Below are positions 1 through 64,000 of a DNA stretch of 64,000 nucleotides, piece after piece. The translations under genes and the position numbers were made by a program. Location of the stretch: positions 728,505 through 792,504 of the forward strand of contig NZ_LMIK01000005.1 of NCBI RefSeq assembly GCF_001428685.1. Reading direction: 5' to 3'. Source of the stretch: Lysobacter sp. Root76. GTDB lineage: Bacteria; Pseudomonadota; Gammaproteobacteria; Xanthomonadales; Xanthomonadaceae. The notes beneath the pieces were generated by a model. It was given only the letters and a program-made list of their open reading frames with translations. It was not told where the DNA came from and did no database searches. The stretch's first letter is position 1; every line of letters starts with the position of its first letter.

Positions 1-1
1 G

Positions 2-796
2 CAGGGCTACACCTACGACGCCACCGGCAACCGCACCAGCCTGCTGCACGGCGGCATCACCACCGCGTTCACCTATCCCGGCAGCAGCCATCGCCTGAGT
101 TCGGCCGGCGGCATCGCACGGACCTACGACGGCGTCGGCAACACCACCGCCATTGGCGGTTCGGCGAAGCAGTTCAATTACGCCGAAGACGACCGCATGA
201 GCAGCGTCCAGCAGGGCGGCGCCATCGTGCGCAGCTATACCTACAACGCCCTGGGCGAGCGCGTGGTATCGACCATCCCGGGCACGACCGGCAACCCCGA
301 CGGCAGCGGCGGCACGCCGGACGTTCACACCTACACCGTCTACGACGAATCCGGCCGCTGGCTGGGCGACTACGACCACAACGGCGCCGTCCTGCAGCAA
401 GCGATCTGGCTCGACGACCTTCCCGTCGGCCTGCTCGCCGGCGCCGGCGCCAACCAGAAACTGCACTACATCGAGCCCGACCACCTGGGCAGCCTCCGTG
501 CCGTCATCGACCGCACCCGCGACGTCGCCATCTGGACCTGGGCGCTACAGGGCGAGGCGTTCGGCAACAGTCCCGTCTATAAGGCGGCCGCATATGCCGG
601 TTCTGGCGAGGCAGCCAACGCGCTGGCGACGTTCTACATGAAGGCGGATAAGTCTGGGCAATTGGGCGATCTGCAGCAGGCGCTCGCGTTGTTCGTCCGA
701 CAGTTCGCCTTGCAGGGTGATCCTGCGTTCGATGTCGGTGCCCGCGGCCGGCTTGCCGTCGGGGTTGAAGCGCAGGGCGACCTCGACTCCGGCTAG
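2..796 (+). CDS. RHS/YD-repeat protein, 3' part only, truncated core fused to foreign sequence
   Basis: The reading frame is open from the window edge, so the 5' part lies outside. It shows YD-type repeats ([33 protein letters not shown]) and then the RHS core stretch [14 protein letters not shown] followed by GEAFGNSP. In intact RHS proteins this is followed by a conserved NxDxDGDG region, an RFPGQ motif, the RxYDPxxGRYxQxDPIGL signature and a variable toxin tip. Here the homology stops near base 573. The frame then runs through an alanine-rich, TPR/Sel1-like segment ([19 protein letters not shown]) and finally backwards through the neighbouring OsmC gene to a stop at 794. RHS proteins are cell-surface or secreted toxin carriers. 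This copy has lost its toxin end and is probably non-functional as a toxin. Confidence 0.75.
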
Positions 797-1006
797 CGGC
801 CACTGCTTGCGCGTGGCGTACATGCGCACGGTGATGGCGGTGCAGGCGCCCAGGCTGGACAGCAGCAGGCGCTCGGGCGTGGGCGCGGTGTCGCCGCCGC
901 CCAGGTCGGCCGGCTCATCGGCCTGCCAGCGGTGGCCGCCGTCGTCGAGGAAGGTCACCGCGTAGGGCGTGGACTGGGAGCTGGCGTGGACGGTCGCGAC
1001 GGTCAT
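545..1006 (-). pseudogene. OsmC/Ohr-like peroxiredoxin-fold protein, 3' truncated
   Basis: The start is the ATG of [10 protein letters not shown]. The first ~108 residues are typical of an OsmC family protein, including the first redox cysteine in [13 protein letters not shown] and the [21 protein letters not shown] helix region. Family members continue with N-x-CPVHK/R, which carries the second conserved cysteine. Here the sequence changes at about base 680 into [17 protein letters not shown], which has no family resemblance and is the reverse reading of the foreign segment fused to the RHS gene. The second Cys and the C-terminal strands are therefore missing. OsmC proteins reduce organic hydroperoxides using both cysteines, so this copy is probably inactive. 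The alternative is a recently fused but still folded short form, which I consider unlikely. Confidence 0.7.
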
Positions 1007-1247
1007 GGCGTTCCTGAAGGCTTGCGGCATCGATACCGCCGACACAGACCTTAGGGCCGTGCTGTGGCCGGCACCAGCCGCTCCGGCCGCACGTTCAATC
1101 CCAGGAGTCGAACGATGAGGCCGCAGGCGTGCCGTACAGCGTGATCGCCTGAGCCGCCGCTCGTCCAGCTCGCGCGCCAAGAGGCGTCGATACAGGTCGA
1201 ACCGCGCGTCGTTCGGGTTCTTGTCCGGGCTGGCCGCTACGCCGCGC

Positions 1248-1784
1248 CTACTTGATGCGCCGCTTCTCCAGCTTGCGCGCCAGGGTGCGCCGATGCAGTC
1301 CGAGCCGGCGTGCAGCCTCGGAGATGTTGAAGTCGCTTTCGGCGAGGACCTCGTGGATGTGTTCCCACTCCAGGGTCTTGATCGAGGTCGTGCGGCCGGT
1401 GAGCTCGACCTCGGCATCGCCGGTGGCGCGTTGGAACGCGGCCTCGATGTCGTCGGTGTTGGAAGGCTTGGCCAGGTAGTGGCGCGCGCCCAGCTTGATC
1501 GCCTCGACCGCGGTGGCGATGCTGGCGTAGCCGGTCAGCACCACGATCAGCATGTCGGGATCGAACGCATGCAGGTGCTTGACGCAGGACAGGCCGGAGG
1601 CGTTGGCGGCCAGCTTGAGATCGACCACGGCGTGGGTGGGCGGGAATTCCTCCAGCAGGCCCGGCAGGCCCGCCTCGCCGGGCAGGTGGCGCACCAGATA
1701 ACCGCGCCGTTCGAACGAGCGCACCAGGGTGCGGGCGAAGGTGGTGTCGTCTTCGACGATCAGCAGCCTGCGTTCATTCGTCAT
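1248..1784 (-). CDS. regA: RegA/PrrA/ActR-type redox response regulator
   Basis: 178 aa. An N-terminal receiver domain has the acidic pair E11/D12, phospho-acceptor D55 (HAVVDLKL) and K106 (YLAKP). It is followed by a Fis-type helix-turn-helix at the C-terminus ([26 protein letters not shown]), the exact organisation of the RegA/PrrA/ActR family, which is short and lacks an AAA+ domain. The start is taken at MTNERR, which overlaps the 3' end of the upstream sensor kinase by 11 bp, so translation is probably coupled. RegA proteins control respiratory oxidases and other redox-linked genes. Sitting at the end of a bo3 oxidase operon, this one most likely regulates that operon and other terminal oxidases (inference). 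Confidence 0.92.
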
Positions 1785-3120
1785 CGCCGTGCTCCTCGAG
1801 GGCAATGGCCGACAGCGGGAGCGTCACGGTGACCACCGCGCCGCCCTGCGGCTGGTTGCGTGCCGTGAGCCTGCCGCCCAGGGTACGGGCGACATTGACC
1901 GAAAGGAACAGGCCCAGGCCGCCGCCGGGACGACCCTTGCTGCTGTTGTAGGGCGTGCCCAGGCGTTCGAGGACGTCGGCGGAGAAGCCCGGGCCTGCGT
2001 CGCTGACCTGGATGACGAGTTCGCCGTCGCGGCAATCCGCGTCCAGCGCCACCCAGGCGGGCGAGGCCTCCAGCGCGTTGTCGAGCACGTTGAACACCAT
2101 CTGCCGCAGGCCCTCGTCGGAGACGATGCTGGGGTCGTCCTCGCAGCGCCGTTGGTATTCGAACGCGGCCGGCGTGCGCGCCGCGCGCCATTCGTCGGCG
2201 AGGTCGTCGAGCAGTTCATGCAGGGTGGTTTCGACCGGCGACTCGCCGCGGGTTTCGCCGGCGGACAGCAGGATGTTGGTGACGATGGACTTGCAGCGCG
2301 CGACCTGCGCCAGCATTTCGGCCACGTCGTGGTGCAGTTCGGTTTCCGAGGCGATGCTGGGCAGGTGCTGCCAGTCGCCGAGGATGACCGACAGCGTCGA
2401 CAGCGGCGTTCCGAGTTCGTGCGCGGCGCCGGATGCGAGCAGGCCCATGCGCACGATGTGCTCTTCCTCGGCGGCGCGCTGTCGCAGTTCTGCCAGGCGC
2501 GCGTCGCGCTCGCGCAGGATGCGGCCGATGCGGGTGATGAATACCACCAGCAGCGCCGCCACCAGCAGGAAGCAGATCAGCAGGCCCTGCACGTAGTGGT
2601 CGGCCAGGCCGTTGCCGGGATCGGCCGCGATGTGCAGCGGCGTCGGCAACACCGCCAGAGCGGTGAAGCACACTCCGGCCGCGGCGGCGAGGATCCAGTT
2701 GGCCGGGGAGCGCAGCAGGACGGTGCCCAGCGCCACCTGCAACAGATAGAGAAAGACGAAGGGGTTGGTGATGCCGCCGCTGAGATAGAGCTGGATGCTC
2801 AGCGAGATCACGTCGACCAGCAGACCGACCAGCAGGGCGAGGTTGGAAACGTGCGCACGCCGCTTCCACCACTGCTGGCTGCCGAGATTGAACGCGACCA
2901 GCGCCGCCAGCACCGCGCACATCGTGCCCAGCGGCAGGGCGATGCCGATGCCGTAGTGGACGACGAAGATGGTGACGACCTGGCCGACCACCGCGATCCA
3001 GCGCAACTGGATCAACTGCTGCATGTTGCGCAGGCCGGTGCGGTCCTGGGCGCCGTTCACGCCGAGGCTGCGAAGCGCGGTGTCCGCGGCGGCCTCAAGG
3101 ACTCTGGATCGGGCTTGCAT
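1774..3120 (-). CDS. regB: RegB/PrrB/ActS-type membrane redox sensor histidine kinase
   Basis: 448 aa. An N-terminal block of several membrane segments (about residues 38-200) is followed by a DHp domain with the H-box ASGAAHELGTPLS (H234) and a HATPase domain with N, G1 (DAGPGF) and G2 (GGGLGLFL) boxes. Two RegB hallmarks are present: the quinone-sensing heptapeptide GGITNPF at 115-121, and a cysteine in VARCKSI (C276) 42 residues after the phospho-His, where RegB has its redox-active Cys. I start at MQARSRV because a GAGGAGGC ribosome-binding site lies about 10 bases upstream; a longer start at 3147 is possible. It overlaps the 3' end of surf1 and the start of regA. Expected role: senses quinone or redox state and phosphorylates the adjacent RegA. 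Confidence 0.9.
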   Translation of the reverse strand: MQARSRVLEAAADTALRSLGVNGAQDRTGLRNMQQLIQLRWIAVVGQVVTIFVVHYGIGIALPLGTMCAVLAALVAFNLGSQQWWKRRAHVSNLALLVGLLVDVISLSIQLYLSGGITNPFVFLYLLQVALGTVLLRSPANWILAAAAGVCFTALAVLPTPLHIAADPGNGLADHYVQGLLICFLLVAALLVVFITRIGRILRERDARLAELRQRAAEEEHIVRMGLLASGAAHELGTPLSTLSVILGDWQHLPSIASETELHHDVAEMLAQVARCKSIVTNILLSAGETRGESPVETTLHELLDDLADEWRAARTPAAFEYQRRCEDDPSIVSDEGLRQMVFNVLDNALEASPAWVALDADCRDGELVIQVSDAGPGFSADVLERLGTPYNSSKGRPGGGLGLFLSVNVARTLGGRLTARNQPQGGAVVTVTLPLSAIALEEHGDDE

Positions 3121-3898
3121 GATCGGGGGAGCCTCCTCGCTGCGCACGATCTTGCCGCAAACGACGCTCCGAAGCGAACAGAAGGTAGCCCGCGACCAGG
3201 CTCAGCGCGGCCAGGCCGAACCAGGTCAGCGCATAGGACAGGTGGTGGTCGCGGAACTTCACCACGGTCAGGCCGCCGCGCGGCCAAGCGGGGTCGGCCG
3301 GGCCGCGCACGGCATCGACGAAGTAGGGCGCGACCGCGTCGCCGGGCAGCTTGCGCGCGCGCGCGATCGCGGCGACGTCGCGCGAGTACCAGCGCTCGTG
3401 GGCCGGATCGTTGCTGCGCAGGAAGCCGCCCTTGGGTTCGCTCATGCGCAGCAGGCCCTCGACCTGCACCTGGCCGGCGGGCGGCACTGAGGCTTGCTCC
3501 TGCGCGGGCACGAAGCCGCGGTTCACCAGCACGTAGTCGCCTTCGTCGGTGCGCAGCGGGACCAGCACCCAGGCGCCCGCGCCCAGCTCGGTGACGGCCT
3601 GGCTACGCGTTTCCAGCGCGGGCAGGAAGCGCCCGGACAGGCGCACCCGGCGGTAGCCGTCGCGTTCTTCGGTGACCGCGGCCCACTGTTCGCGCGCGGG
3701 TGGAGCGGCGGGCGGGGCCGTGAGGCGCGCTTCGACGCGCGCGATCAGATCGTGCTTCCAGGCCATGCGCTGGACCTGCCACCCGCCCAGCGCCAGGAAG
3801 CCCGCGCAAGCCACGAGCAGCGAGGAAGCGAACACGGCCAGCAGCAGCGGACGACGGCCGCTTGCCTGCTCGACCGCTGCGTGCCGCCGATCGCTCAC
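3095..3898 (-). CDS. SURF1 family oxidase assembly protein
   Basis: 267 aa. It has a transmembrane helix near the N-terminus (LLLAVFASSLLVACAGFLALGGWQVQRMAWK), the SURF1 core with YRRVRLSGRF, GAWVLVPLRT and VLVNRGFVP, a C-terminal NHxxYAxxWF-type segment (RDHHLSYALTWFGLA) and a second helix. SURF1 proteins help insert heme into heme-copper oxidases. The start is assigned to a GTG that forms a GTGA overlap with the cyoD stop, so the gene is translationally coupled to the oxidase genes. ATG codons further upstream lie inside cyoD. Its position directly after cyoD argues for a role in assembly of this bo3 enzyme. Confidence 0.88.
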   Translation of the reverse strand: MSDRRHAAVEQASGRRPLLLAVFASSLLVACAGFLALGGWQVQRMAWKHDLIARVEARLTAPPAAPPAREQWAAVTEERDGYRRVRLSGRFLPALETRSQAVTELGAGAWVLVPLRTDEGDYVLVNRGFVPAQEQASVPPAGQVQVEGLLRMSEPKGGFLRSNDPAHERWYSRDVAAIARARKLPGDAVAPYFVDAVRGPADPAWPRGGLTVVKFRDHHLSYALTWFGLAALSLVAGYLLFASERRLRQDRAQRGGSPDHASPIQSP

Positions 3899-4287
3899 GG
3901 CGCGTTCTTGATCATTTCCTGCATGTCGTGCAGGCCCGGCATCATGTTCGAGTTCATGTGGTGCATCACCCACAGCGAACCCGACAGCACGATCACCACC
4001 AACACCACGGTGAAGATCAGCGCCAGCACGTTCCAGCCGCCTTCCGAGCGGGTGTTCATGTGCAGGAAGTAGACCATGTGCACCACCACCTGCACGGCGG
4101 CGAACGCCAGCAGCACGACGGCGACCAGGCCCGGGCTCGGAATCACCTTGCCCATCATCAGGCCGAACGGGATCGCGGTCAGCACCACCGACAGCACGAA
4201 GCCGGTGAGATAGTCGCGCGCCGAAACGTGCGGGATGCCGTCTTCGAGCTGGTCGTCGTGGCGATCGTGCGTCTCGTGCTGGCTCAT
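3895..4287 (-). CDS. cyoD: Cytochrome bo3 ubiquinol oxidase subunit IV
   Basis: 130 aa with a His/Asp-rich soluble N-terminus and three predicted membrane helices ([69 protein letters not shown]). The HMVYFLHM stretch is typical of CyoD. The start MSQHETHD overlaps the cyoC stop as ATGA. Subunit IV is a small membrane subunit of the quinol oxidase complex that aids stability and assembly. It is slightly longer than the E. coli protein because of a Met/His-rich tail. Confidence 0.95.
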
Positions 4288-4913
4288 GGCAGCACTCCCA
4301 TCAGGTAAACGAAGGTGAAGACGCCGATCCAGACGACGTCGAGGAAATGCCAGAACATCGACAGGCAGGCGATGCGGCGGCTGTTGGCGCGGGTCAGGCC
4401 GTGGCGCTGCACCTGCACGCACAGCACCGTCAGCCAGATCACGCCGAATAGCACGTGCAGACCGTGGGTGCCGACCAGGGCGAAGAACGACGACAGGAAG
4501 GCGCTGCGCTGCGGGCCGGCGCCCAGGTGGATCAGGTGGGCGAACTCGTAGATTTCGACGGACAGGAAGCCCAGGCCGAGCAGGCCGGTCAGCACCAGCC
4601 AGCGGATCATGCCGGTCTTGTTGCGCTTCTGCATCGCGATCATCGCGAAGCCATACGTGATCGACGACAGCAGCAGGATCGCGGTGTTGAGCGCGACCAG
4701 CGGCAGCTCGAACAGATCGGCGCCGGAAGGGCCGGCGGCGTAGCTGCGCCCCAGCACGCCGTAGGTGGCGAACAGGCAGGCGAAGATCATCAGGTCGCTG
4801 AGCAGGTACAGCCAGAAGCCGAACAGCGTTCCGTTCTGAGGATGGTGGTGCCCGGTCGTGTCGAGGAACACGGGCGAACCATCCTCGCGGGTCAGGGCGA
4901 TGGACTCAGACAT
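4284..4913 (-). CDS. cyoC: Cytochrome bo3 ubiquinol oxidase subunit III
   Basis: 209 aa with five membrane helices. Characteristic segments are [38 protein letters not shown] (the conserved HGLHV) and [20 protein letters not shown] (the WHFLDVVW signature of COX3/CyoC proteins). Subunit III carries no metal centre and stabilises subunit I. It overlaps cyoB by 8 bp at its start and cyoD by 4 bp at its end, so cyoABCD is one transcription unit. Confidence 0.96.
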
Positions 4914-6921
4914 GGGAAGCCTTCAGCTGGGCGCTGCGCGCCTGTTCGGTCGCGGCGACCGTTTCGGCGGGGATGTGGTAGTCGCGGTCGTAATCGAAGC
5001 TGTTGTAGATCGCGTAGGCCACGATCCCCAGCAGCGATGCGGCGGCCAGCCACCACACGTGCCAGATCAGGGCGAAACCGCAGGCGGTGCTCAGGGCTGC
5101 CAGCACCACGCCCGCGGGCGTGTTCCTGGGCATGTGCACGGCGAGGAAGCCGGAGGTCGGGCGCTGGAAGCCGCGCTGCTTCATGTCCCACCAGGCGTCG
5201 TTGTCGTGCACCACCGGGGTGAACGCGAAGTTGTACTCCGGCGGCGGCGAGGAGGTCGACCACTCCAGGGTGCGGGCGTTCCAGGGGTCGCCGGTGAGGT
5301 CGCGCAGCTGCTCGCGCTTGCGGAAGCTGACGTAGATGCAGATCAGGAACGCGGCGATGCCGATGGCGACCAGGACCGCGCCGAACGCGGCGATCTGGAA
5401 CCAGATCTGCAGCGAGGGGTCGTCGAAGTGGCTCATGCGGCGGGTCACGCCCATCAGGCCCAGCACGTACAGCGGAGTGAACGCGAACCAGTAGCCGGCC
5501 AGCCAGAACCAGAACGAGACCTTGCCCCAGAAGTCGTCGAGCTTGAAACCGAAAGCCTTGGGGAACCAGTGGGTCATCGCCGCGAACAGGCCGAACACCA
5601 CGCCGCCGATGATCACGTTGTGGAAGTGCGCGACCAGGAACAGGCTGTTGTGCAGCACGAAATCCGCCGGCGGCACCGCGAGCAGCACGCCGGTCATGCC
5701 GCCGACCACGAAGGTCACCATGAAGCCCATGGTCCACAGCATCGGCACTTCGAAGCGGATGCGGCCGCGGTACATGGTGAACAGCCAGTTGAAGATCTTC
5801 GCGCCCGTCGGGATCGAGATGATCATCGTGGTGATGCCGAAGAACGAGTTGACGCTGGCGCCGGAGCCCATGGTGAAGAAGTGGTGCAGCCACACCAGGT
5901 ACGAGAGCACGGTGATGCAGACGGTCGCGTAGACCATCGAGGAGTAGCCGAACAGACGTTTGCCGGAATAAGTGGACACGATCTCCGAGAACACGCCGAA
6001 CAACGGCAGGATCAGGATGTAGACCTCCGGGTGGCCCCAGATCCAGATCAGGTTCACGAACATCATGGCGTTGCCGCCGAGGTCGCTGGTGAAGAAGTTG
6101 GTGCCGGCGTAGCGGTCCAGGCCGAGCAGCGCGAGCACGGCGGTCAGCACCGGGAACGACACCACGATCAGCACGTTGGTGCACAGCGAGGTCCAGGTGA
6201 ACACCGGCATCTTCATCAGACCCATGCCGGGTGCGCGCATCTTGATGATGGTCACCAGCAGGTTCACGCCCGACAGAAGGGTGCCGACACCGGCTATCTG
6301 CAGCGCCCATATGTAGTAGTCGACGCCGACCCCTGGACTGAAGGCGACCCCGGACAGCGGCGGGTAGGCCAGCCAGCCGGTGGCGGCGAACTCGCCGAAG
6401 AACAGCGACATCATCACCAGCACGGCGCCGCTGACGGTCATCCAGAAGCTGAAGTTATTCAGGAACGGGAAAGCGACGTCGCGCGCGCCGATCTGCAGCG
6501 GCACCAGGTAGTTCATCAGGCCCGTGACCAGGGGCATGGCCACGAAGAAGATCATGATCACGCCGTGCGCGGTGAAGATCTGGTCGTAGTGGTGAGGGGG
6601 TAGGTAGCCGAGGTTGTCGCCGAAAGCCATCGCCTGCTGCAGGCGCATCATCAATGCATCGGCGAAGCCGCGCAGCAGCATCACCAGGCCCAGCACCATG
6701 TACATGATGCCGATCTTCTTGTGATCGATGCTGGTGAACCACTCCTTCCACAAGTAGCCCCACAGCCGGTACTTGGTGATCGCCGCGAACAGGGCCAGGC
6801 CGATCAGAACCGTGCCGATGAAGGTCGCGGCGACGATCGGCTCGTGCAGCATGGGCACGGCGTCCCAGGTCATGCGTCCGAAGATCGGAGAGGTCGGTAT
6901 GGTGCCGCTTTCGAGGGACAT
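4906..6921 (-). CDS. cyoB: Cytochrome bo3 ubiquinol oxidase subunit I
   Basis: 671 aa, the usual CyoB length, with about 15 membrane helices. It has the quinol-site motif [10 protein letters not shown] followed by [14 protein letters not shown] (the D/R and H/Q residues of the bo3 quinol site), the CuB/cross-link motif [10 protein letters not shown], the second CuB pair [10 protein letters not shown], and VAHFHNVI with the heme ligands. The quinol-binding residues distinguish it from a cytochrome-c oxidase. It is the catalytic subunit that reduces O2 to water and pumps protons in the inner membrane. It lies 82 bp after cyoA, the largest gap in the operon, and overlaps cyoC. Confidence 0.98.
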
Positions 6922-7003
6922 CGGAAAACTTCCAGTAACGATACGGGGCGTCGTGCAGCTCGTAGAGCGGGCTCGTCGGGGCAGGCTCGTCGGAGCGGGC
7001 GCC

Positions 7004-8056
7004 TCAGGGCGCCTTCATGCCGGCCGCCAGGGGCGACAGGGGCGGCTGGTCGACGGTGCACACGTCCGCGGAGACGTACGCGCCCAGGCGCGGGTCGCCG
7101 CGGCGCGGCATCGCCAGCGCGTTCAGGCCTTCCAGGCCGAGGCCGCCGCCTGCGTCCAGCGCCATCATCTGATCCATGCACAGGCGCTCGGCATCGACGC
7201 AGCGGTTGAGGATGGCGCTGTAGAGCGTGCTGTCGACGTTGGTGTAGTGCCGCACCGGCTCGCGTTCGCTCGGCTTCTCCAGCTCGAGGTAGGCCGAACG
7301 CGTCAGCGACTGCTTGCTGCCGCGCAGCCCGGCGATCCATGTGTCGTAGTCGGCGTTGGACATGCCGTGGAACTTGAAGCGCATGTGCGAGAAGCCCGCG
7401 CCGCTGTAGTTGGCGGAGAAGCCTTCGTACTCGCCCGGCGCGTTGATCACGGCGTTGAGCTGGGTTTCCATGCCCGGCATGCCGTAGATCATTCCGGCCA
7501 GGTGCGGCACGTAGAAGGTGTTCATCACCGAGGACGCGGTGATGTGGAAGCGGACCGGCCGATCGACCGGGACCGCGACTTCGTTGACCGAGGCCACGCC
7601 TTCCTTCGGATAGAGGAACAGCCACTTCCAGTCCAGCGCCACCACCTGGATATCCAGCGGTTCGAGCTGCGCGGGTACCGGGCGTCCCGCCGCAATACGG
7701 TCGAGCGGACGATAGGGGTCGAGCAGGTGGGTGCTGATCCAGGTGATCGCGCCCAGCGCGATGATGATCAACAGGGGTACGCCCCAGATCACCAGCTCCA
7801 GCTGGGTGGAATGGTCCCAGTCCGGCGTGTAGGTGGCGCTGCGGTTGGAGGCGCGGTATTTCCAGGCGAACCAGAAGGTCAGCGCGATCACCGGCACGAT
7901 CACGATCAGCATCAGCACCGTCGCCGCGATGATCAGCTGGCCCTGGCGGGCCGCGATGTCCCCGGCGGGGTTGAACACCACCAGGTTGCAGCCGGAAAGC
8001 AGGCTGGCGGCGGCCAGCAGCGCTGCGGCTTGCAGGAGTCTGCGTGCGATGGGCAT
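7004..8056 (-). CDS. cyoA: Cytochrome bo3 ubiquinol oxidase subunit II (lipoprotein)
   Basis: 350 aa. The N-terminus is a lipoprotein signal with lipobox LLSGC (C23), followed by two membrane helices ([28 protein letters not shown] and [23 protein letters not shown]) and a periplasmic cupredoxin domain. The CuA cysteine pair of cytochrome-c oxidases is absent, as expected for a quinol oxidase. The start MPIARRLL is chosen because the signal peptide begins there; an upstream in-frame ATG at 8116 would put about 20 non-signal residues in front and would cover the FNR-like palindrome. First gene of the cyo-surf1-regBA operon. Confidence 0.95.
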
Positions 8057-8080
8057 GAGGGGGTTGGGGCGGAGTCTTAT

Positions 8081-8094
8081 TTGATGCGCATCAA
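8081..8094. promoter_or_regulatory. Perfect FNR/ANR-type palindrome upstream of cyoA
   Basis: TTGATGCGCATCAA is an exact match to the FNR consensus TTGAT-N4-ATCAA. It is centred about 32 bp upstream of the cyoA start and about 122 bp upstream of the divergent MFS gene. At that distance from cyoA it would overlap the promoter or leader, which suits repression of the oxygen-requiring bo3 oxidase under low oxygen, as FNR does for cyo in E. coli. The binding protein is inferred; an FNR/CRP-family regulator is not in the window. Confidence 0.7.
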
Positions 8095-8209
8095 TGTAGT
8101 CCGCGCGCCCATTCACGAGTATTGGACGTTTTGTCCTATCGCTTCGGGCCTCCGCCTCTGTCAGCCTAGGCTCGAACTATCCCTGCCTGAAGTCGACGCG
8201 CACCCCCAG

Positions 8210-9523
8210 ATGGCTACCGTTCCCGGCCCCACCGCTTCCTCGCACGACCACGGCGCCAAGGCGCATGCCGATGTCGCTCCCGGCGAAATCGCCGTCGGCG
8301 TAGTGGTGGGGCGCGCGTCCGAATACTTCGACTTCTTCGTCTACGGCATCGCCTCGGCGCTGGTGTTTCCGTCGGTGTTCTTCCCGTTCCTGGATCGGCT
8401 GCAGGGCACGCTGTGGTCCTTCGCGATCTTCGCGCTGGCATTCCTGGCGCGTCCGCTGGGCACGATGCTGTTCATGTCGATCCAGACGCGCTGGAGCCGT
8501 GGCGTCAAATTGACCGTGGCCCTGTTTCTGCTCGGCACCGCCACGGCGGGCATCGCTTTCCTGCCGGGTTACGGCACCCTGGGTGGGTTGTCGATCGCGT
8601 TGCTGGCGTTCTTCCGCGTGCTGCAGGGCATCGCCTTGGGCGGGTCGTGGGACGGCCTGCCGTCGCTGCTGGCGCTCAACACGCCGAAGGAACGCCGCGG
8701 CTGGTACGCGATGCTCGGACAATTGGGCGCGCCGGTCGGCTTCATCGTCGCCTCGGGCGTGTTCGCGTTCCTGTACGCGAACCTGGGCGAGCAGGATCTG
8801 CTGAGCTGGGGCTGGCGTTACCCGTTCTTCGTCGCGTTCGCGATCAACGTGGTGGCGCTGTTCGCGCGGCTGCGCCTGGTCGTGGCCGAGGAATACCAGG
8901 ACAAGATGGGCGAGCTGGAACTGGAGCCCACGCCGATCCGCGAGCTGTTCAGCGCCAAGGGCCAGCACGTGGTGGTCGGCGCGTTCGCCGCGCTCGCCAG
9001 CTATGCGCTGTTCCACATCGTGACGATCTTTCCCCTGTCGTGGATCAAGCTGTATTCGGATCAGTCCATCGTCGGCTTCCTGATGGTGCAGATCCTGGGC
9101 GGCTTCATCGCCGCCGGCGGCATCGTCGTGTCCGGCCTGATCGCCGACCGCGTCGGTCGCGCCCGCACTCTGGGCGGCCTGGCCATCGTGATCGCGATGT
9201 TCAGCGGTTTCGCCCCCACCTTGATGGGCGCGGGTTCGATGGGCCAGGACGCCTTCATCCTGATCGGCTTCGCCCTGCTCGGCCTGTCCTACGGCCAGGC
9301 GGCGGGCGCGGTTACGGCCAACTTCGGCCGGCGCTACCGCTACACCGGCGCCGCGCTGACTTCCGATCTGGCCTGGCTGATCGGCGCCGCGTTCGCGCCG
9401 CTGGTCGCCCTGGGCCTGTGCTCGCAGTTCGGCCTGGCCTGGCTGGGCGCCTATCTGCTGTCGGGCGCGATCGGCACGCTCGCCGCGCTGGGCATCAACC
9501 GGACGTTCAATTACAAGAGCTGA
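8210..9523 (+). CDS. MFS transporter, metabolite:H+ symporter (MHS) type
   Basis: 437 aa with 12 predicted membrane helices. Features of the MHS/sugar-porter branch are EYFDFFVYGIASALVFPSVFFP in helix 1, LARPLGTMLF after helix 2 and the large central loop EEYQDKMGELELEPTPIRELF. Members carry dicarboxylates, osmolytes or aromatic acids in symport with protons; the substrate cannot be told from sequence. ATG at 8210 is preceded by no strong ribosome-binding site. It is transcribed divergently from cyoA and shares the 150-bp region containing the FNR palindrome. A GC-rich hairpin follows the stop. Confidence 0.88.
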   Translation: MATVPGPTASSHDHGAKAHADVAPGEIAVGVVVGRASEYFDFFVYGIASALVFPSVFFPFLDRLQGTLWSFAIFALAFLARPLGTMLFMSIQTRWSRGVKLTVALFLLGTATAGIAFLPGYGTLGGLSIALLAFFRVLQGIALGGSWDGLPSLLALNTPKERRGWYAMLGQLGAPVGFIVASGVFAFLYANLGEQDLLSWGWRYPFFVAFAINVVALFARLRLVVAEEYQDKMGELELEPTPIRELFSAKGQHVVVGAFAALASYALFHIVTIFPLSWIKLYSDQSIVGFLMVQILGGFIAAGGIVVSGLIADRVGRARTLGGLAIVIAMFSGFAPTLMGAGSMGQDAFILIGFALLGLSYGQAAGAVTANFGRRYRYTGAALTSDLAWLIGAAFAPLVALGLCSQFGLAWLGAYLLSGAIGTLAALGINRTFNYKS

Positions 9524-9525
9524 GC

Positions 9526-9548
9526 GCGGCCGGCTCCCGGCCGGCCGC
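9526..9548. terminator. GC-rich hairpin between convergent genes
   Basis: An 8-bp perfect stem (GCGGCCGG/CCGGCCGC) with a 7-nt loop starts 3 bp after the MFS stop and lies 20 bp before the stop of the convergent VOC gene. There is no T tract, so it may act as a weak or Rho-assisted bidirectional terminator. Confidence 0.4.
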
Positions 9549-9569
9549 GACGCGCACGTCTCGTTCTGC

Positions 9570-10004
9570 CTAGGCCTTGAAGTCGACCGTCACCGAAGCG
9601 GCGCTGCGCTCGCCTTCGCCGTGATGGACCGCCTCGATATTGTTGCCGTCCGGATCGATCACGAACGCGGCGTAGTAGCCCGGATGGTAAGGACGCTCGC
9701 CGGGCGCGCCGTTGTCCCGACCGCCGTTGGCGAGCGCTTGCTTGTGGAAGGCGTCCACGGTCGCGCGGTCCTTGGCCTGGAAGGCCAGATGGTGGCGTCC
9801 CGTCAGCTCGCCCTGCGCCGCCTCGCTGTCGGCGGTGGAGACGAACAGTTCATCGGCCCAGAAGAAATCGTCGCCGGTGCCGCCGATGGGCACGTCGAGC
9901 ACCTTGAATACGGCCTCGTAAAAGCCCTGGCTGGCCTTGAGGTCCTTCACCACCAGTTGGATGTGATCGATCAGGCGACCACGGTGAATGCGCTGGGTTT
10001 CCAT
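9570..10004 (-). CDS. VOC superfamily (glyoxalase/bleomycin-resistance fold) protein
   Basis: 144 aa single VOC domain: RLIDHIQLVVKDLKASQGFYEAVF (strand with metal-ligand His, H14), TGRHHLAFQAKDRATVDAFHKQALANGG, and FVIDPDGNNIEAVHH with the distal metal ligand Glu. These proteins bind a divalent metal and act as lyases, dioxygenases or resistance proteins; substrate unknown. The start METQRIHRG follows a purine-rich stretch and fits the fold; an ATG 48 bp upstream would add a non-conserved tail. Stands alone. Confidence 0.88.
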   Translation of the reverse strand: METQRIHRGRLIDHIQLVVKDLKASQGFYEAVFKVLDVPIGGTGDDFFWADELFVSTADSEAAQGELTGRHHLAFQAKDRATVDAFHKQALANGGRDNGAPGERPYHPGYYAAFVIDPDGNNIEAVHHGEGERSAASVTVDFKA

Positions 10005-10222
10005 GCTGCGCTCCGAAGTGAGGAGCGCCGAACCTAGCATCGGGGTCGGCAACGAATTGTGTATGGGCCCGCGGGGCAGTCCGAACCGTTGTCAGAACGC
10101 TACACGACACATCTGGGATGACGCAGTGCGGCGCGATGGCTGGGACTGCGAAGTCGCAGGCAGTACAAGACGATCCGTGGATACCCGCTCGTACTCCCGA
10201 GTTTCGCGGTCGACCGCGGCGC

Positions 10223-10510
10223 TCAGATCTCCTCGGGCGTGGCCTCGCGCGCGCAGCAATAGATGGTGACGCCGGTATCCATGCCCTTGCGGTAGACGAG
10301 GTTGCCGTAGCGCAGGTGCGATTCGTTTTTGCAGGTGTAGGTGAACTTGGCCAGGATCTGTTCGCTGTCGGCGGCCAGCGGATGCGTCTCGTTGAGCTTG
10401 TCCAGTTGGCAGCCGGGGTACAGCCTGACGACGTCGGCGGCGACGGTGCCCTCGCCCAGGGAGCAGCCGCTCAACAGGCAGACCGCAAGCAGCAGTAGCA
10501 TTCGGGCCAC
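10223..10510 (-). CDS. Small lipoprotein, conserved hypothetical
   Basis: 95 aa. A short signal sequence ends in lipobox LLSGC (C16), followed by an acidic, cysteine-containing domain with CQLD, YTCKNES and IYCCAREATPEEI. I do not recognise the family. The four downstream cysteines could form disulfides in the periplasm or at the outer-membrane face. It lies 88 bp after the next lipoprotein gene on the same strand, so it may be co-transcribed with the 10.6-12.2 kb pair. Confidence 0.65.
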   Translation of the reverse strand: MARMLLLLAVCLLSGCSLGEGTVAADVVRLYPGCQLDKLNETHPLAADSEQILAKFTYTCKNESHLRYGNLVYRKGMDTGVTIYCCAREATPEEI

Positions 10511-10597
10511 GGGTATCGCTCCATGTGTATGCGGTCTGACGGCGGTGCGCCAGGGTGGAGGTGTCCACCCTGGCTACCGTAAACGATGACGCGGCGA

Positions 10598-11161
10598 TCA
10601 GCTGGCTTTGTTCGCGCCGCAGTCCTTGTTGAGCGTGTTGACCAGTTGGGCGCTGGCATCGCCCAGAACGTCGGCCAAGGCCTGGTAGGCCTCTTTCTCC
10701 GAGCCGTTCCAGTTCATGGTCGCGGCCTGGGCGCGGATCACGAACGGGGCGCCGTCGCCGACCCGCACGCTGTACACGGCCACCGGGACCTTGGTGACCT
10801 GGTTCTGGGCCAGGTACAGCTGCTTGATCTGCACGGCCACGCGGCGGGCGTCGCTGTCGGCCGCCGCGTCCGCGCTGGTCATGCCGACTTTCTGCAGCTG
10901 GTTGCGGACCAGGGTGGGGGCGTCGTCCAGCAGCAACTGGTGATTGCCCAGGCCGCCGGCGCGATTGCCGGCGGCGCGGGCGTCGACGACGTCCATCAGC
11001 TGGTAGACGCAGCTCAGGCGCGGCAGTTTCTTCGACGGCGCGGTGGCCGGCAGGCGGTCCGAACGCACCACGACCTGATGCACTTTCTGGCTGCACGCGC
11101 TCAGGGCGAGCGTCGCCGCAACCGCCATTGCCATTGCCAGCGGGAGTAACGCGCGGCTCAT
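10598..11161 (-). CDS. Lipoprotein of unknown function
   Basis: 187 aa with a lipoprotein signal (LALSACSQ, C23). The mature part contains alternating strands and helices, including VQIKQLYLAQNQVTKVPVAVYSVRV and EAYQALADVLGDASAQLVNTL, which recalls the YajG/curli-assembly type of small outer-membrane lipoproteins, but I cannot assign a family. Its ATG overlaps the stop of the preceding gene as ATGA, so the two proteins are probably made in equal amounts and may act together in the envelope. Confidence 0.75.
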   Translation of the reverse strand: MSRALLPLAMAMAVAATLALSACSQKVHQVVVRSDRLPATAPSKKLPRLSCVYQLMDVVDARAAGNRAGGLGNHQLLLDDAPTLVRNQLQKVGMTSADAAADSDARRVAVQIKQLYLAQNQVTKVPVAVYSVRVGDGAPFVIRAQAATMNWNGSEKEAYQALADVLGDASAQLVNTLNKDCGANKAS

Positions 11162-12174
11162 CGGCTGCCTGCGCCTGCGCCTGCATCGGCACCGGCCGCG
11201 GAGGGCGCGGCGTCGTTGGCGGCCGGTGCTGCGGGCATGGCCACGGGGGCAACGGCCGGTGCGGCCTCGACGACGGGCTGCGGGGCCGGCGCGGCGGCGG
11301 TCATCTTGCCGGCGTTGAGGGTGGTGTAGCCGTTGACGCTCTGCATCCAGCTGTTGCCGCTGCGCACCCAGACCTGGTCGGGCGTGGCGCGCAGCGAACG
11401 GCCGCGGTAGATGTTGCCGGCGAACGGGATCTTGTCGTTCTTCACCTTGGTCGCCGATTCGGCGCGGCCGGCGGCGGAGAAGTCGTAGGCCAGCATGTCG
11501 GTGACCTGGGCGATGCCGTTGTCGATCAGCGCGCTCACGCCGGCCGGGCCCATCGCCAGCCAGCGACGGTCGATGGCGCCGTCTTCACTGGGGTAGTCGG
11601 TGACGTTGTATTGGAAGGTGTAGGGGCGGCTGAAACGCACGGTTTCCTTGACCTTGCCATTGCTCTTGCGCTCGCGATGCATGTAGCTGGCCTGCAGGCG
11701 CACGGTCAGGCCGCCCAGGTTAGTGCTCATCGAGTAGCGCGGGGTCAGCACCAGCACGTCCTGCGGCAGCTTGGCGCTGTCCTTGGCGCTGGCGGCATCC
11801 CACGGCGTGGCCATCACCGCCACCTGCGGATTGGGCGAGAAGCCTTCGCCGGCCAGCCTGGCGCGCAGCGCCTGTTCCATGCGCTCGTTGAAGCGATAGT
11901 CCAGCAGCAGGTTGCGCAGGTCGGCGACGCGCTTTTCGGCGGTCTTGGTTTGCGAGTTCTGCACGGCGCTGCCGATCAGCGCACCGATCAGGCCGAACTG
12001 GGCGCCCATCGCCGAGGCGGTGTTGGGCACGTCGATGGCGACTTCCTGCTGGCTCAGCACCAGTTCGACCGGCAGGTCCTGGGCGATCGGCATGGGCAGC
12101 GGCACCGGCTTGGCGGCCAGAGCATTGAACGAAAGGCAAAGCGCGGCGAGCGACGCCACGAGACGTACGAGCAT
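11158..12174 (-). CDS. Exported protein of unknown function
   Basis: 338 aa. Signal peptide MLVRLVASLAALCLSFNALA, then a domain that may contact membrane (SAMGAQFGLIGALIGSAVQNSQTKTAEKRVADLRNLL, Gly/Ala rich), strand-rich regions, and a low-complexity Ala/Pro tail (after VNGYTTLNAGKM). It is translationally coupled to the following lipoprotein gene by a 4-bp overlap. The Gly-zipper-like stretch and the lipoprotein partner suggest an envelope role, but the function is unknown. The Ala/Pro tail is probably unstructured. Start chosen at the first Met of the signal peptide. Confidence 0.78.
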   Translation of the reverse strand: MLVRLVASLAALCLSFNALAAKPVPLPMPIAQDLPVELVLSQQEVAIDVPNTASAMGAQFGLIGALIGSAVQNSQTKTAEKRVADLRNLLLDYRFNERMEQALRARLAGEGFSPNPQVAVMATPWDAASAKDSAKLPQDVLVLTPRYSMSTNLGGLTVRLQASYMHRERKSNGKVKETVRFSRPYTFQYNVTDYPSEDGAIDRRWLAMGPAGVSALIDNGIAQVTDMLAYDFSAAGRAESATKVKNDKIPFAGNIYRGRSLRATPDQVWVRSGNSWMQSVNGYTTLNAGKMTAAAPAPQPVVEAAPAVAPVAMPAAPAANDAAPSAAGADAGAGAGSR

Positions 12175-12390
12175 GTGGTTCCCCTGTGTGATTGCACCCC
12201 TGCGCCGCCTCCCCGGCGACGGCCGCGCTGGGCGGCGGCGCGAGTGTTTCATGGGCCTAGGGCGGCCGTAAACCGCCCCTGGGGACCCTTGCGGCAGGGC
12301 GAGGGCGAGGCGCGGCGGGGCGTCCGGATGGGTGCTCAGGCGCTTGCGCCCGACGGGCGGCGTACCGGGTCTCGCCTCCTGCGACCAATG

Positions 12391-12408
12391 GGTGTACAAA
12401 TGTACACC
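12391..12408. promoter_or_regulatory. LexA2-type SOS operator at the start codon of lexA2
   Basis: GGTGTACA-AA-TGTACACC is a perfect 8-bp inverted repeat. It ends one base before the ATG of the lexA2 gene. Xanthomonads carry a second LexA controlling the imuAB-dnaE2 cassette, and GTAC-containing palindromes are typical of that LexA2 class. Being this close to the start codon, the operator replaces the ribosome-binding site, so the promoter must lie across it and the mRNA may be leaderless or nearly so. Confidence 0.85.
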
Positions 12409-12409
12409 T

Positions 12410-13018
12410 ATGGATCCTATCGACTCCCTGCCGCCGCAACGCGCCGCCGTGCTGGCCTTTTTGCGCCGGGAGCTGGCGTCCGGACGCGCGCCCAGCCTGG
12501 CCGAGATCGCCGCCGCCTTCGGGTTCGCCTCGCGCAATGCCGCTCAGAAGCACGTGCAGGCGCTGGTCGCCGACGGCCTGCTGGCTCTGGCTCCGGGCCA
12601 GAAACGCGGGTTGCGCCTGCCGGGCGGCGGCGCCGACGTGCTGCCCCTGGCGGTGCTGGGCCGGGTCGCGGCGGGCGCGCCGATCGGTGCGGACATCGGC
12701 CTGGACCAACAGCTGTGGCTGGACCGCCGCCTGTTCTCGCCAGCGCCGGATTACCTGCTGAAGGTGCAGGGCGACTCGATGATCGACGACGGCATCCTGG
12801 ATGGCGACCTGGTCGGCGTGCACCGCAGCAGCGACGCGCGCGACGGACAGACGGTGGTCGCCCGCATCGACGGCGAGTTGACCATTAAGCGCCTGCAGCG
12901 CACGCGCCGGCAGATCCGCCTGCTGCCGCGCAATCCCGCGCATGCGCCGATCGTGGTGGAAGCGGGGCAGGACTTCGCCATCGAAGGCGTCTACTGCGGC
13001 CTGGTGCGGCTGGGCTGA
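12410..13018 (+). CDS. lexA2: LexA2-type SOS repressor
   Basis: 202 aa. The N-terminal winged helix-turn-helix (PSLAEIAAAFGFASRNAAQKHVQALVADGLL) is followed by the S24 self-cleavage domain with the cleavage-site region AVLGRVAAGAPIGAD, catalytic Ser in VQGDSMIDDGILDGD and catalytic Lys in DGELTIKRL. RecA-stimulated self-cleavage lifts repression on DNA damage. No Shine-Dalgarno is visible; an in-frame GTG at 12392, inside the operator, is an alternative start. One base separates it from imuA, so it autoregulates the whole mutagenesis cassette. Confidence 0.93.
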   Translation: MDPIDSLPPQRAAVLAFLRRELASGRAPSLAEIAAAFGFASRNAAQKHVQALVADGLLALAPGQKRGLRLPGGGADVLPLAVLGRVAAGAPIGADIGLDQQLWLDRRLFSPAPDYLLKVQGDSMIDDGILDGDLVGVHRSSDARDGQTVVARIDGELTIKRLQRTRRQIRLLPRNPAHAPIVVEAGQDFAIEGVYCGLVRLG

Positions 13019-13019
13019 G

Positions 13020-13646
13020 ATGGGCGCCGTGGTCGCCATCGAAACCCTGCTGGCTGCGCAGACGCTGTGGCATGCCGGGCGCAGCGCGAGCATCGCCGCC
13101 GAGGGCGAGCCCTCCGGCCATGCAGCCTTGGATGCGCTGTTGCCGCAACGCGGCTGGCCGCGCCGCGCACTGACCGAACTGCTGCTGCCGGCCGACGGCG
13201 TGGGCGAGTTGTCCTTGCTGATGCCCACCCTGGTGCGCATGACCCAGGCCGGCGGCACGGTGGCGCTGATCGCGCCGCCCTATCTGCCGTATGCGCCGGC
13301 CTGGCAGGCGGCTGGGGTGGAATTGGCGGCGCTGCACATCGTCGACGCCTCGCCGCGCGATGCCCTCTGGGCGTTCGAACAATGCCTGCGCAGCGGCGCC
13401 TGTGCGGCGGTGATCGGTTGGCCCTTGCATGCCGATGCGCCGGCCTTGCGCCGCTTGCAGGTAGCCGCCGACAGCGGCGATTGCCTGGGCTTCGCCCTGC
13501 GCGACCGCAAGCACGCGGCCAACCCGTCGCCTGCCGCCTTGCGGGTGGAGTACGCGCGCGATGCGCAGGGCAGGGACGCCTGGCATGTGCGCAAATGCCG
13601 CGGCGGTCCCGCGCCCGCGCAGACCTACGCACCGGGCACGGCGTGA
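13020..13646 (+). CDS. imuA: ImuA, SOS mutagenesis RecA-like/SulA-like protein
   Basis: 208 aa. It has the family pattern HAALDALLPQRGWPRRALTELLLPADGVGELSLLMPTL and GTVALIAPPYLPYAPAWQAAGVEL, a degenerate RecA-like core without a good Walker A motif. ImuA works with ImuB and DnaE2 in error-prone translesion synthesis. The start codon follows the lexA2 stop by one base and imuB begins 9 bases after its stop, so the genes form one operon. Confidence 0.9.
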   Translation: MGAVVAIETLLAAQTLWHAGRSASIAAEGEPSGHAALDALLPQRGWPRRALTELLLPADGVGELSLLMPTLVRMTQAGGTVALIAPPYLPYAPAWQAAGVELAALHIVDASPRDALWAFEQCLRSGACAAVIGWPLHADAPALRRLQVAADSGDCLGFALRDRKHAANPSPAALRVEYARDAQGRDAWHVRKCRGGPAPAQTYAPGTA

Positions 13647-13655
13647 GGCGCGCGC

Positions 13656-15074
13656 ATGTTGTGGGCCTGCATACTGCTGCCGCAGCTGGCGCTGGACGCC
13701 GTCCTCCGGCGTTTGCCTGATCCCGACCCGCCGCTGGCCCTGGTCGCCGGGCCGGCGCAGTTGCGCAGCCTGCATGCGGTGAACGCCAGCGCCGCCGAGG
13801 CCGGCTTGCGCGCAGGCATGCGCCTGACCGCCGCGCACGCCTTGCTGCCGGAATTCTCGATGGTGGAATACGAGCCGCAGGCCGAGGCGCGCTGGCAGCG
13901 CTTCCTGGCCGCATGGGCTTACCGCCACAGCTCCCTGGTCAGCGCGCAATGGCCGGGTTGCATCGTGCTGGAAGTGCGCGCGAGTTTTCGCTTGCTGGGG
14001 CCGTGGCCGCGCATCGAAGCGCGGTTGCGCGAAGAGCTGTCCGCGCTCGGCTTCAGCCACCGCATCGCGCTGGCCCCGACGCCGCGTGCGGCGCATGTGC
14101 TGGCCGGTCTCAGCGATGGCCTGGCCTTGCCGCACCCGGGCGCGATGGCGGACTACCTGGATCGCGTGCCGGTGCGGCGCGCACGTCTGCCCGATGGCGA
14201 TGGCGAGCGCCTGCAGCGCATGGGCGTGCGCGATCTGCGCGCTTTGCGCAATCTGCCGCGCGACAGCCTGCGCCGCCGTTTCGGCCTGCCGTTGCTGGAG
14301 CATCTGGACCGTCTGTACGGGCAGGCCGACGATCCGCTGGCTTACTACGCTCCGCCGGACCACTTCGATGCGCGGGTGGAGCTGGGTTACGAAGTGGAAA
14401 GCCACATGGCGCTGCTGTTCCCGCTGCGGCGTTTGATCGGCGATCTGTGCACCTATCTGTCGATCCGCGACGGCGGCGTGCAGCGCTTCGTGCTGCGCCT
14501 GGAGCACGAGGGCGCGCACACCGATGTCGACGTCGGCCTGCTGGCATCCGAGCGCGAGCCGGCGATGCTGTTCGAGCTCACCCGCAATCGCCTGGAGCGG
14601 GTGCAGATCGCGCAGCCGGTGGTGGCGCTGCGCCTGCTGGCGCGCGAGCTGCCGCCGTTCGTGCCGGCCTCGCGCGATCTGTTCGACGCGCGCGCCCAGC
14701 AGACCCAGCCTTGGCCGCAATTGCGCGAACGTTTGCGCGCGCGCCTGGGCGACGAGGCGGTGTACCGCGTGACGCCCTCCGGCGACCCGCGCCCGGAACG
14801 CGCCTGGCGACGCGTGGACGGCGACGAGACCCGCATCGGCAGCGCGCCCGCGCGTCCGCCGCGGCCGCTGTGGCTATTGCCGCAGCCGATGCTGCTGCGC
14901 GATCCGCAGCTGCGCATCGTGTCCGGCCCGGAGCGGCTGGAAAGCGGCTGGTGGGACGGTGCCGACGCGCGTCGCGATTACTACCTGGTGGAGACCGGCC
15001 GCGGCCAGCGCGCCTGGGCGTACGCGCCGCCGGGCGAGCGCGAGGGCTGGATGCTGCACGGATGGTTCGCATGA
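13656..15074 (+). CDS. imuB: ImuB, inactive Y-family polymerase-like protein
   Basis: 472 aa. The Y-family (DinB/UmuC-like) fold is recognisable: [18 protein letters not shown] at the N-terminus, [23 protein letters not shown], and a helix-hairpin-helix region [21 protein letters not shown]. The acidic catalytic residues expected in active DinB enzymes are not at their usual positions, which is the rule for ImuB; it acts as a clamp-binding hub that recruits DnaE2 and ImuA. It overlaps dnaE2 by 4 bp (ATGA). Confidence 0.92.
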
Positions 15075-18000
15075 GCTGGGACGATGCCGTGAACGGCGTC
15101 TATCGCGACACGCCGGGCGGGCGTCCGCCGCGTGCCTGGGAGGTCGCGCACCGCTTGCGCCTGCATGCGGCCAACGACGATGCCGACGGCGACGGCGATC
15201 TGCCCGCCTATGCCGAGTTGCACTGCCTGTCGGACTTCTCCTTCCTGCGCGGCGCGTCCAGCGCCGAGGATTTGTTCGCGCGTGCCGCGCACTGCGGTTA
15301 CGAAGCGCTGGCGATCACCGACGAGTGCTCGCTAGCCGGCATCGTGCGTGCGCTGGAGGCCTCGCGCGCGACCGGATTGAACCTCATCGTGGGCAGCGAG
15401 TTCTCTCTGCACTGCGGACTCAAGCTGGTGCTGCTAGTGGAAACCCAAGCGGGCTACACCCAGCTGTGCCGGCTGATCACCAACGCGCGCCGTGCGGCGC
15501 CGAAGGGCGCATACCACCTGACCCGGCAGGACCTGGAACAGGTACTGGGCGATGGCGAGGCCGGCGTGTTCGCATTGTGGCTGCCGGCCGGCGTGCCGGA
15601 CGCGGCGCAGGGACGCTGGCTGCGCGCCTTGCTCGGCGAGCGCGCTTTCCTGGCGGTGGAGCTGCGCCGCGAAGAAGACGATGCCGCGCGCCTGCAATTG
15701 TTGCTGGAGATGGCGGCGCACTTGGAGCTGACCCCGGTGGCGGCCGGCGACGTGCATATGGACCTGCGCCGCCAGCGCGTATTGCAGGACACCATGACCG
15801 CGATCCGCCACAACACGCCGCTGGCCGATTGCGGCGCGCAGCTGTTCCGCAACGGCGAACGCCACCTGCGCACGCGCCGCGCGCTGGGCAACATCTATCC
15901 GCCCGAACTGCTGGCCGCCGCTGTGCAGCTGGCGCGCCGGTGCGGCTTCCGCATGGATGAGGTGCGTTACAACTATCCGGCCGAACTGGTGCCGCAAGGG
16001 CATACGCCCAGCACTTGGCTGCGCGCCTTGACCGAGACCGGCATGCGCGATCGCTGGCCGGGGGGTACGCCGGCGCATATCGCCGCGCAGATCGACACCG
16101 AGCTGGAACTGATCGCCGAGCTCAAATACGAGGCTTTCTTCCTGACCGTGGAGGACATCGTCCGCCACGCCAGATCGCTGAATATCCTCTGCCAGGGCCG
16201 CGGCTCGTCGGCCAACTCGGCCGTGTGCTACGCGCTGGGCATCACCGCGGTCGATCCGGCCGAGAGCCGGCTGCTGATGGCGCGTTTTCTGTCCAGGGAG
16301 CGCGGCGAGCCGCCCGACATCGACGTTGACTTCGAGCACGAACGGCGCGAGGAAGTGCTGCAGTACGTGTACGCAAAGTACGGCCGCGAGCGCGCGGCGC
16401 TGGCCGCCACGGTGATCCGCTACCGCGGCAAGAGCGCGGTGCGCGACGTGGCCAAGGCCTTCGGGCTGCCGCCGGACCAGATCGCGCTACTGGCCGAGTG
16501 CTACGGCTGGGGCAACGGCGAGACGCCGATGGAGCAGCGCCTGCGCGAGGCCGGTTTCGACCCGGACAACCCGCTGATCCGGCGCGTCCTGGCGGTGACC
16601 GCGCAGCTGCGCGGCCATCCGCGCCACCTGTCGCAGCACGTCGGCGGCTTCGTCATCAGCGATGCGCCGCTGAGCACGGTGGTGCCGGTGGAGAACGCGG
16701 CCATGGACGACCGCACCATCATCCAGTGGGACAAGGACGATCTGGAAACCATGAAGTTGCTGAAGGTCGACTGCCTGGCGCTGGGCATGCTGACCTGCAT
16801 CCGAAAGGCGGTGGACCTGATCGAACGCCACCGCGGCTATCGCCTGGACATCGCGCGCCTGCCGCCGGGCGATGGGCCGACCTACGAACTGATCCAGGCC
16901 GCCGACACGATCGGCGTGTTCCAGATCGAATCGCGCGCGCAGATGAGCATGCTGCCGCGGCTGAAGCCGAAGAACTTCTACGACCTGGTGGTGGAAGTGG
17001 CCATCGTCCGGCCCGGTCCCATCCAGGGCGGCATGGTGCATCCCTATCTGCGGCGCAGGCAGGGCAAGGAGCCGGTGGTCTACCCCTCGGCAGGCATCGA
17101 GGACATCCTCGGCAAGACCCTGGGCATCCCGCTGTTCCAGGAGCAGGTGATGGAGCTGGTGATCCATGCCGGCTACACGCCGGAGCAGGCCGATCGCCTG
17201 CGCCGCTCGATGGCGGCCTGGGGCCGGGGCGGGGACATGGAACCGCATCGCGAGCGCATCCGCGCCCTGATGGAGGATAAGGGCTACTCCTCGGCGTTCA
17301 TCGATCAGATCTTCGAACAGATCAAGGGCTTCGGCTCCTACGGTTTTCCGCAGAGCCACGCCGCCTCGTTCGCCAAACTGGTCTACGTCAGCTGCTGGAT
17401 GAAACGCCACGAGCCGGCGGCCTTCGCCTGCGCACTGCTCAACGCCCAGCCGATGGGCTTCTATTCGCCCAGCGAGATCGTGCAGGACACCCGACGCGGC
17501 CGCGGCGAGCGTGCCGGCGTGGAAGTGCGCCCGGTGGATGCGACCTGCAGCGACTGGGACAACACCCTGGAAGGCGGCGGATATCGCGTCGGCGTAGACG
17601 ACGGCAGACAGGCGGCGCTGCGCCTGGGTCTGCGCCAGGTAAGCGGCCTGTCGGAAACGATGGCGCGCGCGCTCGTCGCCGCGCGCGCGCAGGCGCCGTT
17701 CGCCGACGTGCGCGATCTGTGCCTGCGCGCCGGGCTGGACGAGAAGGCGCGCCACGCCCTGGCCGAGGCCGGCGCCTTGCAGAGCCTGGCCGGGCATCGC
17801 CACGCCGCGCGCTGGGCGGTGGCCGGTATCGAGCGCCAGCGCCCCTTGCTGCCGGACAGCCCGGACGAGGATGTCATCGAGTTGCCCGCGCCGACCCAGG
17901 GCGAGGACGTGTTGTCCGATTACCGCGCCGTCGGCCTGACCCTGCGCACGCATCCGATGGCGCTGCTGCGCAAGCGTTTGCAACCGCACCGGGTGATGGA

Positions 18001-18313
18001 CTCGCGCCAGTTGCGCGAACAGCGGCATGGGCGCGGCGTGCACGCGGCCGGCATCGTCACCCAGCGCCAGCGTCCGGCCACGGCCGGCGGCACCATCTTC
18101 GTCACCCTCGAAGACGAACACGGCATGGTCAACGTGGTGGTGTGGCAGGACGTGGCGCTGCGTTCGCGCAAGGCCCTGCTGGGGGCGCGCCTGCTAGCGG
18201 TGCGCGGGCGCTGGGAGCAGGTCGACGGCGTGCAGCACCTGATCGCGCGCGAACTGCAGGATCTGAGTCATCTGCTCGGCGATCTGCAGACCTCCTCGCG
18301 CGATTTCCATTGA
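15071..18313 (+). CDS. dnaE2: Error-prone DNA polymerase III alpha subunit homologue DnaE2
   Basis: 1080 aa, a typical DnaE2 length. The N-terminal PHP domain begins [25 protein letters not shown]. The C-family polymerase palm shows [17 protein letters not shown] and [21 protein letters not shown] with the catalytic aspartates. [24 protein letters not shown] and [17 protein letters not shown] follow, then helix-hairpin-helix and OB-fold regions to the C-terminus. DnaE2 performs damage-induced mutagenic synthesis with ImuB. Fourth gene of the lexA2 cassette; the alkB-like gene follows after 10 bp. Confidence 0.96.
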
Positions 18314-18323
18314 AGGACGCCGC

Positions 18324-18920
18324 ATGAAAGCGCTGTGCGCCCACGCCGACGACCTGTTCGCGATCGACTGCCGGACTCTGGTGGACGATGCCGAAGGCGG
18401 CGTGCGCTATTGGCCCGGCTTCGTCGACGCCGCGACCGCGGAGGCGTGGTTCGAAATCCTGCATGCGCGGGCGGCGTGGACGCATCTGCAGCGGCCGATG
18501 TACGACCGCATCGTCGACGTGCCGCGTCTGCTGGCGCACTACGACACCCAGGAGCTGCCCGATGACCTGCCGTTGGCGGACATGCTGCAACGGGTCCGCG
18601 CCCAGGTGCCGGCGCCGTACAACCGCATCGGCATGAACCTGTACCGCGACGGCCGCGACAGCGTGGCCATGCACCACGACAAGCTGCATACCCTCGTGCC
18701 CGGCCGGCCTATAACCCTGGTTTCGCTGGGCGCGCCGCGCCGCATGCTGATCAGGGCCCAGCGCGGCGCGCGCGACACCCTGGCCGTGGACCTGGCTCCG
18801 GGCAGCCTGCTGAGCATGAGCCACGCGTCCCAGCTCAGCCACGAGCACGGCATTCCCAAGACCAGGCGCGCTCAGGGGCCGCGCATCAGCGTGGTGTTTC
18901 GCGTACGCCGCGAGGGCTAG
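18324..18920 (+). CDS. AlkB-family Fe(II)/2-oxoglutarate dioxygenase
   Basis: 198 aa. It has the AlkB family core: YNRIGMNLYRDGRDSVAMHHD with the HxD iron ligands H117 and D119, distal histidine in SHEHGIPK (H175), and the 2-oxoglutarate-binding RxxxxxR (R187-R193, RISVVFR). These enzymes oxidatively remove alkyl groups from DNA or RNA bases. It begins 10 bp after dnaE2 with a purine-rich upstream sequence (GAAGGACG), so it is probably the fifth gene of the LexA2-controlled operon, adding error-free repair to a mutagenic cassette. Confidence 0.92.
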   Translation: MKALCAHADDLFAIDCRTLVDDAEGGVRYWPGFVDAATAEAWFEILHARAAWTHLQRPMYDRIVDVPRLLAHYDTQELPDDLPLADMLQRVRAQVPAPYNRIGMNLYRDGRDSVAMHHDKLHTLVPGRPITLVSLGAPRRMLIRAQRGARDTLAVDLAPGSLLSMSHASQLSHEHGIPKTRRAQGPRISVVFRVRREG

Positions 18921-19033
18921 CGCTGCGCGATCGCGGCCGGGATCGTCCGCGTCGGCGCCAACGGCAGCGCGCACCCGTGTAGCATCGCCGGTGCCGCGCG
19001 CCCGCGGCGTCCCTCCGCTTCGTCGCCGCAGCC

Positions 19034-20587
19034 GTGTCCCGACTCCAACTGCTGGACCTCACCGTCGACCTGCAGCGCCAACGCGTCGAACGCGAGGGCG
19101 CGGCACTGGACGTATCGGGGCTGAGCTTCCGTCTGTTCGCCTGCCTGCTCTCGCACGGCGACCAGGTGCTGGGCTTCGACCAGTTGGCGCACGAAGTGTG
19201 GGCGCCGGCGGTGGTCAGCGAGGAGACCATCACCCAGCGCATCAAGCTGCTGCGGCAGGCGCTGGGCGACGACAGCCGCGCGCCGCGCTATATCCGTTCG
19301 GTGCGCGGCCAGGGCTATCAATTGTGTGCGCTGCCGCAGACGTTGGCGGACGCGGAGGCTGCAACGGCCGAGGTAGCGTCGCCCTCGAATGCGCGGCGCT
19401 GGCTATGGGCGGTGGCTGCGGTGCTGGTCGTGGCGGCTGCGACCGCCGCACTGTGGTGGCGGCACGGGACGCCGCCGCCGAAGTCGCCCTTGCTGGCGCG
19501 CGCGGACTATTACGCCGGCATCGGCCAGGCCGACGACAACGAGCGCGCGATCGCGCTGTACCGGCAGGCCCTGGCCGCCGATCCCGACGACGTCTCGGCG
19601 TTGCTCGGCCTGAGCCGCCTGTCCAGTGCGCGTACCTGTCTCTATAACGGCGGCCGCGACGACGCCGAGCGCGGCCTGGCCCTGGCCAGGCAGCTGCTGC
19701 GCCGCGACGGCGGCAACGCCAAGGCCTGGTCCGCGCTGGGCTACGCGCACGACTGCCTGGGCGACATCGGTGCGGCCGTGGCCGGCTACGAGCGCGCGCT
19801 GAAGCTGGACCCGGACGCCGACAACACCCGCTCCTCGCTGGCGTATCTGTACCAGGAGCAGGGCAGGGTCGCCGACGCCCTGCGCGGCAACATGCAGCTG
19901 CGCGGCGATCCGGCGCGGGTGCGTTTCCGCGATGTGCAGGTCGCGCGCGAACTGGAACTGCTCGGCTTCGTCGAAGCCGCGCGCCGCCGCCATCAGGCCA
20001 ACTTCCGTCTGTTTCCCGACAACGTGTTCTCCAACATCGCCTGGCCGCGCAGCCTGTTCGGCGAGCGCCGCTACGACGAGGCCGCCGGCGCCCTGGCCGA
20101 GGCGCTGACGCGCGGCACACCTCATCCGGACCTATATATGTTGCAAGGCGAACTGTCCCTGCAACGCGGCGACCGCGCGGCGGCACGGGCCGCGTTCGCG
20201 CAAGCGCTGCGGCTGCGGCCGCAGAGCTCGCTGGGACTCACCGTCAACGGGCTCTACGCCGAACCCGCGCCGACGCCGGACTGGGTCGCCCGGCGCATCG
20301 CCGAGCTGCGCCCGTTGCCGACGCAGCCCGCGCCATGGCCGGGCGTGCACCTGGAACTGGCGATGCTGGAACTGGCACGACAGCAACCGGTCGCCGCGGC
20401 GGCCGCGCTGGACGCGGCGGTCACTGCCGGCTATCGCGACCGCGCCTATCTGCAGGCCTCGCCCTTGTTCGCGGCGCTGCGCGGCGACCCCGGCTACGCC
20501 CGCGTGTTGGCGCGCATCGACGCCGACATCGCCAGGCAGCGCGCGCAGGTGACGTCGGCCGCATGGAAGCCGGCCGACGTGCCCTGA
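19034..20587 (+). CDS. CadC/ToxR-like winged-helix regulator with TPR periplasmic domain
   Basis: 517 aa from a GTG start. N-terminal OmpR-type winged helix (EETITQRIKLLRQALGDDSRAPRYIRSVRGQGYQL), a single transmembrane helix at about 122-142 (WLWAVAAVLVVAAATAALWW), then several tetratricopeptide repeats (for example NAKAWSALGYAHDCLGDIGAAVAGYERALKLDPDADN). This one-component design lets an extracytoplasmic TPR domain control DNA binding. Ligand and targets are unknown. The nearest genes are the SOS cassette upstream and a convergent serine hydrolase; it may regulate neither. Confidence 0.88.
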   Translation: MSRLQLLDLTVDLQRQRVEREGAALDVSGLSFRLFACLLSHGDQVLGFDQLAHEVWAPAVVSEETITQRIKLLRQALGDDSRAPRYIRSVRGQGYQLCALPQTLADAEAATAEVASPSNARRWLWAVAAVLVVAAATAALWWRHGTPPPKSPLLARADYYAGIGQADDNERAIALYRQALAADPDDVSALLGLSRLSSARTCLYNGGRDDAERGLALARQLLRRDGGNAKAWSALGYAHDCLGDIGAAVAGYERALKLDPDADNTRSSLAYLYQEQGRVADALRGNMQLRGDPARVRFRDVQVARELELLGFVEAARRRHQANFRLFPDNVFSNIAWPRSLFGERRYDEAAGALAEALTRGTPHPDLYMLQGELSLQRGDRAAARAAFAQALRLRPQSSLGLTVNGLYAEPAPTPDWVARRIAELRPLPTQPAPWPGVHLELAMLELARQQPVAAAAALDAAVTAGYRDRAYLQASPLFAALRGDPGYARVLARIDADIARQRAQVTSAAWKPADVP

Positions 20588-20590
20588 GCC

Positions 20591-21709
20591 TCAGCGCAGC
20601 GCTGCCAGCAGCTCGCGGAAGATCTCGCGCGACTGGGTATGGCCGTTGCGCTGGTTGTAGGCGGTGCTGGTGATCACCGCCACCAGTTGCCGCTCCGGCA
20701 CCACCATCACGTAGTTGCCGCCGTTGCCGGACATGGCCCAGGCGGCGACGTCGCGGCCGCCGACATCGAAGTGCAGGCGCCACCACTGGTAACCGTACTC
20801 GGCGTCGTCGTCGGCTTTCGCCTGTTCGCTGGTCATCGCCGCGATGTAGTCGGCCGAGATCACCTGGCGGCCCTGCCAGCGGCCGTGGTCGACCACCAAC
20901 TGGCCGAACTTGGCCAGATCGCGGGTGCGGTAGCGGGTGCCGCCACCGCCCATGCCGATGCCCTCGGGCGAGCGGTTCCATTGGCTGCGGGCGATGCCCA
21001 GCGGCCGCTCCAGGGTTTCCGCGGCGAACTCCGCCAGCGGCTTGCCGGCGGCGCGTTCGACCACGGCGCCGGCGACGAAGGAACCGGCCGTGCAGTACGC
21101 GAATGCGCGACCGTGCGGACTGTCGGCGGGCTTGCTCATCCACGGCGCGTAGCCCTTGACCGGCAGGGCCAGGGCGAAGTCGAGCCAGCGTTCGGTGACG
21201 TACATGCGTTCCTCGTTGCCGCTGGAGAACGGGTTCTCGTCGTTGCACTCCCATTGCGAGCTCATGGTCAGCAGGTCGGCCAGGGTGGTGGCGCGCAGGC
21301 GCGGGTCGACCTCGTGGCGGGCGGTGAACTGCGGGAAGCGGTCGTAGACGCGATCCTGTACGCCGGGCAGCAGACCGCGGTCGATGGCCGCCCCGACCAG
21401 CAGCGCCGTCACGCTCTTGGTCGCCGAGCGCACGTCGTGCAGGGTGCCGGCGTCGGCGCCGTTGAAGTAGCGCTCGTACACCGGCTGACCGCGCTGCACC
21501 ACCATCACGCTGGTCAGCTGCTTGAGGCTGCCGTCGCCGAGGCGGACGTCCAGCGTCTTCAGCCGCGCCGGCTCGAAGGCGGTGTCGGCGGCGCGCGCCG
21601 CGGGCCAGCCGTCGCTGGGTGAGCCGTCATCAGGTGTGGCGTTGCCGGGCGCGGCGAACGCGGCCGGGCTGGCCAGGGCGAGCAACAGCAGGAGGCGGGG
21701 TAGGGGCAT
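20591..21709 (-). CDS. Exported serine hydrolase, class C beta-lactamase/esterase family
   Basis: 372 aa. Signal peptide MPLPRLLLLLALASPAAFA. The beta-lactamase fold is marked by the SxxK motif SATKSV, the YxN-type second motif around YCTAGSF (Tyr-Cys-Thr), and a GNGG stretch in the C-terminal part (AWAMSGNGGNYVMVVPERQ). Such enzymes act as esterases, D-aminopeptidases or penicillin-binding-protein-like hydrolases; antibiotic resistance cannot be inferred. It is convergent with the TPR regulator with only 3 bp between the stops. Confidence 0.87.
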   Translation of the reverse strand: MPLPRLLLLLALASPAAFAAPGNATPDDGSPSDGWPAARAADTAFEPARLKTLDVRLGDGSLKQLTSVMVVQRGQPVYERYFNGADAGTLHDVRSATKSVTALLVGAAIDRGLLPGVQDRVYDRFPQFTARHEVDPRLRATTLADLLTMSSQWECNDENPFSSGNEERMYVTERWLDFALALPVKGYAPWMSKPADSPHGRAFAYCTAGSFVAGAVVERAAGKPLAEFAAETLERPLGIARSQWNRSPEGIGMGGGGTRYRTRDLAKFGQLVVDHGRWQGRQVISADYIAAMTSEQAKADDDAEYGYQWWRLHFDVGGRDVAAWAMSGNGGNYVMVVPERQLVAVITSTAYNQRNGHTQSREIFRELLAALR

Positions 21710-22031
21710 GGGCGGACTCTCGTTGGCGGAAGGAGCCGAGATCACAGCCGCATTGCGTATGAAGTACCTGATCGGCGAGTGAAGAATTCTGAAGTTGCGC
21801 CTGCAGGCCCCTCGCCGGCGGATCCGGCGCCTGTCATGGCGCCGGACCGGGCTCGCGAGACCCATGTCGATGCGCTGCGGCATCGCCGAGTCGCCATGCT
21901 CGGCCCGCCGCGCCCGGCCTGCGGCAAGCCCTTGCGCACGCCGCGCGCCAGCTTCTGCGCCGGCGAGGTTCGGGGAATGGATGCCATGGAGGTAGCTCAG
22001 GCCGTCCTCCTTGGTCGGATAAACTCGCCGC
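21710..22031. other. Intergenic region, no gene seen
   Basis: 322 bp between the divergent serine hydrolase and the 183-aa protein gene. Frames here are open on both strands, but their translations are Arg/Ala-rich and resemble no protein family. It should hold the two divergent promoters. I see no clear palindrome or RNA element. Confidence 0.4.
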
Positions 22032-22583
22032 ATGTGCCGCTTCATCACCGCCACCCTGCCGATCGCCGCCGATATCGCTGCGCTGGACGCGATCGCGCGC
22101 CGCCACGGCCGGCAGTTGCAGCCGATGGCGAACGCGAGCATCGAGCGCCAGATCGGTCCCGGCTTTCGTTACTTCCTGACCACCCTGGGCCATTGCGACT
22201 GCGGTACGCCGTTGGGCAGGCGGGCGCCGGAGCGCTCGCGTCGCGAGCCCGATCCGGCCGAAGCGGCGCAGCGGCTGCGCCGCAAGGGCTGGAGCGAGGC
22301 CAAGATCGAGCGCGCGCAGGCCCAGCAGCAGGCCAAGCGCGGCGCCGTCGACGAAGTGGACGCGGTCGCGGCGCGTGAGGCGCTGGCGGTGTGGGTGGCC
22401 TTCCTCGGCGAGGTGCTGGCTTATGGGAGCAATGCCCGCATCGGGCTCCTGCTGCACGATTACGACGGCGCGCTAAGCGCGGACATCGCGCTGCTGGACC
22501 GCGAAGCCGTGCCAAGGCAGGCGCTGAGCGTGGATCTGCTCGAACGCATGCGCGAAGACGTGCTCTACGAATTCCGTCGCTAG
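22032..22583 (+). CDS. Conserved hypothetical protein with CxC motif
   Basis: 183 aa, no signal peptide. It contains HCDCGTPLG near residue 57 and a charged, probably helical middle region (DPAEAAQRLRRKGWSEAKIERAQAQQQAKR). The C-terminal part (ARIGLLLHDYDGALSADIALLDREAVP) is orderly and strand-rich. I do not recognise the family. Codon usage matches its neighbours. It stands 72 bp upstream of the membrane-protein gene on the same strand and may be co-transcribed with it. Confidence 0.7.
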   Translation: MCRFITATLPIAADIAALDAIARRHGRQLQPMANASIERQIGPGFRYFLTTLGHCDCGTPLGRRAPERSRREPDPAEAAQRLRRKGWSEAKIERAQAQQQAKRGAVDEVDAVAAREALAVWVAFLGEVLAYGSNARIGLLLHDYDGALSADIALLDREAVPRQALSVDLLERMREDVLYEFRR

Positions 22584-22654
22584 TCCGTGCGCAGGATCGC
22601 GGCGCGGCCACGACTGGGCCTACACTCGCGCGGTCCCCACTCCCGCACGACCGC

Positions 22655-23569
22655 ATGACTGCCACCGGTTTTCTTTCCGTCTTCGCCCCTGCGTTCGCGC
22701 TGGGCGGTCCCGTGCTGCTCGGTCTGGCCGGGCTGCTGCGCCGCCGCGACCGCGCGACCACGCCGACACTGCATCCGGTTTGGGACTGGAAGCTGATCCT
22801 GGCTTCGATGCTGCTCTACGCGCTGTGCTTCAGCCTGATCTTCTTCATCCAGGAGCTGTTCCTGGTGCTGCCCAAGGCGTTCACGCCGGGGCTGCGCCCG
22901 ACCCTGTTCCACAACAACCACTATTGGGACGGCGACAACCCTTTGGCCAAATTGTTCCAGGGCACCGGCGCGGTGGCGACACTGATCGTCGCCGCGATCT
23001 GCGCGTATTGGCTGCGCCGTTGCCCGCCGCGCTCGACACTGTGGCGCCTGTTCGCGTTCTGGATGGTTTTCCACGGCTGCTTCCAGGCGCTGCCGCAATT
23101 CGTGGTCGGGGCGATCTTCCCGGGCAACGACGTGGGCATGGCGATGGAGTACCTGCAATGGAGCGCGGCAACCAAGACCGTCGCGGCCTTGCTGGCGATG
23201 GCCTTGATCGTGTGGATCGCGGTCCGGTTGCTGCGCCCGCTGCTGGCCTTGGCCACGCACGCGGAGCAGATCGCCACGCCGGGCCGGCGCAACGGTTTCG
23301 TGTTCCGCGCCGCGACCCTGCCGGGATTGCTGGCGCTGCCGCTGATCCTGGCGATGCGGGTGCCGGGCAGCCTGGATCAGGTCGCGATCGTGCCGGTGGC
23401 CGAATACGTGATCGGCGTGGCGTGGATGCAGGCCGCGGCCTGGTTCGCGATCTCCACGCGCACAGGCGACGCGACCCCGCTGCGCTCGATCGCGATTCCG
23501 CTGCTGGCGCTGATCGCCCTGACCCTGGTGTTCCATTTGGTGCTGCGTCCGGGCATCGCGTTCTATTGA
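22655..23569 (+). CDS. Integral membrane protein, unknown function
   Basis: 304 aa with about seven hydrophobic segments (for example GGPVLLGLAGLLRR, LILASMLLYALCFSLIFFIQELFLVL, LIALTLVFHLVLRPG). Between them is a conserved-looking loop HNNHYWDGDNPLAKLFQGTG with clustered His, Asp and Asn, possibly a metal or substrate site. No family is recognised. A strong hairpin follows the stop. Confidence 0.75.
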   Translation: MTATGFLSVFAPAFALGGPVLLGLAGLLRRRDRATTPTLHPVWDWKLILASMLLYALCFSLIFFIQELFLVLPKAFTPGLRPTLFHNNHYWDGDNPLAKLFQGTGAVATLIVAAICAYWLRRCPPRSTLWRLFAFWMVFHGCFQALPQFVVGAIFPGNDVGMAMEYLQWSAATKTVAALLAMALIVWIAVRLLRPLLALATHAEQIATPGRRNGFVFRAATLPGLLALPLILAMRVPGSLDQVAIVPVAEYVIGVAWMQAAAWFAISTRTGDATPLRSIAIPLLALIALTLVFHLVLRPGIAFY

Positions 23570-23573
23570 GTCG

Positions 23574-23606
23574 CGACCGGCGGGCAGCGGCGCGGCCCGC
23601 CGGTCG
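23574..23606. terminator. Strong hairpin between convergent genes
   Basis: A perfect 12-bp stem (CGACCGGCGGGC pairing with GCCCGCCGGTCG) and 9-nt loop lie between the stop of the membrane-protein gene and the stop of the saccharopine-dehydrogenase-like gene. No T tract follows on either strand, but the position and stem strength favour a bidirectional terminator. Confidence 0.6.
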
Positions 23607-23612
23607 ATCCGA

Positions 23613-24659
23613 TCACGGGTGCTGATCCAGCGTCCATTCCAGAGTAGTCAACGAGGTCAGGAAGTCCGCGGCGTCGAAGGCCTGGCCGGGGGCGACCACC
23701 CCCACGGCTATCGCACGCCCGTCGAGTATGCGCACCAGCGCCTCCACGATCAGCGGCGCGCTGACCGCGTAGATGTCCTGGCCCTGCGCGGTCGCCCGAC
23801 GCGAGCGGCCATCCCGGCGTACCTGCACGTCGACGACATAGCGTTGCGCCGAACGCCCGCTTTCATCGACTGCGGTCGGCGTCGGCGTGCCGGGATCGCG
23901 CACGTCCTGCACGGCGGTCAGGTTCATGTAGGAATCGACTTGAGCGCAGCGCAGATGCCGCGACAAGGTGGCGATTTCCGAGAACGGCAGGGCCAGGGTC
24001 GCTTGCGCGCCGAACGGGGGCGGAAACGTCCACTCGCGTGTCGCCGGCGGTTGCGCCAGCGGAGCGAGCCGGCCATCGGCGATCACCAGCCGCGGACGCT
24101 GGTTGCGTTGACCGGTCACGCGTGTGCCCAGGGTCGGATGCCAGCTGTCCAATGCGACCGCGATCTCGACCGCATCCGCATCTGATGCACCATCCAGCGC
24201 AGCGGTGGTCAGCAGATCGGCCAGACCGCCGAAGAAGGCCATGGCCGGAATCGCGACGATGCCGGCGGCGCGCGCCTGCTCGTCGTAGTCCGCCACCAGA
24301 TCGAGTACCGCGCCTTGCTCTGCGCACAGGTCGAGATAGGGCAGCCCCGCGCGCAACGCCGCTTCCAGCACCGGCGCGGCGGTGTCGAGGAAGGGGCCGG
24401 CGCAGTTGAGCACCGCGACGGCGCCTTGCAGCATCCGATCCAGCGCTTGCGGGTCTTCGATGGACGCCTGGCCTCGCTGCAAATGCGGATAGGCGTCGGC
24501 CAGCTCCGCCAGCTTGGCGGCATCGCGCCCGCACAGGCGCGGCACCAGGCCGCGCCGGAGCAGTTCGTCGATCACGAAGCCTGCGGTATGGCCGTAGGCG
24601 CCGTAGACGGCGACGGTCTTGCCTGCCGACGCCGCGGCGCGGATCTGAGCGTGGCTCAT
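23613..24659 (-). CDS. Saccharopine dehydrogenase-like NAD(P)-binding protein
   Basis: 348 aa. An N-terminal Rossmann fold (VAVYGAYGHTAGFVIDELLRRGLVPRLCGRD) is followed by LNCAGPFLDTAAPVLEAALRAGLPYLDLCAEQ, the typical pattern of saccharopine-reductase-like and trans-acting enoyl reductase-like proteins. The exact reaction is unknown. The start MSHAQIRAAA overlaps the stop of the upstream alpha/beta-hydrolase by 4 bp. With the hydrolase and the small Cys-rich protein it forms a three-gene unit, so the three probably serve one pathway. Confidence 0.85.
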   Translation of the reverse strand: MSHAQIRAAASAGKTVAVYGAYGHTAGFVIDELLRRGLVPRLCGRDAAKLAELADAYPHLQRGQASIEDPQALDRMLQGAVAVLNCAGPFLDTAAPVLEAALRAGLPYLDLCAEQGAVLDLVADYDEQARAAGIVAIPAMAFFGGLADLLTTAALDGASDADAVEIAVALDSWHPTLGTRVTGQRNQRPRLVIADGRLAPLAQPPATREWTFPPPFGAQATLALPFSEIATLSRHLRCAQVDSYMNLTAVQDVRDPGTPTPTAVDESGRSAQRYVVDVQVRRDGRSRRATAQGQDIYAVSAPLIVEALVRILDGRAIAVGVVAPGQAFDAADFLTSLTTLEWTLDQHP

Positions 24660-25549
24660 GCGATGGCCGCCTGTGCGTTTGCGGGTTCGACGGAGTGCGT
24701 CTGCCAATGCGTGCGCAGTTCGCGATTGAAGTCCTGCCAGCGTTCTTCGGGGAAGAAAATGCGCGCGCCGTCGAACTCGACCCGTCGCACGGTGCCAGGA
24801 ATGGTCTGCTGCAGCCAGAACGACCAGGCCAGCGGGAAGTAGATATCATCGGTGCCCCAGGCGATCAGGGTCGGCGCCTGCAGGCGGCGCAGTCCGTCCT
24901 CGATCGCCAGGGTGTGGCGGCAATCGAAGGCATTGACGAAGCGTTCCAGTTCGCCGAGGCGTCGGGCCGGATCCAGCAGCGGTCGCAGGTAGGTGTCGAT
25001 GGTCGCGTCCGCGATCTGTTCGGGTCGCTCGTAGGCCGGTGCCAACGCGCTACGGAACACCGCCTTGTCGGCCAGCATGGCCTGCAGCGTATCGCCCAGG
25101 CCGCCCGCGGCCACCATGGCGACGAAAGGCTTGAAGGCCTCCGGCGGCCAGTTGTCATGGGCGTCGCAGTTGCTCAGCGCCAGGCTGCGGATGCGCTGGG
25201 GGTAGTGCGCGGCGAAGATCTGGCAGACGCCGCCGCCGCTGTCGTTGCCGACCAGATCGACGCGGTCGATGCCCAGCGCATCGAGGAACTGCGCCAGCAT
25301 GTGCGCATTGGCGGTGACCGACACGTCCTGGCCGTCGCCGGCCTCGGTGTAACCGTGCGCGAGCAGGTCGACCGCGATGCAACGTCGGCTGTCGCTCAGT
25401 TCCGCGAGCTGATGGCGCCACAGATAGCCGTTGAGCAACACGCCGTGCACGAACAGCGCGACCGGGCCCTGGCCCTGTTCGACGTAGCTGATCCGGCCCG
25501 AGGGCGTGTCGACCGAGCGGCGCGCGGCGAAGTAGGTCTCGCCGTTCAT
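24656..25549 (-). CDS. Alpha/beta-fold hydrolase
   Basis: 297 aa. It has the oxyanion-hole region FVHGVLLNGYLW, the nucleophile elbow GNDSGG and the acid region PTLIAWGTDDIYFP. The elbow G-N-D-S-G-G is unusual: the residue at the GxSxG centre is Asp, as in haloalkane dehalogenases and epoxide hydrolases, with Ser directly after. The nucleophile is therefore probably the Asp. The start ATG overlaps the stop of the 45-aa Cys-rich gene, and the end overlaps the reductase gene, so it is the middle of a coupled trio. Confidence 0.88.
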   Translation of the reverse strand: MNGETYFAARRSVDTPSGRISYVEQGQGPVALFVHGVLLNGYLWRHQLAELSDSRRCIAVDLLAHGYTEAGDGQDVSVTANAHMLAQFLDALGIDRVDLVGNDSGGGVCQIFAAHYPQRIRSLALSNCDAHDNWPPEAFKPFVAMVAAGGLGDTLQAMLADKAVFRSALAPAYERPEQIADATIDTYLRPLLDPARRLGELERFVNAFDCRHTLAIEDGLRRLQAPTLIAWGTDDIYFPLAWSFWLQQTIPGTVRRVEFDGARIFFPEERWQDFNRELRTHWQTHSVEPANAQAAIA

Positions 25550-25683
25550 GGCCGCACGTCCGCTTCGCGCAGCTTCTGCGCGCATTCTTCGCAGCAGACT
25601 TCGACGGTGTGGCCGCCGACGCTGATCGAGATGGCCTGTTCGTCCAGCTCGCAATCGCAAGCGGCGCAGGTGTTGTCGTTCAT
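25546..25683 (-). CDS. Small cysteine-rich, probably metal-binding protein
   Basis: 45 aa starting MNDNTC. Six cysteines occur as CxxCxC (C6, C9, C11) and CCxxC (C30, C31, C34), separated by a strand-like ISISVGGHTVEV. This layout suggests a zinc knuckle or TRASH-like metal-binding finger. A longer start at 25731 is possible but adds a non-conserved tail. Its stop overlaps the hydrolase start (ATGA). Possibly a metal chaperone or regulator for the coupled enzymes (inference). Confidence 0.72.
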   Translation of the reverse strand: MNDNTCAACDCELDEQAISISVGGHTVEVCCEECAQKLREADVRP

Positions 25684-25821
25684 GATTTTCTCCGAGGTGG
25701 GCCCGTTGGCCGGGCGAGACCAGGAGACCATCGCGGCGGCTCGGCCGCTGTCGGAATCTTTAGCGACTTGCGGGCCGCTTGCGGACGACCCGCTCGTGAA
25801 CGAGCCGCTTGTGAAGCGCGC

Positions 25822-26658
25822 TCACGCGCTCTTGGCGTAGGCCGAGCGCCGGAACGCCGTGGGCGTGCGGCCATAGGCCTGCTTGAATGCGGCGCTGAAG
25901 TGGCTGTGGCTGGAGAAACCCAGGTCCAGGGCCAGCGCCGACATGTCCTGGCTGTGCGGAATCAGGTCCAGGGCGCGCGCCAGGCGCAGTTGCAGGTGAT
26001 AGCGATAGAGCGGCAGGCCCTCGACCTGCTGGAAAGCCTGGGTCAGATAGACCGCCGAGCCGCCGATCTCGGCCGCGATCTCCTCCAGGCTCCAGCGCCG
26101 GGTCAGATCCTCGGCCAGCAGCACTTTGACCCGGTCCACCAGGCGCCGGCGCGAATGGGTCGCGGCGGTGGCGTGCGCGGTGCGCGGTCCCAGGCTGCGG
26201 CAGACCAGGGTCAGGGCCAGGCTTTCGGCTTCCAGCGCCTCGATATGGCCGATCTGCAGGCTATGCCGCAGCAACGCGACCAAGGCTTGCGCGCGCGCGT
26301 CGATGCGCAGCGACTGGCGGTTGAAGCCGAGCTCGTCGCGCTTGTGCAGCAGCTCGGCCGGAGCCAATTCGCGCAGCAGCGGCGCCGATATCGCCAGCAC
26401 CAGACTGGAGTCGCCGCCGAGCACAGGGTGGCTGACCTGATAGGCCTCGCCTGCGTTGAACAGCAGGGCATGGTTGGCGTCGGCGACCGATTGGTCCTGG
26501 CCGACGTGGCGCAGGTAGAGGCCGCGGTAGGGAAACACCAGATGGGTCGAGGACGCGCATTCCTCGGCGCTGCGGTGACGACAATGACCGGCGCACAGCA
26601 CGTTGCGCACGGCGACGGTGCCGCTGTCGAACAAACGGGAGACTGCGAAATCCGTCAT
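25822..26658 (-). CDS. AraC-family transcriptional regulator
   Basis: 278 aa. The N-terminal cupin-like sensor domain is followed by two helix-turn-helix motifs at the C-terminus (WSLEEIAAEIGGSAVYLTQAFQQVEG and MSALALDLGFSSHSHFSAAFKQAYGRTPTAFRR). The N-terminus contains several cysteines and histidines (VLCAGHCRHRSAEEC), which could bind metal or sense redox. Targets unknown; it is flanked by the Cys-rich/hydrolase/reductase operon downstream and a GST gene upstream, all on the same strand. Confidence 0.9.
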   Translation of the reverse strand: MTDFAVSRLFDSGTVAVRNVLCAGHCRHRSAEECASSTHLVFPYRGLYLRHVGQDQSVADANHALLFNAGEAYQVSHPVLGGDSSLVLAISAPLLRELAPAELLHKRDELGFNRQSLRIDARAQALVALLRHSLQIGHIEALEAESLALTLVCRSLGPRTAHATAATHSRRRLVDRVKVLLAEDLTRRWSLEEIAAEIGGSAVYLTQAFQQVEGLPLYRYHLQLRLARALDLIPHSQDMSALALDLGFSSHSHFSAAFKQAYGRTPTAFRRSAYAKSA

Positions 26659-26771
26659 CGTGCTCGTGCGGCCCCGGGGGCTAGGCGTCCGCTGCCGATG
26701 ATAGGCGGGGGCGGGCATGCCGGCCATGACCTCGCAGGTCATGGCGCAGCCACGCGCCGGCCGCAAGCACG

Positions 26772-27455
26772 TCAGTCCTCGGCCAAAAAGCGCACCGGCA
26801 TGCGCTCGTAGTAGGGGAACAGCTTGAAGTAGGGCCGCGCCTCGGCCAGCACGCGCGCGTACGAGGGGCGCTGCAACAGGCGTTCGAAATACGCCGACAG
26901 GTTCGGGAAGCCCTCGCCGAACGGAGTCACGATGCCGGCGTAGAACAAGGCCGGTGCGGCCGAGCAATCGGCCAGGCCGAAGCTGTCGCCGGCGGCCCAG
27001 AGGCGGCCGCTCATGCGGTGCTCGAGCATGCCGTAGGCGATGCCCAGGCTGGCATGGGCGTCGGCTACGCCGCGCGGGTCGTGTTCGCCTTCGCCGCGGA
27101 GGCGGTCCAGCACGATCTTCTGCATCGGCACGCTGACGTAGAGATCGAAGAAGCGATCCCACAGGCGCGCGTCGAGATTGGCGGTCGGGTCGGCCGGCAG
27201 CAGCGGTAACGGGCCCGGGTAATGGCGGTCCAGGTATTCGATGATGATGCTGGTTTCCGGCACGGTCGCATCGCGCGCTTCGTCGCGCAGCACCGGCATC
27301 TTGCCGACCGGCCACAGGTCGAGGAAACGTGCGTGCTCGTCGGCGGCGGCGCGTTCGATCAGGCGCGGCTCGAAGGGGGTGCCGTTCTCGTACAGGGCGA
27401 TCAACACCTTGTGGCAGAACGAAGCCAGGGGATGCTGGTACAGAACGAGCGCCAT
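26772..27455 (-). CDS. Glutathione S-transferase family protein
   Basis: 227 aa. Thioredoxin-like N-terminal domain (LVLYQHPLASFCHKVLIALYENG, with Ser/Cys near the GSH site, and the cis-Pro motif GKMPVLRD followed by ETSIIIEYLD) and an all-helical C-terminal domain with GDSFGLADCSAAP. I start at MALVLYQ, which has AGGAA about 7 bases upstream; an ATG 15 bases earlier is the alternative. GSTs conjugate or isomerise electrophiles; substrate unknown. Confidence 0.9.
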   Translation of the reverse strand: MALVLYQHPLASFCHKVLIALYENGTPFEPRLIERAAADEHARFLDLWPVGKMPVLRDEARDATVPETSIIIEYLDRHYPGPLPLLPADPTANLDARLWDRFFDLYVSVPMQKIVLDRLRGEGEHDPRGVADAHASLGIAYGMLEHRMSGRLWAAGDSFGLADCSAAPALFYAGIVTPFGEGFPNLSAYFERLLQRPSYARVLAEARPYFKLFPYYERMPVRFLAED

Positions 27456-27558
27456 CGCGGATTCCTGCAACCGGTCGGAACGACAGGTTAGCCCGATACG
27501 GCCGGTGCCGCAGCGTGGTTGCGTCGATCCGATGTCGATCCAATCTTGATCGGCGCGT

Positions 27559-28860
27559 CTAGCCGGCCAGCGCCACGCCGGCCGCGCCGGCTTCGGCCGA
27601 CAGCACCGGCTGGGACCGGCCGACCTGGGCGTCCAGCATCGCCGTCAGCGCGTCGCGCAGGGCATGGGCGCGCTCCTGAGTGATGCAGCGTTCGTCGCCC
27701 ATGCAGTAGAAGCGGATCTGGCCATGCAGGGCATAGACGATCAAGCCAAGCGCACGGACCGAACGCGAGTGCACAAAGACGCGCAGATCGCGCAGGCGGA
27801 ACGGAGCGTCGTCGCCGAGCAGGTCGAGATTGCCCAGGTTGGACAGGGTGAAGCGGTTCCAGCTGCCGTTGAGCCCGAGCGCGTTGCCGAACCGGATCAG
27901 CGCATGCAGTTGCGCCGGCGCCGGGGGGCGGATCAGTTCGCAGAAGTGGTAGCGGCCCGGGATGTCGTGGGTCTCGCGTTCGATCTGGCCCTGCATCGAG
28001 CGATGCACCGTGCGGGCGCACTCCCAGAAATCGGCAGCGCCGGCTTCGCCGGTGCGGAACTTGAGGCCGCCGCCACCGTAGAACAGCATGTCGTCGGCCA
28101 GCGCCGGCAGACGGCCGCGGCGGCCGTCCATCGGACTTTCGATCCAGGCCGGCAGCCGCTCGCGGCCCAGCGCGGTCAGCAGGGCGCTGTCCAGCGCGAC
28201 CACCAGCGCCGCATGCACCGACACGCCCTCATGCTTGCAACGCTGCCGCAACGCAGCCGACAGGGCCGGCCCGGCATTCCATTCCAGGTGATGTTCGCGA
28301 TTACGCGGGGCAGGCAGCGGCGGCAGCACCCGCAGCAGCAGCCCGATCAGGCGCGCGGTCCAGCGCCGGCGCCGCGGGTGTTCGGGGCGGTAGTCGCCGA
28401 CGATATCGGCGGCGCTGAGCGCCGCGTAGGGCCGCAGCGGCGCGTCGTCGTACAGGGCCCGCAGCGTTTCCCGAACCAGGATCAGCAGGCTCATGCCGTC
28501 GCAGATGCGGTGCGAGGCGACGAACAGCAGATCGCTGGCGTCCGCGCCGCGCAGCCAGACCAGGCGCAGCTGCGGCTGGCCCTGCGCGAACGGGGTCTCG
28601 GCTTCATCCACGGATTCGCGTCGGCAGTCGTCGTCGCCGTTCCGGTCGAGCACGCGCAGCGGGATGGGCCCGGCGCTGTCTTCGACATAGTGCAGGCCGC
28701 CGCGTCGCGCCTGCATGGTGGCGCGCAAGGCGGGATGCTTGCGCTGCACGCGCGCCAGCGCCTCGCGCAGGCGAGTTTCGTCGATGCCGCCTTCGAGCCG
28801 GACCGCATAGACCAGGCTGCCGTCGATCAGATGTTCGATCGTGGACAGCTTGCGGCTCAC
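27559..28860 (-). CDS. Condensation-domain-like acyltransferase (second copy of cluster)
   Basis: 433 aa from a GTG that overlaps the upstream glycosyltransferase stop (GTGA). The fold matches NRPS condensation domains and PapA/wax-synthase-type acyltransferases: RVQRKHPALRATM, the active site SHRICDGMSL at 116-125 (HHxxxDG with the first His replaced by Ser and the catalytic second His kept), and the late motif FTLSNLGNLDLLG. It is free-standing, with no carrier or adenylation domain. Such enzymes transfer acyl groups to alcohols or amines. As the last gene of the NRPS/glycosyltransferase locus it probably acylates a sugar or the lipid-amino-acid product (inference). Confidence 0.82.
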   Translation of the reverse strand: MSRKLSTIEHLIDGSLVYAVRLEGGIDETRLREALARVQRKHPALRATMQARRGGLHYVEDSAGPIPLRVLDRNGDDDCRRESVDEAETPFAQGQPQLRLVWLRGADASDLLFVASHRICDGMSLLILVRETLRALYDDAPLRPYAALSAADIVGDYRPEHPRRRRWTARLIGLLLRVLPPLPAPRNREHHLEWNAGPALSAALRQRCKHEGVSVHAALVVALDSALLTALGRERLPAWIESPMDGRRGRLPALADDMLFYGGGGLKFRTGEAGAADFWECARTVHRSMQGQIERETHDIPGRYHFCELIRPPAPAQLHALIRFGNALGLNGSWNRFTLSNLGNLDLLGDDAPFRLRDLRVFVHSRSVRALGLIVYALHGQIRFYCMGDERCITQERAHALRDALTAMLDAQVGRSQPVLSAEAGAAGVALAG

Positions 28861-29837
28861 GAGGCGTCTCCCGGCGCCGACCTCGAGCTCGCGGTTGCGG
28901 CGGCTGGCGCCCCACGTGCGGCGCCGGAGCAGTAGGCGTGGATACGCGGATGCAGGCGTTCGAACGTGCCCAGCTTGCCGCGTCGGCCGTCGAAGTAGCC
29001 GCAGGCGATGGCGGTCAGCTTGCGCAGCTTGTCCGGCTCGAACAGCGCCACGCACAGGCTCTGGTGCAGGGCCAGCGCGCCGCTGAGCCAGTGCAGGCCC
29101 CAATGGGCCTTGTATAGACGCAGACAATGCACCGCGTTGCGCGCGCCGTAGTAGCGTCGCCAGGCGACGTGATGGGTCGTGTAGAGCTTGCCGTGGCGGC
29201 GGATCTGGCCGGTGGTCTGGTTCATCACCACGTCTGCGTTCATCAGTACCGGCACGCCCTGGCTGGAGGCGCGCAGGCCGTACTCGATATCGATGTACTC
29301 GATGAAATAGTCCTCGCGGAATGCGCCGAGCTTGCGATAGGCGGCGGCCGAGATCGCCGAACCGGAGGAAATCACGAACAGGGTCGGGAACAAACCCTGG
29401 CTGCGCTCGGTCATGCGCACCGGCCGCGGGAAGCGCCGGCCCGGCGGGAAGGTCGGCATGCATTTGCGCAGGTTGATCTCGTACACGCGCGGCCCGAGCA
29501 CGAAGCAGTCGTTGCCCAGCGTGGCGCAGGCCTGCATCATCTGTTCGAAGAACGAGGCCTCGATCTTGGAGTCCTGGTCGAGCAGGAAGATCACTTCGCA
29601 GCCGCGCGCCAGCAGCACTTCGGCGCCGCGGTTGTAGGCACCGGCCAGGCCGCCGCGGTTGCGGTTGACCAGTACGTCGATGTGTTCGTCGTGCAGGGCC
29701 CGGTGCAGGGACGCATCCGGTTCGGGCGAGTTGTCGATCGCGACCAGATCGGCGCAGATCGCGCGCGCGCGGCGCAAGTTGTCGACGAACTCCGGGCCCG
29801 GCTGGTACAGGACGAAGATCAGGCCGTAGCGAGTCAT
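28857..29837 (-). CDS. GT2 glycosyltransferase, RhlC/rhamnosyltransferase-like
   Basis: 326 aa. GT-A fold family 2: GLIFVLYQPGPEFVDNL, AIDNSPEP, NRNRGGLAGAYNRGAEVLL, the DxD-type FLLDQDSKIE, and SSGSAISAAAYRKLGAFREDYFIEYIDIEYGLRA. The same order of motifs occurs in RhlC and other rhamnosyltransferases that add a second sugar to a glycolipid. Both ends overlap neighbouring genes by 4 bp. In this cluster it probably extends the sugar added by the upstream UGT-like enzyme. Sugar identity cannot be read from sequence. Confidence 0.87.
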   Translation of the reverse strand: MTRYGLIFVLYQPGPEFVDNLRRARAICADLVAIDNSPEPDASLHRALHDEHIDVLVNRNRGGLAGAYNRGAEVLLARGCEVIFLLDQDSKIEASFFEQMMQACATLGNDCFVLGPRVYEINLRKCMPTFPPGRRFPRPVRMTERSQGLFPTLFVISSGSAISAAAYRKLGAFREDYFIEYIDIEYGLRASSQGVPVLMNADVVMNQTTGQIRRHGKLYTTHHVAWRRYYGARNAVHCLRLYKAHWGLHWLSGALALHQSLCVALFEPDKLRKLTAIACGYFDGRRGKLGTFERLHPRIHAYCSGAARGAPAAATASSRSAPGDAS

Positions 29838-31180
29838 GAGGCGCGTACCGGTGCGGACGAGGGCGCGTGCTGGGCGGTTTGCGTCTGCGGCGCGGTCATC
29901 GATTCCAGCAGCGCCATCGCGTGTTCGCGGATCCGCTGCGCCTGCGCGCGCGGCAACGAGTCTTCGTCGGAGGCGAGCACGAAGTCGTAGCGGCCGGCGT
30001 AGCGCGACATCACCACCAGATGCGCCGGCGTCGCGCCGACCAGGCCGGAGACGCCGCGCACCGCACGCAGGCGGTAGCCGTGATAGTCCTGCGCCAGCGA
30101 CAGCCGGCCCAGGTTGCTGAGCGTCAGTTCGCGCCCGGCGCGCCGCGAACGGCCGTAGGAGACCATGCGTTCGAATACGCCGTGCAGGCGTTCCAGGCCG
30201 AGGAAGTTGCGGTAGACCTTGGGCGCCAGGACTTCGACCTTGGCCTGAAGGTCTGCCTGCAGCGCCCGTGCCTGCTCCCAGAACTCGGTCGGCGAGCATT
30301 CGCCCGCGCGCGCCTTGCCCGGCTGCAGCGCGATCGTCGGCGCGATCCCGAACAAGTCGTCGTCGGCGAGTGCGGGCAGCAGGCTGCGCATGTCCACCGG
30401 CGCGGTGTAGCGCTGGATCCAGCGCGGGCCGCAGACCGCGCGGAACGCAGCGATGAAGGCCAGGCTGATCGCGACGTAGGTGCTGACGCGCTCGTGGCGG
30501 CAGTGCTCGGACAGCCGTCGGCTGGCGGCCTCGTCCAGAGTCCAGAGTTCGCGATAGACCTCGCCGTAGCGCTGCGCCGGCCTGGACCTAACCAGCAGCC
30601 GCAGCGCCAGGGACAACGCGGCCGCGCGCCAGCGGATGCTGCGTTGCAAGCCGCGGTCGTTGCGCACCGAGTCGGGCAGTAGATCGATGAAGCTCGCCAG
30701 CAGGTGACGGGGTTCGACCGCGTGTTCGGAGCCGTCGGACCAGCGCAGCAGCTCGCCTAGCAAGGTCATCAGCGAGCGCCCGTCGCAGATCGCGTGATGG
30801 CAGACCAGGACCAGCTCGCTCTGGTTCTCGCCGCGCAGCCAGATCAGCCGTGCCAGCGGTTCGCTGCGGCCATCGAAGCGCCGTTGCAGCTCGCGCGCCG
30901 AGGTCGTCATCCAGCCGTCGTCGCCGTTCCGGCCTAGGATACGCAGGGCGATCGGCAGGGGGCTGTGCTGCATTTCGAACCACGGCCGGCCGTCGCGTTC
31001 GACGATCAGGCAGCGCAGCAGCGGGTGACGCGCCTGCAGTTGGGTCAGTGCGCGCTGCAGCGCGGTCTGATCGATGCGGCCTTCGACGCAGGCGGTAGCG
31101 ATGACGTTGCCCGGCAGGCTGCCGTCGCCGTACAGGGCGCGTTCGAACAGGGTCAGCGGACGTGCGGGGACGGTGCTCAT
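29834..31180 (-). CDS. Condensation-domain-like acyltransferase (first copy of cluster)
   Basis: 448 aa. Canonical active-site motif HHAICDGRSL at 128-137. The N-terminal half shows LQARHPLLRCLIVERDGRPWFE and LRILGRNGDDGW; the latter also occurs in the 433-aa paralogue (LRVLDRNGDDD). The C-terminal half has LTLSNLGRLSL. The two proteins are clearly related but well diverged. No carrier or adenylation domain is attached. The ATG overlaps the stop of the UGT-like gene. Likely an O-acyltransferase acting on the glycosylated intermediate, analogous to PapA proteins (inference). Confidence 0.84.
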   Translation of the reverse strand: MSTVPARPLTLFERALYGDGSLPGNVIATACVEGRIDQTALQRALTQLQARHPLLRCLIVERDGRPWFEMQHSPLPIALRILGRNGDDGWMTTSARELQRRFDGRSEPLARLIWLRGENQSELVLVCHHAICDGRSLMTLLGELLRWSDGSEHAVEPRHLLASFIDLLPDSVRNDRGLQRSIRWRAAALSLALRLLVRSRPAQRYGEVYRELWTLDEAASRRLSEHCRHERVSTYVAISLAFIAAFRAVCGPRWIQRYTAPVDMRSLLPALADDDLFGIAPTIALQPGKARAGECSPTEFWEQARALQADLQAKVEVLAPKVYRNFLGLERLHGVFERMVSYGRSRRAGRELTLSNLGRLSLAQDYHGYRLRAVRGVSGLVGATPAHLVVMSRYAGRYDFVLASDEDSLPRAQAQRIREHAMALLESMTAPQTQTAQHAPSSAPVRAS

Positions 31181-32493
31181 GCGACGCTCCGCAGCCGCGG
31201 CGCTTCGGGCGCGATCGGATCGAGCAGGCCCCAGGCGCGCAACTGCGCCAGCGCCGCGCCGATGCCGTCTTCGGCGCGCACCGTGCGGCCCAGTTCTGCC
31301 GCCGCCCGCAGCATCGGCGCTTGTTGCGTGGCGCGGATGGCCTCGGCCAGTTGCGCGGCATCCAGGGTCTTGCGTTGCAGCGCCGGCGGCGCGACGCCGC
31401 GGCGTTGCAGGCAACGCGCCCAGAACGGCTGATCGCCATAGAACGGCACCACCACCGAGGGGATGCCGGCGCGCACCGCGGCGGCGGTGGTGCCGGCGCC
31501 GCCGTGGTGCACGGCCGCGCACATGTGGGGGAACAGGGCATCGTGCGGCGCGTGGCGCAGGAAGTAAGTGCGTGCGTCGCGCGCGCCGTCGGCGCCGTCC
31601 AGGCCGCCCCAGCCGGTGGCGAGTACGGCACGCAAGCCGCTGCGTTCGACCGCGTCGAGCACGGTGCGGGTGAAAGCGACCGCGTCGGCGTTGACCATGC
31701 TGCCGAAGCCGACATAGACCGGCTTGTCGCCGCCGGCGAGGAAGCGGCGCAAGTCCTCGCTGGGCTGCCACGAGCTCTGTTCGGCGAACCAGTAACCGGT
31801 GATCTGCGAACTCTCCGGCCAGTCCGCAGGACGCGGCAGCAGGGCCGCGCTGTAGCCGTTGAGGGTCTTTTCCTGCTGGGCATTGCGGCCCAGATGCGGG
31901 CCGTGCCAGGGATAGCGCGGCAGACCCAGTTGCGGCCGCACCAAGTCGTTGATCGCCGGCTTCATCACGTACCACACCAGCAGATGGATCAGCTTGTACA
32001 GGCCCAGGCTGAGCGCGCCCGGCAGGCGCTCGCGAGATCCGGCCATCACCATCGGCGGCAGGATCCGCGACGGCGTCAGAGGCTGCAGGCGCGCGATCGC
32101 GAACGGCAGGCCGCGTGCTTCGGACAGGGCCTTGGCCAGCTGGATGGCGTTGCTGACGCCGATCAGCAAGCCCGCGCCGTCGCTGGCGGCCAGGCCTTCC
32201 GCGGCCCAGTCCCGGGCCCAGTGCGCATAGCGCTCACGGAAGGTGCGCGCCATGGCGTACAGATTGAGGCCGCGATCGGCGATGCTGCGGTCGGCGTCGA
32301 GCATGGCCTGGAAATCCGCGCTCAGCGGGTAATGCTCCAGGCCGGCGTCGCCCACCAGCGCGGCGAAGTTGGCGCTGGTGGCGATGCGCACGGGATAGCC
32401 CGCGCGCCGCAGGCCCTGGCCCAGCGCGACGCAGGGCAGCACGTCGCCGAGCGTGCCGATAGTGAAGATGACGACGGGCCGCGCGGCGGACAT
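31177..32493 (-). CDS. GT1/UGT-family glycosyltransferase, RhlB-like
   Basis: 438 aa. GT-B fold: N-terminal VVIFTIGTLGDVLPCVALGQGLRRAGYPVRIAT and the C-terminal donor-site motif HHGGAGTTAAAVRAGIPSVVVPFYGDQPFWA, the family-1 signature also found in RhlB and macrolide or sterol glycosyltransferases. I start at MSAARPVV, which has GAG six bases upstream; MPEP at 32508 is an alternative. It overlaps the NRPS 3' end only with the longer start. It probably transfers the first sugar to the NRPS-derived acyl-amino acid (inference). Confidence 0.88.
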   Translation of the reverse strand: MSAARPVVIFTIGTLGDVLPCVALGQGLRRAGYPVRIATSANFAALVGDAGLEHYPLSADFQAMLDADRSIADRGLNLYAMARTFRERYAHWARDWAAEGLAASDGAGLLIGVSNAIQLAKALSEARGLPFAIARLQPLTPSRILPPMVMAGSRERLPGALSLGLYKLIHLLVWYVMKPAINDLVRPQLGLPRYPWHGPHLGRNAQQEKTLNGYSAALLPRPADWPESSQITGYWFAEQSSWQPSEDLRRFLAGGDKPVYVGFGSMVNADAVAFTRTVLDAVERSGLRAVLATGWGGLDGADGARDARTYFLRHAPHDALFPHMCAAVHHGGAGTTAAAVRAGIPSVVVPFYGDQPFWARCLQRRGVAPPALQRKTLDAAQLAEAIRATQQAPMLRAAAELGRTVRAEDGIGAALAQLRAWGLLDPIAPEAPRLRSVA

Positions 32494-32500
32494 GGTCGGC

Positions 32501-35500
32501 TCAGGCATGGACCACCGACCATGCCTGCCTGTCGTCGTCGAGCGCGTCCACGGCCGGCCGTTGCAACAGGTCCAGGCGTTGGCGCAGCACCTGGCCGATG
32601 CGCGCGGCGGGCGCGTGGTCGAGCACGCTCTCGTGATGGCAGTCCAGCGCATGCAGTTCGAAGCGGCCGCCGACATAGGACCGCCAGGTCTCCGGGTCGT
32701 GCTCGATCAGCCCCGACGGGTCGCCCAGGCGCTGTGTGGCGTGGAAATACACCAGGTCCAGATCGAGCTTGCGCGGCGCGTGCCGGCGCGCGAGCGTGAG
32801 GTTGTTGCGCATCACCGCGAATGCATGCTCGACGAAGCGCGGGTGGTCGCGCGCGATCTCGCGCAGCAGCGGCATCGAACGCGCGTTGTGGGCGAGCAGG
32901 GCCGGGGCCAGTTCGTCCAGGCTGCGCGGCGCCGGGCCGCGATCCGCGGCGATGCCGAGGAAGCCCAGCGCCGCGCGTACTTCGTCGGCCGGGTCGTGCG
33001 TCTGGGTCGGTGCCGAGAACAGATAGCTGTCGATCATCGCCAGCAGCTCCACTCGTTCGCCCTGCTCGTTCAACTGCGCAGCGATGGCATGGCCGATCAG
33101 CCCGCCCAGCGAACGGCCGAGCAGGCGATACGGGCCCTCGGGCTGGATGCGGCGGATCTGGGCGAGATAGTCGGCGGCGATTTCGTCGATGCTGGCCGGC
33201 AACGGTTCCATGCCGCGCAGCCCGCGCGACTGCAGTCCGTACACCGGCATCGAAGGATCGAGGTGACGGAGCAGGCCGGAGTAACCCAGGCTGAGCCCGG
33301 CGATGGGATGGATGCAGAACAAGGGACGCGGCGGCGCAGCGGTGGAGGAGGTCGGCTTGCGCAAGGACAGCACCGCGCCCAGCGGATCGCCGTGCTCGTG
33401 GTCGGTGCGCTCCAGCAGCGCGGCCAAGCCGGCGATGGTCGAGGCTTCGAACAGGCTGGCCACCGGCAAGCGCTTGCCGAAGCGATCGGGCAGGCGCGCG
33501 ATCAGCTGCGCGGCGATCAGCGAATCGCCGCCGAGCTCGAAGAAATTGTCGTGGATGCCGATGCGCGGCAGGCCCAGCAGTTCCGCCCAGATCGCCGCGA
33601 GCTTGCGCTCCACCGGCGTGCGCGGCGCGACGAAGCCGCTGCGCTCGCCGCGTTCGGGCGTGGGCAGGGCCTTGCGGTCGAGCTTGCCCGTGGGCGTCAG
33701 CGGGAGCGCGGGCACCGGCACCAGGGCGCTGGGAATCATGTAGTCGGGCAGGCGCTCGGCGAGATGGCGGCGCAGCGTATCGACCTGCAGCGTGGCGCCG
33801 GCGACGGGCACCAGATAAGCGTTCAGACGCACGCCGCCTTCGCTGCCGGCGGGCTCGGCGATCACCGCCGCGTCCGCGATATCGGCGTGTTCGAGCAGCC
33901 GGCTCTCGATTTCGCCCGGCTCGACCCGGATGCCGCGGATCTTGATCTGCTGATCGCTGCGGCCCAGGTATTCGAGCACGCCGTCCTCGCGCCAGCGCAC
34001 CACGTCGCCGGTGCGATACATGCGGCTGCCGTCGCGATCGAAGGGGTCGGGCAAGAAGCGTTCCGCGGTCAACTCCGGCCGATGCAGATAGCCCTTGGCG
34101 ACGCCGGCGCCGGCGATGTACAGCTCGCCTGGGCAGCCGGTCGGAACCGCACTGCCGCCGGCATCGAGCACGTACAGGCGGGTGTTGAGAATCGGACGCC
34201 CGATCGGCGGCGCGGCCAGGTCCGCGTCCGACAACTCGATCGCGGTGGAGTAGACGGTGGTCTCGGTCGGTCCGTAGAGATTGCTGACCTTGTCCGCGAG
34301 CCGCGCCAGCCGCTGCGCCAGTTCGCCGGACAGGGCCTCGCCGGCGGCCAGCGCGTGCACGCCGGACAGGTCGGTGTCGCCGCTGGACAGCAGCATGCGC
34401 CATAGCGACGGCGTCGCCTGCATGTAGCCGATGCCGTGTTCGCGGATCAAGGCCGCCAGGCGCGGCGGGTCGCGCACGATGTCGCCGCCGGCGATTACCG
34501 TCTGCGCGCCGACTATCAAAGGCAGGAACAGTTCCAGCGCGGCAACGTCGAAGACCACCGTGGTGACCGCGAGGAAGCGGTCGCTGGCGATCGGTGCGAG
34601 CTGGCGGCGCATCGCTTCGAGCAGGTTGCCCAGGTTGCGATGGCTGACCTCGACGCCCTTGGGCCGGCCGGTGGAACCGGAGGTGTAGAGGATGTACGCG
34701 GTGGCCTCGGGCGTGGACAGGTCGAAGGCGCGCGGGGTCGCCAGCGCGGCGACGACGTCGGCCGGCGCCAGTGTCGCCAGCGGCGTGCCCAGGCGCGCGA
34801 GCCGTGGCGCGAGCCGCGGCGACGTCAGCAACAGCGCCGGCTGGGCGTCGGCCAGCATGCTCGCCAGGCGTTCGTCGGGCGTATCGGGATCCAGCGGCAG
34901 ATATGCCGCGCCGGCGAAGCCGATCGCCAGCGTCGCCACCAGCAGGTTCTCGTCGCGCGGCAACGCCATCGCCACGATCTGGCCGGGGGCGACCCCGCGT
35001 TCGATCAGCCGGTTGGCCTCGTGCAGGCAGCGCACGTGCAGGTCGCGATAGCTCAGGCGGCGCTCGCCGTAGCGCACCGCGGTGGCCTCGGGACTGCGCC
35101 AGGCCTGTTCGGCGAACAGCGCCGGCAGGGTCTGCGCGGGCACCGGCGCGGCGGTGTCGTTCCAGCGCCGCAGCAGGCGTTCGCGTTCTTCCTCGCCGAG
35201 CACATCGATGCCGCCCAGCGTCGCGTCGGGATCGGCGAGCGCGGCGTCGATCAGGCGCTGCATGCGCCGGCGGTGCTCGTCCAGCTCGGCCGCGTCGTAT
35301 AGCGCCGGGTTGGCGTCGAAATCGAAACGCAGGCCGCCGTCGTCGCCGCGGTCGTAGACGAACACGGTCAGGTCCTCGGCCGAGCCGTTGGACAGATTGC
35401 GCGGCACGCCGCTCGCGCCGCCGAAGTCGAGCGCGTAATCGAAGGGCTCGATGTTCACCCCAAGCCAGGCCACGCGCTGGCCCTGGCCGACCAGGCCGAG

Positions 35501-36505
35501 TTCGCGACGCAGGTCTTCGTAGCGGTAACGCTGATGGCGCAGCGCCTGGGCGACCACGCGTGCGACCTGGGCGATCAGCTCGCTCACGGTCTGGGTCGGC
35601 GTCATCCGCAGGCGCAGCAGCACCGCATTGGCGAGCATGCCCGGCGTATGCCGCAATTGATGGTTGACCCGCCCGCTGACCGGCATGCCCAGGACCAGGT
35701 CGGCGGCGCCGGTGGCGCGGAAGTAGTAGGCGGCGACCAGCGCGATCAGCACCTGCGGCAGGCTCGCCGAGCGTTCCTTGCCCAATGCGCGCAGCCGGCG
35801 CGTGCTGTCGCCGGACAGAAAGCCGCTGCTGCGCCGGAGCCCGCCGTCGCCGCGCGAGCGGCGTCGCGACAGCGTCACCGGTTCGGGCAGTTCGGCGAGT
35901 TGCTCATGCCAGTACTCGCGGTCGCGGCGGCAGCGGTCCGAGGCGCGGTAGGCGTCTTCGGCTTCGAGCAGCGAGGCCAGCGAATGGAAGCCGCTGGCCT
36001 CGGGCTGACGGTTGAGCGCGTAGGCCGAGTAGATCTCGGCAACGCGTCGCGCGATCAGGCCGCCTGCGTAGCCGTCCAGGACGATGTGATGGGCACGGTG
36101 GTACCAGACGTGGTGTTCGTGGCTGAGCTTGAACAAGGCGCAGGCCCACATCGGGCTGTCGTCCAGCTCGGCCTGGGCCGACAGTTCGGCGGCCATCCAG
36201 CGTTCGGCCGCGGCGGCCGGATCGCTGTCGTCGCTGAAGTCGAAGTAGGGGAAATCGTCGATGCGGGTGCCGACGATGCATTGACGCGGAACGCCGTCGA
36301 CATCGATCAGGCGCAGGCGCAGGGCCTCGGCTTCCGACGACACCTGGCGCAAGGCGCGCAGGAACAGCCCAGGATCGATCCAGCCGCGGATATCGATGGC
36401 TTCGGCGAGATTGAAGTTGGCGCCCGGCCCGGCGAGCTTCTGGCCGAACCAGAGACCGAGCTGGGCCACGGACAGGGGCAACGAAACTGCACGCGCATCG
36501 TTCAT
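32501..36505 (-). CDS. Single-module NRPS, C-A-T-TE (EntF-like architecture)
   Basis: 1334 aa from MNDARAV. Condensation domain about 8-430 with intact HHIVLDG at 139-145. Adenylation domain about 455-950 with YTSGSTGRPKG at 607-617, YGPTETT at 744 and TGKLDRKAL. Carrier protein with LGGDSL at 991-996, the Ser taking phosphopantetheine. Type I thioesterase with GRSLGG at 1130-1135 and a C-terminal HHESVLDH holding the probable catalytic His. By hand alignment to GrsA the specificity residues read D-V-L-Q-L-A-L-V-Y-K, closest to known glycine codes (inference). It is the first gene of a five-gene coupled operon. Domain order equals EntF, but there are no siderophore genes nearby; an N-acyl amino acid or small lipopeptide is more likely. 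Confidence 0.95.
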   Translation of the reverse strand: MNDARAVSLPLSVAQLGLWFGQKLAGPGANFNLAEAIDIRGWIDPGLFLRALRQVSSEAEALRLRLIDVDGVPRQCIVGTRIDDFPYFDFSDDSDPAAAAERWMAAELSAQAELDDSPMWACALFKLSHEHHVWYHRAHHIVLDGYAGGLIARRVAEIYSAYALNRQPEASGFHSLASLLEAEDAYRASDRCRRDREYWHEQLAELPEPVTLSRRRSRGDGGLRRSSGFLSGDSTRRLRALGKERSASLPQVLIALVAAYYFRATGAADLVLGMPVSGRVNHQLRHTPGMLANAVLLRLRMTPTQTVSELIAQVARVVAQALRHQRYRYEDLRRELGLVGQGQRVAWLGVNIEPFDYALDFGGASGVPRNLSNGSAEDLTVFVYDRGDDGGLRFDFDANPALYDAAELDEHRRRMQRLIDAALADPDATLGGIDVLGEEERERLLRRWNDTAAPVPAQTLPALFAEQAWRSPEATAVRYGERRLSYRDLHVRCLHEANRLIERGVAPGQIVAMALPRDENLLVATLAIGFAGAAYLPLDPDTPDERLASMLADAQPALLLTSPRLAPRLARLGTPLATLAPADVVAALATPRAFDLSTPEATAYILYTSGSTGRPKGVEVSHRNLGNLLEAMRRQLAPIASDRFLAVTTVVFDVAALELFLPLIVGAQTVIAGGDIVRDPPRLAALIREHGIGYMQATPSLWRMLLSSGDTDLSGVHALAAGEALSGELAQRLARLADKVSNLYGPTETTVYSTAIELSDADLAAPPIGRPILNTRLYVLDAGGSAVPTGCPGELYIAGAGVAKGYLHRPELTAERFLPDPFDRDGSRMYRTGDVVRWREDGVLEYLGRSDQQIKIRGIRVEPGEIESRLLEHADIADAAVIAEPAGSEGGVRLNAYLVPVAGATLQVDTLRRHLAERLPDYMIPSALVPVPALPLTPTGKLDRKALPTPERGERSGFVAPRTPVERKLAAIWAELLGLPRIGIHDNFFELGGDSLIAAQLIARLPDRFGKRLPVASLFEASTIAGLAALLERTDHEHGDPLGAVLSLRKPTSSTAAPPRPLFCIHPIAGLSLGYSGLLRHLDPSMPVYGLQSRGLRGMEPLPASIDEIAADYLAQIRRIQPEGPYRLLGRSLGGLIGHAIAAQLNEQGERVELLAMIDSYLFSAPTQTHDPADEVRAALGFLGIAADRGPAPRSLDELAPALLAHNARSMPLLREIARDHPRFVEHAFAVMRNNLTLARRHAPRKLDLDLVYFHATQRLGDPSGLIEHDPETWRSYVGGRFELHALDCHHESVLDHAPAARIGQVLRQRLDLLQRPAVDALDDDRQAWSVVHA

Positions 36506-36970
36506 CGCACCGCTCCTTGTGCACATCGACGAAACGGCTGCGGCCTGCCTGCCGCACCCGTTGCGATGTCGTCGTCCTGACGTGTTCGAGAGGAGTCCAG
36601 TGCCGGACTCGTTTACAGGTTGCCATTACTGCGCAAGCAGAACTGTGAAGCCGATTGTGGATTCGTTGTGCACCTGCACAACGTCACGCCGGCGTCACGC
36701 GATGCTTGCGAAATCGGTCGCGTCCTGAGTGAAAACCACTAGAGATCCGCATCGTTTTGCGGTGAGCGGATGCGATCCTGCTTGAGTTTCGCGCATCGCC
36801 GTTGCGGTAGAGCAAGGTTTCGACGAAGCCGAAAGCGACTGACGCACTCCGGCAAATCCTGGCCGCTACCTCTTCAGCATCCGCCCTGGCCGATCCGCGA
36901 AGTACGATATCGCCGATCCCGACGCCGCCCGCGCGTCGGGCCCGAACTCGAAGAACAACGGACTGCCCAC
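36506..36970. other. Regulatory region of the NRPS operon, no gene seen
   Basis: About 465 bp between the divergent NRPS and GNAT genes. It contains a near-perfect operator-like palindrome (separate entry), a GAGAGGAGTCC purine stretch, and no convincing open frame. Parts are less GC-rich than the flanks (for example around 36605-36670 and 36725-36780), as expected of a promoter region. Confidence 0.5.
36664..36683. promoter_or_regulatory. 20-bp palindrome upstream of the NRPS operon
   Basis: CGTTGTGCACCTGCACAACG is a perfect 9-bp inverted repeat with a 2-bp centre, about 160 bp upstream of the NRPS start and about 290 bp upstream of the GNAT gene. The size and symmetry are those of a dimeric regulator's operator. 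The cognate protein is not in the window. LuxR-, TetR- or GntR-type binding are all possible. Confidence 0.6.
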
Positions 36971-37408
36971 GTGACGACGACGATGGAATGGCGGTTGGAC
37001 CGCGACCGAATCGACTGGGACGAACTGTCCGAGCTGTACCGGATCGCCCCGTTGGGCGAGAAACCCGCACGCGACCTGGAAGTGGTGTTCGGCAACAGCC
37101 GATATGTGTGCTTCGCCTACGACGGCGGCCGACTGGTCGGCGCCGGCCGCGCTCTGGCCGATGGCCTGGACTGCTCCTATCTGTGCGATGTCGCGGTGCA
37201 CCCGCAGTACCAGGGCAGCGGGCTGGGCAAGGCGATCATCGAGCGCCTGACCACGCTCTCGGCCGGCCATCGCAAGATCATCCTCTATGCCAACCCGGGC
37301 AAGGAGGGCTTCTACCGCAAGCTCGGCTTCCTGCGCATGCGCACCGCCATGGCGATCTTCCAGAACCGCGAGCGGGCGCTGGCGACGGGCCTGGTCGAGG
37401 AAGACTGA
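36971..37408 (+). CDS. GNAT family N-acetyltransferase
   Basis: 145 aa from a GTG; ATG at 36983 is the alternative. GNAT core: CFAYDGGRLVGAGRALADG, YLCDVAVHPQYQGSGLGKAIIERL with the acetyl-CoA loop QYQGSGLG, and FYRKLGF. Small stand-alone acetyltransferase of unknown acceptor. Divergent from the NRPS operon, separated by the palindrome-bearing region; it could be a tailoring or self-protection gene for that locus, but nothing in its sequence shows this. Confidence 0.88.
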   Translation: MTTTMEWRLDRDRIDWDELSELYRIAPLGEKPARDLEVVFGNSRYVCFAYDGGRLVGAGRALADGLDCSYLCDVAVHPQYQGSGLGKAIIERLTTLSAGHRKIILYANPGKEGFYRKLGFLRMRTAMAIFQNRERALATGLVEED

Positions 37409-37535
37409 GTACGCCGGCGCGGGGTCTCAAAAAAAATTTCCGGCCGCATGTCGATTCGTGCCTGCCTGGTTCGTCGCTCCAGTGAGACCAGGATTTTGGC
37501 GTCAATCCGACGCCGGACCTCATCGGAGACCGATC

Positions 37536-38474
37536 ATGAAGTTCGCAACGCTGGCCCTGTGGGCCTATACCGCTGTCGCCGTCCTGCTGCCCGTCGCCGC
37601 ACCGGCGGCCGAAGCGCGACCCGTCGTCAACATCAGCGCGGAGGTCATCAAGGGCCGCCAGAGCATCGATGGTGTCGACTACTACTACGAGATCCGCGGC
37701 AAGGGCGAGCCCCTGCTGTTGCTGCACGGCGGCCTGGGCTCGATCGAAATGTTCGCCCCGCTGATGCCGAAACTGAGCGAGCACCGGCAGGTGATCGCGG
37801 TCGATCTGCACGGTCATGGCCGCACCCCGCTGGGCCAGCGGCCCTTCAGCTGCCAGTCCGGCGGCGACGACATGGCCGCGCTGGTCGGCAAGCTCGGCCA
37901 CCCGCAGGTCGACGTAATGGGTTACTCGCTGGGCAGCTGCGTGGCGCTGCGCATGGCGATCCAGCGGCCGGCGAGCGTGCGCCGGCTGGTGCTGGTGTCG
38001 GGCGCCTATTCCGACGACGGCTACTACCCCGGCATCCGCGCCCAGCAGAACGGCCTGACCGCCGCCGCCGCGCCGATGATGAAGGACACGCCGATGTACC
38101 TGAACTACGCGGCGGTAGCGCCGAACGTCGGCGAGTTCCCGCGCCTGCTCGACACCCTCGGCGATTTCATGCGCGGTCACTACGACTGGTCGGCCGAGGT
38201 CAAGCAACTGCAGATGCCGGTGATGCTGGTCTACGGCGACGGCGACATGTATCGCCCCGAGCACGTGATCAAGTTCTACCAGCTGCTCGGCGGCGGCCTG
38301 CAGGACGCCGGCTGGGGCCGCGAGACCCTGTCCAGGAACCGTCTGGCGATCCTGCCCGACCTGACCCACTACGACATCTTCGCCTCGCCGCGCCTGGCCA
38401 CGACGGCGCTGCCGTTCCTGGACGGCACCAGCGACGTGAAGAGTTGGGCGGAGCAGGTGTCGGCGGCGAAGTAA
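37536..38474 (+). CDS. Exported alpha/beta hydrolase
   Basis: 312 aa. Signal peptide MKFATLALWAYTAVAVLLPVAAPAAEA. Then the alpha/beta-hydrolase core: LLLHGGLGSIEMF (oxyanion hole), GYSLGSC (nucleophile Ser), VYGDGDMYRPEH (acid) and LTHYDIF (His). Acts in the periplasm or outside; substrate unknown. The leader from 37409 has an A-rich run and a small GGCGTC-N5-GACGCC inverted repeat shortly before the start. Confidence 0.88.
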   Translation: MKFATLALWAYTAVAVLLPVAAPAAEARPVVNISAEVIKGRQSIDGVDYYYEIRGKGEPLLLLHGGLGSIEMFAPLMPKLSEHRQVIAVDLHGHGRTPLGQRPFSCQSGGDDMAALVGKLGHPQVDVMGYSLGSCVALRMAIQRPASVRRLVLVSGAYSDDGYYPGIRAQQNGLTAAAAPMMKDTPMYLNYAAVAPNVGEFPRLLDTLGDFMRGHYDWSAEVKQLQMPVMLVYGDGDMYRPEHVIKFYQLLGGGLQDAGWGRETLSRNRLAILPDLTHYDIFASPRLATTALPFLDGTSDVKSWAEQVSAAK

Positions 38475-38618
38475 GCCGCGGACCGGCTGGCTCCGGTGGT
38501 GCCGAGGGCGAGCGCGGACAGCCCTAGCGCCCTCGGCCTCGGGGCGCGGACCGGCACCCGCGCCCGGACCCCGCCTGCTGTATCGTTCGGCCTCCGCCGC
38601 ACTCTTGCCGATGGCCGA

Positions 38619-39989
38619 ATGAACTCCCAGACCGAGACCGCCCGCCCCGACGAAACCCAGCTCGGCTACGCGATGAAACCGCGTCAGCTGGTGATGATGG
38701 GCCTGGGCAGCGCGATCGGCGCCGGGTTGTTCCTGGGCTCGGGCGTGGGCATCCAGGCGGCCGGTCCGGCGGTGTTGCTGTCCTACCTGATCGCCGGCGT
38801 GCTGGTGATCATCGTGATGCGCGCCTTGGGCGAGATGGCCGCGGCCAAGCCGGCCAGCGGCGCGTTCTCGGTCTACGCCGCCGACGCCATGGGCGCCACC
38901 GCCGGCGCGACCCTGGGCTGGTTGTGGTGGGCGCAGCTGGTGATCGTGATCGCGGCCGAGTCGGTGGGCGCGGCCGGTCTGCTGGCGACGGTCTGGCCGG
39001 GCTTGCCGGTGGCGATGATGTCGTTGCTGTTCATGGCCGTATTCACCGCGATCAATTTGCTGGGCGTCAAGAATTTCGGCGCCTTCGAGTTCTGGTTCGC
39101 GATCCTCAAGGTCGTCGCGATCCTCGCCTTCATCGCGGTCGGTGCGGCCCTGTTGCTGGGCTGGTTGCCGAACGTGAGCTCGCCGGGCCTGTCCAACTTC
39201 GTCGATCACGGCGGCTTCGCGCCCAAGGGCTGGGCCGGCGTGGGCGCGGCGCTGCTGGTGGTGATCTTCGCCTTCGGCGGCACCGAGATCGTCGCGGTCG
39301 CCGCGGCCGAGACCCAGGATCCGGTGCGCAGCATCACCCGCGCGATCCGCACCGTGGCCTGGCGCATCCTGGTGTTCTACATCGGCTCGGTCAGCGTCAT
39401 CATCGCGGTGGTGCCGTGGACCAGCGAGTCGCTGAAGTCGCCGTTCGCCGCGGTGCTGCAGGTCGCCAATATCCCGGGCGCGGCGGCTGCGATCACCCTG
39501 GTCGCGGTGATCGCGCTGCTGTCGGCGCTCAACGCCAACCTCTACGGCGCTTCGCGCATGATCTATTCGCTGGCCGAACGCCGCGAGGCGCCGCGCTTCC
39601 TGGCCGGCGTCGATCGCCGCCAGGTGCCGGTGGCCGCGGTGTTGGCCAGCGTCGCGTTCGGCTTCTTCGCCGCCCTGCTGGAGCTGTGGTATCCGGAGCG
39701 CGTGCTGCCGGCGCTGCTGAACGTGGTCGGTTCGACCTGCCTGCTGGTATGGGGCATGTCGCTGCTGTCGCAGTTGATCCTGCGCCGCCGCGCCGACCGC
39801 GAGGGCACGCCGCTGCCGTTCCGGATGAACGCCTTTCCCTACCTGACCTGGCTGGGTCTGGCGCTGCTGGGCGGCGTGATCGCGCTGGCCTTGCTCACCG
39901 AGGGCCCGCGCATGCAGCTGTTGTCGACCATCGCGTTGACCTTGGGCATCGCGGCGATCAGCGAGATCGCGCGGCGCGTGCGCGCGTGA
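38619..39989 (+). CDS. Amino-acid permease, APC superfamily (AAT/GABA permease type)
   Basis: 456 aa, 12 predicted membrane helices. The hallmark LVMMGLGSAIGAGLFLGSGVGIQAAGPAVLLSYLIAGVLVIIVMRALGEMA covers helices 1-2, and FAFGGTEIVAVAAAETQDP is the helix-6 consensus of the AAT family (GabP, AroP, LysP relatives). It imports an amino acid by proton symport; substrate not determined. The start MNSQTETARP gives the usual short cytoplasmic N-terminus. Transcribed alone. Confidence 0.93.
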   Translation: MNSQTETARPDETQLGYAMKPRQLVMMGLGSAIGAGLFLGSGVGIQAAGPAVLLSYLIAGVLVIIVMRALGEMAAAKPASGAFSVYAADAMGATAGATLGWLWWAQLVIVIAAESVGAAGLLATVWPGLPVAMMSLLFMAVFTAINLLGVKNFGAFEFWFAILKVVAILAFIAVGAALLLGWLPNVSSPGLSNFVDHGGFAPKGWAGVGAALLVVIFAFGGTEIVAVAAAETQDPVRSITRAIRTVAWRILVFYIGSVSVIIAVVPWTSESLKSPFAAVLQVANIPGAAAAITLVAVIALLSALNANLYGASRMIYSLAERREAPRFLAGVDRRQVPVAAVLASVAFGFFAALLELWYPERVLPALLNVVGSTCLLVWGMSLLSQLILRRRADREGTPLPFRMNAFPYLTWLGLALLGGVIALALLTEGPRMQLLSTIALTLGIAAISEIARRVRA

Positions 39990-40164
39990 CACGGCGGATC
40001 ATTCTTTAAGCGATTGCGTCGTCGCCCGGCTTGCATGGTTTGGCCACCGCAGAGCGATGGGGGCTGAGCTTCTTTGAGGCCGTCGGCGGCTTCGCGATCC
40101 CCGGTCTTCCCATCGGTGAAGGTGTGGCCGATCGGGTGGTCTGTTTAAAGAACTGCCCCGTGCT

Positions 40165-40389
40165 TCAAAGCGTTCGTAACGGTGTGGCCGCTCGCTCGTC
40201 TCGGATGCGATAGATGTCTTCGTAATCCATCGCGGCAAAAGTGAGGATTGCGGCAGCATCGGCCAACTTCTGCAAGTCAGCCGCGACGCGAGCGAACGAT
40301 TTGCGCGGCCATTCTTGCGTTCATCTGCAGAAGGTCTTGCGGGAGACCGGAAAGCGGGTGCGCTTGACTCCGTTCTCAGTTGTCGTCAT
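40165..40389 (-). pseudogene. Small gene interrupted by an in-frame TGA
   Basis: Starting at an ATG that overlaps the last codons of the upstream small gene, the frame reads MTTTENGVKRTRFPVSRKTF-CR, meets TGA at codon 23 (40321-40323), then continues in the same frame as TQEWPRKSFARVAADLQKLADAA, AILTFAAMDYEDIYRIRDERA and ATPLRTL to a proper stop. The downstream half has good amphipathic helix character. The shared frame and the start overlap argue for a ~74-aa gene inactivated by one nonsense change, rather than chance. The family is not recognised. Confidence 0.5.
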
Positions 40390-40675
40390 CTCTGACCTTC
40401 TCTGAGACCAGTCGGCATATGCGCTTCATGAGTTCGGAAAGATCTCTCGTGCCTGCACTTGAAATGACGTAGTACTCGCCTGTCTTTGTGTATTCAGATA
40501 GTAATAGCTCAATCTCTGCCATAACGTCGCCCGGGAGCGCGAAGAGGGTGCGCTTTACTTCTTCATCGGTGTATTTCTTCGCGCTAATAATTATCGGAAA
40601 CGCCGCCTCTTCGATGGACGATTGAGTGTTCTGCAGTCTTCGATATGCTGGTTCGCCATGGTGGGAAAATTGCAT
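40376..40675 (-). CDS. Small hypothetical protein, orphan
   Basis: 99 aa. No known motif. The core EEAAFPIIISAKKYTDEEVKRTLFAL and GDVMAEIELLLSEYTKTGEYYVISSAG has mixed alpha/beta character and good acidic composition, so I think it is a true protein. The true start may be internal, as the first ~20 residues look less orderly. Its composition is less GC-rich than the flanking chromosome. The size and acidity resemble toxin-immunity proteins, but no partner toxin is present (inference). A 69-bp repeat lies about 80 bp upstream. Confidence 0.5.
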   Translation of the reverse strand: MQFSHHGEPAYRRLQNTQSSIEEAAFPIIISAKKYTDEEVKRTLFALPGDVMAEIELLLSEYTKTGEYYVISSAGTRDLSELMKRICRLVSEKVRDDDN

Positions 40676-40755
40676 TCCATGATCAATGTCCTCTGCCTTG
40701 GTCTAGCTGTCATACGGCCTGGCCTCCCACGTCGACGGTCTCCAGGGACGCCGAC

Positions 40756-40824
40756 CTCTTCTGGCCGCCAAAGAATTACCCCGCTGCATGGTTTGCTTGG
40801 GTGGGAGGCTGTCGTGGAATTGCG
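40756..40824 (+). repeat. Diverged repeat, copy A
   Basis: 69 bp that align without gaps to 41378-41446; I count 46 of 69 identical bases by eye, with many differences at third positions of one frame. In that frame copy A reads PKNYPAAWFAWVGGCRGIA and copy B reads LKNNSAARNAWVSGCCGIT, sharing K-N, A-A, A-W-V, G-C and G-I. The codon-like divergence suggests the repeats descend from coding DNA. Confidence 0.55.
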
Positions 40825-41026
40825 GATTTCTCGAGTTACGTTTTAAACGCTTGCGGTCCATCGTCCGAAAAGCGAGGTCGCTTCGGGGAGCCTCTTCTCG
40901 GCCTTCTGTTCGGCCTCATGACGGTGGGCTGGAAGTCTTTAGGAAGGTTTTCTTTGCGACGTGCTCCAGCCCCTCGCCTTTAGCTCGCCGACATTCCTTG
41001 TACGAACCAGCCACTGCGGCCCGATT

Positions 41027-41332
41027 TCAATTTGGCTTGCAAAACGAGGATCGCCATTCAATGAAAGCATGAGGGTAGGGGTCCTTGCCTAGTCCGACAT
41101 GGTAGTGACTCCGGAGAGCCATTCCTGTCACGCCTTCATGGAAGAAGAAATCGTCATCCTGCACTGGAATTCCAATGGCGCCGCAGTGCTGAGCGCTCCG
41201 GAACCGAGAGTAGTACTCCCTGGCGAGGGTTGATGCATCGGCTACCGAGTAGCCGAAGCTTGCGTGCAAGTCTGAAACCACCTCATCGAAGAAGCGATTG
41301 GTTTCTTCGTCGGTTGGGAGCATCGGATTCAT
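41027..41332 (-). CDS. Small hypothetical protein, possible orphan immunity protein
   Basis: 101 aa starting MNPMLPTDEE, with AGAAAG just upstream; an ATG 21 bases earlier is possible. The sequence NRFFDEVVSDLHASFGYSVADASTLAREYYSRF then QDDDFFFHEGVTGMALRSHYHVGLG is acidic, aromatic-rich and well ordered. It has the feel of the small single-domain proteins found next to RHS and CDI toxins, but I cannot name a family and no toxin is adjacent. Copy B of the 69-bp repeat lies about 45 bp upstream. Confidence 0.6.
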   Translation of the reverse strand: MNPMLPTDEETNRFFDEVVSDLHASFGYSVADASTLAREYYSRFRSAQHCGAIGIPVQDDDFFFHEGVTGMALRSHYHVGLGKDPYPHAFIEWRSSFCKPN

Positions 41333-41377
41333 ATCGGTTCTTTCTTGTATCAATTGAACGAAGACCGGAACATGCTC

Positions 41378-41446
41378 TCCTTCCGGTCGCTGAAGAATAA
41401 TTCAGCCGCTCGAAACGCGTGGGTGTCAGGCTGCTGTGGAATTACG
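41378..41446 (+). repeat. Diverged repeat, copy B
   Basis: Partner of the repeat at 40756-40824. It lies just upstream of the 101-aa minus-strand gene, as copy A lies upstream of the 99-aa gene, so repeat plus gene may be the duplicated or mobilised unit. A third, very degenerate piece (GCATGGTTTG with flanking similarity) may exist near 40027-40050. Confidence 0.55.
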
Positions 41447-41529
41447 AGTGCCCGGGATTCTGCTGCCGGCTATCGTGCTGGCCTGGGCATCGCGGAGGCC
41501 AGGGAGATCATGGCGGCTGCGCGATGGAG

Positions 41530-43074
41530 TTAGGGCGTCGGCGCCGTCCGGTCGGCCTCAGCCTTAGCCTCAGCTTGACGCGTCTCAATGGCTCGCGCGA
41601 GTTCGCGCATAGCCTCATCCGATTGTGCCAGCAGCGCGTCTATCCGCGCCGCCGGTAGCCAGCGACCCTGCACGAACACGCCGTGGATGCGCGCGACGTT
41701 GCGGATGTCGGCTAGCGGGTCGGCGTCCAGCAGCACCAGGTCGGCGCGCTCGCCCACGCGCACCGCGCCGTTGCCGCCCTTGCGGTCGAACAGGCGATGG
41801 GCATTGACGGTCGCCGCGCGCAGCACTTCCAGCGGCGACAGTCCGACTTCGCGCAGCTCCAGCATTTCCTGGTGCACCGAGACGCCGAACGCCAAGCCGG
41901 GCATCGGCGCGTCGGTGCCCACGGTCAGCGCCACGCCGCGCTTCCACAACTCGCGGGTGAGCAGACGCGAGAAGTCGTAGCCGGCCGAAAAGGTGTCGGC
42001 GCCGTCCTGGTTGCGGAACCTGGCGCTGAGGTAGTTGTTGCCGGCCGGCGCCCAGTCCAGGCGGGTGACCGGATCGACCAGTGCGCCCCAGTCGCCCGGT
42101 GTCGCGGGCACCTCGCGCTGCACGTACATATGGACGATCTGCTTGAGCGTGATCAGGGTCGGGGTGACGCCGATCTTGTTGGCGGCGACCAGGTCGGCGA
42201 GCGCATCGATGTCGCGTGGCGCCAGGTTGGATTCGCGCCCGTAGCGGCCCAGCTCCTCGCTGTGGGCGATATTGTCCAGGCGATGCGCGAACGCGAATGC
42301 GCGGTCGGCGCAGACGCCGCAGCCCAGTTCGGGCAGATGCCCGGAACTGACCATGCCCTGGCGGCGGGTCTCCTCGACGATGGCCTGGTAGGTCTGGCGA
42401 TTGAGGAACTGGTAAGGCTTGATGAGGTCGTAGCGGCGCTCGCGCGCGGCGCGTACCGCGGCGATGCCGTCGGCGGCGGTGGTCGGGGCGGCGGGCGTGG
42501 AGACCGGCACCTGCGCCGGCCTTGGCGAGGCGACTTCGGCGCGCGGGCCGTTGATGCGCTTGGCCACGTACAGGCGCGGTCCGAGGATGCGGCCGGCGGC
42601 GATCTCGTCGCGCAGCCACAGCAGGTCCTCGTCGCTGCGCGCGCCGCCGCCCAGGTTGGCCGCGCCGGTCACGCCGGCCTTGAGGAAACTCAGCAGCACG
42701 CGACGGTCGTAGACATGGTCCGGGCCGGGGTCGAGCCCGGACCGCACCGGATTCTTGCTGTCGCGCAACGCGCCTTCGGTGGCGATGTGGACGTGGGCGT
42801 CGACCAGGCCGGGAATCAGGAACTTGCCGTTGCCGTCGATCACGGTCGCATCGCGCGCCGGCCGATCCTTGCCGTGCTCCGACATCGCAGCGACGCGTCC
42901 GTCGCGCACCAGCACGTCCCGATGCGCCAACACGTCATCGCTGTCGACAGGGATGACCGTCACGTCGCGTATCCACCAGGCGCCGCGATCGGTTTGCGCT
43001 GCCGGCGTATCCGCCGCGAACGCGGGAACGAGATTGGCGACGCTGAGCGCCGCCACCGACCACCAAGCCTTCAT
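41530..43074 (-). CDS. Exported amidohydrolase family metalloenzyme
   Basis: 514 aa. Signal peptide MKAWWSVAALSVANLVPAFA. The amidohydrolase TIM-barrel motifs are present: FLIPGLVDAHVHIATEG (HxH metal ligands), SGHLPELG, HSEELGRYG and VGTDAPMPGLAFGVSVHQEM (metal-ligand Asp), and the C-terminal urease-like strand domain ADLVLLDADPLADIRNVARIHGVFVQGRW. The family includes exported imidazolonepropionase-like hydrolases and prolidases. The substrate is not known. Located in the periplasm or outside. Confidence 0.9.
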   Translation of the reverse strand: MKAWWSVAALSVANLVPAFAADTPAAQTDRGAWWIRDVTVIPVDSDDVLAHRDVLVRDGRVAAMSEHGKDRPARDATVIDGNGKFLIPGLVDAHVHIATEGALRDSKNPVRSGLDPGPDHVYDRRVLLSFLKAGVTGAANLGGGARSDEDLLWLRDEIAAGRILGPRLYVAKRINGPRAEVASPRPAQVPVSTPAAPTTAADGIAAVRAARERRYDLIKPYQFLNRQTYQAIVEETRRQGMVSSGHLPELGCGVCADRAFAFAHRLDNIAHSEELGRYGRESNLAPRDIDALADLVAANKIGVTPTLITLKQIVHMYVQREVPATPGDWGALVDPVTRLDWAPAGNNYLSARFRNQDGADTFSAGYDFSRLLTRELWKRGVALTVGTDAPMPGLAFGVSVHQEMLELREVGLSPLEVLRAATVNAHRLFDRKGGNGAVRVGERADLVLLDADPLADIRNVARIHGVFVQGRWLPAARIDALLAQSDEAMRELARAIETRQAEAKAEADRTAPTP

Positions 43075-43267
43075 CCGCTGCTCCACGCATTGCCAGGGCC
43101 ATGATACCGACGCGGCCGTTGCCGACACGCGCCTGCCTGGATGCGATGCGCGAACGCGGCGCAAGGTTTAGCCGGCGCGCCCCACGCCGTCCGTGCGGGC
43201 GTGAGACGCGCCGGCGCCCGTTGCGCGGCGCGGCCCCCCGACCGCGCGGCGATTCCCAAGGCCCGGA

Positions 43268-44974
43268 TCAGGCGTGGACCCAGAACGCGCTTTCGGCGAA
43301 GCGCTCGTCCTTCCACCAGTTGGCAGTGCTGGTGCCGTAGCGGAAGTTGCTGACGCCGGCCTGGCTCTGCAGCGGCCGGTCGACCTCGCCGGAGGCGGTG
43401 CGGTGCGCATGCTCGGTTTCGGTCTCGGGCACCACCGGCAGAATGTGGCCGGATTTTCCCTCGATCTTGCGCCGCGCCACGATCAGGGCGACCGCGCCCT
43501 GGTTGGCTTCTTCCTGCAGGCGCGTGGGCGAACTCACCTGGCGCCAGCCGAACTCGGGGCCGAAGTCGCGCAGCCAGCGGAACAGGTCGTTGGCGCGCAT
43601 CTCGAAAATGGTGTCGGCGATCAACGGCTCGACGGTCTGGCCGCGGCGCAGCTTCTCGATCGCCGGCGTGCTCCACCACACCCGCGGCAGGTAGACGCCG
43701 GCCAGATGGCAGTAATCGTGGGCGTAGATATTGCAGAAGGTCAGTCCCGAGTGCGGCTGGTAGCGCTTGTGCGAGGCCTTGTCGACCGCGAGCCAGTCGA
43801 TGATCGCGCCCAGGTCCTCGCGCAGCTCCGGTGCGGTGGAACCGGAGCGTTCGGGCTGGCCGTCTTCGTTGAGCGAATGCGCGCCGGCCGCGTCGCGGCG
43901 CCGGGTCACCCGGCCCGGCCGGCGCGGCATGAACACCGCGACCACGCCGGCGCGCGGCGGATCGCGCACGGGCTCGACGATCGGGATGTCGACGATGCTG
44001 TTGTCGCGGACCAGGAAATCGGTCGAGCAGAACCCGCGCAGCAACGCGCCGAACAGACTGGTCTCGACTTCCATGAAACCGTTGACGGCGCGTCCGGTGA
44101 CCGCGCGCACCGGATGCCCGTCGGGCAGTTCGGCCTGAACGTTGGCGGTAGGCGGGCGGCTGATGCGCGGCTCGCGGCGCAGGCGCAGGGTCGAAACGCG
44201 GGTGTCGACGCGGAAGAACGGGCCGGTCGCGGCGATCGGCCTGGGCGGCGGCACCGGCGCTTCGCCGGGCAGCGGCGCGGGCAGCGGCGCCGGCGCGTCG
44301 GGCGTCGGCACGGTCTGGGCCTGGCGGATGAAATCGAAGATCGCCTGGCCGTAGAAGCGGGTGCCGTCGAAATGGCCCTGACGCAGGCCGCGCTCGGGGC
44401 GGAAGCCACCGGTGTTGTAGACGATCGCGACCGAGGCCAACTCCATCGTCGTCAGCGATGCGCGATCCTGTAGCCGGAGCTTGCGCAGCCCGCGCTTGAG
44501 TTCGGCCACGCACATCGCCAAGGTCTGCTCGAACCGCTCGTAGCGGCGTTCGAGAAAGTAGTCGGGATCGTCGAGGAAGAACTGCAGGTCGCGCTGGAAC
44601 ATGCCGAAGCCGTGGCAGAACTTGTTCGGCCGCGACGCCGCGCCCTGGTAGGCCTCGATGTGCACCGCCATGTCGACCAGAGCCTTGCGCGCGATCGCGA
44701 ACATCTCGTCGCCGCGCGAGGCCGCCACCAGTTCGGTCTTGGTCTTGGGGAAGGCGCTGCGGCCGGCGTTGGAATCGAGCGTGTCGCCCACGCACAGGGC
44801 CAGGATGCGCTCCTCGCTCATCGACTTGCGTCGCAGCACCGGCCAGACCTCGCCGGTTTCCTGGCAGGCCAGCGCGGTGATCAGGTCCAGGGTGAGCGGG
44901 GTGCCGGCCAGCGCAGGCACGACGCGCGCTGCGAAACGGGTCTTGAACCACAGCATGTCCGCGCTGTTCGGCAT
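43268..44974 (-). CDS. Two-domain peptidoglycan-hydrolase-like protein without signal peptide
   Basis: 568 aa. Residues ~25-220 resemble a lysozyme/chitinase-like lytic domain: LDLITALACQETGEVWPVLRR with a candidate catalytic Glu (E39) and KFCHGFGMFQRDLQFFLDDPDYFLERRY. A Pro-rich linker (~222-247) leads to an SH3-like segment (~252-305, RVDTRVSTLRLRREP and NGFMEVE). The C-terminal ~385-568 has LTFCNIYAHDYC (C414) and SGHILPVVPETE, a Cys-His layout like NlpC/P60 or CHAP amidases. There is no secretion signal, so export by a type VI system or release by lysis would be needed. The start MPNSADM follows AGGAGG. No immunity gene is obvious next to it. Confidence 0.72.
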   Translation of the reverse strand: MPNSADMLWFKTRFAARVVPALAGTPLTLDLITALACQETGEVWPVLRRKSMSEERILALCVGDTLDSNAGRSAFPKTKTELVAASRGDEMFAIARKALVDMAVHIEAYQGAASRPNKFCHGFGMFQRDLQFFLDDPDYFLERRYERFEQTLAMCVAELKRGLRKLRLQDRASLTTMELASVAIVYNTGGFRPERGLRQGHFDGTRFYGQAIFDFIRQAQTVPTPDAPAPLPAPLPGEAPVPPPRPIAATGPFFRVDTRVSTLRLRREPRISRPPTANVQAELPDGHPVRAVTGRAVNGFMEVETSLFGALLRGFCSTDFLVRDNSIVDIPIVEPVRDPPRAGVVAVFMPRRPGRVTRRRDAAGAHSLNEDGQPERSGSTAPELREDLGAIIDWLAVDKASHKRYQPHSGLTFCNIYAHDYCHLAGVYLPRVWWSTPAIEKLRRGQTVEPLIADTIFEMRANDLFRWLRDFGPEFGWRQVSSPTRLQEEANQGAVALIVARRKIEGKSGHILPVVPETETEHAHRTASGEVDRPLQSQAGVSNFRYGTSTANWWKDERFAESAFWVHA

Positions 44975-45178
44975 GGCCAACCTCCTTGTCGCCCTACGAA
45001 TCCGTCCTGCGCCGCCAGGGGCGGGCGCCACTCCCAAGAGACGAACGATTCGGAGGCGAAGGATCGGCCAGGCGAGCGACGAACGGTCGGCGACGACGCG
45101 TTCATTCTCTTGCGCGGATGCGACACGCGGGACGGGCCATCCTTTGGCCTGCCTGGAGGAGCGGTGCCGCCTGCGCGA

Positions 45179-45739
45179 TCAGCCCAACAGCTGTTGCGGC
45201 AGGGTGTTGAGCACGCGGCGGAACGGATCGGGATTGTCGATGCCGCGCGAAACGATCAATGCGCCCTGGATGCGCACCACCGCATCTTCGGCGCGTCGCT
45301 GCGCCTCGCGTGCGGACACGCCGTCCTTTTCTCGCGCAAGCCGCGCGAATCCGTCTATCAAGCCGCGCAGCGAAACGCTGAGACGATCCTGGAACAGCGC
45401 CTGCGCATCGCCGACGACCAGATTGCCGAACAGGCAGGCTTCGGTGCCGCCGGCGTAGAAGCTGTCCAAGGCTGCGATCACCTTGGCCAGCCTGCGCTCC
45501 GGGGTGCCGGCGCCCTGCATCGGCGCGAGGATCTCGTCGTGCACCCAGGCGTCCACGCGATCGAACACGGCGCGCGCCATCTCCTCCTTACCGCCGGGAA
45601 AGTAGTGATACAGGCTGGAGCGCCCCAGGCCGGTGGCCTGGGACAGCTGGCCCAAGGACGCGGCGTCGTAGCCATAGCGGCGGAACGCGCCCAGCAGGCG
45701 ATCGACCACGGCATCACGGGGCAGGAGAGGGGCGGGCAT
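45179..45739 (-). CDS. TetR-family transcriptional repressor
   Basis: 186 aa. N-terminal TetR helix-turn-helix: [46 protein letters not shown]. The C-terminal ligand domain (about 90-186) contains a [17 protein letters not shown] segment seen in regulators similar to those controlling NTF2/hydrolase operons. It is divergent from an exported hydrolase gene; two related operator-like palindromes lie in front of the two genes, so it probably represses itself and the hydrolase/NTF2 pair. Confidence 0.92.
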
Positions 45740-45753
45740 GGCGGCAAGTCGAC

Positions 45754-45769
45754 TGGAACGATCGGTCCA
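45754..45769. promoter_or_regulatory. Operator-like palindrome in front of tetR
   Basis: TGGAACGATCGGTCCA is a 16-bp inverted repeat with one mismatch, 15 bp upstream of the TetR start. On the minus strand it contains ACCGATCGTTC, the same core as the larger palindrome before the divergent hydrolase gene. Confidence 0.65.
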
Positions 45770-45861
45770 ATATGGCCCGGGGCAGGGGCGCGGTCAACGC
45801 ATCCATGGATGCAACGCTGCGTCCGCATCGGCGTCGTTGACGGGTCCGGGCCCGAGATCTA

Positions 45862-45883
45862 TTGTACCGATCGTTCGGTACAA
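45862..45883. promoter_or_regulatory. Operator-like palindrome in front of the hydrolase gene
   Basis: TTGTACCGA-TCGT-TCGGTACAA, perfect 9-bp arms with a 4-bp centre, ends 28 bp before the hydrolase ATG. The ACCGATCGTTC core is shared with the site in front of tetR. Size and position are as expected for a TetR-type operator that blocks transcription of the hydrolase operon. Confidence 0.75.
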
Positions 45884-45911
45884 GAACGTCCATCCACCCC
45901 GGAGCCACCCC

Positions 45912-46913
45912 ATGTCCGTCCTATCCGCACGACCCTCCTCGCGTCTCCTGCGCGCCAGCGCATCGCTGCTGCTGGCCGCGGCGGCCGCTTTCGCGGCTCC
46001 GCTGGCGTTGGCCAAAGACCCGGCACCGTCCGCCGGCGCATCGCGTCACGACACGGCAGCCATCCACTACCGCACCACGAGCGTCGATGGCGTGGAGATC
46101 TTCTATCGCGAAGCCGGCCCGCGCGACGCGCCGGTATTGCTGCTGCTGCACGGCTTCCCGACCTCCAGCCAGATGTACCGCGACCTGATCCCACGCCTGG
46201 CCGACCGCTACCGCGTTATCGCCCCCGACTACCCGGGTTTCGGCCGCAGCGTCATGCCCGCGCCCGCGCAGTTCGACTACAGCTTCGACCACTACGCCGT
46301 GCTGATGGACAAGTTCACCCAACAGCTGGAACTGCCGCGCTACGCGCTCTACCTCATGGATTACGGCGCGCCGGTGGGCTTCCGCCTGGCCTCCCAGCAT
46401 CCCGAGCGCGTCAGTGCGCTGATAGTGCAGAACGGCAATGCGTACGAGGAAGGCATCGGCAAGTTCTGGGATCCGATCAAGGCCTACTGGAACGACAACA
46501 GCGCCGAGAACCGCGAGCACATCCGTAAGGCCGCGCTGACCCCGGACGGCACGCGCTGGCAGTACCTCCACGGCGAGCCGGACCCGACCCTGGTCAGCCC
46601 GGATGCGTACGCGCTCGACCAGGCCTATCTGGACCGGCCCGGCAACACCGACATCCAGTTGGCGATGATCTACGACTACCGCAACAACCTGCCCAAGTAC
46701 CCGCAATGGCAGGCCTACTTCCGCAAGTACCAGCCGCCGACCCTGGTGATCTGGGGCAAGAACGACCAGATCTTCCTGGTCGCGGGCGCCGAACCCTACC
46801 GTCGCGACAACCCCAAGGCCGAAGTGCATCTGCTCGATGCCGGTCATTTCGCCCTGGAAACCCAGAGCCCGCAGATCGCCAAGCTGATCCGCGAATTCCT
46901 CGCCAAGCACTGA
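45912..46913 (+). CDS. Exported alpha/beta hydrolase with Asp nucleophile
   Basis: 333 aa. Signal peptide [34 protein letters not shown]. The core resembles haloalkane dehalogenases/epoxide hydrolases: [38 protein letters not shown], nucleophile elbow [14 protein letters not shown] (Asp instead of Ser), [11 protein letters not shown] and AGHFALE with the catalytic His. Substrate unknown. Probably repressed by the divergent TetR protein and co-transcribed with the NTF2-like gene that follows after a large palindrome. Confidence 0.9.
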
Positions 46914-46922
46914 ACCAGCCTC

Positions 46923-46950
46923 GCGGCGCTCCGGAATTCCGGAGCGCCGC
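46923..46950. promoter_or_regulatory. Perfect 28-bp palindrome between two operon genes
   Basis: A fully symmetric sequence: a 12-bp arm GCGGCGCTCCGG, centre AATT, then the exact reverse complement. It starts 10 bp after the hydrolase stop and ends 16 bp before the next ATG. In RNA it forms a very strong hairpin with an AAUU loop. There is no T run, so it is more likely an RNA stability or processing element or a partial attenuator than a simple terminator. Confidence 0.6.
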
Positions 46951-46966
46951 CATCCAGGAGACAGCC

Positions 46967-47446
46967 ATGAACCCCACCGAATCGCGCCCGCCGCTTCCGC
47001 CCTTCACTCTGGAAACCGCGCTGGCCAAGGTACGCGCCGCCGAGGACGCCTGGAACGGTCGCGATCCCGAGCGCATCGCCCTGGCTTACAGCGAAGACAG
47101 CCAATGGCGCAATCGCTCCGAGTTCTTTCGCGGTCGCGACGCGATCGTCGATTTCCTGACCCGGAAATGGGCGAAGGAACTCGACTATCGGCTCATCAAG
47201 GAACTCTGGGCTTACGGCGGAAACCGCATCGCGGTGCGCTTCGCCTACGAATGGAGCGACCACGACGGCCGCTGGTTTCGCGCCTACGGCAACGAGAATT
47301 GGGTATTCGACGAACGCGGTCTGATGCGCCAGCGTCACGCGTCGATCAACGACCTGGCGATCGACGCCGGCGAGCGCAAGTTCCATTGGGACGCCGCGGG
47401 CCGCCGCCCGCTCGATCATCCGGGCCTGAGCGATCTGGGACTGTAG
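46967..47446 (+). CDS. NTF2-like protein, DUF1348 family
   Basis: 159 aa. The stretches [75 protein letters not shown] and [22 protein letters not shown] are characteristic of the DUF1348 branch of the NTF2/SnoaL fold, which forms a small cone-shaped pocket. Function unknown; members are often linked to TetR regulators and hydrolases, as here. GGAG lies 7 bases before the ATG. Probably the second gene of the TetR-controlled unit. Confidence 0.9.
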
Positions 47447-47472
47447 GCGCCGGCCGGTCTTCGGTGCCGGCC

Positions 47473-47505
47473 AAAAGAGCGCGCCCGCCGGACCGGCGAG
47501 CGCGC
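47473..47505 (-). terminator. Rho-independent terminator of the exported Cys-rich gene
   Basis: GCGCGC-C-CGCCG, loop GAC, CGGCG-A-GCGCGC forms an 11-bp stem with one mismatch, about 20 bp past the stop at 47526 in the minus direction. It is followed on the minus strand by TCTTTTGG, a short U run. Confidence 0.55.
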
Positions 47506-47525
47506 GGGGCCGGTCGCAACCCAGC

Positions 47526-48224
47526 TCAGGGGATGTACACCAGCGTCGCTTCGGCGACGGCGGGGCAGATCGCGTTGTTGTTGAACAGAGCGTCCAGGCT
47601 CGGGGCCGGGGCGGTGGCCAGCGCGGTGGCGATGCAACCGACCGTCTTGATCACGCGCGAGTTCTCCAGCCAATCGCAGGAGGTGGCTTTGACCGCGCCG
47701 AAGCTGTGCTTCTTCCAGTTCACACGCACGCCGCCGCACTGGGTCGCCGCGGGGAAGGAATACCACTTGCCGCCGCTGTCCTGTTTGACGTTGAAGCCGG
47801 TGCCGGTGCAGGCCAGATTGCCGCGACGGCAGACGCGCGAGCACTGATGCAGTTGCAGCGGCGGCAGGCTGGAGGGACAGCCCTTGGCGTTGTTCTCCAG
47901 GTTGCACTCGCAGTAGTCGTTCGGCGGATCCTCGATGCGGGTGACGTTGTAGCGGATCGCCAGCGCCGTCGAGGCGGTCTGCCCGCTGACGGCGACCTTG
48001 AAGGCCTTTTCGTCGGCGCCGTTGGCTTCCTGGATCGAGATCAGGGGGCGGCCGGTGGCGTCGAACTGGATCGTCGGCCACGACTGGATCCGATAGACGT
48101 TGATGGTTTCGCAGGGGCTGGCGCCCGGACAGGCCGCCAGGGCCTGGCCGCTCCAACCCAGCAGGGCCAGCCAGAACGTCGCACCCAGCAGTGCATGGGC
48201 GAACTTGTGTGTTGCAGGGCTCAT
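47526..48224 (-). CDS. Exported cysteine-rich protein of unknown function
   Basis: 232 aa. Signal peptide MSPATHKFAHALLGATFWLALLGWSGQALA. The mature protein has at least 12 cysteines in patterns such as CPGASPCE, DYCECNLENNAKGCP, QCSRVCRRGNLAC and SCDWLENSRVIKTVGC, which would be disulfide-bonded outside the cytoplasm. I do not recognise a family. Cys-rich secreted proteins of this size are common in predatory Lysobacter, but no function can be read here. Convergent with the DUF1348 gene, with a terminator between them. Confidence 0.75.
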   Translation of the reverse strand: MSPATHKFAHALLGATFWLALLGWSGQALAACPGASPCETINVYRIQSWPTIQFDATGRPLISIQEANGADEKAFKVAVSGQTASTALAIRYNVTRIEDPPNDYCECNLENNAKGCPSSLPPLQLHQCSRVCRRGNLACTGTGFNVKQDSGGKWYSFPAATQCGGVRVNWKKHSFGAVKATSCDWLENSRVIKTVGCIATALATAPAPSLDALFNNNAICPAVAEATLVYIP

Positions 48225-48479
48225 GTCGCTTCTCCGTGCGCACGTGGTAGGGACGGCGGACGCGCGCACGGGTCCGCCTGTCGTTACCAACGCGGCGCGG
48301 CCGCGGCTGTGAGCTTTGCGGGCGGCGCGGCGATGAATGCGAGGTCCGGCGACGTCACGCCGGCGCACATCGGATCGTCGTTTCCGTATCCGCCGACCAG
48401 GGCGGCCGCGCGGCGCGCGCTTGATCGCACCGCCGCGGTCTCCATGTCGCACAGCACACCTCCCCGCATCAGGACGACC

Positions 48480-48905
48480 ATGACCAGCTTCCGACAGACC
48501 CCGGTACTGACCCTCTCCAATCCGGCCGCCTTGTACGACCCCGCTCCCAACGGCTATTCCCATCTGGCCAGCGTCAGCGGCGCGGCGCGCTGGCTGCTGG
48601 TCGCGGGGCAGGGCGGCGAAACCCAGGACGGCCGCCTGTCGCCCGACTTCCGCGACCAAGTGCGGCAGGCGCTGGAGAATCTGAAGATCGCCCTGGCGTC
48701 GGCCGGCGCGGGCACCGTCGATGTCGCCAAGCTCACCGTGCTGATCGTCGACCACAGCGAGGAGCGGCTGCACGTGTTCGGCGCCGAGCTCGAGGCCGCG
48801 TTCGGCGCCGGCGCCAAGCCGGCATGCACGCTGATCCCGGTGCCGCGCCTGGCCCTGGACGGGATGCTGTTCGAGGTTGAGGCGATCGCGGCCCTGGCCG
48901 CATAA
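48480..48905 (+). CDS. RidA/YjgF family protein
   Basis: 141 aa, the usual RidA length. The trimeric RidA fold is indicated by SHLASVSGAARWLLVAGQGGETQDGRLSPDFRDQVRQALENLKIALASAGAGTVDVAKLTVLIVDHSEERLHVF and the C-terminal CTLIPVPRLALDGMLFEVEAIAAL. RidA proteins hydrolyse reactive enamine or imine intermediates. The conserved Arg usually near residue 105 is present as PVPRLA. Stand-alone gene. Confidence 0.88.
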   Translation: MTSFRQTPVLTLSNPAALYDPAPNGYSHLASVSGAARWLLVAGQGGETQDGRLSPDFRDQVRQALENLKIALASAGAGTVDVAKLTVLIVDHSEERLHVFGAELEAAFGAGAKPACTLIPVPRLALDGMLFEVEAIAALAA

Positions 48906-49010
48906 CTGGCGCGGGGCCAGGACGCGGCAGGCTGCGCCCTGGCCCATCGCCGGCGCCTGCGCCGTTGGACTTCAAGACCGGGGATCGCACCGTTCATGGA
49001 GAGGACGACG

Positions 49011-50279
49011 ATGAAACGCGAGGCGCAGGACGCATACGCCGACCCTTCGGACTATCCGCGCTTGCTGGACGAAGCGCTGGTCGTGCACCAGCGCACGCCG
49101 GCCAGCGTCAACGACAGCCTGCTGGTGTTCGTGCACGGCCTGGGCGGCAGCCGCTACGGACCGGGCGCGACCTGGGGCCGCTTCCCGGCGTTCCTGTACG
49201 ACGACCTGTCCCAGGTCGACATCGGCATGTACCAGTACCGCACCGCGGCCGGGCGCCTGGGCTGGGGCAAGTCGATAGAACTGGAGGACGAGGCGCGCGT
49301 GTTCGCCGACCTGATCCGCGACCAGCTCAAGAACTACAAGCGCATCGTCCTGATCGGCCACAGCATGGGCGGCCTGCTGTGCAAGGCCGCGATCCATCGT
49401 CTGGTCGAGACCGCGGAGCACGACGCGCTCAACCGCATCGCCGGCCTGGTGCTGATGGCGACGCCGCAACTGGGTTCGCTGCGGGTGCCGCGGCTGCTGA
49501 GCGCCCTGTCCTTCGACGCGCGTGCGCTGCAGCCGCACGGCAGGCTGGTGCTCAAGATCAACAACACCTTCGAGAACCACATCGCCCTGGACGAGCGCGT
49601 GAGCACCTTGCGCAGGACCACGATTCCGACCTGGGCGGTGGAGGCCGTCCACGACCGCTGGGTGGATTCGCTGAGCGCGGGCATCGGCCTGACCTCGTCG
49701 CGGATCAAGGTGGTGCGCGGCTCGCACACGTCCGTCGTCACGCCGGCCGACCGCGACAGCGATGTCTACCCGTGGGTCAAGGAGCGCATCGAGATCGCGC
49801 TCAACCGCTACAAATACGACGTGTTCGTGGCCGCGGCGATGGCCGGCCACAACGGCGACGCCGAGTACACCGAGAATCGCAACACCGTGCTGGCGATGAT
49901 CGAGGTCCTGAAGCAACGCTGCGGATTCGACTCGGTGTTCTACGCCGGCATGAATATGGCGACGATGGAGGACTTCGATCCGGAAGAACTGGCGCTGCGC
50001 AAGGATATGGCCGCCTTGCGCGAGAGCCGCTATTTCATCCTGTTCTATCCGAAGAAGATCGTGTCCAGCGTGATCTACGAGGCCGGCTGGGCGCTGATCC
50101 TGGGCAAGCCTTCGATCTACATCGTCGGCGACGACCAGCATCTGCCGTTCCTGATGCAGGAAGCCTCGCAGGCTTTCGTCGAGCGGCGGGTGCGCATTTT
50201 CGAGTGCGTGAATCAGGCCAGTCTGCTGGAGCGCCTGACCGCCTACGGCACCGAGTTGTTCGACGCCAGCGCCGCCTAG
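49011..50279 (+). CDS. Alpha/beta-hydrolase fused to a TIR/deoxyribosyltransferase-like domain
   Basis: 422 aa. Residues ~20-260 are a lipase-like alpha/beta-hydrolase: LLVFVHGLGGSRYGPGATWGRF, nucleophile elbow GHSMGG (S118), GLVLMATPQLGS and a late His in RGSHTSVV (H239). Residues ~268-415 form a separate domain: KYDVFVAAAMAG, VFYAGMNMATMEDFD, SRYFILFYPKK, SSVIYEAGWALILGKPSIYIV and LPFLMQEA. This order is that of nucleoside deoxyribosyltransferase/TIR-like NAD-cleaving domains, with E357 in YEAGWA as candidate catalytic Glu. GGAGAGG six bases upstream decides the ATG at 49011. Cytoplasmic, no signal. The architecture is typical of bacterial immune effectors; an anti-phage role is inferred. 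Confidence 0.82.
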   Translation: MKREAQDAYADPSDYPRLLDEALVVHQRTPASVNDSLLVFVHGLGGSRYGPGATWGRFPAFLYDDLSQVDIGMYQYRTAAGRLGWGKSIELEDEARVFADLIRDQLKNYKRIVLIGHSMGGLLCKAAIHRLVETAEHDALNRIAGLVLMATPQLGSLRVPRLLSALSFDARALQPHGRLVLKINNTFENHIALDERVSTLRRTTIPTWAVEAVHDRWVDSLSAGIGLTSSRIKVVRGSHTSVVTPADRDSDVYPWVKERIEIALNRYKYDVFVAAAMAGHNGDAEYTENRNTVLAMIEVLKQRCGFDSVFYAGMNMATMEDFDPEELALRKDMAALRESRYFILFYPKKIVSSVIYEAGWALILGKPSIYIVGDDQHLPFLMQEASQAFVERRVRIFECVNQASLLERLTAYGTELFDASAA

Positions 50280-50506
50280 CCGGCGACCCCGTCGTCCTCC
50301 AGCACCAACCCGCGCGCGGCCAGCATCGCCTGGACCCGGTCCAGCGCATGCGCGTAGTCGTCGGCGGCGGCCGCTTCGAGGATGGGATTGGCCGACAGGG
50401 CGAACCGCGACAGCACGTCGTGACGGTCGGCCTCGCGTTCGATCTCGGACAGGCGCGCCTCCAGCGCGGCGAGTTCGGCGTCGAGTTGTGCGCGGGTCCA
50501 GGGCAT
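50276..50506 (-). CDS. Small coiled-coil protein, hypothetical
   Basis: 76 aa, MPWTRAQLDAELAALEARL followed by SEIEREADRHDVLSRFALS. The N-terminal half is a clear amphipathic helix or short coiled coil, the C-terminal half an acidic helix (DDYAHALDRVQAMLAARG). Its stop overlaps the 3' end of the convergent hydrolase-TIR gene by 4 bp. Function unknown; could be a partner or antagonist of that protein, but convergence argues against shared transcription. Confidence 0.6.
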   Translation of the reverse strand: MPWTRAQLDAELAALEARLSEIEREADRHDVLSRFALSANPILEAAAADDYAHALDRVQAMLAARGLVLEDDGVAG

Positions 50507-50680
50507 GTGCACCTCGCCGGAAGTAGGGCGCCGAGCCCGTGCCGGCTCGCGCGCCTTCATCATAGTTGCGGGGCGTGTAGGAGGCGTCGTCCCGGAGCTG
50601 CGCCGTCGATCGCGGGTTTCAGCGCCGGGACGACGACGGTGCCGGTGGGCGGGCACGGCATCCAGGCCGCGCCGCCATGC

Positions 50681-51049
50681 TCACCACAGGTTCTTGCCGT
50701 CGAGCACCGTCACCGGCACCGCGTCCAGGTCGAAGCCCTCGAGCAGGCGCGCGTTCACGCCGATCTTCGGGTGATCGAAGTCGGGCTTGAAGTCGACCCA
50801 GCTCGGGCTTTCGGTGTAGGTGCTGCAGCCGCACTGGTCGCAGAAGTGGTTGGCGATGATGCGGCTGCGCCAGCGATAGGTCGCCACGTCGTCCAGCGGC
50901 GTCAACAGGCGGAACTGGTCGGGCGTGTAGTAGGCCCACAGCGCGCCGCGCTTGCTGCACAGCGAGCAGGTGCAACTGGTCAGCTCGGTGGGAGCGGAGC
51001 TCAATTCGAAACGGGTCTTGCCGCAATGGCAGCTGCCTTGCAGGGTCAT
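50681..51049 (-). CDS. GFA family (glutathione-dependent formaldehyde-activating-like) zinc protein
   Basis: 122 aa. The GFA zinc-binding pattern is complete: GSCHCGKTRFEL, SCTCSLCSKRGALWAYY and FCDQCGCSTYTE. The fold binds structural and catalytic zinc via the clustered cysteines. Members range from S-(hydroxymethyl)glutathione synthases to uncharacterised proteins; the exact reaction is unknown. Stand-alone, transcribed away from the 6PGDH gene. Confidence 0.92.
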   Translation of the reverse strand: MTLQGSCHCGKTRFELSSAPTELTSCTCSLCSKRGALWAYYTPDQFRLLTPLDDVATYRWRSRIIANHFCDQCGCSTYTESPSWVDFKPDFDHPKIGVNARLLEGFDLDAVPVTVLDGKNLW

Positions 51050-51201
51050 CGGGACGTCCTCGGTGGGCCTGGGCGCATGATCGCCCAGGACGGTGTCAAT
51101 TCCTGTCAGCAGCGGCCGCGCACCGCTGCGTTGCGCGATCCGGCGTTGCAAGCGCGCGCCCGGGCGCCAACACTGCGGGTATACGCCAACAGGAGCGAGC
51201 G

Positions 51202-52107
51202 ATGGAACTGGGTATGGTCGGGCTGGGCCGGATGGGCGCGAACATGGCCGAGCGCCTGGTGCGCGGCGGGCATCGTGTGACGGGCTACGACCCCGGGGCT
51301 GCGGCGCGCGAGCAAGCGGCGCCGCGCGGCATCGTGGCGGCGGCGTCGCTGGCGGAGCTGGTCGCGGCGCTGCCGGCGCCGCGCGCGGTGTGGCTGATGG
51401 TGCCGGCCGGACAGATCGTCGACGACACCCTGGCCCAGTTGCTGCCCTTGCTGGCGCCGGGCGACAGCGTGATCGACGGCGGCAACTCGAACTACAAGGA
51501 CACGATGCGGCGCGCGGCCCTGCTGGCCCAGCAAGGCCTGCATTACGTCGATTCCGGCACCAGCGGCGGCATCTGGGGCCTGGCCGAGGGCTACAGCCTG
51601 ATGATCGGCGGCGACGAGGCCGCGGTGGAGCGGTTGCGGCCGATCTTCGCAACCCTGGCCCCGGCGGCGGACCGCGGTTGGGGCCGGGTCGGTCCCAGCG
51701 GCGCCGGGCATTTCACCAAAATGGTCCATAACGGCATCGAGTACGGCCTGATGCAGGCCTATGCCGAGGGCTTCGCGATCATGCAGCGCAAACCCGGCTT
51801 CGATCTGGACCTGCACCAGGTCGCGCAGATCTGGCGGCACGGCAGCGTGGTGCGGTCCTGGCTGCTGGACCTGGGCGCCGACGCGCTGGGCAAGAACCCG
51901 GCCCTGGAGGGGATCGCGCCCTATGTCGAGGACTCCGGCGAGGGCCGCTGGACCGTCGCCGAGGCCATCGACCTGGACGTGGCCGCGCCGGTGATCACCG
52001 CCTCGCTGCTGGAGCGGCTGCGCTCGCGCGAGAGCGATTCGTTCGCCGACAAGCTGCTGGCGGCGATGCGCAACGAGTTCGGCGGCCACAAGATCAAGGC
52101 CGGCTAG
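51202..52107 (+). CDS. gnd: 6-phosphogluconate dehydrogenase, short (YqeC/GndA-like) form
   Basis: 301 aa, the length of the short 6PGDH class. Rossmann motif MELGMVGLGRMGANMAERLVRGGH, DGGNSNYKDTMRR with substrate-binding Asn, YVDSGTSGGIWGLAEGY, and GPSGAGHFTKMVHNGIEYGLMQAYAEGF with catalytic Lys. Oxidatively decarboxylates 6-phosphogluconate to ribulose 5-phosphate in the pentose-phosphate pathway; the short forms often prefer NAD. GGAGCGAGCG precedes the ATG. Confidence 0.93.
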   Translation: MELGMVGLGRMGANMAERLVRGGHRVTGYDPGAAAREQAAPRGIVAAASLAELVAALPAPRAVWLMVPAGQIVDDTLAQLLPLLAPGDSVIDGGNSNYKDTMRRAALLAQQGLHYVDSGTSGGIWGLAEGYSLMIGGDEAAVERLRPIFATLAPAADRGWGRVGPSGAGHFTKMVHNGIEYGLMQAYAEGFAIMQRKPGFDLDLHQVAQIWRHGSVVRSWLLDLGADALGKNPALEGIAPYVEDSGEGRWTVAEAIDLDVAAPVITASLLERLRSRESDSFADKLLAAMRNEFGGHKIKAG

Positions 52108-52190
52108 CGGCGCACGCAGAAAGTTACCTCCGGCACCTATCCGCGGCGGCGGCGCCGGCGCAAAGTGCGCCTGAATCCAGGAGCGCCGCC

Positions 52191-52715
52191 ATGCAAATGA
52201 CCCTGCCTGCCATGACTCCGATCCTCGCCACCGCGGGCATCGGATGGTTGTACTACCGCCGCATCCGCAGCCAGTTCGGCCGCCAGGCCTATCGGCCGAC
52301 GCGCGCGCTGGTGCGCCTGACGATCCTGAGCGTGGCGATGCTGGCGCTGATCTTCGGCGCGGTCATGCTGCCGCATGTGTGGCCGGGCGTGCTCGCGGGC
52401 AGCCTGATCGGCGCCGCCATCGGTGTGTTCGCGCTGCGCCATACGCATGTCGAGCCCTGCCTGAAGGCGGCGTACTACACGCCCAACCCCTGGATCGGCG
52501 GCGCCTTGTCGTTGCTGCTGATCGGGCGCCTGGCCTGGCGCTGGGCCGGCGGCGCGTTCTCCGGCGGTATGCCGATGACCCAGACCAGCCCGCTGACGAT
52601 GGCGATCGCCGCGACCCTGGTCGGCTACTACCTGGTGTACGGCATCGGCCTGCGCCGGCAGATCCGCCGGCCGGCGCCCGTGTCGCTGCCGGAGCCGAAT
52701 GCGTCCGCCGAATAA
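52191..52715 (+). CDS. Integral membrane protein (CcdC/DUF1453-like)
   Basis: 174 aa with about five hydrophobic helices (ILATAGIGWLYYRRI, LTILSVAMLALIFGAVMLP, VLAGSLIGAAIGVFALRHTHVE, GGALSLLLIGRLAWRW, MAIAATLVGYYLVYGIGL). The YYRRIRxxFGRQ start and RHTHVE loop recall the DUF1453/CcdC family. Function unknown. CAGGAG lies 9 bases upstream of the ATG. Confidence 0.72.
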   Translation: MQMTLPAMTPILATAGIGWLYYRRIRSQFGRQAYRPTRALVRLTILSVAMLALIFGAVMLPHVWPGVLAGSLIGAAIGVFALRHTHVEPCLKAAYYTPNPWIGGALSLLLIGRLAWRWAGGAFSGGMPMTQTSPLTMAIAATLVGYYLVYGIGLRRQIRRPAPVSLPEPNASAE

Positions 52716-52971
52716 GCGCGCTGCCCGATCCGCCAAGGCGCCGCCGCCATCGAGGTGGCGGCCTCCGGAACCGTGGCCTGTGCGCGTCCTGGCCGAAGGC
52801 CGCGACAGGTGGGCGCCGGAGGCCGCCGTGGTCGTGGATTCGCAGGTCCCGGCTCGCCTGCATGCGGCTATCGTGCGACGATCCGCCGGCGATGCAATCA
52901 GAGGCGCGACAGTGCAGTCGTTATCCGATCCTGGAAAGGTCGTCTGTGAAAACGTCGGCGGCGCAGCTGCT

Positions 52972-53739
52972 GTGAACGCGGCGCGCTGGCTGCGCTCGGT
53001 ATGCGTGGGGCTGCTGCTCGCCGGCCTGTGCGCCTGCGCGAGCGTGCCCGCGCGCAACCCGCTCGCCGAATGGCGCGGTTCGCCCAATTACGGCCCGCGC
53101 CGGGCGCAGCTGATCGTGCTGCACCACACCGAGATGGACAGCGCCGAGGGCGCCTTGCGCGTGCTCAGCGCGCGCGATCCCGAGCGCCGGGTCAGTGCGC
53201 ACTACCTGATCGGCGCCGACGGCCGCCTGTACCAATTGGTGTCGGAACAGGACCGCGCCTGGCATGCCGGCGCGGCGACCTGGGCCGGCATCGAGGACCT
53301 CAACTCGGCCTCGATCGGTATCGAGCTCGACAACGACGGTGCGGCGCCGTTCGCCGAAGCGCAGATCCAGACCCTGCTGCAACTGCTGCAGGACATCACC
53401 CGGCGGCTGTCGATTCCGCCGCAGTTGGTGATCGGCCACGGCGATATCGCACCCACGCGCAAGCACGACCCGAGCGCGCTGTTTCCCTGGCAGCGCCTGG
53501 CCGAGGCCGGCTACGGCCTGTGGCCGCGCGCGCAACGCGCCGCCGTGCCGCCCGGCTTCGACCGCTGGGCCGCCCTGCGCACGATCGGCTACGACCTGAG
53601 CGATCCCGCCGCCGCGCGCCGCGCCTTCCATCGTCACTACCGCGGCCAGGAGAGCGACGCCTGGCTGCCCGACGACGATGAGATTCTCTACGACCTGCAG
53701 CTGCAGCTGATGGCCTTGCCGCAGTCCGTGCCGCAATGA
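52972..53739 (+). CDS. N-acetylmuramoyl-L-alanine amidase, AmpD/AmiD-like lipoprotein
   Basis: 255 aa from a GTG. Lipoprotein signal (VGLLLAGLCACAS) and then an amidase_2 (N-acetylmuramoyl-L-alanine amidase) domain: IVLHHTEMDS (first zinc His), VSAHYLIGADGRLYQLVSEQDRAWHAG, SIGIELDNDG and GHGDIAPTRKHDPSALFPW (second zinc His and the KxDP motif). Cleaves the bond between muramic acid and the stem peptide; the lipid anchor places it in the periplasmic face of the outer membrane like AmiD. The start is uncertain as no ATG fits; the GTG begins the signal peptide. Confidence 0.88.
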   Translation: MNAARWLRSVCVGLLLAGLCACASVPARNPLAEWRGSPNYGPRRAQLIVLHHTEMDSAEGALRVLSARDPERRVSAHYLIGADGRLYQLVSEQDRAWHAGAATWAGIEDLNSASIGIELDNDGAAPFAEAQIQTLLQLLQDITRRLSIPPQLVIGHGDIAPTRKHDPSALFPWQRLAEAGYGLWPRAQRAAVPPGFDRWAALRTIGYDLSDPAAARRAFHRHYRGQESDAWLPDDDEILYDLQLQLMALPQSVPQ

Positions 53740-53947
53740 CGGAAGCCGCCATGGACAACGCCATCTGAGCGACTTGTCCGAATTTGGCGGAATCACGTGA
53801 GCGCGTCGGCGCACTCGCTAGCTCCCTTAGCATCGATCGCGCCGGCCGCTCACGCGCGCCGGCGTGGGCGACCGTGGACGCGCGCGCCCGCATACACACG
53901 AGATGGGCGCGACCGGTCGTCCGGCCTCTCAGCAGGCAAAGGAAACC

Positions 53948-54448
53948 ATGCGCGCAATTCGTTTGAGTTTGATTCTGATCGCGGCCTTGTCCGTCGCGCC
54001 CATCGCCGCCGCGCAGGACGCGGCCACGTTCGACCCCACTGCGGTGGTAGCGCAACAAAAGCGGATCCGCAGCGATCTCGACGCCGGTGCCGGCCGCTAC
54101 GGCGCCCTTCCGGCCGACGCCCGCCGCGAAGTGTCGGCGCGCCAGGACGCATTGTTCAAGTTGCTGGAAGGTCGCAGCTACGAGGACCTCAGTGCCGCCG
54201 AGCGCAGTCAGGCCAGCGAAACCCTGGCCTGGATCGAAGCGGCGCCGCAACGCAGCGGCGAGGAACGAATGGTCTGCGAGCGCGTCAAGGCCATGGGCAG
54301 CAATCGGGTGGAGCGCGTGTGCAAGACCGTGGCGCAGCGCCAGGCCGAACACGACTCCGCGCGTAACCGCGCCAACAAGAGCGGCGTGGATCGGGCATTG
54401 GAGCAACGCAACGTGTGCGCCAACGCCAGCTGCGGCGGCGCGCGCTGA
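53948..54448 (+). CDS. Exported small protein of unknown function
   Basis: 166 aa. Signal peptide MRAIRLSLILIAALSVAPIAAA, then a mainly helical charged domain (VVAQQKRIRSDLDAGAGRYGALPADARREVSARQDALFKLLEG) ending in VERVCKTVAQRQAEHDSARNRA and a CANASCGG tail. Three cysteine regions (ERMVCERV, RVCKT, CANASC) could pair in the periplasm. Unknown family. A strong terminator follows. Confidence 0.75.
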   Translation: MRAIRLSLILIAALSVAPIAAAQDAATFDPTAVVAQQKRIRSDLDAGAGRYGALPADARREVSARQDALFKLLEGRSYEDLSAAERSQASETLAWIEAAPQRSGEERMVCERVKAMGSNRVERVCKTVAQRQAEHDSARNRANKSGVDRALEQRNVCANASCGGAR

Positions 54449-54461
54449 ACGACCGCTTGGC

Positions 54462-54491
54462 GAAGAACCCCGGCTCCGGCCGGGGTTCTTC
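54462..54491. terminator. Strong hairpin after the exported-protein gene
   Basis: A perfect 13-bp stem (GAAGAACCCCGGC pairing with GCCGGGGTTCTTC) with TCCG loop, 14 bp after the stop at 54448. The A-rich/T-rich ends make it usable as a terminator from both directions, so it may also serve the convergent permease gene ending at 54545. Confidence 0.7.
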
Positions 54492-54544
54492 CTGGCGAGA
54501 CGCGGTTGTGTCCGTCTTCTGCTTTCGCTGGAAGCGGTGGACCC

Positions 54545-55906
54545 TCAGGCGTTCCGCGATCCGGCTTCCGGCTTTCGCCGCAGCAGATAAACCACTGCGC
54601 CCACCGCCAGCGCGATGGCGGCGGCGATCAGGTTCTGCGCGCTCGCACTGGCCAGCAAACCCAGAGACAGCAAGGTCGCCAGAATCGGAATCAACGGCCC
54701 GCCCGGCAGCTGCAGGGCTTCGGCACGATCCCCATGGCGGCGGCGCAACACCAGCACGGACACGGCGGTGCCGAGGTAGGTGCATAGCCGCGAGACCACC
54801 GACAGCAGCGCCAGTTGCACGAACGAGCCCGACAGCGCCAAGGCCAGCGATACCAGGCCGATGGCGAGGATGGCGACCACTGGGGTGCGGAAGCGCGGAT
54901 GGATCGCGGCCAGCGCGCGCGGGCCGTAACCATCGGCAGCCAGCGCGAGCAGGTAGCGCGGGGCCATCATCACCGTGTTGTTGTTGGTGCCCAGGATCGA
55001 AACGCTGGCGCCGACGGTCAGGGCCAGGGCCAGCCACCAGCCGCCGAAGCGCGCGGCCGCGTCGGCCAATGGGGCCTTGGATTCGGCCAGCCCCGGCAAG
55101 GTGCCCAGCGCGACCCATTGCACCGCGAAATAGATCGCGGTGACCGTAGCGATCATGGTCAGCAGCGCGAAGGGAATATCGCGACGCGGGTTACGGTATT
55201 CGCCCGCGGCGGCGGGCAGGTTTTCGAACCCGGCGTAGGCGAACAGCAGCAGCAAGGCCGCCTGGCCGAGGTTGCGCAAGGGAATCGCATCGCCCGGCAG
55301 CGCGCCGGCGGCGTCGGCCAGGCCGGCGTCGAAATGCACGGCGCCGATCGCCACGAACAGGAACAGCGGCAGCAGCTTGGCGATGGCCAGCAGCACCGCG
55401 GCGCGCGCGGCGGTACGCACGCCGACCATGTTGATGACGACCAGCAGCGCCAGCGAGCCGACCACCACCGCGATGCGCCCCGGGCCCGCAGCGGCGCCCG
55501 GCCAGAAATGCGCGACCGCCTCGGCCAGGCCGTTGCTCAGCGCCGCCGCGGTGGCGATGCGGGTGAGCAGCAGCATCCAGCCGACCTCGAAGCCGATGAA
55601 GGCGCCGAATGCTTCGCGTGCATACAGATAGCCGCCGCCGGGCTGGTCGAAGTAGCTCGCGGCCTGGGCGTAGCACAGCACCAGCAGGCTGACCGCCGCG
55701 CCCGCCAGCAGCACCGCCCACAGACTGGCCGGACCCAGCAGCGCGGCCGCGGTCGCCGGCAACAGATAGATACCGCTGCCGACGACGTCGTTGATCGACA
55801 GGCCCAGCAATTGCCAGCGGCTGACTGCGCGCAGCGGGGCGGGAGCGGCGTCGGCGGGCGGCGCGCCGCGGCGATCGGACGAAGACGACGACGAGGACGG
55901 TTCCAA
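54545..55906 (-). CDS. APC-superfamily amino-acid permease
   Basis: 453 aa from a TTG preceded by GGTGAT at Shine-Dalgarno distance; a GTG at 55996 is the alternative. No ATG fits, and the frame stays open far upstream without protein-like sequence. A Ser-rich disordered N-terminus (SSSSSSSDRRGAPP) precedes 12 predicted helices: LLGLSINDVVGSGIYLLPATAAALLGPASLWAVLLAGAAVSLL and YFDQPGGGYLYAREAFG are typical of the APC amino-acid/polyamine/choline family, as is FAYAGFENLPAAAGEYRNPRRDIP. Exchanges or imports amino acids or amines; substrate unknown. Confidence 0.85.
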   Translation of the reverse strand: MEPSSSSSSSDRRGAPPADAAPAPLRAVSRWQLLGLSINDVVGSGIYLLPATAAALLGPASLWAVLLAGAAVSLLVLCYAQAASYFDQPGGGYLYAREAFGAFIGFEVGWMLLLTRIATAAALSNGLAEAVAHFWPGAAAGPGRIAVVVGSLALLVVINMVGVRTAARAAVLLAIAKLLPLFLFVAIGAVHFDAGLADAAGALPGDAIPLRNLGQAALLLLFAYAGFENLPAAAGEYRNPRRDIPFALLTMIATVTAIYFAVQWVALGTLPGLAESKAPLADAAARFGGWWLALALTVGASVSILGTNNNTVMMAPRYLLALAADGYGPRALAAIHPRFRTPVVAILAIGLVSLALALSGSFVQLALLSVVSRLCTYLGTAVSVLVLRRRHGDRAEALQLPGGPLIPILATLLSLGLLASASAQNLIAAAIALAVGAVVYLLRRKPEAGSRNA

Positions 55907-56095
55907 GGCATCACCCGGCGGGAGCGTGAGGGCCAGAGTGCCCCAGTCGGACGCCGCGAATCCAGCGCGGACCCGCCGTATCGCGACCGCCGACACCGGT
56001 TGTGCGTCCGTTAGGCCGGAAATCACGGCCGCGGCGCTACTATCCGCACGCCTCGTGCCGCCGCCGGGCGGCCGCCCCCAAGGAGATGGACCCGA

Positions 56096-56695
56096 ATGAG
56101 AGCGTTGATCCTGACCGCAGCCGTCGTGCTGCTGGCCGCCTGCAAGCCGGCGCCGACCGACACCGCTGCGCCTGTGGCCGCCACGCCCGCGCCGGCGACC
56201 GCGCCGGCGAGCCCCGAGGCGCCCGCGCCTGAGCCGGGGACCGCCGCTACGCCGGCTCCGGCCGCAATCGAGTCCGTGCCGGCCGCGCCCGCCAGCGACG
56301 AAGGCAGCGCCCAGGTCAACCAGTCGATCGAAGAAGTGCTCGGCGATCCGGCCATCTACGAACCGGCGATCCGCGCGTTCCAGAAAGCGGTCGCCGCGCA
56401 CGATGCGGCCGCGGTCGCCAGGATGGCCGACTACCCGTTCAAGGCGACCGCCGACGGCAAGCCGACCCAGATCAAGGACGCCGCCGCGTTCGTCGCCGCC
56501 TACGACAAGATCGTGACCCCGGCGATCGCCAAAGTCGTGTCCGAGCAGAAGTACGCCGAGCTCGCCGTCAGCGGTAAGGGCGTGATGTTCGGCAACGGCG
56601 AGGCCTGGATCAACGGCATCTGCAAGGACAACGACTGCAAGGCCGTCGACGTGCGCGTGGTCGCGATCCAATCCACCGAGGCGGCCGCGCATTAA
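56096..56695 (+). CDS. Lipoprotein with Ala/Pro linker, unknown function
   Basis: 199 aa. Lipobox LLAAC (C16), then a ~50-residue Ala/Pro/Thr linker, then a folded domain (AIRAFQKAVAAHDAAAVARMADYPFKA and KIVTPAIAKVVSEQKYAELAVSGKGVMFGNGEAWINGIC) with a Cys pair. Resembles the SnoaL/NTF2-like lipoproteins often annotated in this family of bacteria, but that is a guess. The 3' end overlaps the possible ATT start of the transglycosylase gene. Confidence 0.8.
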   Translation: MRALILTAAVVLLAACKPAPTDTAAPVAATPAPATAPASPEAPAPEPGTAATPAPAAIESVPAAPASDEGSAQVNQSIEEVLGDPAIYEPAIRAFQKAVAAHDAAAVARMADYPFKATADGKPTQIKDAAAFVAAYDKIVTPAIAKVVSEQKYAELAVSGKGVMFGNGEAWINGICKDNDCKAVDVRVVAIQSTEAAAH

Positions 56696-56717
56696 GACGC
56701 GCGCGCCCCTGCCGGCG

Positions 56718-57488
56718 GTGTTGGCGCTGGGTGCCGCGCTCGCCCTGGGCGTGGCCGGCAGCGCGCACGCGCGCAAGGTCTATCGCTGCGTCGGACGCGA
56801 CGGCACGGTCAGCCTGGCGACTGCGCCGGAGCCGGGCTCGCGTTGCGAGGTGCGCGAGTTCGACGACAACGTCGCCAAGGTGCCCAACCTGTGGGGCTCG
56901 ATGGGCGTGATCAGCGGCACGCTCTACGAACGCCAGCAGGACGGCAAGACCGTCTACAGCACGCGCAATCTGCCCGGTTCGGTCAAGGTCCTGTCGTTCA
57001 TGGTGGAAACGCCGCCGGGCGAGCCCGCGCATGTCGGTCTGGGCCGGGTCGGCAAGCCGCAACTGGACAAGTACGCCGCGCAGTTCCGCTCCGCGGCCAA
57101 GGCCACCGGCGTCGACGATGCCTGGCTGCGCGCGATCGCCCACGCCGAAAGCGGCTTCAACGCCGCGGCGGTTTCGCCCAAGGGGGCGCAGGGCGTGATG
57201 CAGCTGATGCCGGCCACGGCCAAGGAGTACGGTGTGGTTGATCCGTTCTCGGCCGAGGATTCGATCAACGCCGGCGCGCGGCATCTCAAGCAACTGATCC
57301 GGCGCTACAAGGGCGACCTGACCCTGGTCGCTGCCGCCTACAACGCCGGCATCGGCGTGGTCGCCCGCTACGGCGGCGTGCCGCCGTATCGCGAGACCCA
57401 GGCCTACATCGCCAAAGTCCAGGCCCTGCACGAAAACTACCGCCTCGCCCTGGCGGCCCAGCCCAAGCGCGGCGCGAAGAAGCGCTGA
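56718..57488 (+). CDS. Lytic transglycosylase, SLT domain
   Basis: 256 aa from GTG. A short hydrophobic signal, a DUF4124-like N-terminal region (ARKVYRCVGRDGTVSLATAPEPGSRC) and then the SLT domain: WLRAIAHAESGFNAAAVSPKGAQGVMQLMPATAKEYG with catalytic Glu, and AAYNAGIGVVARYGGVPPYRETQAY. Cleaves the MurNAc-GlcNAc bond in the periplasm. The GTG start leaves no positive n-region; reading back in frame to an ATT at 56691 gives IKTRAPLPAVLALGAALALG, a textbook signal peptide, so the true start may be that ATT, which overlaps the upstream stop. Confidence 0.88.
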   Translation: MLALGAALALGVAGSAHARKVYRCVGRDGTVSLATAPEPGSRCEVREFDDNVAKVPNLWGSMGVISGTLYERQQDGKTVYSTRNLPGSVKVLSFMVETPPGEPAHVGLGRVGKPQLDKYAAQFRSAAKATGVDDAWLRAIAHAESGFNAAAVSPKGAQGVMQLMPATAKEYGVVDPFSAEDSINAGARHLKQLIRRYKGDLTLVAAAYNAGIGVVARYGGVPPYRETQAYIAKVQALHENYRLALAAQPKRGAKKR

Positions 57489-57518
57489 GCGCCGCGGCCC
57501 AGGCCGGTGCGGTGGGCT

Positions 57519-58022
57519 TCAGGCCACCGCGGCCTTATGCGCTTCGAAAGGAAGTGGAATCGCGCCGCTCTGGGCGACGATGCGCGGTTCGGCTGCGGTC
57601 AGCAGTTCCTTGCTGCCGTCGACCACGACCAAGATGCGACCGGCTTCGATCTCATCATGGAACTTGCGCCGGATCGGATCCGGCAGCGACGAGCCCACCA
57701 AGGCCGAGGCCCAGCAGCCGACCATCGCGCCGGCCATGGCTGCCGCGGCCGCGCCGGCCAGGGTCAGCGCGATCGGTGTCGCCGCGACCACCGCCAGGCC
57801 TGCCGCCAGACCCGCGGCGCCGCCGATGCCGGCCCCGCGCAGCGCGGCGGGCATCAGGTCGGTGTCGGCTTCCCTGCGTTCGTTAGGGATCGACGCCAGC
57901 TCGATGTCCGAGCGCGCGATCAACAGAATGTCGTCGTCGTTCACACCGGCTTCCAGTGCGGCGTTCATCGCGGCCTGGGCGCTGTTCAGATCTGGCGTGC
58001 TGAACACGTGTCGGATCTTCAT
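57519..58022 (-). CDS. Glycine-zipper membrane protein, general-stress-like
   Basis: 167 aa. Begins MKIRHVFSTPDLNSAQAAMNAALEAGVNDDDILLIARSD, a ferredoxin-like helix-strand unit, followed by a ~50-residue Gly/Ala-rich hydrophobic region (GAGIGGAAGLAAGLAVVAAT to AGAMVGCWASALVG) and a short C-terminal strand (GRILVVVDGSKELL). The layout resembles the heat-induced YflT/DUF1269-type proteins found in stress regulons. Function unknown. Divergent from the lipoprotein gene at 58244. Confidence 0.78.
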   Translation of the reverse strand: MKIRHVFSTPDLNSAQAAMNAALEAGVNDDDILLIARSDIELASIPNERREADTDLMPAALRGAGIGGAAGLAAGLAVVAATPIALTLAGAAAAAMAGAMVGCWASALVGSSLPDPIRRKFHDEIEAGRILVVVDGSKELLTAAEPRIVAQSGAIPLPFEAHKAAVA

Positions 58023-58243
58023 GCTTCCTCCTGACGCGGAGTCAGGTGCGCATCGCCACGCCGCGCACCGTGCGGGTGGCGACCGGAGCGAACGCACTCC
58101 TAGCGCGTTACCGCCCGGCCGTCGCCACGAGCTTGGGCGCGGCCGGGTTACCGTCATGTGACGGGCGTCGGCGCCTGCGCTTCGCCTTAACGATGCGGTG
58201 TTAATGTCTGTTCGATTCGATACCGCATTACACGGAGACCCGC

Positions 58244-58747
58244 ATGCGCACGCAGTATTCCGCCTACGCACTCGCCGCCGTCGCCGCGCTGACGCTTGCG
58301 GCCTGCAAGCCGGCACCGGCACCGGAAGCGCCCACGCCGGCCGAGACCCAGACCACCGCCGACACCTCGACCCAGCCGGCGATGTCCACCGACACCCCGA
58401 CGCCGGTCGCCGCCGCGCCGGCGCCCAGCGCGACGATCGCTCCGGAGGCCTTCGTCGGCAAGGTCTGGCAGGTCAAGGATTCCTCCGCGGTCGAGGCCGG
58501 CACCACTTACGCCTTCCTGGCGGATGGCACGCTGGTCGTGGATTCGGACAGCGGCACGCCGCTGTACGGGCAATGGAAGTTCGACGCCGGCAAGCTGACC
58601 CTGATCGAGGAAGGGCAGTCGTATCCGACCGACATCCTCAAGCTCGACGCGGGCGAGTTCCGCATCCGCAGCCACAACCCCGGCGAACCGGTCGAAACAT
58701 TGCTGGTGCCCGCGGCCGACCAGACCTTGCCCAAGGCCAAGCCGTGA
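58244..58747 (+). CDS. Lipoprotein of unknown function
   Basis: 167 aa. Lipobox LAAC (C21, LTLAACKPAP), an Ala/Pro/Thr linker, and a small strand domain (GKVWQVKDSSAVEAGTTYAFLADGTLVVDSDSGTPLYGQWKFDAGKLTLIEEGQSYPTDIL) of the META/HslJ-like or DUF-type beta-barrel sort. The plus-strand signal peptide KPAPAPEAP is like that of the 199-aa lipoprotein (KPAPTDTAAP), so the two may be distant relatives in their N-terminal part. GGAGAC lies 7 bases upstream. Confidence 0.8.
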   Translation: MRTQYSAYALAAVAALTLAACKPAPAPEAPTPAETQTTADTSTQPAMSTDTPTPVAAAPAPSATIAPEAFVGKVWQVKDSSAVEAGTTYAFLADGTLVVDSDSGTPLYGQWKFDAGKLTLIEEGQSYPTDILKLDAGEFRIRSHNPGEPVETLLVPAADQTLPKAKP

Positions 58748-58815
58748 ACGTGGCGGCAAACGCTGCGGGCGAAGCGCTGCAGACCGATCGCGTCTAGCGG
58801 CGAGGGACGATAGCC

Positions 58816-59010
58816 ATGGCCATGCAACCTTTTGTCGACGTGACCTGCCCGTATTGCGGGGAGACGATCAGCCTGATGATGGATCTCTCGGCCGGCGATC
58901 AGAACTACATCGAGGACTGCCAGGTTTGCTGCCGGCCCATCGTCGTCGCCGTCGCGGTCGACGAAGACGGCGAGCCGCAAGTCGCCGTCAGCGGAGAAGA
59001 CGAAGCCTAA
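58816..59010 (+). CDS. CPXCG motif cysteine-rich protein
   Basis: 64 aa. CPYCGE and CQVCCRPI form a two-CxxC zinc finger, followed by an acidic tail (VAVDEDGEPQVAVSGEDEA). This is the known CPXCG small-protein family, of unknown function and common in gammaproteobacteria. The ATG follows GAGGGACG. Stand-alone or with the lipoprotein gene 69 bp upstream. Confidence 0.88.
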   Translation: MAMQPFVDVTCPYCGETISLMMDLSAGDQNYIEDCQVCCRPIVVAVAVDEDGEPQVAVSGEDEA

Positions 59011-59174
59011 GCGTCGGTCGCGGCGCCCGCAGGGTGCATGCTCGTCATCGCGCGAGGGCGACCATCCAGCGACTTCGACGTTTCGCCCGCAGGGCCGATC
59101 GCATCGCAGCGGTGAAGCCACGTTTGCCGTCGTTCGGGCTATCGTTCGTCGTATGTAAAACCACAGCGACGACC

Positions 59175-60317
59175 ATGCCCGCAAGGAAATCCGCCGCCGC
59201 TCGCGGCTCCGGTAGCGACACGCTCGATCCGCGCGCGCTCAATCGCGCCCTGCTGCATCGACAGGCCCTGCTGCAGCCTTCGTCGGAATCGGCCTTGGCG
59301 ATGGTGGAGCGCCTCGGCGGCCTGCAGGGACAGGCGCCGAATCCACCGTACCTGGGCCTGTGGACACGGCTGACGGCTTTCCGCCCCGAGGATCTGACCG
59401 AACTCATGCAAACGCGGCAGGTGGTGCGCGCGACCATGATGCGCGGCACCCTGCATCTGGTGAGCGCGCGCGACTACCTGGCCTGGCGCGCGACCCTGCA
59501 GCCCGTCTTGCGGCGCTTGTCCCTGCAGAGCGATCAGGGACGTGCGGTACACGACATGGACCTGGACGCCTTGAATGCGGCCGGGCGCGCGCTGCTCGCA
59601 CGCAAGCCGCTCAGCGCGACCGCGCTCGGGCCGCTGCTGCGGGAGCGGTGGCCGGATCGCGACGCCGCGGCGATGGCGCGTTGGGTGCGCAGCGTCGAGC
59701 CGCTGGTCCACGTGCCGCCGGCCGGGGTATGGGATTCGCACCAGGCGGCGACCTTCGCGCCGGCCGCGGACTGGCTCGGCCAGCCCTTGTCCACGGACGA
59801 TGCCGCCGACGCCATGGTGCTGCGCTATCTCGCCGCGTTCGGGCCGGCCTCGGTAAAGGACATCGCGGCCTGGTCGGGCCTGCAGGGCGTGCGCGCGATC
59901 GTGGCGCGCCTGCGTCCGCGGCTGCGCGCCTACCGCGACGTCCACGGTAACGAGCTGTTCGATCCCATCGACCTCGGCCTGCCCGATGCCGGGCAAGCGG
60001 TGCCGCCGCGCCTGCTCGCGGACTTCGATAACGTCCTGCTCGCCCATGCCGAGCGCAGCCGCATCTTCGAGGAGCGCCATAAGCCGACGATCTTCACCCG
60101 CAACGGCATCGTCCGCGCGACGATCCTGATAGACGGCTTCGTGCGCGGCACCTGGAGCATGGAGCGCGGCAAGGACGCGGCGGCCATCACGATCGTGCCG
60201 TTCGCGCGGCTGTCCAAGGCCGATCGCGCGGCGCTGGGCGACGAAGCTGCGCGCTGTCTGGCGAGCTTTGCGCCCGGACTCGCACACGACCTGCGTTTCG
60301 AGGCCGGCGACCGCTGA
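59175..60317 (+). CDS. Winged-helix DNA glycosylase-like protein (AlkZ/HTH_42 family)
   Basis: 380 aa. The start MPARKSAAAR is chosen at the first Met before the conserved domain. Features of the HTH_42/AlkZ family are LQGQAPNPPYLGLWTRL with the Q-x-Q pair (Q51/Q53) that forms the active site in AlkZ, RATMMRGTLHLVSARDYLAWR, DAMVLRYLAAFGPASVKDIAAWSG (winged-helix domain) and NVLLAHAERSRIFEERHKPTIFTRNGIVRATILIDG. AlkZ enzymes excise bulky or cross-linked bases. The activity is inferred from the QxQ motif; the lesion specificity is unknown. Confidence 0.85.
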   Translation: MPARKSAAARGSGSDTLDPRALNRALLHRQALLQPSSESALAMVERLGGLQGQAPNPPYLGLWTRLTAFRPEDLTELMQTRQVVRATMMRGTLHLVSARDYLAWRATLQPVLRRLSLQSDQGRAVHDMDLDALNAAGRALLARKPLSATALGPLLRERWPDRDAAAMARWVRSVEPLVHVPPAGVWDSHQAATFAPAADWLGQPLSTDDAADAMVLRYLAAFGPASVKDIAAWSGLQGVRAIVARLRPRLRAYRDVHGNELFDPIDLGLPDAGQAVPPRLLADFDNVLLAHAERSRIFEERHKPTIFTRNGIVRATILIDGFVRGTWSMERGKDAAAITIVPFARLSKADRAALGDEAARCLASFAPGLAHDLRFEAGDR

Positions 60318-60669
60318 GTACGCCGCGCAATCCATGCATTCAGCGCGACATCTCGGTGCAGTCGTTCGCTGCGGATGCCAGCGCCGAAAAATGCGCGCCA
60401 AAACGCCATCGATCTGCGATTTCGTAAAGGTTGTGTTGTGTTCAGCCAATCGCCGCACAGCGCAACCCGGCGCAAGGCCGTCCTGCGTCACGTTTTGACG
60501 CGTTTCGGCGGACGGTCCTAACGTCATTCGCGGCAAGTGTGGTTAAGCGAACGTAGCTTTAACGCTTCGTGCCTGAGATCGGTTCAGATGCGCACCGGCA
60601 AGGTGCAGTCGTGCGGTGGCCCCCAAGCTTTCTGACATCCGCGCAACACATCTATCCAGGAGAGAACGC
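60318..60669. other. Intergenic region upstream of the EF-hand gene
   Basis: 352 bp with no supported gene. It is less GC-rich near 60400-60450 and 60530-60560 and ends in CAGGAGAGAA, a good ribosome-binding site for the next gene. It should contain that gene's promoter. I see no clear operator or riboswitch. Confidence 0.45.
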
Positions 60670-61071
60670 ATGAACAACCTGTCCCGCAAGTCGCTGATCG
60701 GTGCCTTCGCCCTCGTCGCCACTCTGTCGGCTCCGCTCGCGTTCGCGCAGCAGGCCGAACAGGCTCCGCCGACCGAACAGAGCGCCGACGCGGCGGCTAC
60801 TGCGGCTACGACCGCCGGCGATGCCGCCGCCCAGGCCAGCGAACCGGCAGCGGCGACCGCGACCGCCGCCGCGCCGCAGAAGAAGAGCTGGAGCGACGTC
60901 GACGCCGATAAGGACGGCAATCTGAGCAAGACCGAGGCGTCCTCGGTGCCCGCGCTGGGCCAGGTCTTCGACAAGGCCGACTCCAATGCCGACGGTTCGC
61001 TGACCGCCGCCGAATACAAGGCCTACGTGGCCAAGGCGCAGAGCGGCAAGCCGGCCAAGCACGGCGGCTGA
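60670..61071 (+). CDS. Exported EF-hand calcium-binding protein
   Basis: 133 aa. Signal peptide MNNLSRKSLIGAFALVATLSAPLAFA, an Ala/Gln/Thr-rich linker to about residue 70, then two EF-hand loops: DVDADKDGNLSKTE and KADSNADGSLTAAE, each with the DxDxDG spacing. Binds Ca2+ in the periplasm or outside. The family is common in xanthomonads; partner unknown. A clear rho-independent terminator follows. Confidence 0.9.
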   Translation: MNNLSRKSLIGAFALVATLSAPLAFAQQAEQAPPTEQSADAAATAATTAGDAAAQASEPAAATATAAAPQKKSWSDVDADKDGNLSKTEASSVPALGQVFDKADSNADGSLTAAEYKAYVAKAQSGKPAKHGG

Positions 61072-61108
61072 TCGGGTTCGAAACCAAGGGGTGTGGACTC
61101 CCTGCGGA

Positions 61109-61142
61109 AGGAAGGGCGGCTAGGGCCGCCCTTCCTGTTTTT
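61109..61142 (+). terminator. Rho-independent terminator of the EF-hand gene
   Basis: A 12-bp stem (AGGAAGGGCGGC pairing with GCCGCCCTTCCT), TAGG loop and a GTTTTT run immediately after it, 37 bp beyond the stop. This is a complete canonical terminator. Confidence 0.9.
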
Positions 61143-61198
61143 ACGGGCCGCTTCTATCCGCTGTTTTGGGCGGACCCGCAGCGCGGCATAATGCGCGG

Positions 61199-61936
61199 AT
61201 GAATTCCACGCACGCGGCCGGCATCCGGCTGGTCGGCTTCGACGCCGACGACACGCTCTGGCGCAGCCAGGACTACTTCGACCAGGCCCAGCTCGATTTC
61301 GAGCGCATCGTCGGCGCCTACGTCGACCTGCACGACGCCGGCGTACAGGAGCACCTGTACGAAGTCGAGAAGCGCAACATCGCGCTGTTCGGCTACGGCG
61401 TGAAGGGCATGGTGCTGTCGATGATCGAGGCCGCGGTCGAGATCACCGGCGAGCGGATCAGCGCAGCCCACCTGCATCGCATCGTCGGCCTGGGCAAGGA
61501 CCTGCTGCGGCATCCGGTCGAACTGCTGCCCGGCATCCCCGAGGCGGTGCGCGCGATCGCAGCCGAGTACGACGTCGTGCTGATCACCAAGGGCGACCTG
61601 TTCCACCAGGAGTCCAAAGTGCGCCAATGCGGCCTGGCCGAACTGTTCCGCCGCATCGAGATCGTCAGCGAGAAGGACGTCTCGACCTACGCGCGCCTGT
61701 TCGACGAATTCGGTCTGGCGCCGGATCAGTTCGTGATGATCGGCAACTCGCTGCGTTCGGACATCGCGCCGGTGCTGGAGCTCGGCGGCTGGGGCATCCA
61801 TATGCCCTACCACGTGACCTGGGCGCACGAGAACGAGGCCGAGATCGCTGCCGATGCGCCGCGCCTGCGTCGCGTCGACGGCGCCGCCGCGCTGCCCCAG
61901 GCGGTGCGCGAACTGGCCCGCGCCGCCGCCACCTGA
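61199..61936 (+). CDS. HAD-superfamily hydrolase
   Basis: 245 aa. HAD motifs: I is FDADDTLW (nucleophile Asp), II is VLITKGD (Thr), III the Lys in QESKVRQCG region, IV MIGNSLRSD. A long helical cap lies between motifs I and II. Such enzymes are phosphatases; substrate unknown. The start is the ATG after the AATGCGCGG stretch; an in-frame ATG 33 bases earlier exists, but the terminator lies just before it. Confidence 0.9.
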   Translation: MNSTHAAGIRLVGFDADDTLWRSQDYFDQAQLDFERIVGAYVDLHDAGVQEHLYEVEKRNIALFGYGVKGMVLSMIEAAVEITGERISAAHLHRIVGLGKDLLRHPVELLPGIPEAVRAIAAEYDVVLITKGDLFHQESKVRQCGLAELFRRIEIVSEKDVSTYARLFDEFGLAPDQFVMIGNSLRSDIAPVLELGGWGIHMPYHVTWAHENEAEIAADAPRLRRVDGAAALPQAVRELARAAAT

Positions 61937-62068
61937 ACAGCGGCCGGCATTATTCCCAACGCCGGCTGAGCGATTCCGGGCCGGGCCCGGAAAATTAGGA
62001 AGTCGTTCACCGTCGCGGTCGCATCGTCTGCCCATGCCTGCAATGGTGCAGGCGTTGAGGAGAACGAC

Positions 62069-62539
62069 ATGACCGCACTGTCCCGATGGCTCGCCCCGGT
62101 GGTAGTGGCCGCCGGCTTCGGCGTGGTCGCGATGACGCCGGCTCCGGCGGTGGCGCAGAGCAACGATGACCTGGCTCGCGTGATCGTCGATGTGGCCGAC
62201 GTGATCATCCGCGGCAACACCCCGTACTACCGCTACGGCAACTACGGCTACGACGATCGCCTGATCGTGGTCCGCGACCGCTACGGTCGTCCGACCTATT
62301 ACCGTAACGTGCCGCGCCGCAACTACTACTCGCAGCCCCCGTACGGCAACGCCTACGGCTATCGCAACCAGCACAGCCGCCAGCGCGTGACCTGCAACAG
62401 GTACGGCAAGTGCCGGACCGAGTACTACGACCCGCGTTACGACGACCGCTATGGCCGCCGTTACGACAATCGCTACGACAACCGTTACTACGACGGCCGT
62501 AGCGACTACCGCTACGATCGCCGTCGCTACGACGATTGA
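62069..62539 (+). CDS. Exported Tyr/Arg/Asp-rich repeat protein
   Basis: 156 aa. Signal peptide MTALSRWLAPVVVAAGFGVVAMTPAPAVA. A short alpha/beta part (NDDLARVIVDVADVIIRGN) precedes a tail dominated by Tyr, Arg, Asp, Asn and Gly: about 80 residues built of units such as DDRYGRRYDNRYDNRYYDGR. The tail is encoded by imperfect tandem repeats (cgntacgac units near 62435-62535). One CNRYGKCR Cys pair is present. Likely disordered, surface-exposed, possibly RNA-, DNA- or polymer-binding. Function unknown. Confidence 0.82.
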   Translation: MTALSRWLAPVVVAAGFGVVAMTPAPAVAQSNDDLARVIVDVADVIIRGNTPYYRYGNYGYDDRLIVVRDRYGRPTYYRNVPRRNYYSQPPYGNAYGYRNQHSRQRVTCNRYGKCRTEYYDPRYDDRYGRRYDNRYDNRYYDGRSDYRYDRRRYDD

Positions 62540-62646
62540 CCGCCACCGGCGGCGGCACCGCTCTCCGCGGTGCCGTCGCCGTTTCTGCTGCCGCGCGCCG
62601 CTTTCGGTGCTAGCCTGCGGCCCTGTCCGCGAGGAGTCGTCCCGTC

Positions 62647-63087
62647 ATGAAATCGCTGCTGCTGTGCGCCAGTCTGGCCGTCGCCGGCCTAGCCTCCACC
62701 TGGGCCCCGGCGGCGCAGGCGGCGGGCAACGTCGACTGCAAGCTCCACTTCAACATGTCGGGTTGGTCGGTGTTCTACAAGACCTCCTCCGGCAGCGGTA
62801 CCGTCCAGTGCAGCAACGGCCAGAGCATGGCGGTCAAGATCAGCGCCAAGGGCGGCGGCCTCACCGTGGGCAAGTCCCGGATCGAGAACGGGGTCGGCGA
62901 ATTCTCCGGCGTCCATAACATCTCCGAGATCCTGGGCACCTATGCCACCGCCGAGGCCCATGCCGGCGCGGTCAAGTCCAGCAAGGCCCAGGTCATGACC
63001 AAGGGCGAAGTCTCGTTGGCCCTGGCCGGCAAGGGCGAGGGCTGGGACCTGGGCGTGGCCTTCGGCAAATTCGTGATTTCACGCTGA
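62647..63087 (+). CDS. Exported conserved hypothetical protein
   Basis: 146 aa. Signal peptide MKSLLLCASLAVAGLASTWAPAAQA. The mature part is strand-rich with repeated Gly-Lys (CKLHFNMSGWSVFYKTSSGSGTVQCSNGQSMAVKISAKGGGLTVGKSRIENGVGEFSGV, and KGEVSLALAGKGEGWDLGVAFGKF). One disulfide likely. Looks like a small beta-barrel or sandwich; unknown role. It ends 2 bp before the next gene, so the two are probably one transcript. Confidence 0.82.
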   Translation: MKSLLLCASLAVAGLASTWAPAAQAAGNVDCKLHFNMSGWSVFYKTSSGSGTVQCSNGQSMAVKISAKGGGLTVGKSRIENGVGEFSGVHNISEILGTYATAEAHAGAVKSSKAQVMTKGEVSLALAGKGEGWDLGVAFGKFVISR

Positions 63088-63089
63088 GC

Positions 63090-63731
63090 ATGGACCGCAG
63101 CATCGCGCCGCCGTCGAATAGTTCGCCGCGCTCCCCGGTGCGGGTGCGTCTGCTCGCCCTGGTGGCGTCGATCGCGGCGGTGCTCGGTATTGGCCAGAGC
63201 TGGGCCCAGGATTTCGCCTTCGGCTGGGATCCGCGCAGCGGCGACGCCTGGGTCGATACCTGGCTGAGCGATGTGAACCGTTACGGCACGCGCTACCGCG
63301 AACCCTTCGTGGACGAGATGGTGCGCAATTACGGCGCGCCGCGCGAGCTGGTGTCCGAACTGCTGGCGACGCGGCGTTGGGCGCCGGGCGACGTCTACTA
63401 CGCCTGCGCGATGGCGCAGGTGCTCGGCCGTCCCTGCCGCTACGTGGTCGACGAGTGGGAACGCAGCCATGGCGAGGGCTGGGGCGCGGTCGCGCAGCGG
63501 CTGGGGCTGAAGCCCGGTTCGCCGGAATTCCATCGCCTCAAGCGCGGTTTCGTGCCGACCTACGACCGCTGGGGCCGTCCGATCGCGATCGACGCCGAGC
63601 TGCGTCGCGATTTCCCGAACCGGCCGACGGTCAAGAGCAAGCGCCCGCTGCCACCGCAGGCCCACGAGGCCGGCAAGGCAAAAGCCAAGGGGCAGGGCAA
63701 GGGGCACGCCAAGGGCAAGGGCAAGGACTGA
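63090..63731 (+). CDS. Exported protein with basic Lys/Gly tail
   Basis: 213 aa. N-terminal hydrophobic helix (VRVRLLALVASIAAVLGIGQSWA) serves as signal or anchor. The globular part (QDFAFGWDPRSGDAWVDTWLSDVNRYGTRYREPFVDEMVRNYGAPRELVSELLATRRWAPGDVYYACAMAQVLGRPCRYVVDEWERSHG) is a single domain of unknown family. The C-terminus AKAKGQGKGHAKGKGKD is Lys/Gly rich. The start is 3 bp after the previous stop. Also annotated in relatives as conserved hypothetical; function unknown. Confidence 0.8.
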   Translation: MDRSIAPPSNSSPRSPVRVRLLALVASIAAVLGIGQSWAQDFAFGWDPRSGDAWVDTWLSDVNRYGTRYREPFVDEMVRNYGAPRELVSELLATRRWAPGDVYYACAMAQVLGRPCRYVVDEWERSHGEGWGAVAQRLGLKPGSPEFHRLKRGFVPTYDRWGRPIAIDAELRRDFPNRPTVKSKRPLPPQAHEAGKAKAKGQGKGHAKGKGKD

Positions 63732-63830
63732 TTGCGCGGTGGTCGCGCGCGGTGCCGGGCCGCTGCATAAGCGATCCGATCTCCGCCGCTGTCCGGTCGC
63801 CGCATTGGCGCAGGGCCGTATCATGGCCGC

Positions 63831-64000
63831 ATGACCGACGCCTCTCGCGCCTCCGATATCCGTATCGTCGATTTCGCGCCGCAGTGGCGCGACGATTTCG
63901 CCCGCCTCAATCTGGAATGGCTGGAACGCTGGTTCGCGGTCGAGCCGATCGACCGCGAAGTGCTGGGCGATCCGGAAACCCATCTGCTCGCCGGCGGCGG
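63831..64000 (+). CDS. GNAT-like N-acetyltransferase, 5' end only
   Basis: First ~56 aa, MTDASRASDIRIVDFAPQW then RDDFARLNLEWLERWFAVEPIDREVLGDPETHLLAGGG, cut by the window end. The pattern (IRIVDFAPQWRDDFARLNLEWLERWF) is typical of the start of GNAT acetyltransferases. The catalytic region is outside the window, so the call is provisional. Confidence 0.65.
   Translation, partial: MTDASRASDIRIVDFAPQWRDDFARLNLEWLERWFAVEPIDREVLGDPETHLLAGG

Follow-up and report, generated by a model that had tools for sequence, protein, structure and literature searches.

A five-gene NRPS-glycosyltransferase operon of Lysobacter predicted to make a decorated aminoacyl glycolipid

The 64,000-nucleotide stretch of Lysobacter sp. 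Root76 DNA analysed here (the window) carries a minus-strand unit of five genes, NRPS, GT1, AT1, GT2 and AT2 (Table 1), and on balance we believe that this operon makes a decorated aminoacyl glycolipid. The five-gene operon extends its NRPS-GT1 core, a gene pair already known from Xanthomonas and from Alcanivorax, an oil-eating bacterium. The initial annotation had proposed five overlapping genes, which the coordinates, the Pfam matches and overlaps of 8, 4, 4 and 4 nt between successive genes confirm, and it was also right that no acyl-CoA ligase, transporter or regulator lies inside the unit. At the level of sequence, the genes, their domains and intact catalytic motifs, the kept order and the nesting across 398 genomes are firmly established.

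Table 1. Features of the five-gene unit and its surroundings (window coordinates)
Feature	Positions	Strand	Basis
NRPS, single-module C-A-T-TE, 1334 aa	32501-36505	-	Pfam + NCBIfam
C domain, motif HHIVLDG	35171-36481	-	phmmer vs PDB
A domain, code DVLQLALVYK	33683-35116	-	code read by alignment
T (carrier) domain, LGGDSL	33413-33604	-	Pfam PP-binding + motif
TE domain, GRSLGG	32612-33328	-	Pfam Thioesterase + motif
GT1-family glycosyltransferase, 443 aa	31177-32508	-	Pfam, PDB search, motifs
AT1, free-standing condensation-fold enzyme, 448 aa, HHAICDG	29834-31180	-	Pfam, motif, model
GT2-family glycosyltransferase, rhamnosyltransferase-like, 326 aa, LLDQDSK	28857-29837	-	TIGR01556 score, motif
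AT2, second free-standing condensation-fold enzyme, 433 aa, SHRICDG	27559-28860	-	Pfam, motif
GST, downstream of the unit	end 27470	-	
AraC regulator, downstream of the unit	end 26742	-	
Amino-acid permease, upstream of the unit	38619-39989	+	
Perfect 8-bp palindrome, upstream of NRPS	36665-36682		

The NRPS matches the Pfam models Condensation (217 bits), AMP-binding (272), AMP-binding_C (51), PP-binding (66) and Thioesterase (104). It had been called EntF-like, which holds for the domain order but not for the type of C domain. The NCBIfam models MxcG (781 bits) and EntF (731 bits, against an equivalog cut-off of 2400) both fall below their own cut-offs. Among solved structures, the C domain is closest to 7c1k (289 bits), which we take to be the RzmA starter domain, followed by CDA C1 4jn3 (218), ObiF1 (203), EntF (155) and the amide synthase 1l5a (119), the others reaching at most 112 bits. 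With the type names that we assigned to these matches, its best solved relatives indicate by sequence a starter (lipoinitiation) domain and not an EntF-like one. The general idea of an acylated, glycosylated amino-acid lipid fits the evidence; of the two options first offered, an N-acyl amino acid is favoured over a small peptide by the starter C domain, the lone A domain and the TE. A multi-residue lipopeptide was discarded, since there is one module only. An EntF-type siderophore cluster was also rejected, on the starter-type C domain and an EntF score far below the cut-off; no catechol or siderophore-uptake gene was found among the 20 surrounding window proteins scanned.

The best single-domain PDB match of the A domain is DhbF (5u89, 478 bits). 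Its code occurs in all five loci of the clade of the window NRPS, and to our knowledge no known code matches it. Among the 43 NRPS rows read, which include five duplicate loci (left out of the trees), 22 have a glycine-type code, DILQ(L/M)G..WK, and 14 have DIFQLTLVWK; G002 was left out of this reading, and L005 and G010, whose contigs have the same length, are apparently one genome. We presume that glycine adenylation has a DILQLG-type code, so the window A domain lacks the glycine signature expected of an Alcanivorax-type pathway. The serrawettin W1 synthetase SwrW is likewise a single C-A-T-TE module, which links a 3-hydroxy acid with one amino acid; its amino acid is serine and its product a sugar-free dilactone.

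GT1 matches Pfam EryCIII-like_C (51 bits) and the sterol glucosyltransferase 5xvm (151 bits), and contains the motifs HHGGAGTT and YGDQPFWA. The count of GT1 sequences (39) takes in three duplicate loci; the GT1 of L018, in two frame pieces, and an AT2 fragment of L171 were under the length limit and left out of counts. GT2 matches Glycos_transf_2 (33.4 bits) and scores 153.2 bits with the rhamnosyltransferase model TIGR01556, below its curated cut-off of 200.55; its DQDS motif is kept in 34/34 sequences, and a search of the PDB gave no match at E 0.01. In the rhamnolipid pathway (RhlA-RhlB-RhlC), a GT1 and then a GT2 enzyme act on a 3-hydroxyacyl aglycone. A search of the operon found no RhlA-like gene; the NRPS would stand in the place of RhlA as aglycone maker, and the operon product would bear an amino acid.

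Both AT1 (54.7 bits) and AT2 (38.6 bits) exceed the cut-off of 30.6 for Pfam Condensation (PF00668). The HHxxCDG motif is complete in 29/29 AT1 sequences, a count that takes in the single AT of split-locus congeners, placed with AT1 by the tree. AT2 has xHRxCDG, the first His being lost and the second kept in 19/19; this catalytic second His of HHxxxDG, together with the PF00668 scores, places both enzymes in the Condensation superfamily. They score 43 (AT1) and 30 bits (AT2) with the NCBIfam PapA5-type acyltransferase model, whose cut-off is 396; PapA5 itself acylates diols. The nearest solved structure for both is 8s6l, which is closer than PapA5 (1q9j) by profile (108 versus 26 bits). The AT1 model (pLDDT 70, pTM 0.70) also has 8s6l as its top PDB match, with 23% identity, versus 17-18% to 1q9j. 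For AT2 the model is of low quality (pLDDT 62.7, pTM 0.56, TM to 8s6l 0.35), so that its fold match is mainly sequence-based.

A free-standing condensation fold is common to AT1, AT2, PapA5 and 8s6l, but the last differs by its title, which reads AzeD dehydratase (P. aeruginosa), although its molecule name, phthiocerol/phthiodiolone dimycocerosyl transferase, is that of an acyltransferase. Its motif, PHIIADG, is missing the first His, as in AT2. In the available text of PMC9040856, azeD sits in an NRPS cluster and is listed as hypothetical. Nothing was found on a tested activity of AzeD (the accessible part of PMC10880069 gives only the similar word azedomonamide, and that of PMC11794875 has no mention), nor was any literature mention of 8S6L found. 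Of the two acyltransferases first annotated, the condensation fold stands; acyl transfer itself is what we infer, and here the molecule name of 8s6l agrees but the title of the entry, a dehydratase, does not.

The closest precedents in print are NRPS-GT pairs. According to the accessible text of Royer et al. 2013 (PMC3849588), such a pair exists in Xanthomonas albilineans (XALc_0364/0365 and XALc_1145/1144) and in Alcanivorax borkumensis (ABO_1784/ABO_1783, with the PPTase ABO_1782 adjoining); in X. albilineans it consists of a C-A-PCP-TE NRPS with a starter C domain and a GT whose gene shares 4 or 8 bp with the 3' end of the NRPS gene, and the predicted product combines an amino acid, a beta-hydroxy acid and a glycosyl residue. 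The window shares the single C-A-PCP-TE module, the starter C domain and the GT overlap (8 nt). The likeness is one of description, and in that text the Xanthomonas pair has a glycine or unknown code and neither a GT2 nor condensation-fold enzymes. The short Xanthomonas pair had no attributed function as of 2015, in the text available of PMC4584326.

A. borkumensis makes glucosyl-tetra(3-hydroxyacyl)-glycine (PMC10684412, PMC10710537), which stays in the biomass (PMC10710537). The part of PMC10710537 at hand states that the complete pathway was not elucidated in 2023 and names only the GT genes ABO_1783 and ABO_2215; we infer a link of ABO_1784 to this lipid. In the available texts, PMC3849588 included, the Alcanivorax system is an NRPS-GT pair with an adjoining PPTase, and no second GT or AT is mentioned. 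The window differs in its code, which is not of the glycine type, and in having no PPTase gene beside the pair among the 20 window proteins scanned; two PPTase-family genes are located further away on that contig, and the genome also carries rmlD (344 bits). The claim that the locus had no named precedent thus holds for the full set, which none of the titles and abstract starts listed from the open-licence literature describes, but not for the NRPS-GT core, whose predicted product (PMC3849588, as available) is nearly the same. The addition of GT2 and two condensation-fold enzymes to NRPS-GT1, with this adenylation code, was likewise not found in print in the open-licence literature.

A search for the same five-gene order elsewhere, as first suggested, found it in 13 other fetched loci, four among the 19 sampled Lysobacter-type congeners and nine outside the genus, which excludes a chance neighbourhood. 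In three of these nine, a penicillin-acylase gene is inserted, and one of the three has GT1 in two frame pieces. The named-genome scan kept the best 79 loci, with later examinations of 102 loci and then 36 chosen ones. Within the window, a promoter scan found none, terminator-like sites numbered 3 against 4.6 expected, and Rfam and tRNA scans gave none; the palindrome upstream of the NRPS is not conserved in four congeners.

Across 398 genomes of the order, and with the thresholds applied, 42 have both NRPS and GT1 (adjacent in 41) and none has just one of the two. GT2 is found in 19 genomes, all among these 42, and AT in 16, all among these 19. The order-wide searches scored no more than the 2 to 5 best first-look candidates of each genome, which may have hidden an AT where NRPS genes are many, and this nesting is partly shared descent, such that hypergeometric values overstate its significance. 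Orthologues of NRPS and GT1, a GT2 and an AT1-type gene are present in 20/20 Lysobacter-type genomes sampled, but the 15 congeners (of 19) that lack the five-gene order carry them at two separate sites. In 12, AT1-GT2 lies apart from NRPS-GT1 (by more than 0.2 Mb in seven single-contig genomes and on other contigs in five); in three, a GT1-AT1-GT2-AT2 cassette lies away from the NRPS. In the trees, cassette AT1 and GT2 (and, with weaker support, GT1) do not group within the clades formed by the 12 split-locus congeners, whereas the NRPS of the same three congeners does, which suggests that the cassette has replaced resident parts.

In our preferred pathway, as the domains suggest, a single small amino acid on the T domain would first be N-acylated with a 3-hydroxyacyl group by the starter C domain; the TE would free the resulting N-(3-hydroxyacyl)-amino acid, which might bear more 3-hydroxyacyl units as in Alcanivorax. 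GT1 would then glycosylate the free 3-hydroxyl, probably from UDP-glucose, GT2 would add a second sugar, probably L-rhamnose, and AT1 and AT2 may acylate hydroxyls of the disaccharide. Of these steps the last is the least certain, since the closest solved structure is titled a dehydratase though named an acyltransferase. By analogy with the Alcanivorax lipid, the product is probably held in the cell envelope. Support for the pathway comes from the starter C domain, the glycine-type codes (22/43), the DhbF match, the joint occurrence of NRPS and GT1 with GT2 and AT nested inside it, the cassette that seems to have replaced resident parts, rmlD, the two PPTase-family genes, and the genes and lipid of Alcanivorax; counting against it are the GT2 score below the rhamnosyltransferase cut-off, the proximity of AT1/AT2 to 8s6l rather than PapA5, the separation of AT1-GT2 in 12/19 congeners and a window A code matching none known.

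Condensation-fold enzymes can form esters, and AT1 and AT2 might instead build the lipid part, extending the N-acyl amino acid with further 3-hydroxyacyl esters ahead of glycosylation. The Alcanivorax lipid has such a chain, with four 3-hydroxy acids in ester linkage, and an aglycone of three units was observed (PMC10684412, in the part available). However, at the thresholds used AT is missing from all 23 genomes with NRPS-GT1 but without GT2, and the 24-kb Spongiibacter locus L009 has no AT1 or AT2 match. The presence of AT only where GT2 is present fits sugar acylation better, and we regard chain building as unlikely.

Dehydration, or another C-domain side reaction, is what the AzeD title would suggest for AT1 and AT2: 8s6l is the best match by sequence profile and fold, it shares the first-His loss of AT2, and azeD belongs to an NRPS cluster (PMC9040856, as available). 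Yet AT1 keeps the full HHxxxDG motif in 29/29 sequences, a glycine or alanine product has no side-chain hydroxyl to eliminate, and the molecule name of 8s6l, with nothing found on AzeD's activity in the texts available, also speaks against this reading, which we hold to be quite improbable. Finally, the 12 split congeners could mean that only NRPS-GT1 form one pathway and that the target of AT1-GT2(-AT2) is a different glycan of the envelope, their adjacency being due to chance or co-regulation. At L103, the only split locus with neighbours scanned (three genes), a peptidoglycan-amidase-like gene adjoins AT1-GT2, so that AT1-GT2 could serve another glycan there. Nevertheless, at these thresholds every one of the 398 genomes with GT2 or AT also has NRPS-GT1, and the genes are together in several genera, with penicillin acylase between them at three loci; we give this explanation very little credence.

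The nested gene sets (NRPS+GT1, then GT2, then AT1/AT2, then penicillin acylase) form a series for assigning steps by strain comparison. The occurrence of the genes in all 20 Lysobacter-type genomes sampled suggests an envelope house lipid rather than a sporadic antibiotic. More tentatively, and with doubt prevailing, the locus, with its genes present in every sampled congener, may represent a general Lysobacter-type surface lipid, a 3-hydroxyacyl amino-acid lipid with a disaccharide and sugar O-acyl groups added by free-standing NRPS condensation-fold enzymes. The genus would then have undergone at least two changes of amino acid (DILQLGLVWK, DIFQLTLVWK, DVLQLALVYK), the tailoring cassette would be exchanged as a block, and in a further branch the penicillin-acylase-type enzyme may trim the N-acyl chain.

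The five genes of the operon, a nonribosomal peptide synthetase (NRPS, C-A-T-TE), two glycosyltransferases (GT1, GT2) and two free-standing condensation-fold enzymes (AT1, AT2), run end to end on the minus strand of a 4.36 Mb genome in the order NRPS-GT1-AT1-GT2-AT2. Successive genes overlap by 8, 4, 4 and 4 nt, which bears out the initial annotation. A search of other genomes found that this order recurs, in four congeners and in loci beyond the genus.

Features of the operon, the window and related loci (window coordinates unless a locus or contig is named)
Feature	Position	Strand	Remarks
NRPS	32501-36505	-	1334 aa; Pfam Condensation, AMP-binding, AMP-binding_C, PP-binding, Thioesterase
GT1	31177-32508	-	Pfam EryCIII-like_C
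AT1	29834-31180	-	Pfam Condensation
GT2	28857-29837	-	Pfam Glycos_transf_2
AT2	27559-28860	-	Pfam Condensation
Perfect 8-bp inverted repeat	36665-36682		2-bp spacer; ~160 bp upstream of NRPS start
Alpha/beta hydrolase	24656-25549		downstream of operon
IMS-domain (ImuB-like) and DNA polymerase III alpha (DnaE2-like) genes	13656-18313	+	
Low-G+C stretch	39990-41529		0.59 for 40001-42000; between amino-acid permease and amidohydrolase genes; ORFs <=112 aa
Penicillin acylase	L018:10884-13157		
Penicillin acylase	L173:11799-14057		
Penicillin acylase	L174:5997-8267		
Penicillin acylase	L171:7667-9901		
Penicillin acylase	L178:10546-12762		
Penicillin acylase	L183:7295-9463		
Distant penicillin-acylase relative	G000:C9:208188-209852		window's genome; 31% identity
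Variovorax bimodular NRPS	L017:9968-18799		first code DVWHISLVDK
Variovorax bimodular NRPS	L072:10001-21538		first code DVWHISLVDK

The window's genome and each of the 19 congeners sampled have an NRPS orthologue, a GT1, a GT2 and an AT1-type gene, in three arrangements. The five genes lie together in the window and in four congeners (L113, L114, L115, L117; arrangement A); the NRPS stands alone, with GT1-AT1-GT2-AT2 elsewhere, in three (L110, L112, L121; NRPS loci of genomes G008, G010 and G019; arrangement B); and NRPS-GT1 occupies one site and AT1-GT2 another in 12 (arrangement C). In our trees, the NRPS of arrangement B is nested in the clade of C (support 1.0), but its AT1 and GT2 fall outside the clades of C (support 0.83-1.0), as does its GT1, with weak inner support. 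This pattern looks like the replacement, in arrangement B, of the resident parts by a four-gene cassette, with the NRPS retained. Four of the five congener loci L184 to L188 carry, about 4.6 to 4.8 kb upstream of their NRPS, a relative (37 to 44% identity) of the alpha/beta hydrolase found downstream of the operon (L184, L185, L186, L188); the fifth, L187, ends short of that distance. This may be a remnant of a shared context, or a coincidence. The inverted repeat upstream of the NRPS is absent from the corresponding place in four congeners. Elsewhere in the window lie an ImuB-like and DnaE2-like pair, the usual SOS mutagenesis cassette, and a low-G+C stretch in which an Rfam scan gave no match.

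Beyond the genus, the five-gene order was found at one locus of g42, a genus of the window's family f1, and at five loci of g87. A version with a penicillin-acylase gene inserted between GT1 and AT1 occurs at another g42 locus, one g105 locus and locus L018 of Dyella silvatica, whose GT1 appears split into two frame pieces. Genera g87 and g105 group with Dyella, so their family, f12, is probably Rhodanobacteraceae. Some loci carry reduced forms that lack AT1 (L175, L180), lack AT1 and keep AT2 as a fragment (L171), or lack both (L178, L183). Farther relatives (for example Dyella choica, Nitrospirillum, Rhizobium, Spongiibacter and Xanthomonas cissicola) have solely NRPS-GT1 in the fetched stretches; the Spongiibacter locus L009, where a PPTase gene comes directly after NRPS and GT1, resembles that reported for Alcanivorax by Royer et al. 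(PMC3849588). Penicillin-acylase (Ntn hydrolase) genes follow GT1 in six related loci, and the window's genome holds solely a distant relative. By analogy with PvdQ, which trims an N-acyl chain, this enzyme may do the same here. A related bimodular NRPS in Variovorax, whose first code reads as serine, is followed by a GT1-type gene in L017 and has a GT2 match (36%) downstream in L072, possibly a parallel elaboration.

In an order-wide sample of 398 genomes, the best 2 to 5 first-look candidates per genome were scored with cut-offs of our own setting (NRPS E<=1e-250, GT1 E<=1e-90, GT2 E<=1e-60, AT E<=1e-25). NRPS and GT1 matched in the identical 42 genomes, as neighbours on one strand in all except G010; GT2 was found in 19, every one within the 42, and AT in 16, every one within the 19. 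Hypergeometric values for this nesting (3e-21 and 7e-26) ignore relatedness and so overstate its significance. In 11 of the 19 GT2 genomes (G000, G011, G013, G219, G248, G265, G311, G319, G336, G353, G387), all five genes sit together, whether or not the acylase is among them. Such nested gene sets suggest stepwise elaboration, from the core pair to a second sugar and then the condensation-fold enzymes. As no AT was detected without GT2 in this sample, we favour the sugars, rather than the fatty chain, as acyl acceptor.

Compared alone with solved structures, the C domain best matches 7c1k, the RzmA starter C domain (289 bits), then CDA C1 (4jn3, 218) and ObiF1 (203); EntF (155), the amide synthase 1l5a (119) and all others (<=112) score lower. 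Among single domains, that of DhbF (5u89, 478 bits), whose first module takes glycine, matches the A domain best; LgrA outscores it solely as the sum of two domains. The aligned ten-residue code is DVLQLALVYK in the window and the four full-operon congeners, and the 43 NRPS rows divide into DILQ(L/M)G..WK (22), DIFQLTLVWK (14), DVLQLALVYK (5) and other forms (2), DILQLG being a glycine-type code. Royer et al. (PMC3849588) assigned Gly to one X. albilineans gene. The window's NRPS would thus take a small amino acid, probably Gly or Ala.

The solved structures nearest to GT1 are sterol 3-beta-glucosyltransferases (151 bits), and the DQ pair of the GT1 donor motif is kept in 39/39 sequences. This pair bears on UDP-glucose. 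GT2 scores 153 bits against the TIGR01556 rhamnosyltransferase model, under the cut-off of 200.55, and a search at E 0.01 found no solved relative; DQDS is present in 34/34 GT2 sequences, and rmlD was found in the window's genome (344 bits). AT1 and AT2 form two separate clades, the lone AT of the split-locus congeners (arrangement C) grouping with AT1. HHxxCDG is kept in all 29 AT1 sequences; in AT2 the first His is gone, and the second His, the Asp and the Gly are conserved in 19/19. The top profile match of both is 8s6l (108 bits; PapA5 1q9j, 26), titled AzeD dehydratase of P. aeruginosa, with a molecule name that disagrees (phthiocerol/phthiodiolone dimycocerosyl transferase); azeD is described within an NRPS cluster (PMC9040856). 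The AT1 model (pLDDT 70, pTM 0.70) has the condensation fold, with TM 0.69 to 8s6l and 0.63 to PapA5; that of AT2 was too poor to contribute much.

In X. albilineans, Royer et al. (2013, PMC3849588) report short C-A-PCP-TE NRPS genes, with starter C domains, whose overlap with a GT gene is 4 or 8 bp; the product they predict for this species joins an amino acid to a beta-hydroxy acid and a glycosyl residue. They note comparable genes of Alcanivorax borkumensis, ABO_1784 and ABO_1783, accompanied by the PPTase ABO_1782. A 2015 paper refers to the short NRPS-GT genes of Xanthomonas as without precise attributed function (PMC4584326). The A. borkumensis product is reported as glucosyl-tetra(3-hydroxyacyl)-glycine, alanine forms being minor (PMC10684412), by a pathway described in 2023 as not completely elucidated (PMC10710537). 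Among the papers listed by our literature searches, none deals with the extension by GT2 and condensation-fold enzymes. Most likely, the NRPS would make an N-(3-hydroxyacyl)-amino acid, which GT1 and GT2 would glycosylate and AT1/AT2 would O-acylate, each chemical step being predicted from the genes.

The core was predicted already in 2013, and the product of the operon is itself a prediction, which lowers the weight of the finding. The operon nevertheless stands out from routine clusters: its parts occur in every congener sampled, a cassette has apparently been exchanged, the amino-acid code shifts, and comparison of these loci offers a chance to solve the glycine-glucolipid pathway.
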